A DNA stretch of 44,138 bases. It comes from a virus. Shown one piece after another: positions 1 through 44,138 of this stretch. Below the pieces are notes generated by a model, which did not search any database, was not told the DNA's origin, and saw only the letters and a list, made by a program, of their open reading frames with translations. Where the stretch lies: positions 1 through 44,138 of IMG/VR virus record IMGVR_UViG_3300044699_000039; one strand, written 5' to 3'. The stretch's first letter is position 1; each line of letters opens with the position of its first letter. Position numbers and translations under genes: made by a program.

Positions 1-526
1 GGCGGAGTGTTTTATTTACCGGCGGATAGTAAACAAATCTATGGCTATAGCGGAGGTAATAAAAATTATGGTGGAACTCAAAAAATAACCGGAGAAAGAA
101 GTTATGAAAATCCATTTTTTGTTCGCGGTGGTACAGGCGGTTCTTCACCAGAGAAGGCATATAAATCATTGTTTGGGCCAAAAGCTTTAAAATCATTACA
201 AAATGATGTCACTAGAGGTATGGGCGGTTATATAAATTATGCTTATGGTTTTAGTAATAGCGCAAATTTAGGTAGAGTCCAAGAATTTATAGAAAATACG
301 CGCCAAGCCAATTAAAATCTAATCAGATTTTGCTAGTTATGTAGCTAACAATTCTAAACAGGGAAACCAATTAAGATACGCTTTACAAGAATTGGGAATT
401 GGCGAGCAATTTAAAGATTTAGGGTTTGATGCTATTATGGGGTATGGGTATCAGAGAAAAACGCGCCAGCCAGTTTTAAGAGAAATTTTTGGTTTGAATG
501 AAAGTAGATATCCAAGGGAGTCACAA
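1..526 (+). other. ART-PolyVal-like module within the tape measure protein
   Basis: Joining two frames (1-312 and about 325-526) gives a module with GERSYENPFFVRG near the start and LGFDAIMGY followed by LREIFGLNESRYP near the end. This order (a kNPlvv-type strand, a GyDai strand, then a line of the type vFdpnqI) recalls the ADP-ribosyltransferase fold found in polyvalent proteins. The catalytic residues cannot be assigned with confidence and the 5' part lies outside the window. It is followed directly by the first GLIPSF repeat. This is a resemblance judged by eye, not a confirmed domain. Confidence 0.35.
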
Positions 527-3500
527 GGTCTAATTCCATCTTTTCGCTCGTACTCCAGAACGATTTAATAAATACGCTCAATATTTATATAAAAAATTAG
601 AAACATCTAATCCATATAGAATACCAGAGGAAGAATTAATTAAAAAATATGGAACGGATTACTCTAATCATCCCGAATTGAAAAACAAGTTAAAACAACG
701 AGAGCAAATAGAGGTGATTTTGAAAATTTCTTAAATAAAGCAATGTTACGTGGATTAACTACAGTTGATAGTTTTAAGAAGTCTCCCTACAAAATCTACC
801 GCTTTTTATCCAGAAGCACATTATAAACCATTAGGTTCCGATATTGATAATTATGGGCAATTAACAAAATTACCAGAGAAATTATATCATGTGACTACTA
901 ATTTTGGAGCGGTCCAACAGGCCGGTGGGTTATTAAAAAGTCGTAGAGATTTAAACATGAAAGCTGGAACGGGATTAGGAGGCGGAGATGATACAACCAT
1001 TAGTTTCACAGGTAATTTTAAACGGGCCGGGGCATTCAACGTTCTATTATAGAATTAGGCTCATTATTAAGGGGAGATAGAAGTGTTAGCGATTTAGTAG
1101 ATAGAGCAAAATCAGGATTTCGCGCCAAAACGCCATTTTTTGATAAATTCCATGATTATGTCAAGTCTTCTGTTGGAAGTGAAGCCGCCGAAGCTTTATC
1201 TAAAGGTCCAAAAGCATTAGATTATGCCTCCCAAAATACAATTAAAAGTATTTATGATTCTTATTCTTGGGCACAAGAACACGCGGGCGGTTATCTAAAT
1301 CCATTATTTTTTACTTCTGATTACGATAAAATTGCTCAATTAACTAAAAAAGATGTAAAACTATTACAATATAAACCTAAAAAGGGCGCGTTAGGATTAC
1401 AATTAAATTCATTAGGAGAATATAGAATACATGAAGGCAAACAAGTTGCTTTACAGAATGTGTTTAATAAGGGTTTAATCCCATCATTTGCCAACCCCAA
1501 AGACAAATTCCTATCATTTCTATCCGAAATTGGGCCTAACTATGTTACTAAATTTAGAAACATACAAAAACAAGATACTGGCCTTGCGAAGTTTATTAGG
1601 AGTAATACTGACCAGAAAGGTCCAGATCAAGTTAGATATTTTAGTAAGACGTTGGGTAAGAGCTATCTCCCTTATACTCCTTCAGACATCGGGACAACAA
1701 CCGGCTTTAATTTAGATTTACCGCCGGAAGGGATTAGGGGAGTATTAGAGATTTATATGAGAGGTTTGAAACTAAAGTGCCTAATTTTGCCGAATCTTTC
1801 AAAGGCCGTAGATATTTTGATAAACGTCAAATGTTAGAAGCTTTCGTTACTCCCACAATGAAGGGAACTCCAGATGCATTGAAAGGCGAAGAAAGAGTAA
1901 CATTTTTTGACAGAAACGATAATAGACCAATAGACCATCAAGTTTTAACTCCATCTAATTTAGAATTTTATGGCGGCTTGGAGGGTTATTTAAAAGATGG
2001 ACCTTATGGTAGTAAAAATTGGAAAAGATTTGCTGATAAAGGTTTAGTTCCTTCCTTCGCTCGCGGCGAACGTTATATGGGCAGCAGTTCCGTTGCAATT
2101 AATGCTAGAGGTTTACTCGATGAGCTGGCCCGTGATGAACGCCGAGCGTTAATAAAACTAATGGAAGGAGCAACTATCCCAGACATCGCCAGTGAAATGA
2201 ATCTATCGGTTTCCGGGGCTAGTACATTATTAGAGAATGCCAAAAAATCTTATGCCACAAAATACAATTTAGCCAAGGCTGGGAAGTTGGCTAGTGGAGG
2301 GATTATACCTAATTATGCTATTATTCCGGGCGTTAGCCAAGCTATCGGAAGAATATTAACTAACACGGTATCTCCATTCTCTTATTCTTTGGGAGATAAA
2401 ATTGGAGCAATCAAAAATGCCGGAGTTAAAGGAATACTTCGGGCATTAATAAAAGATAAGTCAACTGGATATGTATCCGATTCTCTATCAGAAGACTTAG
2501 ATTCGGCAAGGATGTTTCCATATAGAAAAATGTTTGGTCTTTCAGTGTCTAAGGCTGGATCTGATATATATATACCAAATAAAGATGGAACTTATAGTTT
2601 TAACGAATCCAATAAAACGGGGGCAAAATTATTGAGACAAATACGGGGTTCATCGTTTAGTACGAATATGAGTGGGGATAAAATAGAATTTACAGATGTA
2701 TCTGAAGGAATAGCCTATAACAGTGTATTAGGTAAGTTTTATAAAAGAATAGATGAAAAATCAGATAGGACATTTTATGAAGATAAATGGGATTTTGCCG
2801 CAAATTCTAAAGAAGAAAATCCAAAATTAAAAGGTCTTTTTAGAGAATTAAAAGATATCTACAAAAGTTACCGAGAAAATCGTTCGCTAGTGGGTGATGA
2901 TAGTAGGAAACGTCTTTATTCTAGAGGAGAATCTTTAAGCGCAGCTTTATCAACAAATTTGAGCGCAACTGATACGGATTTTAGTAAACTAGCAAGGAAG
3001 TTGATTGGGTCTATTACTTCTCCTATAACTATAAAGGGGGAAACGGGATTATATGGACCGTTAGATAATCCTTGGCAGATATTTAATGGTTTAATTCCTA
3101 ACTTCAACGCTCTATCCGATGCAATTTCAAGAGAGAATCGGGCCGGAATAAATTTATCTCAAATTAGAGTCGGCCATGCACCCCAGTTAGCAAATGGTTT
3201 GAATCCTTTGGGTTTGGGAGTATATAATACCAGAGACGAACCAATGGGACTAAAACAAGGAATCAATAGAGCAATAAGAGAAAACATAAATCCTAAAGTT
3301 TATGGGACGACGAAGAATATACCTAATTTTGCGTTAGACCCAACTACTTTTGATGTTGGCCTAGCGGGGGCGGGCATAAAAACAGAAGTAGGAAAACAAT
3401 ATATTGAATTAGCACGACAAGTCGAAAGTGGATTAATAACCGCCAGAGATGCCATTAAAAAATTCTCTGAAATTGCTATTGTAATACCCAAAGACGTAGA

Positions 3501-6500
3501 AAGAATTAATGCTTCATTTAGAGGATTACAAGATGTATTTAGAAATTTAGAAAAGAATAAATTATTATCTAATGTAGAAACGATACAAAAAGCGGGAGGA
3601 ATTTATCCTACCCCGCAACAAAATCCACAACAGTTTTTTGCTAATGTCGGTGGGGTTCAAAATGTATTAGCACCGCAATTCGCTCAATTAAGGAAAGAAG
3701 CAATAGAAGGAGAAAGACAACAAAAAATAACTAGAAATGAATACGCTCGTTATCAGGGCACACTAGCGTTTTTTCCTCCGGTTCAATCAGAAGTAATAGC
3801 GCAACAAAAACAAAAAAGATTACAACAAAAATTAGCAGAAAATAGAGCGAGACTAGCTCAAATAGAAGCTAGAAAATCAGGGTTGAGTTTATCTCAGTTA
3901 CATTATCAAGATCCCGGCGAATTACCTTTATTTGCTGGCAGTCCAATTAGTCCATTACCATATTCTCCATTATCCTACCCGAGAGGAACTAATTTACAAA
4001 CATTACAAACTACTGGATTACCTAATCCTTTAAGATTAATTCAAGCCCCTAATTATGGAAATTTAATTAATCCAAGTAGTTTTGGAAGAAATACTCCAGG
4101 ATTTAATACTCCTGAACAAATTGCGGAGGACATTAAAAACAGCAAGAAACAGAAAGAAATTTAGCAAAACAAAAGGCTATAAGAGAGCGCTATGAAAGAA
4201 TATATGGAATAAAAGGAAGATTAGAAAGAGGCGTTAATCAAGACTTGAAACGGCGGAAGGGTTTTTCGATAGTCCGGGAGCGCAAAATAAAGCTTTAATT
4301 TCTAGTATTGCTTTGCCGATTGTCGCTGGTGTATTATCTGAATCTTTTGGCAAAGAAACTAAAACACAAAGAGGATTGGGCCAATTAGCTACTTCGGTAG
4401 GAAATTTAGGAAGTTATGGAATTTTGGGCGCACAATTTGGTGGTTTGCCCGGATTAGCCATCGGCGGGGATTCGGTTTGTTTACAGAAGCTCCTAAAATT
4501 ATTCAATCTTTCACTGATACAATTCCTGATTTGCAAAGAGAGATAGAAAAATTAACTGAAAAAATAGGGCAAACTAACGATGGATTTTCTAGTATTATTC
4601 AAAATAATGAAAAATTAACCCAATATGCTAAAGGGAATTAAGATTAAATCCTCAACAATACGCCCAATTACAAATACAATCAGGAAATCAAAAATCACAA
4701 TTAGCAAGTTTAAATCCTGAATTTGCTCTAGAATCTATGGGGCTACGACTTCTGCACAAAGTTCTCAATTATTAGGAGAAATAAATAATAAAAAATAATA
4801 ATGAAAGATTATTGCAATTATTAGAAGTACAAAGACAAACAATAACGCCCCAGTCTCTATTACAAAGATCTTATAACGATGTAGCTAATCAATTTAAAAT
4901 TCAATAAAATATAATCCCATCCTTAATTTTGGTGGGGCGGTTAGAAATCAACAAACAGGCGGTTTAGATATTTTACAGGGATTAGATTTGGCTACACTTG
5001 GATTATTTTCTAGTGCTAGTGGCTCCAGACGTATAGAAAATAATAGAGCTTTAAATCCAGAAGAAGAAAAACAAATTAAAGATTTGGTCGGTGGGACTTT
5101 ATCTTTAACGGATAAGAGCGGTAAAACATTAGAATCTGTTATTAGACAAGAATATACAACTGAATTTAATTCAAAGAATAAAGATAGAAATTTGGGCAAA
5201 ACCCTAGCGGTTCAATTAAACAAAGCTTTCCAAGGGAATACTAATGAAGAAATAGTTAGAAATTTAGAAAAGATTTTAAATGACAAAAGATTAGAAAATT
5301 TTGATTTAACTTCTTTATTGAATTTATTTCAAGACGTACAAGATACTAATAATAAATTTTCTTTCGCTAGGAGGGAATTATTAGGTAAAACATCTGGAGA
5401 TATAACGAGACGGGTAGCACAAGCTCCAGAAATAGATTATCAAAAAATTGCCGTAGATAATTATAAATTAATTCAATCTTTTGGAGAATTGGATGACGAA
5501 TTAAGAAAATTAGGAGTCAGAGCGGAATCATTAACTCAAACTAGTATTTTTAATTTGGGACAGGGATTAGAAAGAAATATTTCTGATATACGAACTCGTG
5601 CGGCTATACAAATTTCAAGAACCGAAGATTATAACCCCTTTCGAGCTATTAATATTAAAAGAAACGCTTCTTTAGCCGAAATAGAACAAGAAAGAGTTGT
5701 GGGATTACAAGAAGCCGGAATTAGATTAGCCCCAATAAAAAAGAAGATATAGCTGAATTAATTAAAAGTTTAAATGAAGTTTATTTCAAAGAGTCGGAGG
5801 AAGAAATAGAATAGAATCTACTCTTGGAAGAACTAATTTTGAATCGTTTTTAGAAAATATTGTTCCGGGATATAATTCTCCATTCAAAAAAGAAACTAAA
5901 AATAATTTGCTTGGTTTTCCTAGTGTCAATAATGCTCAAACTTTAAATTCTTTATTAGGAACAGAAAATTTATCTCAAATTATTAATGACCCTATTAAAA
6001 TGTTTGAAATTGAACAGGCGAGATTAAATAAAATTCCTAGTTCTTTACCAAGCCGTTTTTCTCTTTTAAAGAATAATCAGAACTTACCTTTTATATCAAA
6101 TCAATTTGGATATAAGCCAAGCGTATTTAATGAACCTTTTCTATTACCAAATCAAGGGACTGTAGCAGAAACAATAGGGGACTAACTTCCGAACAGCGTG
6201 AAGAATTTTCTAAAAATATTCAAAAACAGTATGCAAAACTTAATGAAGATTTACAACATCCTACTAAAATCCTATTGGGAAAGCAGAAAAGCTGTCGAAG
6301 ATTATGTCAAAGAATTAAAAAAATATTTAGATGTCAGAATAAAGATCAAATTAAATTAAGAGAATTACAAAATAATCTTAATGAAAAAGCGGCCACACAA
6401 CGTAAAATACCGAAACGCAATTAGACTTGATAGAGAACAATTTATAAAAAATATTTCTGGTAGTTATTCTGATGTTGTTGAAGATTTAGATACGGTTAGG

Positions 6501-8183
6501 AAAATACTGAAAAAATTTATGACCAAATTAATGCAGAAGTTGAATCGGGGAAATTGACACCAAGACAAGCAAGACGCGCTGCATTATCTAGAGTATCAGA
6601 TAGTAATTTTGGAGAAGTTAGGTCTAATTATTTACGCGAGATATAAACACACCGCAATATCGTCAAAAGCTACAGGAAAAGACAGAAAATGATTTAAGAA
6701 CAAATGGGCGATTGACGGGGAAACAATTAGGGTTAGAATTAGAGTCTGGATTTGGTTATAATTCAAGAGATTTTTTTCAAGAAGTAGCTTCCAAACGCTA
6801 GAGAAGCTGGTGATATAATGCGCCAATCATTTTCTTCCGCCTTTCAATCGTTTACAGATGGCAGTAAAGTGCGTCAGAAGGCCGCTAGGTCATTCGGTAT
6901 TTCTATAGCAACTAATATACTTAACAAAGTGGCCGATATAGGTTTTAATTCATTAATTGGCGGGATATTTAATGCCGGACAGAATATATTTAGTTCTGCT
7001 AAAATTGCTACGCCTAATCGCGGGGGATATATAGGGTTTGCTAACGGCGGTATGGTAACGGGCGGTTCAGGAATTAGGGACGATATCCCTATGATGTTAA
7101 GCCAAGGTTCTTATGTATTGAGAAAAAGCGCCGTAATAAATATGGAGTTAATAGATTACAGAAATTTGCCTCCGGCGGGGCGTCAACCTTAACCTAAAGA
7201 ATGAATATAACTATAGGGGTTCTAAAGAAAACCTAGAGGGATATTTTGACGTGGACCCTAGGTTGTCCGCTATTGGCCAAACGGATGAAAACAATCCATC
7301 TAATACATTAAAATTCGCCGTGAAACAAGATTTCTATAGTTATCAAAAGACTATTGAGAATTATAGAGATGCGGTTAAAACAATTTGAAAGAGCTAAACA
7401 GCAACGCTTAATTGGGCTGCTATTAGTGCTGTTTCTACCGTTGGGGGCGCTTATTTAGGTCAAATTGCACAAGCCGGAGCTAATTCGACCAGTAACGCGG
7501 CTTTGCAAAATCGTGCATGGTCTAACAATACTCAATCTTCTAATTATACTAATACTATTAGTCAGGGGGGACAAAATTATAATACATTTTACTAACACTT
7601 ATAATGGACCATTGCGTAATTTGGGAGGTTTAATTAGGAAATACGCTTATGGTGGGTCTGTAGATACCGTTCCTAGTTTGTTGACTGGTGGCGAATTTGT
7701 AGTTAATCCTCAGGCAGTCAACAGGTTAGGCGTGCCATTCTTAGATAATCTCAACGAAGGCAGAATTAAAGCCTACCCGAATGGCCGTTGGGGGCTTGGT
7801 TGCAATGATTTGAATGTATCAACCCGATTTCTCAAGAAAGTTCAGACTCTTGGAGTCAAAATTAACGCCTCTTTTAAATCAATTAGTTAAGATTAATCAG
7901 AATATACTAGAATTGCAAGACGGGCGTAAAAACAAGACTAATACTAATAATACCCAATCTGATACCAAGAGACGACCAATAATGCCGTTTCTAGCCCCTC
8001 TGTATCAATTATAATTAATATGACGGCCAATGGAGGGTCAACACAGCAGACACAGACAAATAACGCTCAAAACTCAATGGTGAAGATTTGAAGAAGTTTG
8101 CCGAAATCATGAAAAATGTTGCTCTTAATGAAATATTGACTCAACAAAGGACCGGCGGAGCCTTAGCGAATACTAGAACTTAA
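1..8183 (+). CDS. Tail tape measure protein (lambda gpH-like), 5'-truncated, frameshifted
   Basis: One very long gene runs off the left edge and stops at TAA 8181-8183; it would encode more than 2,700 residues. The tape measure protein sets tail length and is ejected through the tail tube. The open frame switches repeatedly (near 320, 545, 715, 770, 1028, 1750, 4136, 4470, 4640, 4735, 4905, 5750-6620, 6800, 7170-7590, 7790-8080), and the reading always resumes in another frame with the same composition, so I read it as one gene with indel errors. Visible parts in order: repeat-and-module region (1-3340), coiled-coil/Gln-rich region (3500-6700), a hydrophobic glycine-rich segment (about 4300-4480), and two tape-measure C-terminal modules with GGMVTGG/DDIPMMLS (about 7040-7110) and GGSVDTVPSLLTGGEF (about 7650-7700). 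It converges with the tail-tip operon, whose last gene overlaps its stop codon. Confidence 0.85.
800..1468 (+). other. Second ART-like module (YHVTT...ISFT...GEYRI) in the tape measure protein
   Basis: Between the first and second GLIPSF repeats the protein reads LPEKLYHVTTNFGAV, then GLLKSRRDL, then GLGGGDDTTISFTGNF, and after a frame change near 1028 continues to LGEYRIHEGKQ just before the repeat at 1472. A His in a YHxT context, an aromatic/Ser strand (ISFT, and later LFFTSDY) and a late GE strand are the three landmarks of H-Y-E-type ADP-ribosyltransferases. The match is in order and spacing only; the residue in the Tyr position is not certain. If real, this would be an ejected effector domain carried inside a tail protein. 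Confidence 0.35.
1777..4164 (+). CDS. Tape measure protein, longest unbroken segment (repeat-module region to Gln-rich region)
   Basis: This 795-residue stretch is the best-preserved part of the tape measure gene and may be annotated alone, but GTG 1777 lies inside the VPNFA repeat of the larger protein, so it is not a true start. It holds five of the seven P-N-F-A-type repeats, an HTH-like module (bases 2110-2250), a module of about 256 residues of unknown kind (2320-3087), and from about 3500 a Gln/Lys/Glu-rich region likely to form helices (QQKQKRLQQKLAENRARLAQ). Its apparent end at 4164 is a frameshift near 4136; the next frame continues as QQETERNLAKQKAIRERYE without a gap. Confidence 0.75.
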   Translation: MPNFAESFKGRRYFDKRQMLEAFVTPTMKGTPDALKGEERVTFFDRNDNRPIDHQVLTPSNLEFYGGLEGYLKDGPYGSKNWKRFADKGLVPSFARGERYMGSSSVAINARGLLDELARDERRALIKLMEGATIPDIASEMNLSVSGASTLLENAKKSYATKYNLAKAGKLASGGIIPNYAIIPGVSQAIGRILTNTVSPFSYSLGDKIGAIKNAGVKGILRALIKDKSTGYVSDSLSEDLDSARMFPYRKMFGLSVSKAGSDIYIPNKDGTYSFNESNKTGAKLLRQIRGSSFSTNMSGDKIEFTDVSEGIAYNSVLGKFYKRIDEKSDRTFYEDKWDFAANSKEENPKLKGLFRELKDIYKSYRENRSLVGDDSRKRLYSRGESLSAALSTNLSATDTDFSKLARKLIGSITSPITIKGETGLYGPLDNPWQIFNGLIPNFNALSDAISRENRAGINLSQIRVGHAPQLANGLNPLGLGVYNTRDEPMGLKQGINRAIRENINPKVYGTTKNIPNFALDPTTFDVGLAGAGIKTEVGKQYIELARQVESGLITARDAIKKFSEIAIVIPKDVERINASFRGLQDVFRNLEKNKLLSNVETIQKAGGIYPTPQQNPQQFFANVGGVQNVLAPQFAQLRKEAIEGERQQKITRNEYARYQGTLAFFPPVQSEVIAQQKQKRLQQKLAENRARLAQIEARKSGLSLSQLHYQDPGELPLFAGSPISPLPYSPLSYPRGTNLQTLQTTGLPNPLRLIQAPNYGNLINPSSFGRNTPGFNTPEQIAEDIKNSKKQKEI
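2110..2250 (+). other. Helix-turn-helix-like module inside the tape measure protein
   Basis: Between the repeats at 2041 and 2299 the sequence reads LLDELARDERRALIKLMEG, then ATIPDIASEMNLSVSGASTL and LLENAKKSY. The layout (a helix with D/ERRAL, then G-x-T-x-x-x-I-A-x-x-x-x-x-S-x-x-x-x) is that of LuxR/sigma-region-4 helix-turn-helix domains: the I-A pair, the turn MNLS and the recognition-helix positions all fit. A DNA-binding fold in a tail protein would be unusual; it could bind the genome end inside the tail tube, or act in the host after ejection. Confidence 0.45.
6818..8183 (+). other. C-terminal part of the tape measure protein with two GG-D-P-LSxG modules
   Basis: From 6818 the tape measure protein reads through an Ala/Gly-rich segment (NAGQNIFSSAKIATPNRGGY) into a glycine-rich module with IGFANGGMVTGG and DDIPMMLSQGSYVL, and after two or three frame changes into a second module with KYAYGGSVDTVPSLLTGGEF and VVNPQAVNRLG. 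Such paired modules are usual at the C-terminal end of phage tape measure proteins. A short coiled segment with LLNQLVKINQNILELQ follows, then Asn/Thr-rich sequence, the end TGGALANTRT and TAA at 8181. Confidence 0.75.
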
Positions 8184-9037
8184 ATTTTAGATAACTTATC
8201 TTCTAAAGCTTTAATTCTCTTTTCTAGTTCTAAAATACTATGATTTATAAGTCTCTTCCAACTTATTGCCGCCTTTAACTAGCAAAGGCAATCCAAAATG
8301 CGGGCTAAAATCCCTTAAAACGTGATATTCCATATTTCTCTTGGTTTCCCCTACATAGTTGCTAGTAAGAAACGCCTTAAACTTATTCATACTTAACTTA
8401 CCATCCAAAATATTTGGAGGTAATTTGTAATTAAGCTCTAAAATTGTATAACTATCTTTATTTGTGCCGAAATAATTTGTCTTTCTATCATTTTGCGTTC
8501 TTTAATTAGATTAGATTCAATATGAATTACGGCGTTATTACCTTTTCCGCCCTTTAAATCATTGATTTTCTCAGGAAATTGTAAATATAAACCTTTATTT
8601 AATATTTTTAATTTCTTAATGCCGCCGTTGGCCATCTACTTCTTCTACTTGTAAAGTAGTATTTTGTGATTGATTATCTATAATATTAACTGATAATACC
8701 CCGCCATCTAAACTTAGTATATCATTAACTTTATATCCTTGACCTTCCTTAATAACCATCAAAATAGTCAATAACTCATATTCTTTATAAGAAATAGTAA
8801 TAATATCATCAAAAATAAAATAATCTTCATAATTACCTTCGATTTTTAATTTATTGTCTTCTATAACAAAATCTGTTATAAAATTCAATGGTTCAACATT
8901 CCCGACATTATAAAAATGTCCGTCATTGCCAATAGAAATAAGACTGTTTTTTCTAAGTGCGGACCAATCAGACTCAGTATGGCTAATTATATAATTAGTG
9001 TCCTTTTCGCATTAATTGTAAAGCCGAAATTTTTCAT
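8180..9037 (-). CDS. Hypothetical protein at the end of the tail-tip operon, frameshifted
   Basis: Start ATG at 9037-9035, 32 bases after the gpJ stop, with an AAGGA-type site about 13 bases upstream; stop TAA at 8182-8180. About 285 residues result if breaks near 8995, 8890, 8620, 8455 and 8278 are bridged: MKNFGFTINAKK..., then a beta-rich middle (YEDYFIFDDIITISYKEYEL, VNDILSLDGGVLSVNIID), then KGLYLQFPEKINDLKGG and a C-terminal helix ending LELEKRIKALEDKLSKI. I recognise no family. Its place behind gpJ suggests a virion or tail-tip accessory protein; the C-terminal helix could be an oligomerisation element. Its stop codon overlaps that of the convergent tape measure gene. Confidence 0.6.
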
Positions 9038-9069
9038 ATATTTTGATCCTTATTCCTTAATTATTTACA

Positions 9070-10690
9070 CTAGTTTGACAGAACACCAATAAACAATGAT
9101 ACAGTGGGCGAAGACGATGATCCATTCAAAGTAAAAATTATTTTACTCCTGTCTCTACTAATTATTTTAAAATAGAGGAATATTAGTATTATTACCTACG
9201 CTAGAAGTGATACTATGGTGTATAGCATAAGAATCTGTCTTTAATGGCGTCGTAAATGTCAATTGATAGGCAAGACCAAGATATCCCGGAGGATTAGCAA
9301 TGATAGGAATTTCTTTGACATTATACGAAATATCATAATTTAAATTTGAATAATCAAATTGAGATATTGTTGCTTCTGCCCAAGCTTTATATGAAGCCGC
9401 TAATGATACTTTTGGTATTATTTTTATTGGATTACAAAATCCTAATCCCGTGGTTATGTAATTGTTAATATTTTTTATTAATACCAATATCAAAATCATC
9501 GAATGGAGCTATAGCTAAATATTGTTGTTCGACATTAGTTAAATTAGCTGGATAAATAATTGGATTATCTGCCGAAGTAATTTGAGCGGTCTTGATATCC
9601 GCTCTTATCGTAGGAGGCAAAACATCTGTTTGCGTAAAATTTTGATTAGAATAATATAATGTTGCTCCAGCAATATCGTCTCCAAAAAATTGGTCGAAAT
9701 CAACAGTATCTCCAGAATTAGTAAAGAATATTTTTATTTCTCCGTCTGGAGTTATCCATTGTTGAGTTGCTTTGCCTGTGGAATAGAACGGCGCAGTATC
9801 ACCGACAAGAATACTATCTGGCGTTCCTGTATATAAACAAACTGATTGAGGTTTAGGATTATTCGCATATAAAATATCATAGCCGTTAGTATTGCTATAA
9901 TTAGAGGGGCTAGTATCATCTATCCCCAATATACTAAAATGTCCGCCCGCCGAACTATTTCTGTTGATATCCATCGCTTCTACAACTACATCAAAATCTC
10001 TAAATGGCCCGCGTTTATTTTGCGTAGAAATAGCATTATAATTGCCACTAAATCCAAAAGTATATATTAAACTAGAAGAAGTATAACCCGTTTCTTGGAA
10101 ATATATTTCTTTATCAGGAGTATTACTAGTTGAAGGTTTCCTAAAAGAAATTCTATATGACAAATCGCTAGGTATGTTAGTCAAATTTCCTAATCCAACT
10201 TGCCAAGTGAATTTTGGATCACTGGTATCATAAATAGTAGTATCTCTAACGCCAGCATTATTATTTAATAAAGTGCCGGTATATAATTGTAAAGAACTAA
10301 TTACAATATCTTGTAAGGGATTGACGCCCAAAATAGGAATAGAACCATTAGCCGAAGAAGACGATAATGCTCCATTAGTTCCTATAGAATAAACTCTAAA
10401 ATAATAAGTTCCGTTTTGAGAAGGCAAATATGTGCCATTTTTTGTTTCGACTGGCAATTCAGCCGCAATATAGTTAATATTATTTAAATCGGCGGCTGTT
10501 AAATCCGAATCTCTTTTAACATATACTCTATATCCTCTAATATTTGTAGTGCTAGAAATAGAAAAATCATATTCAATTAAAGAAGAATGGATTGTAGGTT
10601 TAGTTTCTTTTAAATTTAAACCATTCGGAGAAGCGAAAACTAATGCTTGCCCATAGACAGAATCGGTTAAAACTAAATCCAGACTCTACT
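9070..10690 (-). other. Distal FN3-like region of the gpJ-like protein
   Basis: After the frame change near 10690 the J protein continues as a chain of Thr/Ser/Asn-rich beta segments: LVLTDSVYGQALVFASPNG, GYRVYVKRDSDL, YYFRVYSIGTNGALSSSS and FDVVVEAMDINRNSSAG. The alternating Y-x-F-R-V-Y and G-L-S patterns are those of fibronectin type III repeats, which in gpJ proteins form the distal, receptor-facing part. The largest intact piece is 9465-10457, and the last piece is 9167-9499 in a different frame. The end reads NGSSSSPTVSLFIGVLSN before TAG. Confidence 0.7.
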
Positions 10691-12861
10691 TGTAAAAATT
10701 TATTTACTTCATATTGAAGGCCGTCAATCTCATAAATGTGACTATCATTTTCTTTAATATTAATAACTCTATATGTGTCCCATTCATTATTGCCAATATT
10801 ACCATATATATTTGCGCCGGTTGCTTCTACCATCCACACATAATTACCAGAAACATCATAATTAATATAATCTAAAGTTTGATTAACTATTATGTTAGTC
10901 CGGCCAGAAATTGTTGACGTATTTGTGGTATTAAAAGTTAAATGTTGAAGATTTGATCTTCTAAAACCAGAAGCAAATCCAGAACTATTTAGGCCTTCAT
11001 CTGAAGTAATTTGAGATGGATCGTAATAAAAAGTGGGAGTCAATAATGATAATCTATATGAAGTTTGAGCATTTAGACCTGTTATTTCAGAATCTAAAGT
11101 TAAATTAGATGAGGTTGGAGAAACGACAATATCATATAATCTGCCGCCCAATCTCTGAGTTTTCCTATTAGCGTCATATATTTGGAATACATCACCCGGT
11201 CTTAGGAAACCGGCTACATCTAAACCGGCCTTAAAATTAATTGATTCTGTTTCTAATGATTCGGTCAACAATGCCCAACGGCCTAATCTAATTGCTTGTC
11301 CACGACTTGAACAACCAAAGGCCGGAACTTCTACTTCTCTTAAGCCATATTTTCTAATAGCATCAATATCTTCGACATATTCAAGTGTTGGTTTATATAG
11401 ATTTTTCTTATCATTATATCTGACAACTGCTATTGTATGACGGGCTTTTTTAGCACTAGAACTATAATTGAAATCGCCGTCTAATACATTAGCATTAGTG
11501 AATTGATATATAGGAGGTTTTTCGGCGTCTTGAACAGTATAAATTTGACCAGCGGAATAATATGTAATTCCTCTAAAAATACTAGCCATAGAATTAATCA
11601 TTTTATATGCTTCTTCTTGACTAGTAATATAAGTATTACAAGTAAATCTAGGTTCTAATCCACCATAACCATCAGATACCAAAGTATCACAATATTTACT
11701 TATTTCATATAGAGAAAATTTATCTATAAAATTTTCGTCAATATAATTTCCTAATCCATATCTTTTATTTGAAAGTAAATCATAATAACACCAAGCTGGA
11801 TTATCTGACCATTCTTTTTGTATTTTACCAAGGTCTGGGCCTGTTAGATATTCTTTAAATGAGCCGTCCCAAGGGCCAGTGCTCTCATCATAAGTTTTAT
11901 AAATAGGATTATAATTATTAGGAATTTTAACTTTTAATCCCTGAGATAAATATGTTCTCGCTGGGATATTAGAAAAATATTGAGCGTCGAATAAAGAAGA
12001 AACAATGGCCGTATTGGGATAGATAAATTTAGAACCATATATTTCTGTCAAACTATCAATAAATGTTTGATTTCTAATTAAAACTGTAGTAGAATCTGAA
12101 GTTGATCTAACGACTTTTATTTCCCATCCTAAGAATGTATCATCATTTGAATAGTTAGTATTAAAATCAATACGGCTGGTTCTAATGTATCCATTAGTGA
12201 CTTTGCCTGTAATAGTCTCTTGTTTTCCGATTGTATAGGTGTTTACAGTTCTATTATTAAATAGGGGTTTATAATATATAATATAACTAACCGTAGAATC
12301 ATAAATATCGCCCTGAGAATTCTGTTCGGCAAGTTGATTAATTCTTATATTTACTTCCGAACCAATACAATCTTTATCTGTTATTCTATAGATTTTTGAA
12401 AAATTTTCTCCGCCGCCGTATAGTCTTTCTGAAATGATTCTAGTAACGGTTAATTCGTCTAAAATGCTATCAGATACATTAGTACCATTAGGACCTCCCT
12501 TAGCAAAATTCAAATTAATTTGTTGGAAATTATATTGGCCGGTTTTATCTACAACGGGAGTATCATTCCAAAACACAGATTGTAACCATCTAGTTTGAGT
12601 GCCGATAGCTACATTATTAGTATTAAAAACTACACCACTCCAACCTATTTGTCCGATAATACCAGTATAAAGATATTCGCCGGTAACTAATCCTTGAATT
12701 TCTCCTTCGGATAATATATCTAAGGTTTCTATTTGAGTTTTAGATAACTTTCTAGTTGTATCTGTGCCTGTTATGACACCTTCTGGGCCTTCAACCGGAG
12801 TATGAGTCGAACTTCCTCCTCCTTTATAACCGGCTATTATAATTCTGTTTTCTTCGTTCAT
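9070..12861 (-). CDS. J: Tail tip / host specificity protein (lambda gpJ-like), frameshifted
   Basis: Central tip protein that closes the tail tube and contacts the host receptor. The ATG at 12861 overlaps the gpI stop (ATGA). The N-terminal 753 residues are unbroken (12861 to about 10690): a short leader with YKGGG, the segment SKTQIETLDILSEGEIQGLV typical of gpJ, VFWNDTPV, a DNPAWCYYDLLSNKRYGLG block, and SSRGQAIRLGRWALLTE before the PGDVFQIYD strand, all landmarks of the gpJ family. A frame change near 10690 and others near 9480 and 9175 must be bridged to reach TAG at 9070-9072, for about 1,264 residues, close to lambda J (about 1,130). The distal part is FN3-like. Confidence 0.88.
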
Positions 12862-13520
12862 GTTATTCTAGCCGTATCATCAGCATTAAAATATTCGACA
12901 TCATAAGAAGCTGAAATAACCGAAGAACCTATCATCCCCATACCATATTGAACAGGAACGGGCCCGCCTTCGTTAATTGTATTGACAGGACCACCAAAGA
13001 GATAAGAAGTCTTTTGACGTTGAGTAAATTCTTGAAGTTCTGGGCCTTTAGATAAGAGATTAATAACGCCAGCGGCAATTAGACCTATACCGGCAATAAT
13101 TAAAGGAACACCTAATCCTCCTCCGGCTACAGCGACCACTATTCCGACAATTACTAAAACAACGCCTAATATAATAGCTCCAATACTAGCTCCGTTCCCG
13201 CCCGCACCTTCGAGGACAGGCACTATATCTATTGTTTTTAATCCATGAACTTGAGCGCATAACTCGCTGTTCGCTATACTTTCTGGATCATTTAATGTCG
13301 GAGTTTTTTCACATAAGAAATCCCGACCATTAATTAAAACACGATATTTAATACCCTTGTCATCATTTTCTTTTAAAAATTTGTATAGTTTTCTTTTACT
13401 TAAAACTTCAATTGCGTTCAATGCTTGGCCGACACTATTAATAGCAAGATTCCATGTTTTATATTTGACATGCTCGCCCAAACAGCCTAATAAATTAACT
13501 TTTACTAAATTTTGTTTCAC
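12858..13520 (-). CDS. I: Tail assembly protein (lambda gpI-like)
   Basis: A 220-residue protein with the gpI layout: a beta-grasp-like N-terminal part (VKVNLLGCLGEHV, LINGRDFLC), a central strongly hydrophobic Gly/Ala/Val/Ile segment of about 50 residues that could form two membrane-spanning or fusion helices, and a C-terminal tail with YLFGGPVNTINEGGPVPVQYG, typical of this family and likely the part that engages gpJ. It starts with GTG at 13520; the preceding gene stops with the TGA inside GTGA, and its own stop overlaps the ATG of gpJ, so both junctions are translationally coupled. Expected role: assembly of the tail tip, possibly absent from the finished particle. Confidence 0.85.
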   Translation of the reverse strand: MKQNLVKVNLLGCLGEHVKYKTWNLAINSVGQALNAIEVLSKRKLYKFLKENDDKGIKYRVLINGRDFLCEKTPTLNDPESIANSELCAQVHGLKTIDIVPVLEGAGGNGASIGAIILGVVLVIVGIVVAVAGGGLGVPLIIAGIGLIAAGVINLLSKGPELQEFTQRQKTSYLFGGPVNTINEGGPVPVQYGMGMIGSSVISASYDVEYFNADDTARIT

Positions 13521-14299
13521 AATAATAATTTATGTCTAAATATATGAGTTGTTAATCTATCGAAAGCCGCTCGATAGGATTCTATACAAGAAAACTCTCT
13601 CATGTTATGCAATACTTGTTTATTTTTAAGATATATAAGTAAAGAAAACGATTCTTTTAAAAATCTTTTTTTATTTTCTAGCAAAAACACTTCTTGTTCT
13701 CTTGTAGAAGGTAATTTAATTTGAATTATGTCGTGTACACTTGGTTTATCTACTTGAATAAAATTATTTGCAAAAAAATAATTCGTTATTATCTCAGAAC
13801 ATTCGTTATAAGAAATTACAGAAGTATCTGCGTCCATATATGTTTCTGGAGATAATTGAAAAGGAGTAGAAAATTCGGATAATATAATATTTAATTCCCT
13901 ACGATAATAATCTCTAATTAAAGGCAAGCAAAACATTTGTCCATTAATAATAAAAGGTCGCCCCTGATAAGGTATTTCCATACCATTTGGTTTATATTCT
14001 TTAAAATTATCCGAATCTACTATATACAAAATACATATTTTATTTAATTTTTCACTAAAAGCTATATCAGCGATACTAAATTCGGGATAATCTTTATGAC
14101 TATGATAAACACCAATAATATGTTTTAAGCCATATTTATTTATATCTCCGTGGCCTATAATAAAACTTTTCTCTGGTGTGCTAGATATATTTTTACAGGA
14201 AATAGTATTTCCATTATCTAATATAAATCCACAACACTCGTTGGGATAAACCTTTTGAGCTTCTTTTTTTATAAAATCTTTTATTTCTGGGGTTAACAT
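13517..14299 (-). CDS. gpK-like protein 2: JAMM domain with degenerate NlpC/P60-like domain
   Basis: A 260-residue second copy of gpK. The JAMM/Mov34 metalloprotease motif is complete: E21 in NECCGF, H66 and H68 in YHSH, S75 and D78 in SIAD. The C-terminal half aligns with the NlpC/P60 domain of the neighbour and keeps the Cys (C124 in MFCLPLIRDYY), but the aligned catalytic His (H200 in the neighbour) is Ser219 here (ESFSLLIYL), so peptidoglycan-peptidase activity is doubtful. ATG at 14299 lies within the end of gpK 1 with AAGGAG upstream; the stop TGA overlaps the GTG of gpI. Likely product of a local duplication followed by division of labour. Confidence 0.8.
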   Translation of the reverse strand: MLTPEIKDFIKKEAQKVYPNECCGFILDNGNTISCKNISSTPEKSFIIGHGDINKYGLKHIIGVYHSHKDYPEFSIADIAFSEKLNKICILYIVDSDNFKEYKPNGMEIPYQGRPFIINGQMFCLPLIRDYYRRELNIILSEFSTPFQLSPETYMDADTSVISYNECSEIITNYFFANNFIQVDKPSVHDIIQIKLPSTREQEVFLLENKKRFLKESFSLLIYLKNKQVLHNMREFSCIESYRAAFDRLTTHIFRHKLLL

Positions 14300-15021
14300 A
14301 ACTCCTTATGGCGAATTCTAATATAAGTATTTTCTTTATATAAATTACTATATTGCTCTACTGTAGAATATGAATTTAACTTTTGGTGAAGCACTTGATT
14401 ATTTTCAAGATAAATCATTAGGTGTGCGGGAGCGCTTGTACTATTTTTAGATATAATTATATCTCCATGTTTTAAATTTTCTTGCACATGCAATTCTTTG
14501 AATCCGAAATTTGGTATATTATCAATAATTTCACGGGGGTTAACTCTTATCCAATGTTCATCTCTAAATTTATTAGGTAATTTAATGTCAAATTCATTAG
14601 AATAAAAATCTTGGACTAAACTTAAACAATCGCTTTCATTATATGAAAAACGGCGACCAATGTATTGAGAATACACATCTTTATCGTTAAAGATTTTGAA
14701 TTCGTCGTTTGGGAGATAGTATAATACTAATGGTAATTTATGATTAATGCTATTTAATTTATCTAATAGAGTAAATTCGTTGGGTTGTTCTTTGAGACAA
14801 TGGGAGTGATAAAATCCAACAATTTTACTATTTTCGCTTGCATTAATATAATCATACGGAGAAACAGAAAAATTATTTATCTTATCATCGGCCATGTTTT
14901 TACATGGGTACGGATGGACATAATTTCCACTTTCAACTAATAGACCGCAACATTCATTTGGATTATCAGTAAGAGCATGGTTTTTAATTAAATTAAATGT
15001 TTTTTTAGATAAGTTAAGCAT
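14293..15021 (-). CDS. K: Tail assembly protein gpK-like 1: JAMM plus NlpC/P60 endopeptidase
   Basis: A 242-residue protein with the two-domain layout of lambda gpK. The N-terminal JAMM domain has E23 (NECCGL), H72 and H74 (YHSH) and D87, but Thr84 stands where Ser is usual. The C-terminal NlpC/P60 domain has Cys132 (ESDCLSLVQDFY) and His200 (APAHLMIYL), so the cell-wall peptidase appears functional. Proteins of this type process tail components and can open the peptidoglycan during DNA entry. ATG at 15021 has GAGGAAAT just upstream and overlaps the end of gpL by 8 bases; its end overlaps the start of gpK 2. Confidence 0.85.
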   Translation of the reverse strand: MLNLSKKTFNLIKNHALTDNPNECCGLLVESGNYVHPYPCKNMADDKINNFSVSPYDYINASENSKIVGFYHSHCLKEQPNEFTLLDKLNSINHKLPLVLYYLPNDEFKIFNDKDVYSQYIGRRFSYNESDCLSLVQDFYSNEFDIKLPNKFRDEHWIRVNPREIIDNIPNFGFKELHVQENLKHGDIIISKNSTSAPAHLMIYLENNQVLHQKLNSYSTVEQYSNLYKENTYIRIRHKELC

Positions 15022-16051
15022 TATTTCCTCTCAATCTTTCTACACCCGGAAAACCTCCGAACGGCAAATGGCCTTTAGTTAATGGGGAGACATTGATATC
15101 TGTATTATCCCATCTTAATTTACAAGCATGAATACATTTGGAACATTTATCGGCTATCCAATCACTAGAGTTTGGCGGAGAACTCGTCACCCCATCTCTT
15201 TTAGACACAAAATAATATTTAATACCATGCGTCTCTATAAATACACATTGCCCTAAATTAAATGTTCCCGGATTACTAGCATAATCAATAGGCGGCAAGA
15301 TAATATCTTTGCCAATTATATCTTTAATTAATTTATCTTCTTCGGTGGCTATAGGTGGGGCAAATGTTGGTAAAGTAGCAAACTCGCCATGTATTTCATC
15401 ATTTCTGAAATCTTTATATTCATACAAACATCCCTCTCCTCTATAATTAAAATTACATCTTTTAGAAATTAATTGTCTTTTGGGAAGATTAACTCCTTCA
15501 ACGTCTAGAATAGAGGCTAATTCATATTCTATAATAAACTTATTTTCGCGGGTTTTTCGATTAAAATACCATACTTCGTTAGGGAAAACAGAATATTCAT
15601 CAGTTCTTAAATTTTCTGGTTTATTAAGAGAATCAAAATTAGAAAAAGTTAAAAAGGCGGCGAAAGTTCTATATCTAGTTAATTTGCAGCCTACTAAATC
15701 ACCGAATAGTCTTAATTGGTTTTTAAGTATGGCTAACATTGGAATTCCGGTTTCATTAACCGTCATTCTTAAAACAGGCGTTGGCAATGTTCCTTGTGAT
15801 GTTTTGGAAAATCCTTCGGCCTGAATCGGCGCGGCAATATATTCTTTTCCGTTAAAAGTTATTTTGGTATCTCCCAATTTTACCATATTGTGGAATCTAA
15901 AGATGCGATCTGATTCGTTTAAAACAAAGCCTCTCTCAGAGGCTACATCTGTTAAATCAATTTCAAATAAATCTACAAGAGAAGAAGGATTTAATTTAGC
16001 CGCTTCTATTTGTAAATTTTTAATTGAAATCTGGGCCTGATTAGGTGTCAT
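15014..16051 (-). CDS. L: Minor tail protein (lambda gpL-like), Fe-S cluster type
   Basis: A 345-residue protein of the gpL family, which caps the tail tip and in lambda binds an iron-sulphur cluster through four cysteines. N-terminal landmarks: DLFEIDL, then FHNMVKLGDTKITFNGKEY, PTPVLRMTVNETG and LFGDLVGCKLTRYRTF. The cluster cysteines are probably C199 (KRCNF), C208 (GEGCLY), and C303 or C306 with C310 (DKCSKCIHACKLRW). About 90 residues sit between the two Cys pairs, with YYFVSKRDGVTSSPPN, which resembles an inserted carbohydrate-binding (CBM5/12-like) loop. The ATG at 16051 follows gpM after one base. Confidence 0.85.
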   Translation of the reverse strand: MTPNQAQISIKNLQIEAAKLNPSSLVDLFEIDLTDVASERGFVLNESDRIFRFHNMVKLGDTKITFNGKEYIAAPIQAEGFSKTSQGTLPTPVLRMTVNETGIPMLAILKNQLRLFGDLVGCKLTRYRTFAAFLTFSNFDSLNKPENLRTDEYSVFPNEVWYFNRKTRENKFIIEYELASILDVEGVNLPKRQLISKRCNFNYRGEGCLYEYKDFRNDEIHGEFATLPTFAPPIATEEDKLIKDIIGKDIILPPIDYASNPGTFNLGQCVFIETHGIKYYFVSKRDGVTSSPPNSSDWIADKCSKCIHACKLRWDNTDINVSPLTKGHLPFGGFPGVERLRGNNA

Positions 16052-16052
16052 A

Positions 16053-16574
16053 TTATGCTACTGTTTCTTGAAATTGGCAATCAATTGTATTATTATTTTG
16101 GAATACTATATTATGTCTCCATTGAGCACAAACAAATAATTTATTAATATTAAATGGTGGAGGCGGCATGAAAATAAAAGATTGATGACCGGCGCGAGTG
16201 TTTAAAAAATGTAAAATTGCTCTGGTTTCAGCATCAGTTCTTTTATCGAACGTTAAATTAAAAGGTAACAGGATGTTGTTTATCCCATCGGGCGAACGTT
16301 GGACAAATCCATCACCAAATCTTACTTCTTTAATAGAAGGTTTAACTTCAATATTTGAATTATAACTGGGAATCCATATAAACTTTGGTTTTACTTTGCC
16401 ATTATAAGTAGAAATTCCTCCAGAAAACGCCGAATTAAAGGTCAAACCACTATTATGTTTTGATAGGCTATAATAGTATTTTTGACTATATCTTGGATAT
16501 TCATAAATATCCCATAGATTATATTGAGTATTAGCCACCCAATAAGAAACGTCATATATACTTAATCCTGCCAT
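16053..16574 (-). CDS. M: Minor tail protein (lambda gpM-like)
   Basis: A 173-residue protein with the gpM signature in its C-terminal half: VRFGDGFVQRSPDGIN, LPFNLTFDKRTDAE, ILHFLNTRAGHQSFIFM and the closing CAQWRHNI...CQFQE, where the tail protein folds onto the tube end. The N-terminal 55 residues (YWVANTQYNLWDIYEYPRYS) are an addition in front of the usual domain and resemble a small surface module. It is the first gene of the minus-strand tail-tip operon. ATG at 16574 is preceded by AAAGGA at good spacing, and the divergent promoter region lies about 30 bases upstream. Confidence 0.85.
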   Translation of the reverse strand: MAGLSIYDVSYWVANTQYNLWDIYEYPRYSQKYYYSLSKHNSGLTFNSAFSGGISTYNGKVKPKFIWIPSYNSNIEVKPSIKEVRFGDGFVQRSPDGINNILLPFNLTFDKRTDAETRAILHFLNTRAGHQSFIFMPPPPFNINKLFVCAQWRHNIVFQNNNTIDCQFQETVA

Positions 16575-16600
16575 TTTATTCCTTTCGCCTTATATTTTAG

Positions 16601-16644
16601 ATATATTACACTTAAAGCAATACTATAAAATAGTGTAAATATAT
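16601..16644. promoter_or_regulatory. Divergent promoter/operator region with TTACACT-N19-AGTGTAA inverted repeat
   Basis: The 88-base gap between gpM (minus) and the poly-Thr protein (plus) contains a perfect inverted repeat: TTACACT at 16606-16612 and AGTGTAA at 16632-16638, separated by 19 bases. Extended by the flanks, each half reads AGTGTAATATAT leaving to the left and AGTGTAAATATAT leaving to the right, so each is a possible -10 element facing its own gene. The same AGTGTAAT box recurs upstream of 22204 and TGTAATAT before 37669, 38254 and 38743. Either a pair of divergent late promoters or a regulator site. Confidence 0.5.
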
Positions 16645-16662
16645 AAAGAAAATAATAATTTC

Positions 16663-18585
16663 ATGGCACAAGGATTAAGCAGAAATCGGAGGGAGTTTAG
16701 CAGGTTCTTTTTTCAAGGAGCTGAATTATCTGGTTTACAGTCCGCCAATTTGCAATTTGCCGAAAATTTAAATCCAATTTCTCATTTGGGATTAAGCAAT
16801 ACTCAGGTATTTCCTGTCGGCCCGAGAAAAGGTTCGGTTTCATTAAGTTTTATTCCTTTACACGCCGACCCTTTCATAAATTATGTAACAGGAAATTCTG
16901 GTATAAACGGCTATTTACTTGGAAATCAATTAGATACGGGCAATTGTTATGGATTTCAGTCGGGTTATATTACTTCTTATAATCATCAATGCAGTGTTGG
17001 CAATTTGCCCGAAATTAATCTTCAAATTGACGTATTAAATAATATAGGTAGATTAAGCGGAAATAATCTTGATATTATTAGAGATTTTAATTTAATTACA
17101 GGTAATACTGGCATTGGCGTTCATAAAATAGCAACATTTTCAAGTATAGATTTAAGTTTAGATCAATTTGAAACCAATAGAGTCCAAAGTTATTCTTTAG
17201 ATATTCAAGTGAATAGGAATCCTGTATATCCTCTAGGAGAGTCTGTTCCAAGTGCAGTTAATATAATGTATCCCATTGAATTAATATTTAATGCTAACAT
17301 AGATGTTGATGATTATGTCGCCGGAGATTTACAAACTTATCCTTGCAAATCTCGCGTTAATAACCTTACTTTATCGTTAAAGGATCATCAGACCTATGAG
17401 GAATATATTAGGTATTCATTTGATAATTTGATTTTGGTGGGTCAAAATTATGTTACTAATATAGATGGAAATGTTAGTCTAAATTTACAATATAAAACAT
17501 ACTTAAATGCGCCATCCGGCGTAACTTTACCAGCATTAGAAAGTTGTATTAGTGGGATTAATGATACCGATTGTGAAGATTGCGTTACGGTTACTGACCG
17601 TCCTTTAACTTGTCCAAGCGGTAATTGCATTTATAATAGTGGAACTACTTTTAGTTGTACGGGATTAATATTTGGCGGAGTTTCTTATCCTACAAATGAC
17701 CGGGTTGTTACTTATTATCATCATATTATTGCAGATGGGATAGATTATGGAACTTTGGGTTTTGGATATCATGATGCCCAAATTTCTAATTATAATTTAA
17801 TAAATTGTAGCGGTGTAGATACGTGTTACCAAATAATTCCGGCTATTTTTGAAAGTATTAATTGGAATTTTGATTATATAGAAGTTGACCCGCCACTTGG
17901 TACTGTATTTTATCCGGGTATTACAAGATTAGATGTTTTACCAAGTAATGCTGATTGTGCTAATAATTGTCATACTTTTCCGTTTACAGTAACGATGCCA
18001 GAATGCAGTTTAGATTTATGTGTTGAATTAATTGAGAATTTATATCGTAATTGTCCTACAACAACCACGACTACTACAACTTCTACAACGACGACAACCA
18101 CGACTACAACAACGACGACCACCACTACGACCACCACAACGACGACTACCACCACAACGACGACTACGACGACAACCACGACGACAACCACGACGACAAC
18201 AACTACGACAACAACTACGACAACCCCAACGACGTTACCTCCATGCGATCTGGGTTTATGTAATAATCTGGATTCATACCCTTATCATATTAATGTCCCC
18301 GGGAACGATCTATGCGCTTGTTGTGATGGAGACGAAGATCCTTGTAATCCGGGAAGCGATTGTCCTACAATTATTGCTGAATGGAGTTGTTATGATATGT
18401 GTAGTACAATTCAAAGCTTGGGTCTAGGCGCGTGTGTTACAGTCTCTTCAGAAGCTTTTTATGGATGTGGAGGAACACAAATGACTCAATGTATAGGCAA
18501 ATCTTTTACTATAACCGACTTAGGTTGTTTGTATGGTGTAGTAGCTGGCGCGACACAAGCTACACAAATATGCAGAACGGCATAA
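16663..18585 (+). CDS. Virion protein: tail-tube-like domain, Cys-rich domain, 55-Thr tract
   Basis: A 640-residue protein. Residues 1-300 are beta-rich (NLQFAENLNPISHLG, SVSLSFIP, FQSGYITSYNH, YSLDIQVNRNPVYPLG) and share these landmarks with the proteins at 22204 and 23022; the pattern suggests a tail-tube or tube-decoration fold. Residues 300-465 are Cys-rich and may form disulphides. Residues 466-521 are 55 Thr and one Ser without a break, encoded by mixed codons (19 ACG, 16 ACA, 11 ACC, 9 ACT). A second Cys-rich domain (residues 525-640) follows. The tract is mucin-like and a good O-glycosylation target; two glycosyltransferase genes follow after 6 bases. ATG lies 25 bases right of the AGTGTAA box, with no strong ribosome site. 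Confidence 0.8.
   Translation: MAQGLSRNRREFSRFFFQGAELSGLQSANLQFAENLNPISHLGLSNTQVFPVGPRKGSVSLSFIPLHADPFINYVTGNSGINGYLLGNQLDTGNCYGFQSGYITSYNHQCSVGNLPEINLQIDVLNNIGRLSGNNLDIIRDFNLITGNTGIGVHKIATFSSIDLSLDQFETNRVQSYSLDIQVNRNPVYPLGESVPSAVNIMYPIELIFNANIDVDDYVAGDLQTYPCKSRVNNLTLSLKDHQTYEEYIRYSFDNLILVGQNYVTNIDGNVSLNLQYKTYLNAPSGVTLPALESCISGINDTDCEDCVTVTDRPLTCPSGNCIYNSGTTFSCTGLIFGGVSYPTNDRVVTYYHHIIADGIDYGTLGFGYHDAQISNYNLINCSGVDTCYQIIPAIFESINWNFDYIEVDPPLGTVFYPGITRLDVLPSNADCANNCHTFPFTVTMPECSLDLCVELIENLYRNCPTTTTTTTTSTTTTTTTTTTTTTTTTTTTTTTTTTTTTTTTTTTTTTTTTTTTTTTTPTTLPPCDLGLCNNLDSYPYHINVPGNDLCACCDGDEDPCNPGSDCPTIIAEWSCYDMCSTIQSLGLGACVTVSSEAFYGCGGTQMTQCIGKSFTITDLGCLYGVVAGATQATQICRTA
18058..18225 (+). repeat. Poly-threonine coding tract, codon-scrambled
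   Basis: 56 consecutive codons encode 55 Thr and one Ser (TCT, eighth after the first Thr of the CPT triplet). All four ACN codons are used in an irregular order, so the DNA is a degenerate ACN series rather than a pure triplet repeat. Short near-repeats such as ACGACAACCACG recur inside it. ACG is the most used codon although the genome is AT-rich. Confidence 0.9.
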
Positions 18586-18591
18586 ATTTAA

Positions 18592-19527
18592 ATGTTATCT
18601 ATAATTATTACATCTTTAAATGAAAATAATTTTATTCTAAATAAAACAATTCAATCTATTATAGATACTTCTCCCAAAAATATAGAAATTATAGTAATTG
18701 ATGATTGCTCTGATAACCATGTCGGACTTGAGAGTAAAAAGGTTATATTAGAAAGAAATCAATTTAGAATGGGCGTTGCCCAATCCAGACATTTTGGAGC
18801 TTCTATAGCAACAAATAAGTGGTTATTATTTACAGATTCTCATATGAAATTTGCGCCGAAATGGTATGATAATTTCATTGAATATCAAAAAACTTCAATT
18901 CCAAAAACTATTTATAATGGGTGTTGTTTAGGTTTGTGGGAGGGAGATAATATTGATTGGGATAATATAAATTTAGATAAATTACCTCATTATTATGGAG
19001 CTAAATTAGAATTATATAATAAACAAGATAATAAAATATTAGAAGGAAAATGGTTAAATTTAAAAGAAAATAAAGATAAAGACAACTATGAAATATCTTG
19101 TTTAATGGGCGCGATTTATTTTATACAGAAAAAATTCTTTTTTGAGATTAGGGGATTACAAGATCTAAAAGGATGGGGTTCAGATGAACCATTATTGTCT
19201 CTTAAGACACTTCTTTCCGGCGGAGAAATCAGACAATTAAAAAATGTGAGAGCGGCTCATTTATTTAGGAAGACCGCCCCATATAGTACTCCAAATAAAC
19301 ACATGATTTACAATAAAATTAGAATGGCGCAAACATTATTGCCAGAAGATTTAGGAAGATTGTTAATTTCTAAACTACCCCAGACAGTAGAGTTTTTTGA
19401 AGCGTTCCAATTAATAAATCAAGAAAATAAAATAATAGAAGAATATAAAAAATATTATAAATCAATATTTATTAAAGATATTGAATATATAAATCAAAAA
19501 TTTAATATAGGAATAACAAATGAATAA
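18592..19527 (+). CDS. Glycosyltransferase, family 2/27-like (polypeptide GalNAc-transferase-like)
   Basis: A 311-residue GT-A fold enzyme. The N-terminus has IIITSLNENN and IEIIVIDDCSD of the nucleotide-sugar site; GVAQSRHFGASIATNKW precedes LLFTDSHMKF, where D82-S83-H84 is the DxH metal motif of GT27 polypeptide N-acetylgalactosaminyltransferases rather than the usual DxD of family 2. WGSDEPLLSLKTLLSGG (195-211) aligns with the GGEN...CGG part of that family, and AAHLFRK (H223) with its conserved GHxFRK, which supplies the third metal ligand. It lacks the C-terminal ricin-like lectin domain. It follows the poly-Thr protein by 6 bases and overlaps the next glycosyltransferase by 8. Inferred role: adding a sugar to Thr of a virion protein; a host or other acceptor is possible. 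Confidence 0.75.
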   Translation: MLSIIITSLNENNFILNKTIQSIIDTSPKNIEIIVIDDCSDNHVGLESKKVILERNQFRMGVAQSRHFGASIATNKWLLFTDSHMKFAPKWYDNFIEYQKTSIPKTIYNGCCLGLWEGDNIDWDNINLDKLPHYYGAKLELYNKQDNKILEGKWLNLKENKDKDNYEISCLMGAIYFIQKKFFFEIRGLQDLKGWGSDEPLLSLKTLLSGGEIRQLKNVRAAHLFRKTAPYSTPNKHMIYNKIRMAQTLLPEDLGRLLISKLPQTVEFFEAFQLINQENKIIEEYKKYYKSIFIKDIEYINQKFNIGITNE

Positions 19528-20212
19528 TCCTCTAGTTACTATAATAATTTTAACATTTGCTAGAATAAAAAATCTAGAAGAAGCTATATTTTCCGCATTA
19601 AATCAAAACTATGATAATTATAATATTTTTGTTTTAAATCAATGCGAACAACAAAAACTATATATAAATCATAATAAAGTAAAGATTATCAATGTAGAAA
19701 AGACATTTGATACTATGAGTAAGGCATGGAATGAATTAATAAAAAACGCGAATGGAGAAATGATTTCCATGATGGCTGATGATGATCTAATAATGCCTTG
19801 GCATATTAAAGAACACGTAGAGAATATATTACAAAATAATTTAGAAGCATCAATTTTAGAAAAATGTATTTTTTGGGAGCGCAGAATAAATAAAACTTCT
19901 ATAGCTTTTAACGCTGCGAATATAATGTGGAAAAAATTATCATCTATTAAATTTGATGAAAATTTAAAAATTGGAGAAGACCAATTATTTTTAAGTTTAT
20001 TAAAACAACATAAATATAAAATATTAAATAATAATCCAAGTTTCGTATATTGTTGGGATAATGGAACGTACCATGTCTCTGGCAATCCAAATGATATAGG
20101 AGGATTTTATAGAGATGTTTTATATAGATTAGATAATAAAATAGAACCTAGTGGAAATATTGAAATTGTCCCCAAATTAAAAGAAGACGCCAGAATTTTA
20201 TTAAAAGTATAA
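19520..20212 (+). CDS. Glycosyltransferase family 2 (GT-A)
   Basis: A 230-residue glycosyltransferase with VTIIILTFARIKNLEEAIFS at the N-terminus, a nucleotide-binding segment (NVEKTFDTMSKAWNELI) and the DxD metal motif in MMADDDLIMP (D87-D89). GEDQ at 152-155 fits the catalytic-base region. No membrane segment is visible, so it is likely soluble. ATG lies inside the end of the previous glycosyltransferase, so the two are co-translated. It may extend the sugar started by its neighbour, or modify the Thr-rich protein that follows at 20222; the acceptor is inferred from neighbourhood only. Confidence 0.75.
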   Translation: MNNPLVTIIILTFARIKNLEEAIFSALNQNYDNYNIFVLNQCEQQKLYINHNKVKIINVEKTFDTMSKAWNELIKNANGEMISMMADDDLIMPWHIKEHVENILQNNLEASILEKCIFWERRINKTSIAFNAANIMWKKLSSIKFDENLKIGEDQLFLSLLKQHKYKILNNNPSFVYCWDNGTYHVSGNPNDIGGFYRDVLYRLDNKIEPSGNIEIVPKLKEDARILLKV

Positions 20213-20221
20213 ATAATTTAT

Positions 20222-22174
20222 ATGTTACAACAATATGTGGCCACCGGCGTATGCGTAAATGATTGTCAAAATGGTTTGCAAAACCCAATTACAGGCGTTT
20301 ATGTATATACCGGCTTCTTAGACCAATGCGAAACTGAAGGCAAAGCATATTGGTTAGCTTGTGAAAACGCCAGTTATTTAAGATCTTTGTCGCCGTGTTT
20401 GTCGGAACCAACTACCACAACCACAACGACATCATCTACTACAACTCCAATGCCCGATACTGATTTATTAGCGTCCGGCGATAGCTTTTATGATTGGACA
20501 GGAAATTTTAACGGCGTTTCTAATTCCTATTATGATATAGTTTCTTGGGGGCAAACAGAGGGATATTTATCAGGCAATACTTATGGTTCAAACCGATATT
20601 TTTCTTATCTATCTGCTAATGATGTGGGCGGTTATGGAGTAGTTTTAGCAGTTATAAAAGGAAGCGGAGTCACAGGATTTGGTAATAATACTTATAATCA
20701 ATTAGATATACCGGCGGGTCTTACTAACGTAAAACAAGTATCGGTCGGATACGACCATGTATTAGCGTTAAGAGAAAATGGCACTATTACTGGTTGGGGG
20801 CGTGATAATTGGGGAGCATTAAATTTTAATTCTAGATTGAATGGTATTAATGTAAGAAAAGTTTGTGCGGGCGTGGGAGGTTCGGTCTTTTTAATAGATA
20901 GTGGAATTATAACTGGCACAAGTATAGTCGGCGGCGGACAATCTATTGTTTATCCTAATATAACCGGATTTATCAATATTGACCATTATATGTCTCATAT
21001 TTTAGCTTTAAATGCTAATGGGATATTAACTGGAATCGGTGCAAACGTATTTGGGGAATCAAACACTAGAGATTTAAATGGAGTTTCTAAACTTTCGGCT
21101 GGATTTTCGACTAGTATGGCGGTTTATAACGATGGATATGTCACTGGTTATGGAACTCCACAAGCATTAGATAATACACCGAATATTTTAAATAGTGGCA
21201 TTGATGTTCAATTAAGAGGCCATATAGGTACAATTTTAAAAAGAAATCAAGATATAGAACAGTGGATTGATCCTTGGATTTCAGAATTGCCAGATATTGA
21301 TGAACCGGATTATTTAGATAATAATATTGTCGCTATTAGTCAAGGATTGCATTTTACAGCCGCAATTTTTAAAAGATTAACTGATGTTGTTTTACCTTCT
21401 GCAACTGGATATAATTGTTTATGGAAAGTTACTTATGTGGGAGGTATGGAAAGCTATGGAGGTATTTCATTAAATACTTTATATCCGCCGTCTGGATTAG
21501 TAGTACAATCTTGCGATGGTTATAGTTTTTATTTACCGTTAATTACAGGCGCCGGACAAACATATACACAAACCCAAGTTACTAATTGTAATGTTTACGC
21601 TGGTACTCATCAAATTGATTTTGAATCTATTTGTTCGGGATATAAATTATTAAACATCAATTATACAATAACTGGATACGCGCCAAAAACTGGTTTTGCG
21701 GCAATAGGAATAACTACGGGAGATTATTGGAATCCAATGTTAACCGGCGATTTGAGAAATAAAACTTTACTTTACGCTGATAGGAGCATTTCTCCAGTTT
21801 CGGGCGGATATTTAAAGTTATTTAGTGGCCGAAGTGGAAGTTTTACTCATACCGATAACATGTATTCCAGTTTTATATCTGGTAGTGGCTCTAATCCAAT
21901 TAATGTTTCGTTTGACCATTTTGAAACGGGCAATTATATTGGATATTTTTATGCACACGGGCCTTTATCTGGTAATAAAAGCACTATATTGGTTGGCAAA
22001 AATGGAGCGGTTATTTTAAATGATAGCACTACAACTGGAACTAATTATAATTCAACTACTTTCACGGAAGGCATTCAATATTTAACAGTTCCATTTACTA
22101 TCACAAGCTCTAGTGATTATATTTACTTATATGTGAATTATTTTCTAAATGGAATACAGTTTATTAAGTTATAA
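20222..22174 (+). CDS. Virion adhesin: Cys-rich head, Thr-rich linker, RCC1-like propeller
   Basis: A 650-residue protein. Residues 1-60 are Cys-rich (TGVCVNDCQNG, WLACENAS). A short Thr/Ser linker follows at about residues 64-75 (seven Thr, SS, three Thr), a smaller version of the tract in the gene at 16663. From about 100 to 400 the sequence repeats the RCC1 propeller pattern: SVGYDHVLALRENGTITGWG, YMSHILALNANGILTGIG and AGFSTSMAVYNDGYVTGYG. The C-terminal 240 residues are beta-rich without a family I recognise. No signal peptide is visible. Likely a surface-exposed virion decoration or receptor-binding protein; its linker would be a second substrate for the upstream glycosyltransferases. 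Confidence 0.7.
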   Translation: MLQQYVATGVCVNDCQNGLQNPITGVYVYTGFLDQCETEGKAYWLACENASYLRSLSPCLSEPTTTTTTTSSTTTPMPDTDLLASGDSFYDWTGNFNGVSNSYYDIVSWGQTEGYLSGNTYGSNRYFSYLSANDVGGYGVVLAVIKGSGVTGFGNNTYNQLDIPAGLTNVKQVSVGYDHVLALRENGTITGWGRDNWGALNFNSRLNGINVRKVCAGVGGSVFLIDSGIITGTSIVGGGQSIVYPNITGFINIDHYMSHILALNANGILTGIGANVFGESNTRDLNGVSKLSAGFSTSMAVYNDGYVTGYGTPQALDNTPNILNSGIDVQLRGHIGTILKRNQDIEQWIDPWISELPDIDEPDYLDNNIVAISQGLHFTAAIFKRLTDVVLPSATGYNCLWKVTYVGGMESYGGISLNTLYPPSGLVVQSCDGYSFYLPLITGAGQTYTQTQVTNCNVYAGTHQIDFESICSGYKLLNINYTITGYAPKTGFAAIGITTGDYWNPMLTGDLRNKTLLYADRSISPVSGGYLKLFSGRSGSFTHTDNMYSSFISGSGSNPINVSFDHFETGNYIGYFYAHGPLSGNKSTILVGKNGAVILNDSTTTGTNYNSTTFTEGIQYLTVPFTITSSSDYIYLYVNYFLNGIQFIKL

Positions 22175-22203
22175 TAGTGTAATTTATAATTAAAGGTTAT
22201 AAG

Positions 22204-23022
22204 GTGATTTACAATTTTGATAATATAGATGTGGCGATTAATCATAGTGGTATTATTTCCACTAATGCTTCGATTAATACCACGAATTCTATAGAACCAG
22301 CTTATGTTTTGGGATATTCAAAACCAATAAATCAATTACCATTTGGCCCAATAAAAACTACTTTAAATTCTAGTTACATACCAGTAATTGACCAAGAACC
22401 AAATTATGCGGAAGTTAATAGAATTAAATCTTTGATTAATGATTCTGGGTTTTCTGGAATTAATATAGAATTTGCCGGATTACATCATGATTGTTGGTAT
22501 TTAGATGGATATAGTTTAAAAGTACAGCCTAATAATTTAGTAGAGGCCGGAATTTCATATTCGACATTTTGGGAATTATGTGGAACTTTAAGAGAAAAAA
22601 GCAATAGAATTAATTATTTAGATGAAGGGTCGTTAATTCACTCATGGGCGGCACAATTATCAGGGATTGGGGATATTTATGATTTTAGTTATGATTTTAA
22701 AGTTAATTGGCAGCCAGTTTATATTATTGGTCGCCGTTCGCCAATTGAAGTAAAATTATTAAGTGCCGCCGAAACAATTTCATTTAATATTGATTCTTAT
22801 AGAAGAAATTTGTTTACGGGCGAAAATGTCGTTCCTAATATTTTCAACGAGAATAATGGAAATTTATATTTCCAAAATTTATCTATTATTTGTAATGATG
22901 GGTGTACGGGTTCTAATTATTTAACTTTAAATGTTAGTGGATTTAAGATAAAAAACATTAGCCCGGCGGTACAAGTAGGAGAAGTTCTAAGAACAAGTTA
23001 TGTAGCTAATAGATATTACTAA
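22204..23022 (+). CDS. Tail-tube-like virion protein, paralogue without extensions
   Basis: A 272-residue protein starting with GTG at 22204, with AAAGG about 8 bases before it and an AGTGTAAT box in the short gap before that. It shares the landmark order of the N-terminal domains at 16663 and 23022: ASINTTNSIEPAYVLG, GPIKTTLNSSYIP, WYLDGYSLKVQPNNLVE and FSYDFKVNWQPVYIIG. It has no extra C-terminal modules, so it defines the size of the common domain. The stop TAA overlaps the next ATG (TAATG). A tail-tube or tube-end role is inferred from the beta-rich pattern and the setting. Confidence 0.6.
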   Translation: MIYNFDNIDVAINHSGIISTNASINTTNSIEPAYVLGYSKPINQLPFGPIKTTLNSSYIPVIDQEPNYAEVNRIKSLINDSGFSGINIEFAGLHHDCWYLDGYSLKVQPNNLVEAGISYSTFWELCGTLREKSNRINYLDEGSLIHSWAAQLSGIGDIYDFSYDFKVNWQPVYIIGRRSPIEVKLLSAAETISFNIDSYRRNLFTGENVVPNIFNENNGNLYFQNLSIICNDGCTGSNYLTLNVSGFKIKNISPAVQVGEVLRTSYVANRYY

Positions 23023-26000
23023 TGTCATTTTTCACATATAAAAATACAAAATTACTGTTAAATGGTATTCCATACTATGCCAATAACGCTTCTTTATCCG
23101 AGATTGGGGCGATAGAACCATCTTATATCATTGATAATAAAAATAGTAACAATTATGTAGCTGAAAATGGTATCGGAGGTTCGTTACGTTTTTCATATCT
23201 TTTGACCGGCCAAGATAGTTTGGTTGATAATATTAGTTCGGAAGATTCAATAATTAGCGGTAATTTTGGTGGTTTATATTTCCAAAGTGGTTATTTAAGG
23301 TCTTATGGATTTACATTAGAACCTAACAATCCGGTGACGGTTAACGCCGAAATTGTATTCTTTGACTCTATAAGTGGAAATTTCTCTCCTAATTATGAAA
23401 TTGCGCCAGAATTATTATGTCTAAATGTCGCAAATGCAACGGTTTATGATGCTCCGGGTAACTCGGTGGGGACAATAAATAACGTAACAAATTTAAATTA
23501 CAGTTACAATATTGATATCCACCCCCAATATAATATCGGCCAAACTATACCAGAAAGAGTTGTTTTCGGCCAAAAAGAGGTTAATGTTGATATTACTTCT
23601 GATAAAACTAATGCATTTTTACCAGTATCCGGCCAAACGATATCATTAAGAGCTAAATTAACTCATCCAGTAGATTCTACTATATCACAAAATTTTGACT
23701 GTAAGGGTATCCTATTCCAAAAAGAATTTAATGTCGGCGCAAATAATATATTAGTTAATAAAATTTCAATCCGACAAAATAATTTGGCCGATTTTAATTT
23801 ACCCACGACTCAAAATGTCAATACTCCGAAAGTTTATTATTTATCTCCTAATACTGGATATGATGGAACTTCAGTTAATATTTATGGGAAAAATTTAAAT
23901 GATGTTGATTATGTTTCTTTCGGCGGAAATGTTTTTGATTATAATTTCCAAGTAATAAATGATACTCAATTAGTGGCGGCGGTTCCACCAGAAGCGATAG
24001 GTGGTGAGATTACTTTATATTCTAAGGGAGGTAGTACAATATCTAGGGATAAATTTTATGTTGGCGGAAAAGAAATTGTAATTGATGATCTAATTGCTGT
24101 ATCAGGATTAGTTAATTCTAGTATTTTAATTTCAGGTGACAATTTTTATGAAATATCAAGAGTTCTTTTCAATAACAATCAAACCGGAATATTTAATGTA
24201 ATTAATAAAAATCTTATATCGGCAATTATACCAAACAATGCTGCTTGGGGATTTGTTGATGTTATTTCTGATATATTTAATTTAAGTGGTAGGTCGGTTG
24301 AAAAATTTGTTCCGTTTCCTAATTTAGTCGGGTTTTCTCCCATGAGTGGGTTCACAGGGGATTATATAACAATTTCTGGGACAGCATTTTCTGGAATGTC
24401 AGGAGTATTTTTTAATAATTTAAGTGGTATAGATTTTACAGTTATTAATAATACGGGAATTTCTGTTAGAGTACCATCTGGAAATACAAGAGGGATTAAT
24501 AAGATTATCAGGACAATCTGGTATTACAACTTTATCCGAACAAGAATTTTTTCCTTATGCTATTGTCACAGGAGTACAGTTAGGGAGTGGACGCACAGGT
24601 GTTTTAATTGAAGTTTCTGGTAAAAATTTTATTCCAGAAATTTTATATAATTTTGGCGCTGATAAATATGCCGTTGGTTTCGCAGGAAATGTCACTGGAT
24701 ATTTTAGAAGATTAAGCAATATATCATTAACTGGAGCAGTCCCAAGTGGAGCAAAAGCGGTATTATTAATGTATATTCTCAAGACGGAGAGGCTTTCCCA
24801 TCAAATATTACTTTTATAGTAAGGGATAATCCACCTACTTTAAATTATTTTTCTCCTATTTCTGGAAAAAGACAAGATTATGTTTCGGTTATTGGAGAAA
24901 ATTTTACTAATTTATATAATGTAACTATTACTGGTGCGGTTAACGGAATTTTAACTGGGTCTAATTTAGGAACTAACTTTAATGTGGCTTCAACCGAAGA
25001 TTATTTAAACTTTCAAATTCCAAGTAATTTAACCGGCGGAGGGTATAGTATTAGAGTAAGCGGATTAGAAGGAGCTATTACAGGTAGTAATTTATATGTT
25101 TTAGAAAATCCTTATGTTAGTGGTTTTTATCCTTTATCTGGAGGTGTAGGACAAACTTTAACGTTAACCGGCCTTAATATATATCCGAGTTTAACACAAA
25201 TTTTTATAGACAGTACTGGAATCTCTGCAAATATAAATACTGGTTCTTGGGACTATAATAATAATACGATAAGTTTTACTATCCCAAATATAAGTAGCGG
25301 GCTGCATAATATTATAGTTTATAACAGCGTCTCTTCAGGTTCGGGGTCGTTTCTATTTAAATTTATTCCATCACCACAACCAACCGGATTTGTTCCTTCT
25401 AGTGGTGCATGGGGAGATTTCATATCTTTAAGTGGTTTTTATTTTGATGTAGTCACTTCATTATCAGTATCGAATATAAATATTACTAACTATTCTATAG
25501 TGGGGGCTACCGGAATTACTTTCCAAATTCCTACAGGAACTTCTACTGATTATATTATAATTTCAAATTCGGGCGGATACAATTTTACTCAAAATCAATT
25601 AATTATTGTACCTCCAATCCCAATTTTCAGTGGCTTTATAGCGCAAGAAACATATTTCGGAAGCGGGGTCATTATATCAGGGAGATATTTAAGTACCATC
25701 AGCGAAATTCAATTTACTGGTGGAACTGGTTATATTTCTATATCAAATTTTTCAGGAATTAATGATACTGGAATTAATTTTATATTACCCGGTGGAATAA
25801 GTGGAGGATATTTTAGATTAGCTGGTCCAAGGGGATATTCTTATTCTCCATATACTTTAAATTTAATTAATATTCCGATTATTGGATTAAAAAATATACA
25901 AACCGGAGTTTCAAAGATAGTGTTTTCATTTCTGGTAGTGGATTAAGTGGCTCAAGGCCGTATATTAAATCATTAATAGATAGTCTAGTTATTTGTGATA

Positions 26001-26962
26001 ATATCTCTAGGATAGGAGATACTGGATTATATTTCAATATACCAAGTGGAATAATTAGTAATCCAATTATAGTCAAAGGTAGAAATGACGTTCTTGTTAC
26101 TGATACTGGAAATTTAATTATATTACCTACTATATCTGGATTTAGTGGTTCTTTATCATATGCGAGCGGAGGATATATTAATATTACTGGTATTAATTAT
26201 AATACAGCTAATATTATAACTAAATTAGGTATAAGCGGAAATAATAGTTTTTATTATAATATAGCTAATTCAAATGAATTTTCTGGGATATATAAAACCG
26301 GCCATTCTTTAATTAGTATTAGATTAAATCAAAATTTTGCTGGCTCGGGGAAAATATTCCTTATTTCGGAGAATGATACAACTTTAGATTTTAATAGTTT
26401 TACGGGAAGTGTTAGTTATAATAAAATTAATAGCATAGCTTTAAATACAGGAATTACCGTTTCTCAGCCCACCCCAACCATAACTTATTTTGCCCCAAGT
26501 GGCGCAAGCCCTAGCGGAAGTTTGTTGGTGAGTGGAACTAACCTTTTTTCTACTTTAAATGTTATATTTAATGTGGGAGCTAACAATGGGCTTGGAACAA
26601 TTATATCTACGGGAAATTCCCAATTAAGAGTAATACCACCGTTTATGGCGACCGGAACTGGATTTTTTTATGTGGCGACTCCATTCGGAACAACATCAAG
26701 TGGATTCTTTAGAGTATTAAGTCCGTTAATTATATCTGGATATACGGCAACTTCGGTTTTTACAGGAGAATCTATTAGAATATCTGGTTCTTCTTTCTTA
26801 TCCGTGACTGGTGTAAATATAGGAGGAATTAACGCTAATTTTAGTAAAATTAACGAATTAGGCACGACTATTATTACAGGAGTTGTCCCTGATAATTCCG
26901 GGTGTTGCGGTTCTATAGTTTTAGTATGTTTAGTAAATGAAAGTGAAAGTTATTGTTTATAA
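23022..26962 (+). CDS. Tube-like domain fused to about a dozen IPT/TIG repeats, frameshifted
   Basis: One gene of about 1,313 residues if breaks near 24490, 24760 and 25910 are bridged. The first 260 residues are the tube-like domain (ASLSEIGAIEPSYIID, FQSGYLRSYGFTLEPNNP, YSYNIDIHPQYNIGQ). The rest is a chain of immunoglobulin-like IPT/TIG repeats with the pattern P-x-x-G-x-x-G-x-x-(I/V)-x-I-x-G-x-x-(F/L): LSPNTGYDGTSVNIYGKNL, FSPMSGFTGDYITISGTAF, FSPISGKRQDYVSVIGENF, FYPLSGGVGQTLTLTGLNI, FVPSSGAWGDFISLSGFYF and FAPSGASPSGSLLVSGTNL. Such chains act as rigid stalks in phage fibres and decorations. It ends with NSGCCGSIVLVCLVNESESYCL. Confidence 0.75.
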
Positions 26963-26976
26963 AGGATTAAGTTTAA

Positions 26977-29900
26977 ATGCCATTGACAATTAAACCAAAT
27001 TTTTTGCACACTAGTTTTAGTGGATTTATAGTTAATTATATTTCTGGACTATCTGGTGTTGCTGGGGCATCGGGGGCGACATATAATCCACCATTTTACG
27101 ATATTAGGGATTTACGCTTCTCTTAACACGGCTGTTTCTACAATAGGAAATAGATCGGGGACTTTAGTGGTTTCTACTTCTGGAAATATATCTTCTTCCG
27201 TAACTGTACCATATAGTATTGATTTGTTGTTTACTAATTCTGGTTTATTTAATATAAATAGTGGAATAACCCTTGGAATTCAGGGAAATATTATAGCCCC
27301 CAATAGACAAATTTTCGCAAATATCCATACAGGACTTAATAAAGGAATTATAAGTTTTTTCGGTAATAGGTCTGTAGAAAAGTATATGTTACCTTGGTTT
27401 GGGCCTTGTAACGATAAGACATTAGATGCCCAGCCAGTAATTCAAGAAGCTTTAAATATATTAGAAACGAATCAAACACTATATGCGCCATTAAATCAAA
27501 AATATCGTCTTGATAATAAATTATTTTTATCTGGAAAATTTGGATTGGGCTTGATAACAGAAGAACCAAGATATGGTATAAGTCATCCAAACTTTCAAAG
27601 TAGCACTTTCTATTGGTATGGGAAATCTGGCGGAGTCATGTTGGATATGAATGTTTGTGAGTACTCCGAAATTAAAGGATGGATATGGGATTGTAGCCCT
27701 AGTGGGGCTTTTACCGGAATTAATATAGATGGACAAAATGCTCCAACTATTTCTACGGCAAACAAAATTATAAATAATAGAATTATAGGTCCCGGCGTTA
27801 CTGGATTATATAAATTTATGGGTATTTCTATTGCGGCAAATTCATCTAGTAATAATGAATTTATGGAAATAATTCATACCAATATAACCAATTCTCCCGG
27901 AGGAAGTGGTTATGGATATGGATTATATTTTGGTCCAAATACTAATGCACATGGGCATTTAATTGAAAATAGTGATTTTTATTATTTAGACCACGGTATT
28001 CATGCGGAAAGTGCCGGATTTGTAATGGAAGGAATAAATAATTTTGGAGCTAGTCAGATAAATATCATAGTTGGAACTAGAGCTTACCCAACTATTATAA
28101 GGGGAGCAGACACAGAAGATTCTCAAATATTTTGTTATGTTAGTGGAGGGGGAGATCCATTAATTATTGAATCATGCCGTATTGGAGAAGCTGATACTTG
28201 TGTAATGAGATATAGTCCGGTGGGTGGAGCGGTTGAGTTTTGTAACAATAGGATATCTTTCGCTCCTATTATTCATGATGCTACAAATTGTTCGACATTA
28301 AATTTAATTTCTTCTAATAATACATTAGGGGGCATATCTCATGAATCAACTGGTGAATTTTATCATTTTGGTTCTGATTGTTTATATACTTCGACAGATC
28401 AGGGATTTATTAATGCCCATGTAAAGTTATTATCTGGATCAAGATTTTATCCATCATTACAATTTACATCTGGTGTCTTAGTAAATCCATCATTTATACA
28501 ATCTGGTGTTGTCGAATGGGATGGAACTAAATTATATATCACACAATTTCCCGGCCCAAGTAGAGAAGCTTTTGTTACTACATTAAATGATAATAGCAAA
28601 ATACTGGGATTAGATTTGGCATATGATAATTCTTTTAATTTCAACTTTAATTATGGAACTTCTGGATTTTATAAAGATTTGGTTGCTTTAAATGGCGCGA
28701 TTTCAACACCATCTGGAAACAGAAGCGATTTTGCTGCTGAATTAATGATTGTTGAAGATCAAGGCAATAATGTAGAAAAATATATTATTGTAGGCGGATA
28801 TGATGATGCCGGATCTTCTACAAATGTTAGACTTCTGCCAATTTATAGTACTTTATATAGAAGTTCGTCCGATATTAACACAGGATCATTTAATGGAGGA
28901 GGATTGCATGATTTATTAATGATATATGATACTGGATTAAGTAAACCAAGATTAAGGTTTCGTTCAATTGGTTCTGGGGATACTGTAGGAACAATATTTA
29001 AATGTCATATCAGAACATTTAATCAGCCGGTTCATTTTATATATCCAAGTACCGCTACTGGTATTGATAATACGGTTTATCCAATATATAGCAATACATT
29101 ATTAACTCAAGGAGATAGTAAAGTCGGAGTTGGAATTAGATTCCCAAGATATGAATTAGATGTTATTGGAGAAGGAAGATTTTCAAATGGATTGTTTGTT
29201 AGCGGACAATCTGTAAGTACTGGTAATTTAGTATCTACTGGACAAAATTTACAAAGTTCTATTAATTCATTAAGTGGATATGTAAATAATATTTCAAGAG
29301 TTAGTGCTATTAGTGTGACCGGGCACGCTTCTCAAACCGGAAGTATTAATTTTTCTGGATTAGGAAGTGTTATTGTTTTAACGGGTATAAATAATTTTAT
29401 TTATTTTAGTGGTAGCGCAAGTGGAGGATCAAGTGTTATAAATAATTATTCAATTAATAGTGGCTCAGGGATTTTTATTTATCGTTCTGGCATTAATACC
29501 GGAGTTTCTTCACAATTCATATTATTTCCTACTTTACTAGACACTAGGCCCAATTGTAATAGCCACATTACATAATGACTATAGTGAAAATATAGCTTTC
29601 TGCCAAATTTCAGGCGCGAATCCTAGTGGATTTTGGGCTTTATTTTCTACAGTGACGGAAGATACTGGATATTATTTAGATATATTCGCATCAAATTCTT
29701 CGCAAACCGGAATGGCAACTAATGTTATAGTAAACAATACAATAATTAGTGGCTATCCTATAAATGTTTTATTAGTGACTGGGACTGGAACTTCTAGCTA
29801 TATTCCAAAATTTACTAATTCAAGTGGTTTAATTAATTCCTCTATCTATGAAACGGGTGGTTTTGTGGGTATTGGTATGACTAATTCACAAGCAATATTA

Positions 29901-31341
29901 TCGCTTGGCGCTCAAACACAACCATTGCCCGCAAATACTTCTTTGTGGTTACAAGGAGGGAAAACTATAAGAATGGGGTCAAGCGATTCTGACGCTAATT
30001 ATGGAGCGTATATTAAACCAGATTTCGGTGGGAGTAATTCTAGTTTGACTTTAGGAGTTAGAGATGCTGGAGTTGATACGGATGTGTTAAAGTTTATCAG
30101 TGGAAAAATAGGTATTCATGCTAGTCCAGATGCCTTTGCAAGAGTGACAATTGGCGGTTCTATAGCTAAAATGTTATTTTCTAGCAGCGTGGCTGGTAAT
30201 TCTATTGTAATAAATTCTCCTTCTTCAACATATTTATTTGGTTTACAAGTAACTGGAGCTGGTGGACTAGCTAGATTAAGTTTAGGCAGAACCACAAGTG
30301 CTAGCAACGCTTTTTCTAACGAAGATTTAACGGTTTATGATAATGGCGATATTGGAATTAACAAAACCGTACCAGTCTCGGATTTAGATGTTGCTGGTCA
30401 TATAAACGCATTTAATATTACCGGATTGCAACTTTATGGAAGTTCTACCGGACAAAATGTAACTGGATATGATATCAGGGCATTAAAAACACTTTATATT
30501 AGCGGACAAACGGTAGTAACCGGAGATATATATAATAAATTATATCAAACTGGTGTTAATTTGATGGCTTTAATTACTGCGGCTAGTACTGGAGTCTCCG
30601 CAATAAATGGCGTTAGTGGATTGGTTAGTATTGTGGGAACTGGTGATATATATGTAACCACTAATGGACAAGTAATAACCGTGTCTGGAAATTCTGGTAA
30701 TTTCGCTACAAGAACAGAATTATTTAATACGGGGAGCAATATATATAATTTAATTAATACAACAACCGGATATTTAAATACAAACCCAAGCGGATTTATA
30801 ACGACAGGACAAACCGGACAGTTCTATCCCGCCTCTAACCCAAATGATTATGCCACTACATTATTTGTTAATTCACAGGATAATGTTGTAAGTTTAAAAG
30901 TAGATTCTTTAAGTGGATTGATGATAAATTTTCAGTCCATAGAAGGGGAACAGAAAGTATTACAGGAGATAAATCATTTATTGATGCTGTAAGAGTCAGC
31001 GGACATTCGGTAATTACTGGTAATTACTATATGCCAACTCAAGCATACACAACAAATGGCACAATAGATATTGATTGGGAAATCGTGGAAATGTGTTTAA
31101 ATATACTTTAAATGGAAATATAACTTTTACTTTTTCCAATAATAAAGATGGCCAAACTATTGTAATTGCAGTAACTAACTTTAGGCTCAGATGCTTATAC
31201 CGCTACATGGCCATCAACAGTTCATTGGCCGTCTAATACTGCTCCTTACACAATCTACGGCATCAAAATTAGATGTATATTACAGCGATTTGTATTTCTA
31301 CTGGTATTTATATGAACGCCGTTCAAGCGTTCTCAAACTAA
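26977..31341 (+). CDS. Tail spike/fibre with beta-helix (pectate-lyase-like) domain, frameshifted
   Basis: ATG at 26977, 15 bases after the TIG protein, with AAAGGA about 12 bases upstream. About 1,455 residues if breaks near 27112, 29540, 30950, 31080 and 31180 are bridged; stop TAA at 31339. The first part includes FFGNRSVEKYMLPWFGPCND and the DAQPVIQEALNIL...QTLYAP motif that opens pectate-lyase-type right-handed beta-helices, followed by repeated coils (IINNRIIG, LIENSDFYYLDHGI, CNNRISFAP). Residues of this type bind or cleave surface polysaccharides. The later part is a fibre region (GFVGIGMTNSQAILSLGAQT; DNGDIGINKTVPVSDLDVAG) and ends in a tail-fibre tip of the type TWPSTVHWPSNTAP...YMNAVQAFSN. 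The active-site residues are not identified. Confidence 0.75.
29652..31341 (+). other. Distal fibre region and tip of the tail spike
   Basis: Frame-shifted continuation of the spike. It contains bacteriophage fibre-type trimer repeats (SDLDVAGHINAFNITGLQLY, DIRALKTLYISGQTVVTGDI) rich in G-x-(I/V)-x-x-T-G, as in phages whose fibres carry repeated short beta-strands. After 30990 two more frame changes lead into NGNITFTFSNNKDGQTIVIA and SDAYTATWPSTVHWPS, a typical fibre tip. Confidence 0.65.
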
Positions 31342-31344
31342 TTT

Positions 31345-32028
31345 ATGTTTTTCCCTTATTCTTTTTGGACATCCTCTAACAGATTAAACGAAGGACTTTT
31401 GGCGTTTTGGACTTTTAACAACTGTTCGGATTTAGGACATGATGATCTTACTGGTCATGACCTGACAATACATGGAAGCCTAAGTTGTGCAGGTGGAAAA
31501 ATAAGTAATTCACTAAGAAACGATAGTGATATATCAGCTTATGCTGATTTTACAGACGTGGAAAAAAAATTTAATTTAACTACTGATAAGACTTTTGCGT
31601 TTTGGTTAAAAGTTGATACGGCATTAGGTGGTGGTGGTTATTTTTGCGGTAAATGGTTTAATTCCCCCGGAGATAATTATATAATAAGATATGGTAGTGC
31701 TGGTTATGTTGTATTTACAATAGATATAGGCGGCACGGAATATGAAACAGCAGAATCGGGGCAAATATTATCTGATGATACATGGTTTTTTTGTGTTGGA
31801 AAACATACTTTAAGTTCTAAAAAAATATCAATACAAATTAATAATGGTGCTGTTATAGAAACAACATATACTGGGACGGCAGATGATAATGATCAAAATT
31901 TTAGAGGATTAGAAGAAGGATCACAAGGATCAAATATAGACGCTTTAGGAATATGGAATAGATTATTAACCTCCACCGAAATTACTTATTTATATAACGT
32001 TGGAAATGGGCGCGAATATCCTTTTTAA
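31345..32028 (+). CDS. LamG/concanavalin A-like lectin-fold virion protein
   Basis: A 227-residue protein starting 3 bases after the spike stop. The sequence has the jelly-roll pattern of LamG/ConA-like domains: EGLLAFWTFNNCSDLGHDD, DKTFAFWLKVDT, NYIIRYGSAGYVVFTIDI, DDTWFFCVGKHTLSSKKI and IDALGIWNRLLTSTEITYLY at the end, where the last strand and helix are typical of the family. No signal peptide. It is probably a fibre-associated or tip protein binding glycans. It ends in TAA at 32026, which overlaps the stop of the convergent minus-strand gene. Confidence 0.75.
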   Translation: MFFPYSFWTSSNRLNEGLLAFWTFNNCSDLGHDDLTGHDLTIHGSLSCAGGKISNSLRNDSDISAYADFTDVEKKFNLTTDKTFAFWLKVDTALGGGGYFCGKWFNSPGDNYIIRYGSAGYVVFTIDIGGTEYETAESGQILSDDTWFFCVGKHTLSSKKISIQINNGAVIETTYTGTADDNDQNFRGLEEGSQGSNIDALGIWNRLLTSTEITYLYNVGNGREYPF

Positions 32029-32714
32029 AACTCTTTTTTAATTCTACCTATCATGGAGAATATAGTAACCTTGTCAATATCTTTTAATTCTTTCCAATTA
32101 GAACTTTTATCTTTATATAATTCCTTTAATTTATCAAAGGATATATTCTTTTCCTTCATTAGTTTTTCAAGATTAAATATTGGTTGTTGGTAAAGAGATT
32201 TTGGTTGTTCTTCATTGTTCTCTTTTTCCATTCCTAATTCTTCTCTTGACACAATATTAATTTTAAGATAAAATCTTACGGCCCTACATAACGCTCTATT
32301 AGATGCGGCTTCTACTAAATAATTTTTATACCAGCTTTTTGTATTGCCTGCGTGGGCAGAGGCGCAAGAACTAAAGGTTTGTTCAAAATTTTCTTCATTA
32401 GATATAAATCTAATATTACAAGTGGCCGCTACATAATCTGGATTAGCCACGTCTAATTTAATATCACAATCTTTGTATCCTCGTAAATCTAATAAATATC
32501 TAATTCCTTGTAATGTAATAACTAAATCAGTATCAAGAACTTCTGAGATTTCAATATCGTCAATAGATTTTCCTAATCTTTTCTCAATAGAAGATTTTTT
32601 GTCTTGATTGATATAAAGATATTCTTCTGGAATCATCTTAAGCCAGTTGATTTTCTTATTATCATCGTAAATATATTCTATGCCTTCAATTAAGCCGTTT
32701 TCATTTCTTTTCAT
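32025..32714 (-). CDS. Putative phage DNA-annealing/recombination protein (low confidence)
   Basis: A 229-residue soluble protein. The middle has NPDYVAATCNIRFISNEENF, then a small-residue segment (SSCASAHAGNT) and VEAASNRALCRAVRFYLKI with INIVSREELG. A helix of the type NRA-x-x-RA-x-R followed by a short acidic tail recalls several phage single-strand annealing families, but the rest does not match any I know. The C-terminal 50 residues (LEKLMKEKNISFDKLKELY) resemble a short helical module seen at the ends of such proteins. It is the last gene of a three-gene minus-strand operon (33442 to 32025). It could be another DNA-metabolism factor. Confidence 0.4.
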   Translation of the reverse strand: MKRNENGLIEGIEYIYDDNKKINWLKMIPEEYLYINQDKKSSIEKRLGKSIDDIEISEVLDTDLVITLQGIRYLLDLRGYKDCDIKLDVANPDYVAATCNIRFISNEENFEQTFSSCASAHAGNTKSWYKNYLVEAASNRALCRAVRFYLKINIVSREELGMEKENNEEQPKSLYQQPIFNLEKLMKEKNISFDKLKELYKDKSSNWKELKDIDKVTIFSMIGRIKKEF

Positions 32715-32716
32715 AA

Positions 32717-33016
32717 TTATTCTTTAATTTCTATACCGTTTTTGCTATGCATCGTTAAAATAGAATTTTTAAAAATTGATTCGATACTTGGGTCTTTCTT
32801 TATTAATTCTTTTATTGTTTGAGAATATCTAACTAAACCCACAGTACTTTCTTCGTATGTAAATCCTCTAGCTAAAAGAAATCCTAATACCATACCTTCT
32901 AACATAGATTGTGGGGCGTTTCCTTTAAAAATTTGTTTTTGCCAATGATAACATTCCTCTATAGTAGGTCCAACTTTCTTTATTATATCGCTATAATATT
33001 TATTATCTTCGTTCAT
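32717..33016 (-). CDS. Hypothetical protein, small and helical
   Basis: A 99-residue protein, no recognised family. It has a hydrophobic helix (MLEGMVLGFLLARGFTYEES) flanked by charged sequence and no Cys pair or metal motif. It lies between the annealing-like gene and the gene at 33020, with gaps of 2-3 bases, so it belongs to the same operon. It may be an accessory to either neighbour; nothing in the sequence shows which. Confidence 0.55.
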   Translation of the reverse strand: MNEDNKYYSDIIKKVGPTIEECYHWQKQIFKGNAPQSMLEGMVLGFLLARGFTYEESTVGLVRYSQTIKELIKKDPSIESIFKNSILTMHSKNGIEIKE

Positions 33017-33019
33017 ATA

Positions 33020-33439
33020 TTAATTATTATCTTTATTTTCCAATTTAATTCCGGCGGCTTCCATAAGAATACTAATTGCAGTTACAATATCATTTTCTGT
33101 TAATGATAAAGGATTAATCAGTATATCTTTTCTATTAAGTTGTTCGGCGGCTTTTCTAACAATATCAGCTATAGCTAAACATGTATTGGCGGCTAATGTG
33201 ACATTTTGTGTCATTGAATCAAACGGCCTTACTAAAATAAAATAGTCGTTTTTATTAAACGTAGTTTTTTTGATAGCACCGGCATTAACTAATTCCTCTA
33301 GTCCTAATTGAATCGCCGCTTTATCTACTTCTGGTTTCTCTGTTATAATTAATAATTTATTGTAATCATCCTTCATGTTGAAGGACTCATTATTTTTAAA
33401 ATACTCTAAGAGTTTTGAACTGGATTCTAATATAGTCAC
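33020..33439 (-). CDS. Hypothetical protein, first gene of the minus operon, GTG start
   Basis: About 139 residues. The N-terminal 70 residues suggest a winged-helix fold: an N-terminal helix (LLEYFKNN), then LGLEELVNAGAIKKTTFNKN followed by DYFILVRPF as a possible wing. The C-terminal half is helical (AANTCLAIADIVRKAAEQL). GTG at 33439-33437 is chosen because the -10 box ends 6 bases upstream, which puts the transcript start on the codon; a TTG 3 bases earlier is possible. A regulatory or replication-related role is plausible but not shown. Confidence 0.55.
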   Translation of the reverse strand: MTILESSSKLLEYFKNNESFNMKDDYNKLLIITEKPEVDKAAIQLGLEELVNAGAIKKTTFNKNDYFILVRPFDSMTQNVTLAANTCLAIADIVRKAAEQLNRKDILINPLSLTENDIVTAISILMEAAGIKLENKDNN

Positions 33440-33445
33440 CAAAAC

Positions 33446-33473
33446 AGTATAGTATAAAAGATGAAAAAATCAA
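33446..33473 (-). promoter_or_regulatory. Sigma-70-type promoter, TTGATT-N16-TATACT, for the minus operon
   Basis: On the minus strand TTGATT (33473-33468) and TATACT (33451-33446) are separated by 16 bases. The -10 box ends 6 bases before the GTG start of the gene at 33439, so the mRNA is predicted to be leaderless. Confidence 0.6.
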
Positions 33474-33499
33474 GAAGTTTTTATTTTCATTTAATTTCG

Positions 33500-33855
33500 T
33501 GTAATATTAAGAGTAAATTGGCCATTTATACCGTTTCCATCATAGCTAGTCACTTCTTGGGAAACGGTCTTTTAATGTTCCGATTGATATATATGATGAA
33601 GATATAATTATACCTGAATTCTGTCCGGTTTTGGGTATTAGGTTAAAATGCAGAATAGGGAAAGGCTCTGCCGAAGAATCTCCTTCTTTAGATAGATTAA
33701 TTCCAAACCTTGGATATATAAAAAAATAATATAATGATTATTAGTCATAGGGCGAACGTTATTAAACATAATGGGACAATGGAAGAACATGAAAAAATTT
33801 GTCAGTATATCAAAGATAATATAAAATTCCTTGACTTAAATAATTATGTATGTTA
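33500..33855 (+). pseudogene. HNH-like small phage protein, frameshifted and 5'-incomplete
   Basis: Two frames joined near 33725 give IIIPEFCPVLGIRL, then SPSLDRLIPNLGYI and, after the break, IISHRANVIKHNGTMEE with a helix ending at TAA 33853. This order (PE-x-CPVLGI, SPSLDRI-P-x-x-GY, N-x-x-x-ISHRAN-x-IK) is a widespread phage/mobile family related to HNH or Vsr-type endonucleases. The upstream half expected in that family is missing, and a TGTAATAT box at 33500-33507 and a hairpin at 33530-33568 sit where it should be. It may be a remnant, or the start may lie at an unusual codon near 33570. Confidence 0.5.
33530..33568. repeat. Inverted repeat ACCGTTTCC / GGAAACGGT with 21-base loop
   Basis: A perfect 9-base stem (33530-33538 and 33560-33568) followed by CTTTT. 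It lies between the minus operon promoter and the HNH-like remnant; it could be a weak terminator or an operator. Confidence 0.45.
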
Positions 33856-33858
33856 AAC
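33831..33858 (+). promoter_or_regulatory. Promoter TTGACT-N16-TTAAAC upstream of 33870
   Basis: TTGACT at 33831-33836 and a weak -10 (TTAAAC, 33853-33858) with the 16-base spacer seen at the other sites. The predicted start point is only a few bases before ATG 33870. It overlaps the end of the HNH-like remnant. Confidence 0.45.
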
Positions 33859-33869
33859 TTAAAATTAAC

Positions 33870-34115
33870 ATGAATATTAGACATAGTAATAATTATACAA
33901 TTGCCACTCAATTATTTGATAACATCTTAAATTGGGCCGCTACCAAAGAACCTTCCAAAACTAAGGAACAAATTTGCGCCGATATAGAAAAAGTCCTTGA
34001 TTTAGTAAAAGACAAGGATAATTCTTATAGTAAGGGCTATGATAAAGGTTACAGAGATGGGTATAATGATGGACAGACTAATTCTGAAGAAAGTTGTTGT
34101 GGTAAGAATAGATAA
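33870..34115 (+). CDS. Hypothetical protein with Lys/Tyr/Gly repeat and Cys-Cys tail
   Basis: Reading from ATG 33870 (preferred over ATG 33846 because it fits the promoter) gives 81 residues. The N-terminal two thirds are helical (TIATQLFDNILNWAATK, ICADIEKVLDLVKDK). The C-terminus repeats G-Y-x-x-G-Y (SKGYDKGYRDGYNDGQ) and ends ESCCGKNR. Such GY-rich tails occur in small phage proteins of unknown role. A clear hairpin terminator follows at 34134. No function assigned. Confidence 0.6.
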   Translation: MNIRHSNNYTIATQLFDNILNWAATKEPSKTKEQICADIEKVLDLVKDKDNSYSKGYDKGYRDGYNDGQTNSEESCCGKNR

Positions 34116-34133
34116 GGTATTAACTTTAATTAA

Positions 34134-34157
34134 ACCCCGTAAATGGGGTATTTTTTA
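34134..34157 (+). terminator. Rho-independent terminator
   Basis: ACCCC (34134-34138) pairs with GGGGT (34145-34149), a 6-base loop, followed by ATTTTTTAT. It ends the transcript of the gene at 33870. Confidence 0.75.
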
Positions 34158-34192
34158 TGTACAAGATAAGAATTATTCATTAATTAAAAAGC

Positions 34193-34220
34193 TTGACAAA
34201 AAAAAATTATCTGGTACAAT
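34193..34220 (+). promoter_or_regulatory. Strong promoter TTGACA-N16-TACAAT with no gene directly downstream
   Basis: Near-consensus boxes at 34193-34198 and 34215-34220 with a 16-base spacer. The next gene (34396) has its own promoter at 34362, so this one seems to drive the structured segment at 34227-34300. Confidence 0.6.
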
Positions 34221-34226
34221 AAGAAG

Positions 34227-34320
34227 TACTATAATAAAAACGAAGAATTTGAAAAATTCTGAAGTTTTTAAGGCAAGGGCGATATAGCCCGCGCCTTTGG
34301 AGTAAATATACATTATCGGA
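34227..34320 (+). ncRNA. Candidate small RNA or structured leader
   Basis: Downstream of the strong promoter at 34193 there is no convincing open frame. The segment folds into a small hairpin (AGAATT at 34244-34249 with AATTCT at 34255-34260) and a stronger nested one: AAGGC (34270-34274) with GCCTT (34293-34297) outside, GGGC (34277-34280) with GCCC (34287-34290) inside. No long T-run follows, so the 3' end is unclear. It may be a phage small RNA, or a long 5' leader of the gene at 34396. Confidence 0.4.
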
Positions 34321-34361
34321 GATTCTAATATATTAATAATATTATATAAGTACATTTATAC

Positions 34362-34389
34362 TTGACTTATTTAAGTAACACAGTAAATT
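34362..34389 (+). promoter_or_regulatory. Promoter TTGACT-N16-TAAATT for 34396
   Basis: Boxes at 34362-34367 and 34384-34389. Only 6 bases separate the -10 box from ATG 34396, so transcription should begin at or next to the start codon. No ribosome-binding site is visible. Confidence 0.6.
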
Positions 34390-34395
34390 ATAGCT

Positions 34396-34749
34396 ATGTC
34401 AAAATTTGAAGTAAAAGATTCTGGTAAGAGAGAAGATTATAAGAGTGGCATGAGAAGAGATACCCAAGATGGGAAACCTAGGTATGACCTATGTTATTTG
34501 CCTTTATTAAAAGATTGGGCGAATTTAATGGCCGGGGGAGCAGTTAAATACGGAGAAAGAAATTGGGAAAAAGCAAACAGCATAGAAGAATTTAATAGAT
34601 TTAAAGCTTCCGCTTGGCGACATTTTGTACAATTTATGGATGGGGAACAAGATGAGGCTCACCATGCCGCTGTATTGTTTAATATCGGCGCTATTTTATA
34701 TTTACAAGATAAATTAAAGGTTGATATAAATGGTAATCCTAAAGAATAA
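34396..34749 (+). CDS. dATP/dGTP diphosphohydrolase-like protein (DUF5664 type)
   Basis: A 117-residue protein with the complete pattern of this all-helical nucleotide-hydrolase family: GMRRDTQDGKPRYDL at the N-terminus, then LMAGGAVKYGERNW, FKASAWRHFVQFMDGEQDEAHHAAVLFNI and ILYLQDKL. The E/D and H residues of the GEQDEAHH segment are those expected to bind metal and the triphosphate. Family members hydrolyse purine dNTPs and shape the nucleotide pool in infected cells. It overlaps the sigma-factor gene by TAATG and is read from the leaderless-type promoter at 34362. No PurZ-like gene is visible in the window, so a base-modification role is not supported here. Confidence 0.75.
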   Translation: MSKFEVKDSGKREDYKSGMRRDTQDGKPRYDLCYLPLLKDWANLMAGGAVKYGERNWEKANSIEEFNRFKASAWRHFVQFMDGEQDEAHHAAVLFNIGAILYLQDKLKVDINGNPKE

Positions 34750-35354
34750 TGGAAGATATTGATTTAATTAAAAGTATCAAAAAAGACGCCTGTTCTCCTT
34801 GTATTCAAGAATTGAGGGAGAAACACGCCGGTTTGATTATTAGTATTTATTCTAAATATTTAAGTGTTTTAGAGACTGTAAATTTTTCCCCATCAGACTT
34901 TAATGATGAAATCAATTATATTATTTATAGTGCGGCCAGAAAATATGATTTGCGCCGCCGAACTAAAATGAAGTTTTCTACTTATCTAGGAGAATCTGTA
35001 AGATTTTTTTGTTTAAATAAAATTAATGAACTTAAAAAGAATAAAACTGTCGAAACCGAGCCGGAAACTTTAACATTTTTAATTGATGATTATTATAAAA
35101 ACACTCATTTAGATAAATCTAAAAACGCCGATTCAAAAGATTATATATTTGATATTTTAGGACAATTGAAAGATAAAAGGATTAAAAAGATATTTAAATA
35201 TAGATATTTTACCGGGAATAAATTAAAATTACCTTGGTATGTAATTGGAGAGAAAGTTGGTTTAACGGCACAATCTTGTATTAATATACATAATAAAACC
35301 ATTAATTTCTTAAAGAAAAAGTTAACAAGTTTGGAGACTCAGGATAAAATATAA
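34749..35354 (+). CDS. Phage RNA polymerase sigma factor
   Basis: A 201-residue sigma-70-family protein with a region-2 segment (AARKYDLRRRTKMKFSTYLG, then FCLNKINELKKNK) and a region-4 helix-turn-helix (WYVIGEKVGLTAQSCINIHN, then INFLKKKL). The short linker between them is typical of phage late sigma factors. It would direct host RNA polymerase to phage promoters, for instance the TGTAATAT/AGTGTAA boxes; that target is inferred. It is co-transcribed and translationally coupled with the diphosphohydrolase gene. Confidence 0.75.
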   Translation: MEDIDLIKSIKKDACSPCIQELREKHAGLIISIYSKYLSVLETVNFSPSDFNDEINYIIYSAARKYDLRRRTKMKFSTYLGESVRFFCLNKINELKKNKTVETEPETLTFLIDDYYKNTHLDKSKNADSKDYIFDILGQLKDKRIKKIFKYRYFTGNKLKLPWYVIGEKVGLTAQSCINIHNKTINFLKKKLTSLETQDKI

Positions 35355-35356
35355 TC

Positions 35357-35384
35357 TTGACTTTTCTATCATCTACTATAAAAT
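35357..35384 (+). promoter_or_regulatory. Promoter TTGACT-N16-TAAAAT for 35415
   Basis: Boxes at 35357-35362 and 35379-35384, starting 3 bases after the sigma-factor stop. The leader is about 24 bases and has no Shine-Dalgarno site. Confidence 0.55.
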
Positions 35385-35414
35385 CAATAACAGTTAAACA
35401 AAAAAATAAAAATT

Positions 35415-35729
35415 ATGAGTGAAAAAGTATATGTAAATTCGGCCTTTTTTGATGAAAAGGTGTTTGATGACGGCGGAAGTATTATTAAAGTCTCAATTAA
35501 GAATGTTGATGATTTTATTAAGTTTGTGAAGGAAAACGCTAACAAAGATAAATCTCTTAAGTTAGTAATTTCTAAGAAAAAGAATGTAGAAGAAGGAAAA
35601 TCGTCGCATTATTCGTACGTTGACACATTTGTGCCTCGTTCGCAAAATACTCAATTACCACCAGCAAAAACAAAACCAACTAAAAAGGTTGTAGCCGCCG
35701 AACCAGAAGTAGAAGACGTTCCTATTTAA
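35415..35729 (+). CDS. Hypothetical protein with acidic C-terminus
   Basis: A 104-residue protein. The N-terminal 70 residues are a beta-rich small domain (NSAFFDEKVFDDGGSIIKVS, DFIKFVKENANKDKSLKLVI) that resembles a widespread phage family of small DNA-linked proteins; after a basic linker (PAKTKPTKKVV) it ends EPEVEDVPI. An acidic, hydrophobic-ended tail is seen in single-strand-binding proteins and is used there to recruit partners. The fold itself is not clearly an OB-fold. It is the first gene of a small operon with the glycosyltransferase after a 2-base gap. Confidence 0.6.
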   Translation: MSEKVYVNSAFFDEKVFDDGGSIIKVSIKNVDDFIKFVKENANKDKSLKLVISKKKNVEEGKSSHYSYVDTFVPRSQNTQLPPAKTKPTKKVVAAEPEVEDVPI

Positions 35730-35731
35730 AT

Positions 35732-36829
35732 ATGATTAATTTTGAAGGCGTAATTAATCCTCTTTCCTTTGGTTATATCTCATATGGAATAGCCAAAGAA
35801 CTCTTTCTCCGTAAGGAAGAGTTCAATTTCTTTCCTATATCTAATAACTTAGACTGGTCTAGTTTCGATAAAGTCAATGAGGAATTAAGGGTTTATCTTA
35901 ATAATAGTGCTAATAATGCTTGGAAAAAGTTTAATATAACTGATAAATCTTTTAAAGTTTGGCACATTAATGACTCTTGGAAGAAATTAAGTACAAAAGA
36001 AAATTATTTATTAACGTTTCATGAATTAGATCAATTAACCGACGAAGAAGTTAATATCCTTAATTCTTTCACTAAAATATTTGTTACATCTACTTTTTCC
36101 AAGAACATTTTTGAAGATTACGGCGTTAAAGCCCCTGTTGTTTATGTGCCAATGGGTATTGATAAAGAAGTATTTTTTGATACTAAACAACCCCGTCCAT
36201 TTAAAGATATTATAGTTTCTAGTATCTTTGGAAAGGCCGAAAAACGTAAAGCGACCCAAAAAACCATTCAGTCTTGGGTTTCTAAATATGGTAATGATCA
36301 GAGATATAAACTTCATTGTTATGTAACTAATCCATTTTTTAAGCCTGAACAAATGAATCAAGTATTTGCTCAGATTTTTAATGGCCAGCCGAAACCATTT
36401 AACGTTGATTTGTTTCCTTATTTGCCTACTAATTCACATTTAAATGCCGCCTATAATTCAACTGATATTGTAATAGATATGAGTTGTGGAGAATCAATTA
36501 GTTTAGGTTCATTAAATTGTATTGGTATGGGTAAACACGGTGTCGTCCATTGGAATAGCGGTATTAAAGATTGGTCTAATGAAAAGAATGCGGTTTTAGT
36601 TAAATCTAATGGTAAAGAGCCAGTTTATGATGGTATATTTTTTCAACAGGGACAAAAATTTAATAACGGTAACATTTACACCTTCGACACTCAATCATTC
36701 TTAGATTCTTTTGATTTGGCTGTTAAACGTTTTGAATCAAATCCATTAAACGAAGAAGGATTAAAGTTACAAGATAGTTATTCATTTAAAACTGGTGTGG
36801 ATATTATTTTGAAAGAAATTAATAATTAA
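35732..36829 (+). CDS. Glycosyltransferase, GT-B fold, GT4-like
   Basis: A 365-residue enzyme with two Rossmann-like halves. The first has INFEGVINPLSFGYIS, WHINDSW, FHELDQL and FVTSTFSKNIFEDYGV followed by VPMGIDKEVF, the join typical of GT4-type enzymes. The second has IIVSSIFGKAEKRKATQ, then LNAAYNSTDIVIDMSCGESI, the donor-site E in a place usual for the family, and GMGKHGVVHWNSGIKDW. No signal peptide or membrane segment. It is far from the tail genes and in the promoter class of the right-hand side, so it may modify phage DNA, a host surface sugar or a virion protein; the substrate is unknown. Confidence 0.7.
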   Translation: MINFEGVINPLSFGYISYGIAKELFLRKEEFNFFPISNNLDWSSFDKVNEELRVYLNNSANNAWKKFNITDKSFKVWHINDSWKKLSTKENYLLTFHELDQLTDEEVNILNSFTKIFVTSTFSKNIFEDYGVKAPVVYVPMGIDKEVFFDTKQPRPFKDIIVSSIFGKAEKRKATQKTIQSWVSKYGNDQRYKLHCYVTNPFFKPEQMNQVFAQIFNGQPKPFNVDLFPYLPTNSHLNAAYNSTDIVIDMSCGESISLGSLNCIGMGKHGVVHWNSGIKDWSNEKNAVLVKSNGKEPVYDGIFFQQGQKFNNGNIYTFDTQSFLDSFDLAVKRFESNPLNEEGLKLQDSYSFKTGVDIILKEINN

Positions 36830-37198
36830 ATGATTCAAAAACATACCGACATTTACTATACTAATAAATACGGTAATAGATTTGTGGACGAAGAATCGGC
36901 TAGACAAGATGAAAATCTAAGAGATTATTGTCCTTATCTTATTAAAACTATTTTGCCTAATCTATACTTGGAAAATTTATATGGTAATGGAATCGAAGGT
37001 ATAAATGACTATGGGAAACCATATTCAGGGCAAATAAACGACAAAACTAAAGTATATTTATTTAAAGATATTATTAAAAATATGCAAGCCGCGATAGATA
37101 AATATGGAGATAACGTAGGATTCACATATCAACACTTTGGAATGGGAAACTATTCCAATGCTATCGTTTTATTAGAAAATAATCTTGACAAATCTTAA
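36830..37198 (+). CDS. Hypothetical protein
   Basis: A 122-residue soluble protein starting directly after the glycosyltransferase stop (TAA then ATG). It is rich in Tyr, Asn and Asp (DIYYTNKYGNRFVDEE; NLYLENLYGNGIEGIND), with a helix at KDIIKNMQAAIDKYGDNVG. No family recognised. Promoter boxes for the following gene lie inside its last codons. Confidence 0.6.
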   Translation: MIQKHTDIYYTNKYGNRFVDEESARQDENLRDYCPYLIKTILPNLYLENLYGNGIEGINDYGKPYSGQINDKTKVYLFKDIIKNMQAAIDKYGDNVGFTYQHFGMGNYSNAIVLLENNLDKS

Positions 37199-37212
37199 TT
37201 ATAAGCTAATAT
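37185..37212 (+). promoter_or_regulatory. Promoter TTGACA-N16-TAATAT for 37230
   Basis: Boxes at 37185-37190 and 37207-37212. The -35 box lies inside the end of the preceding gene. The -10 box ends 17 bases before ATG 37230, giving a leader of about 10 bases and no Shine-Dalgarno site. Confidence 0.6.
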
Positions 37213-37229
37213 AAAAGAAAAATAAATAT

Positions 37230-37415
37230 ATGAAATTAAATGTATCAGCCGAATTAAACGGAAATGAGCTAATTACGCTCTTTTTAAATCAACTTAAACA
37301 ATCTAATATCGAAGCATTACCAGCCGATATTAAAATTTTAGTAGTTTCTAAAGACAAAACGGTCGAATTAACGCCGGATCGAATCTCTTTATCATATTCC
37401 AAAACTCAAGTTTAA
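37230..37415 (+). CDS. Hypothetical protein, small
   Basis: A 61-residue protein, no recognised family. It has an amphipathic helix (ELITLFLNQLKQSNIEAL) and a beta hairpin-like end (KILVVSKDKTVEL). Its TAA overlaps the ATG of the next gene (TAATG), so the two are coupled. Confidence 0.55.
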   Translation: MKLNVSAELNGNELITLFLNQLKQSNIEALPADIKILVVSKDKTVELTPDRISLSYSKTQV

Positions 37416-37621
37416 TGGAATTAAAATTTAATACTCATGATATTTGTTTAGCTATTGTATATAAAAATGGTCAAACGAATGTTTATGATAATTTAATTAA
37501 ACCCAGTGACGCCGAAGATGAAGAAAAATTAACTCGGGCATTAAATAAACTTAATAAAAAACAAAATTATTTTCCTAAAAAAATGCAAGTCGTTAAGGCT
37601 GTTTTATTTGTGGAGGAATAA
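37415..37621 (+). CDS. Hypothetical protein, small
   Basis: A 68-residue protein. It reads as a compact alpha/beta unit (HDICLAIVYKNGQTNVYDNL, EKLTRALNKLNKKQNYFPKK, QVVKAVLFVEE). No function assigned. Coupled to the preceding gene; the promoter of the membrane-barrel gene begins 10 bases after its stop. Confidence 0.55.
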   Translation: MELKFNTHDICLAIVYKNGQTNVYDNLIKPSDAEDEEKLTRALNKLNKKQNYFPKKMQVVKAVLFVEE

Positions 37622-37630
37622 TAAAAAAGT

Positions 37631-37658
37631 TTGACTTTTAAAAAACCTAGTGTAATAT
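37631..37658 (+). promoter_or_regulatory. Promoter TTGACT-N16-TAATAT for the outer-membrane barrel gene
   Basis: Boxes at 37631-37636 and 37653-37658, the second preceded by TG (an extended -10). The box ends 10 bases before ATG 37669, so the leader is only a few bases long. Confidence 0.65.
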
Positions 37659-37668
37659 AGTAAACAAT

Positions 37669-38163
37669 ATGCAAAAACTAATTATGTCTCTATTAATGGC
37701 TTGTGGACTAGCTTTTAGCTCAGTTGCTCAAGAAAAGGTTTCTTTATTTAATGCTAAGGAACTTGGTTTAAGTCTTGGAACTGGTTATGTAGTGGATCCT
37801 TCTGCTGCATTCCAACAAGATTATTCATTTAATTTAAGTGCTGGCGCTCATTATTTCTTAAACAAATATATAGGAATTGAAGCTAATGTCCCTTTTTATT
37901 CGACCAAGGGGATTTCAGTTACCGAAGTCCAAGCTGGTTTGGTAGCTAGATTGCCAATTGGTCGTGTTGCTCCTTATGTTGGTGTCTCTACTGTATATAA
38001 TTGGAATTCTGAGACAGAGTTAGCTTATATTGCTAGGGCTGGTCTAGAATTTAGATTTAATCCAAAAGTCGGCGTTTTTGCGGAAGGACAGTATAGAAAC
38101 GACGATTTTAATTGGAATAAAGGTTCTACATCAGTAGTTGGAGGAATCCGCTTTAATTTCTAG
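37669..38163 (+). CDS. Outer-membrane beta-barrel protein with signal peptide (moron-like)
   Basis: A 164-residue secreted protein. Residues 1-20 are a signal peptide (MQKLIMSLLMACGLAFSSVA) with a likely cut before QEK. The mature part has about eight amphipathic strands (LGLSLGTGYVV, YSFNLSAGAHYFL, VQAGLVARLPIG, IARAGLEFRFN, VGVFAEGQYRND) and ends in GGIRFNF; a final Phe is the sorting signal of outer-membrane barrels. It has its own promoter and a strong terminator, i.e. it is a one-gene unit of the kind called moron. A likely role is altering the host surface, for example blocking a second infection; that is inference. It implies a Gram-negative host. Confidence 0.75.
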   Translation: MQKLIMSLLMACGLAFSSVAQEKVSLFNAKELGLSLGTGYVVDPSAAFQQDYSFNLSAGAHYFLNKYIGIEANVPFYSTKGISVTEVQAGLVARLPIGRVAPYVGVSTVYNWNSETELAYIARAGLEFRFNPKVGVFAEGQYRNDDFNWNKGSTSVVGGIRFNF

Positions 38164-38191
38164 TTCGGTGCGGTGTTGTTGTGTTCATTGG

Positions 38192-38222
38192 AATAGTGGC
38201 TGGAAACGGCCACTATTTTTTT
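38192..38222 (+). terminator. Rho-independent terminator after the barrel gene
   Basis: AATAGTGGC (38192-38200) pairs perfectly with GCCACTATT (38209-38217) around an 8-base loop and is followed by a run of T. The T-run merges with the next promoter. Confidence 0.8.
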
Positions 38223-38248
38223 GATTTATAGGTGTAATATATTAATAT
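38221..38248 (+). promoter_or_regulatory. Promoter TTGATT-N16-TAATAT for 38254
   Basis: Boxes at 38221-38226 and 38243-38248; the -10 box ends 5 bases before ATG 38254, predicting a leaderless mRNA. A second TGTAATAT at 38233-38240 could be used instead, but has no -35 at a good distance. Confidence 0.5.
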
Positions 38249-38253
38249 TAATT

Positions 38254-38637
38254 ATGCCTATTTTTATATATAAAAATCCTGAAACCGGAGAAGTTAAAGA
38301 AATAATTCAATCTGTCAATGATAATCACTCTTATTCGGAAAATGGAGTAAAATTTGAACGTCAATTTACTATACCTAATATGAGTACTGACACTCGCATT
38401 GACCCTTGGGATAGCAGTAGTTTTATTAAAGCTACCAACAAACCGGGCACAATTGGCGAAATTATGGACAGAAGCGCGGAATTATCAGAAAAACGCGCTG
38501 GCGGGTCACTGGACCCCATTAAAGAGCAATACTATGAGTCTTATGCGGAACGAAGAGGCGGCAAGGAACATCCCGATAAAGTTATTAAAAAGGCTCAAGA
38601 TAAACTTAGTCAAATGGGTGTTAATGTAGAAGTATAA
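38254..38637 (+). CDS. FmdB-like N-terminal phage protein without zinc cysteines
   Basis: From ATG 38254 the protein has 127 residues. The N-terminus MPIFIYKNPETGEVKEIIQS follows the FmdB-type putative regulatory pattern (MPIYEY-x-C-x-x-x-G), but all zinc-binding Cys positions are absent. The rest (FERQFTIPNMSTDTRIDPWD, IGEIMDRSAELSEKRAGG, EQYYESYAERRGGKEHPDK) matches a phage family that I know only as hypothetical. The start is placed by the promoter; an earlier in-frame start at 38221 would lie inside the promoter. Confidence 0.6.
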   Translation: MPIFIYKNPETGEVKEIIQSVNDNHSYSENGVKFERQFTIPNMSTDTRIDPWDSSSFIKATNKPGTIGEIMDRSAELSEKRAGGSLDPIKEQYYESYAERRGGKEHPDKVIKKAQDKLSQMGVNVEV

Positions 38638-38704
38638 TTATTTATATTTTTCTACACCAAAATCTCTCTCACTTTTTAAAATTATCGTAGATTACATTTT
38701 TTGA

Positions 38705-38732
38705 TTTACTTTTTCTTCGTCTGCTGTAATAT
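38705..38732 (+). promoter_or_regulatory. Promoter TTTACT-N16-TAATAT for the ribonucleotide reductase gene
   Basis: Boxes at 38705-38710 and 38727-38732, the latter preceded by TG. The -10 box ends 10 bases before ATG 38743. Confidence 0.5.
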
Positions 38733-38742
38733 AGAGATACTT

Positions 38743-41195
38743 ATGGAAGTATATAGTTATGGAGAAGCGTTATCTAAATCAATTGAATATTTTAATGGGG
38801 ATGAATTGGCGGCCAAGGTTTTCGTAGATAAGTATAGTTTAAGGAACGAAAAAGACGAAATTCTAGAAGATACTCCAGAAAAAATGCATTGGAGAATGGC
38901 TAAAGAATTAGCTAGGATAGAAAAGAATAAATTTAAAATTCCTTTATCAGAGAAGGAAATATTCAGTTATTTTGATAAATTTAAAAAGATAATACCGCAG
39001 GGTAGTATGATGTTTGGTATTGGTAATTATTATCATTATGTTACATTGTCAAATTGTTATGTAATTGACCCACCAACAGATAGTTATGGTGGCATTTGTC
39101 GTACTGACGAACAATTAGTACAAATTAGTAAAAGGCGCGGAGGAAACGGCACCGATATATCTTATATTAGACCATCTGGATTGCCAGTTAAAAATTCTTC
39201 AAGAACTACTACCGGAATTATTCCATTTATGCGCCGATTTTCTAATTCTATTAGAGAAGTTGGTCAGGGTGGGAGACGTGGGGCATTAATGTTAACCATT
39301 TCTGTACACCACCCTCAAGTATTAGATTTTGCATCCGTTAAAAAAGATAAAAATGAAATTACTGGGGCTAATATCTCTATTAGATTAACAGATGAATTTT
39401 TAAATGCTGTTGACAAAGATATAGAATATGAACAGAGATGGCCAGTTGACAGTAAAAATCCTACAGTATCAATTAAAATTAATGCTAGGCATGTCTGGAG
39501 AGAGATTATTAAGAATGCTCACAATATGGCCGAACCGGGATTATTGTTTTGGGACACTATTATTAGAGAAAGCCCGGCGGATTGCTATTCTAATCAAGGC
39601 TTTGAGACTATATCTACAAACCCATGTAGCGAACTTCCTTTAAGTGTTTTAGATTCTTGTAGATTAATTGTAATTAATTTATTATCTTATGTGGACAATC
39701 CATTTACAGATAGAGCTAAGTTTAATAATGAACTATTCTTTCATGATTGTCGAATAATGCAGAGAATTATAGATGATTTAGTAGATTTAGAAATAGAATA
39801 TATTGACAAAATTATTAATAAAATTAATAAAGATCCAGAATCTAAAGAAGTTAAACAAAGGGAATTAGAATTATGGATGAAAATAAGAGAAAATTGTTTT
39901 AACGGTCGTAGAACCGGAAGCGGTATAACAGCTTTAGGCGATACATTAGCGGCCTTAAATATTAAATATGGTTCGGATGAATCATTTAAAAAAGTTGATG
40001 AAATTTATAAAAGTCTTAAACTTGCTTGTTACCAATCTTCTGTAGAAATATCTAAAGAATTAGGACCGTTCCCTATTTGGAAACATGAATTAGAACAAAA
40101 TAATCCATTTTTATTAAGAATAAAAAATGAAGACCCGGCTTTGTGGGATTTTATGAAGAAATATGGTCGTAGGAATATAGCTATATTAACCACAGCGCCC
40201 ACCGGAACAGTGTCAATATTGACACAAACTAGTTCCGGTATAGAACCAGTATTTCAGACGCATTATATTAGAAGAAAAAAAATTACCCACGAAGATAAGA
40301 ACGCTAGGATTGATTTTATAGATAATGTTGGTGATAAATGGCAAGAATTTCCAGTATATCATTCTCAAATTAAGAAATGGATGGAAATTAGTAAAGAGAA
40401 TGACATTAAAAAATCACCTTGGTATAATTATTGTGCTGAAGATTTGAATTGGACCGATAGGGTTAAATTACAATCAATTGCTCAAAAACATATAGATCAT
40501 GCTATTTCTAGCACATTAAATTTGCCAAGAGAACGTTTCTGTTAATAAAGTCGCTGAAATTTACGAAACCGCTTGGGAAAAGCGGTTGTAAAGGCATTAC
40601 AGATTTACAGAAAAAATTGCAGGACTGGAGTTTTAGTTGATAGTAAAAAAGAAACTATTAAATATAATGATGCACCAAAACGCCCAAACACAGTTGATGC
40701 GAAATTACATTTTTTTACCGTTTAAAAATGAAAAATATTATGTAGGAGTAGGGTTGCTAAATAATCTCCCGTAATGAGATTTTTACTGGTTTTAATCGTG
40801 ATAAGAAACAAGATTTTATACCCAAAGAAGCAAAGGAAGGATTAATTATAAAAAATGGTCGTGGAGATTATCTTTTTAAAGATAAATTGACCCAAGAAGA
40901 ATATCAATTGTTAAAACCGGCCATTCAGACGAAAGCGCCGAAGCTTTAACTCGTATGATTAGCTGTGCCTTAAGGACATGGCAGTTTCTTTAAATTTCAT
41001 AGTTCATCATTTATGAAAACTAAAGGAGATTTAACTTCTTTTGCTAAATGTTTAGCTAGGACGTTGAAAATATTATATAAAAGATGGCACTAATATTACC
41101 GGAGAATCTTGTTCTAATTGCGGTATTTCTAATATTCAAAGAGCATTCTGGAGTGTTTTGTCTGTAAAGATTGCGGAATATGTAAATGCGTGTAA
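38743..41195 (+). CDS. nrdJ: Class II (adenosylcobalamin-dependent) ribonucleotide reductase NrdJ, frameshifted 3' part
   Basis: Makes deoxynucleotides for phage DNA, with B12 as radical source. ATG 38743 is chosen from the promoter and similarity; about 817 residues result. Landmarks: MFGIGNYYHYVTLSNCYV with C105, GGICRTDEQLVQISKRRGG, VGQGGRRGALMLTISVHHP, and the active site NPCSE (N293, C295, E297) with C306 as the likely redox partner of C105. CFNGRRTGSGITALGD and TAPTGTVSILTQTSSGIEP follow. The frame breaks at about 40530 and several more times, but KVAEIYETAWEK, ITVYRKNCRTGVLVDSKKE and the closing CSNCG...CKDCGICKC zinc-ribbon-like tail, typical of class II enzymes, can be read in the other frames. 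No class I beta subunit is visible. Confidence 0.85.
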
Positions 41196-41217
41196 TAAAT
41201 TTAATGTGTAAACAAAA

Positions 41218-41434
41218 ATGACTTACAATTTTTATCTCACAAAAACTGTCTTGATCTTAAACGATTTATTAATCTCATTGAGAGAGACCGTGATTTTGAT
41301 TTAGTATTAGAATCAATTTGCTTGTCATTTTAACAGAAAATGATAGTAAATATTCTTTCTACTTTATCACAGCAAATTTAAGGGACAGAAAACTTATTCT
41401 TTATAAGCTTTCCTGTGATAAAAATTATGAATAA
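41218..41434 (+). CDS. Hypothetical protein, frameshifted
   Basis: ATG 41218, 22 bases after the reductase gene. With two breaks bridged (near 41250 and 41325) it gives about 72 residues: MTYNFYLTKT, DLKRFINLIERDRDFDLVLE and LTENDSKYSFYFITANLRDR, then LILYKLSCDKNYE and TAA at 41432. It reads like a small alpha/beta phage protein; no family recognised. Confidence 0.4.
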
Positions 41435-43481
41435 TTGGAGAAAAATCTTATAATTCGGGATATTTTATTTAATAATTTTAATTCAAATTTATAAAACACA
41501 TGGGCCCCCTATCTGCCGAAAAAATGGGGACAAAAGAAAAGAAAGTAAAACATTTTATTACTAAAAACTAGTGTTATTAATGGGAAGAGTGTAGATAGAG
41601 TTAAAATAATAAATTGTAGCATATTAATAATCTTAATAATAAACTAGGCCCGCTAAAGATATTAGTAGTCATTTGTCTGATTGGATTAGATATAATTAAT
41701 GAAAGCAAAAATACTAATAAAAACTATATAAGTATATTGGTTATTTTGGGATTAATTTTATATTAATTTTTGTTGTAATAAAGATATATGCCCTGATAAT
41801 TTTACCATATACAAAACTCTGCAGAGAGAAACTGTTGAAAAATGTAATACAGTTATTAGGGATGTATTATGATGCTGTCGTTTGGAGATGTGAAGGGAAA
41901 AAGTTGGACTGTATTGCTCAAGTATATTGGGATTTTTATGCAGGGAAGAATACGACGTATAATCGAAGAATAAAAAAAAATGCATTAAATCTATGAAGAA
42001 GGGCCTAGTCAAAGATAGCAAATGTTTAGTGAAGATTTAAAAATCAATTCGCACAATTTTAAAGATGATTTTAAAAGATTTAAAAATTAAAAGGCGCCGG
42101 ACTAGAAAAAATAATCAATATGATAGAATTTCTCCTGAAGTTGGAGATCCGAAGAAAAAGTAATGGATGGTTTGTGTGGTATACATTTCTTGTATTATAA
42201 TTGTTTATGGGCCTATTCTTTAAATTTGTTGTTCCCTTTAATTATTGATTTAGCCAAGAAGGGCAAAATACCATAGTATGAAACACATTTGAGAAACGGT
42301 TTAGACGAATTGATAGAGAAAGCAAATGAAAATTAGTTAGGGGGCGACACACTATCAATTGGCCCGCATTATATTAAAAATATTCCCTTTGTATAGATGA
42401 TTGTTGGTATGGATTGTTTTATTATTAAGGGGATTTACTAAGCACTTTCCCGTAAACAGGATCCCGCCAAGCCGTGGTATGAAGTTGATTGGTGTTTGAT
42501 AATGCAGAATGAGGTATAGCTAGGATGTATGAAATATAACCATTGATTTTATATTTAATTGATTTGTTAAATGGCACCCAATGAACCGGGATTTGATTCT
42601 AGTGAACAGGCGTTTCTAAAAGATGGTAAAAAAAGGCCCGATTTGTTTATTTTTCTATTCTGAGTTTATCATAATTGAGGCATTTATGATGAAACTGCTT
42701 GTGAAATAGAATATATTGTCGCGTTTTATATTCCTAAGGATTTATTGACATTGTTTTCTGTTTTAAAACATCATTAATCATGTTTTTATATCTATTATAG
42801 AAGATTTAATTAGATTTATCTATTATAAAAATGTATAGAATTGGCCGAGCCGCAGAAGAATATGTATTGTCTTATAATAGGGCTATACAAGTATTTAATG
42901 TAGAGTGTTTGGATTTTTTTGAAAAGTTTTTATTAGTATAACAAATACTAATGAATAATTTCTAAATGGTCTTTTTAAGGACTACTCCACGGGCGGGGGC
43001 CCGAATTATCAACGAATTTGTATTTCCTTACATACTATTCCGTTTAGGTGCTATTACGGCATTTTTGATTCTACTTGATAGGATATTATAGGCAGGTATT
43101 GTGATATCTATTAACTTAGACAGAAATTTATTACTCTCTATTGGAGATAAAAAAGCCCCATTTGGAATCACGGTAAACTGTTAAAGACGCTGAGGACTTT
43201 AAATACTTTATTGAATTCGTGTAAATTTGGTGTTCGTTATGACCCGATAAAATAGAAGAGAACTAATCTATATTCTCCAAACGGTTTTGGCCGGTATCGA
43301 TCCCAATATGTAATATGAATCATATTTTTTTAAAAAAACTTGGATTAGAAAGTATGGGAACTAATAATGATTTTCATTAATTTAATTGACAAGCTTGGAT
43401 ACATTCAAGTATCATAATAAAATATTCGATGAGAAAAATTAGTTTGTTAAGTTGGAATATAGGATATAATGTATTAAAAAA
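41435..43481 (+). other. Heavily frame-disrupted coding stretch with only fragments readable
   Basis: About 2 kb in which no frame stays open for more than about 90 codons, although the base composition is that of the genes around it. Readable pieces on the plus strand include CNKDICPDNFTIYKTLQRET and VYWDFYAGKNTTYNRRI (41770-42000), KRRRTRKNNQYDRISPEVGD (about 42090-42160), PWYEVDWCLIMQNE (about 42470-42515), APNEPGFDSSEQAFLKDGKK (about 42570-42630) and RIGRAAEEYVLSYNRAIQVF (about 42838-42900). None leads me to a family. Several small genes are probably present, masked by indels and substitutions; a decayed segment is the alternative. Confidence 0.45.
42163..42336 (+). CDS. Hypothetical small protein with an internal stop
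   Basis: ATG 42163 overlaps the stop of an upstream fragment (TAATG). It reads MDGLCGIHFLYYNCLWAYS, LNLLFPLIIDLAKKGKIP, then an in-frame TAG and continues YETHLRNGLDELIEKANEN to TAG 42334. The internal TAG is more likely a base substitution than a true end, because the frame and character continue. The middle is hydrophobic and might span a membrane. No family recognised. Confidence 0.35.
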
Positions 43482-43944
43482 ATGGCGCAAGAATTAAAAT
43501 TTAGAGTTTGGATAAAATTAAGAAAGTTTTCATTGATTCGGAAAATTATTCTTGGGGAAATAGAGTAGGAGAAAGCGGCCAATTATTCATTGACTTAAAT
43601 GGGACAAACTACATATTGCTGTTTTTTCCATTGGGAATCGGCGATAATTCTGCGGATTCATGTTTGACAAAATTCCTAATCAAGATGAGATATGTAATTC
43701 AGACAATTTACGGATTAAAGGATAAAGCGGCAAGAAATTTACGAAGGTGATATAATTGATTTTTCTTTTAGTTATGGACACGAGCGAGATAGTACGTTGG
43801 AGATGTTTATGGTTATTCGAGGGTAATTTTTCAGGATTGCGAATTTGTCATGAAAGGTATAAATAAAGTGGGAAGTATGAATTTAGAAATATTGCCGTTT
43901 ATCTTACAGACAAAGAAAAGAGAGATAATTTTAAAGTTATGTAG
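43482..43944 (+). CDS. YopX-family protein, frameshifted
   Basis: ATG 43482. With indels near 43510, 43685, 43725 and 43795 bridged, the protein begins MAQELKFRVW(D)KIKKVFID and contains GLKDK...EIYEGDIIDFSFSY, the hallmark of YopX proteins (IkFRvWd...GLkDknGkeIyeGDii). About 150 residues, the usual family size. YopX proteins are common in phages and prophages of many hosts and have no established enzymatic activity. It ends at TAG 43942. Confidence 0.7.
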
Positions 43945-43997
43945 GTAATATCTTTTGAAAATCCCAGATTTAATTAAATACAATATGAATTAATATT

Positions 43998-44138
43998 ATG
44001 AAAAAAATCCTTATTTTGGGTTTGCCTCGGGCTGGAAAATCAACCTTTGGGTAAAGAATTTAGCTAAACAATTAAATGGGGTTTGGGTGGGACGCGGACA
44101 TAGTAGAATAACCAATTTGGAGATGATTTGGGTATTCT
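43998..44138 (+). CDS. P-loop kinase, adenylylsulfate (APS) kinase-like, 3'-truncated
   Basis: ATG 43998 begins MKKILILGLPRAGKST, a Walker A motif, followed after a one-base break by KNLAKQLNGVW and, after another, DADIV...TNL..DDLGYS. This order (P-loop, then NADxVR, then N-x-DLGFS) is that of CysC-type adenylylsulfate kinases, which phosphorylate APS to PAPS; related small kinases also act on other nucleotides. The gene runs off the right edge and contains at least two indels. Confidence 0.6.

Follow-up and report, generated by a model that had tools for sequence, protein, structure and literature searches.

Threonine-tract O-glycosylation, whether mucin-type or related, is best known from eukaryotes, and mucin-like glycosylation stiffens threonine-rich chains. 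The change of the glycosyltransferase DxD motif to DxH is described as restricted to the GT27 and GT60 families, both of which carry out polypeptide Ser/Thr O-glycosylation, and in GT27 enzymes a C-terminal His additionally binds the metal (PMC7185993). The enzyme that initiates mucin O-glycosylation in Trypanosoma cruzi transfers alpha-GlcNAc onto Thr and was assayed on KPPTTTTTTTTKPP, a Thr8 peptide (PMC3769586). Virion glycosylation has been described in mycobacteriophages, where phage glycosyltransferases decorate the C-termini of capsid and tail-tube proteins (Freeman et al. 2023, as related in passages of PMC12619734 and PMC10877033). Searches of the openly accessible journal literature found no phage in which a poly-Thr acceptor is reported together with a GT27/GT60-type enzyme. 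The window analysed here is the whole of the IMG/VR virus record IMGVR_UViG_3300044699_000039, with a length of 44,138 bases. Two of its genes (16663-19527) probably form a virion O-glycosylation cassette, in which a DxH-type enzyme is predicted to glycosylate the poly-Thr decoration of a tail protein.

The poly-Thr tail protein and its genomic setting

The minus-strand genes upstream of the cassette are lambda-type tail genes, coding for J, tail assembly, K-like and minor tail proteins, and the record can therefore be ascribed to a long-tailed phage. A divergently transcribed minor tail protein gene (phrog_14; 16053..16574, minus strand) serves as marker of the tail module. Both ends of the record are error-rich, and the broken ORFs at these contig ends look like the product of sequencing errors; recoding of TAG or TGA as sense codons did not improve the ORFs and was rejected. 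The region 16663-19527 itself reads cleanly. The defence-system models that were run yielded zero matches.

The first gene of the cassette (16663..18585, plus strand) encodes a protein of 640 amino acids, which comprises a tail core, a Cys-containing middle, the poly-Thr tract and a Cys-rich C-terminus. Homologues, alignment and modelling delimit an N-terminal core (aa 1-293; 16663..17541, plus strand) with a tail-tube-like predicted fold. Foldseek comparison of the core model, which is of moderate quality (pLDDT 72), matched the T5/DT57C tail tip, the SH-Ab15497 major tail protein and the P74-26 tail tube (E 5e-10 to 1e-6), and many phages that encode a similar J protein carry homologues of residues 1-283 at the corresponding position, beside the phrog_14 tail gene. 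The original prediction that the tract protein belongs to the tail is supported by the tail-tube-like core; the protein may be the major tube protein or a tail-tip ring. Single-sequence scans with the tail protein recovered no relatives in the viral, genome and named-phage collections, and a homologue search with the Cys-rich C-terminal part (aa 525-640; 18235..18582, plus strand) matched the window alone.

The proposed acceptor is the Thr tract (T8-S-T47; 18058..18225, plus strand), which occurs in the context P-T8-S-T47-P-T-T as a 56-residue T/S run (aa 466-521) containing 55 Thr. It had been described as 55 Thr in a row, a count that is correct for the number of Thr but not for their continuity, as one Ser splits the run and the longest unbroken stretch is 47 Thr. 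All four Thr codons are used in the latter (ACG 18, ACA 13, ACC 10 and ACT 6), and the tract is therefore not a simple triplet expansion but maintained at the protein level. In the tail-core homologues of L267, L270, L275 and L278 the protein often stops at about 293 aa, and those of L288, L289 and L308 bear different T/S tracts. A glycosyltransferase was not found in the available flanking DNA of the last three loci. What varies is therefore the C-terminal decoration, here the poly-Thr tract, whereas the tail-tube-like protein that bears it is conserved.

The DxH enzyme and its family assignment

The second gene of the cassette (18592..19527, plus strand) encodes a DxH-type GT-A glycosyltransferase of 311 amino acids, related to GT27 and GT60. 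Exactly six bases lie between the stop codon of the poly-Thr ORF and its ATG, as had been noted previously, and its motifs likewise occur at the residues originally given. These include the DxH metal site, as assigned by motif (D82-S83-H84; 18835..18843), the counterpart of the WGGEN/xED region (WGSDEP, aa 195-200; 19174..19191) and AAHLFRK (19252..19272), in which H223 is the counterpart of the metal-binding C-terminal His of GT27, all on the plus strand. An alignment of 29 phage enzymes shows no variation at D82, H84 or H223, and E199 and G210 are more than 90 % conserved.

Pfam comparison placed the enzyme in PF00535 (1.4e-15), with PF02709 below threshold. When searched with phmmer against the PDB (best match 1.5e-15), all 16 matches better than 1e-7 were polypeptide GalNAc-transferases, with alignments mostly spanning residues 3-250 of the enzyme. 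A profile of nine phage relatives matched GalNAc-transferases in the PDB at 2.7e-31 to 1.5e-19, followed by chondroitin synthase at 1.1e-12. The AlphaFold2 model of the enzyme (pLDDT 92.9, pTM 0.92) gave the same result, the best 50 Foldseek matches in the PDB all being GalNAc-transferases (top E 6.5e-21, TM 0.70-0.78). The PDB match 8uhv is the GalNAc-T3 of T. gondii. Foldseek comparison against viral models retrieved transferases of uncultured phages, several of which are labelled 'Glycosyltransferase, GlcNAc'. Single-sequence scans with the enzyme recovered no relatives in the viral, genome and named-phage collections, and the query for its relatives needed the addition of two GalNAc-transferase catalytic domains; INPHARED held no significant relative of this enzyme or of that in locus L091. 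The GT27 polypeptide GalNAc-transferases are thus supported as the nearest solved enzymes by sequence, profile and predicted fold.

The enzyme shares with GT27 whole-length homology to the GT-A catalytic domain, the DxH motif and the C-terminal His in HLFRK. With GT27 also providing the best sequence, profile and fold matches, it might be a true GT27 member that uses UDP-GalNAc for mucin-type O-GalNAc transfer, but this appears unlikely on several grounds. The Asn of the GT27 WGGEN motif is replaced by Glu in WGSDEP, with W and G retained, and no ricin-type lectin domain was matched, the 311-aa protein stopping after the catalytic domain. In the phylogenetic tree the DxH enzymes separate from the DxD enzymes at 98/93, and human GT27 clusters with DxH enzymes of bacteria and not with the phage clade, albeit at a sub-threshold 93/92 and with the order of the DxH clades unresolved. 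Furthermore, none of the window ORFs inspected was recognised as an epimerase gene. To our knowledge, UDP-GlcNAc is the universal donor in bacteria, present in all of them, and for these two reasons UDP-GlcNAc is at least as likely a donor as UDP-GalNAc. The earlier designation as GT27-like is thus apt in so far as GT27 is nearest by sequence, profile and fold, but membership of GT27 proper is not supported by the Glu for Asn replacement, the domain composition or the tree. The enzyme did not match PF11397 (GT60) at E values up to 1.

Matches to the NCBIfam polysaccharide GT2 models cover the N-terminal half of the enzyme only, at 18-29 bits against cut-offs of 182-500, and assignment to a capsule or O-antigen GT2 family was rejected on this basis. 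The best match is not to such a family, in keeping with the original expectation, and of GT2 only the general PF00535 domain was matched.

Two further genes follow on the plus strand, the first of which encodes a second GT2-type glycosyltransferase (230 aa, DDD motif; 19520..20212) whose ORF overlaps that of the 311-aa enzyme by 8 bases. A homologue (1.6e-22) also occurs near the DxH enzyme in locus L002, and the protein may be a glycan extender. The next gene (20222..22174) encodes an RCC1-repeat protein of 650 aa, which contains a second Thr tract, PTTTTTTTSSTTTP, at 20408-20449, a possible second acceptor. Both this tract and the second glycosyltransferase ORF had been missed in the original prediction.

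Recurrence of the pairing among phages

Poly-Thr tracts are common in phages, with at least 120 viral loci matching a scan rule of at least 20 consecutive Thr codons. Among 120 such loci listed, 94 were taken as coding because the ORF was long enough or was truncated at the end of a contig; the other 26 resembled simple repeats. Flanks were completed to 9 kb and searched for transferases with a general GT-A profile which, being partly trained on DxH enzymes, may favour the detection of DxH enzymes but not their position. Near the 94 listed coding tracts forty-five transferase ORFs could be distinguished, including 24 of the DxH type in 23 records (23 called by alignment and one, that of L111, from the DCH motif in its sequence); the C-terminal His is present in nearly all of them. 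All 24 share the strand of the tract and 23/24 are found downstream of it, with two pairs of near-duplicate records (L073/L135 and L119/L128) bringing the independent number of DxH-linked cases nearer to 21. The remaining 71/94 listed loci lack a DxH enzyme over this 9-kb distance, contig ends having cut some of the flanks.

Three controls were used for comparison. In 80 tail loci, comprising 1.1 Mb of DNA that surrounds J homologues, there was no DxH enzyme and a single transferase in total (conditional binomial p = 3e-7), and far regions of the same records (800 kb) contained two DxH enzymes, both beside other T-rich ORFs (p = 4e-4). Generic phage GT2 loci yielded 0/47 DxH enzymes, the generic enzymes being DxD (Fisher test of DxH against the other states, p = 1.5e-9), and no T/S tract was found near generic phage GT2 genes in 27 records. 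Unrelated phages thus share the pairing at a frequency far exceeding background (23/94 listed loci, against none in 1.1 Mb), which supports the original prediction.

The pairing is seen directly in several individual loci. In L113, a poly-Thr48 protein is directly followed by the nearest relative of the window enzyme (40 %; DAH, HKFRN), and in L091 a poly-Thr36 tract is followed by a DSH/HRFGRP enzyme. A contig break falls inside the tract of G009. The two contig ends share sequence, and when they are read as one the poly-Thr ORF terminates immediately ahead of the enzyme ATG. A DAH enzyme is located downstream of a 115-residue T/S tract in L016, and Thr-rich stretches end a short protein directly upstream of the enzyme in L005, L008 and L013. 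The tract-side enzymes of L066, L115, L158 and L160 match PF11397 (GT60; 4e-10 to 4e-43). The occurrence of two families known for Thr O-glycosylation at the same type of gene provides the strongest indirect argument for the proposed function.

The survey also bears on the possibility that the tract is a mere flexible, extended linker, with any glycosylation being incidental or located on other Ser/Thr residues. Such a role would accord with the prevalence of poly-Thr tracts in phage tail proteins (at least 120 loci), mostly without a nearby DxH enzyme, and with the existence of T/S-tract relatives that have no enzyme in reach. It does not account, however, for why DxH enzymes are enriched next to poly-Thr genes and keep their order there, and a 47-Thr homopolymer with mixed codons would be an unusual choice of linker; we consider this explanation improbable.

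The association was also approached from the enzyme side, using 80 loci retrieved with a profile of the HRFGRP clade (A6) and defining as Thr-rich any protein with eight or more T in 20 aa. Thr-rich genes made up 11/77 of those directly upstream of A6 enzymes, none of those downstream and 4/606 of the other genes (adjacent versus other, p = 6e-9). Neither the DxD enzymes (p = 0.81) nor the bacterial hits showed such an enrichment. The upstream genes of A6 enzymes are bimodal, with eleven very Thr-rich and the remainder mostly another conserved gene, such that about 85 % of the sampled enzymes have an upstream gene of another kind, and A6 enzymes must therefore serve elsewhere too. A constant association of the A6 family with Thr-rich genes was rejected (10/80 at the strict threshold), and the association is therefore stated as one of enrichment and position only.

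Over the available DNA, no Thr-rich gene neighbours the close relatives of the window enzyme in L386 (39 %), L002 and L003. The presumption that the enzyme always accompanies a Thr-rich virion protein accordingly fails in these three loci, although its enrichment beside poly-Thr genes holds. Such unpaired cases lower the likelihood that tract and enzyme need each other, but not that they act jointly where paired. By eye, the surroundings of the enzymes in L002 and L003 resemble glycan-gene clusters, with several small genes among which are further transferases and methyltransferases.

A different role, in which the enzyme acts on host or phage surface polysaccharide (for serotype conversion or superinfection exclusion) or within a glycan cluster, and its adjacency to poly-Thr is due to chance, is suggested by the L002 and L003 relatives amid transferase and methyltransferase-like genes, by the weak N-terminal matches to capsule/O-antigen-type GT2 models and by related DxH enzymes which occur in bacteria away from Thr-rich genes. 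Yet no lipid-linked glycosyltransferase family was matched above cut-off, several separate enzyme clades recur beside poly-Thr genes with strand and order conserved, and two known protein O-glycosyltransferase families are involved. A polysaccharide substrate thus seems quite unlikely.

Proposed function and comparison with known systems

On the preferred reading, that of a virion O-glycosylation cassette, a protein of tail-tube or tail-tip type would present the poly-Thr tract on a C-terminal extension. The adjacent enzyme would be a polypeptide O-glycosyltransferase with a GT-A fold, of the DxH type (GT27/GT60) and dependent on a metal, with Mn2+ held by D82, H84 and H223, and would move a single N-acetylhexosamine (GlcNAc or GalNAc) from a UDP-sugar to the Thr hydroxyls of the tract. 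Transfer would occur in the cytoplasm of the infected cell, before or during tail assembly, and the neighbouring GT2 enzyme may lengthen the sugar. As the predicted product, the tail would carry a mucin-like brush that is both stiff and hydrophilic.

More broadly, we lean slightly towards the view that unrecognised phage mucins are widespread, consisting of poly-Thr tail extensions each with a dedicated, adjacent polypeptide O-glycosyltransferase, and that DxH enzymes of the GT27-like, GT60 and HRFGRP lineages perform the same task in unrelated phages. If so, this would account for the common yet unexplained poly-Thr tracts of environmental phages, and would point to a phage-tail glycocalyx that could shield tails, hold them extended or tune adsorption. 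It would also bear on the origin of the DxH polypeptide transferases, and provide small transferases free of a lectin domain, which might be used to glycosylate Thr tracts in Escherichia coli.

With the known phage virion-glycosylation systems the locus shares the adjacency of genes for a glycosyltransferase and a virion protein, here with a 6-bp gap and a tail-tube-like core. The passages describing the mycobacteriophage system mention neither a poly-Thr tract nor a GT27/GT60-type enzyme. The likeness to GT27 (GalNAc-T2, GalNAc-T10 and T. gondii GalNAc-T3) includes the GT-A fold, the DxH motif, the C-terminal His of HxFRK and alignment over the full catalytic domain, and GT27 acceptors are Thr/Ser-rich, as is the proposed phage tract. 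Unlike GT27 enzymes, the phage enzyme is lectin-free, has Glu in place of the WGGEN Asn, is presumably cytoplasmic and, in a tree with sub-threshold support on this point, is not nested with GT27. The GT60 alpha-GlcNAc-transferases, which act on the mucins of T. cruzi and on Skp1 of Dictyostelium, differ from the window enzyme in that the latter has no PF11397 match, but resemble it in the DxH motif, the absence of a lectin domain and the Thr-rich acceptor, which in the phage is a proposed one, and four other phages have a GT60-type enzyme in the equivalent position next to a poly-Thr gene.

Additional candidate glycan-related and surface genes

A third glycosyltransferase-like ORF of the window (35732-36829, + strand; phrog_2170, 8e-14) is situated 16 kb from the poly-Thr/DxH glycosyltransferase cassette, and the two could belong to one common glycan pathway. 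The tail module closes with an ORF carrying a laminin-G/concanavalin-like lectin domain (31345-32028, + strand; PF13385, 2.5e-11), whose product is a candidate glycan-binding protein. The phage also encodes an outer-membrane beta-barrel protein with an apparent signal peptide (37669-38163, + strand; PF13505, 1.6e-10), which may function in receptor masking or exclusion and hints at a Gram-negative host, perhaps a member of the Bacteroidota.

Tail genes and sequence quality

Two tail K-like proteins are encoded in tandem (13517-15021, - strand), one incorporating both Prok-JAB and NlpC/P60 domains and the second matching the JAB part only, an arrangement that looks like duplication followed by divergence. 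The series of ORFs with Ig/TIG-like repeats (23022-26962, + strand) resembles a single protein split by frameshifts. Frameshifts also occur at the contig ends (1-8 kb and 40.5-44.1 kb), with the ribonucleotide reductase gene among those affected, together pointing to uncorrected indel errors.

Poly-Thr tracts in other records

Many metagenome contigs (L047, L048, L053, L068, L071 and L145) end inside poly-Thr tracts; assemblies thus probably break at these tracts, leaving poly-Thr genes under-reported. Collagen-like GTSGTSGTT repeats (L263; G002:1-688, + strand) represent another possible Thr-rich acceptor in the record carrying the L003 enzyme, a close relative of the window enzyme, although the repeats lie far from the L003 enzyme.

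Tandem and bacterial DxH enzymes

Downstream of a 60-Thr tract, locus L196 (G057; 5193-7372, - strand) encodes a tandem pair of DxH enzymes, which fall in separate tree clades. Bacterial genomes (L513, L514, L518 and L519) likewise encode DxH enzymes, which carry WGxED and HxFR motifs and have no Thr-rich neighbours. In the tree these four group with animal GT27 polypeptide GalNAc-transferases, at sub-threshold support, and are candidate bacterial kin of the mucin-type transferases.
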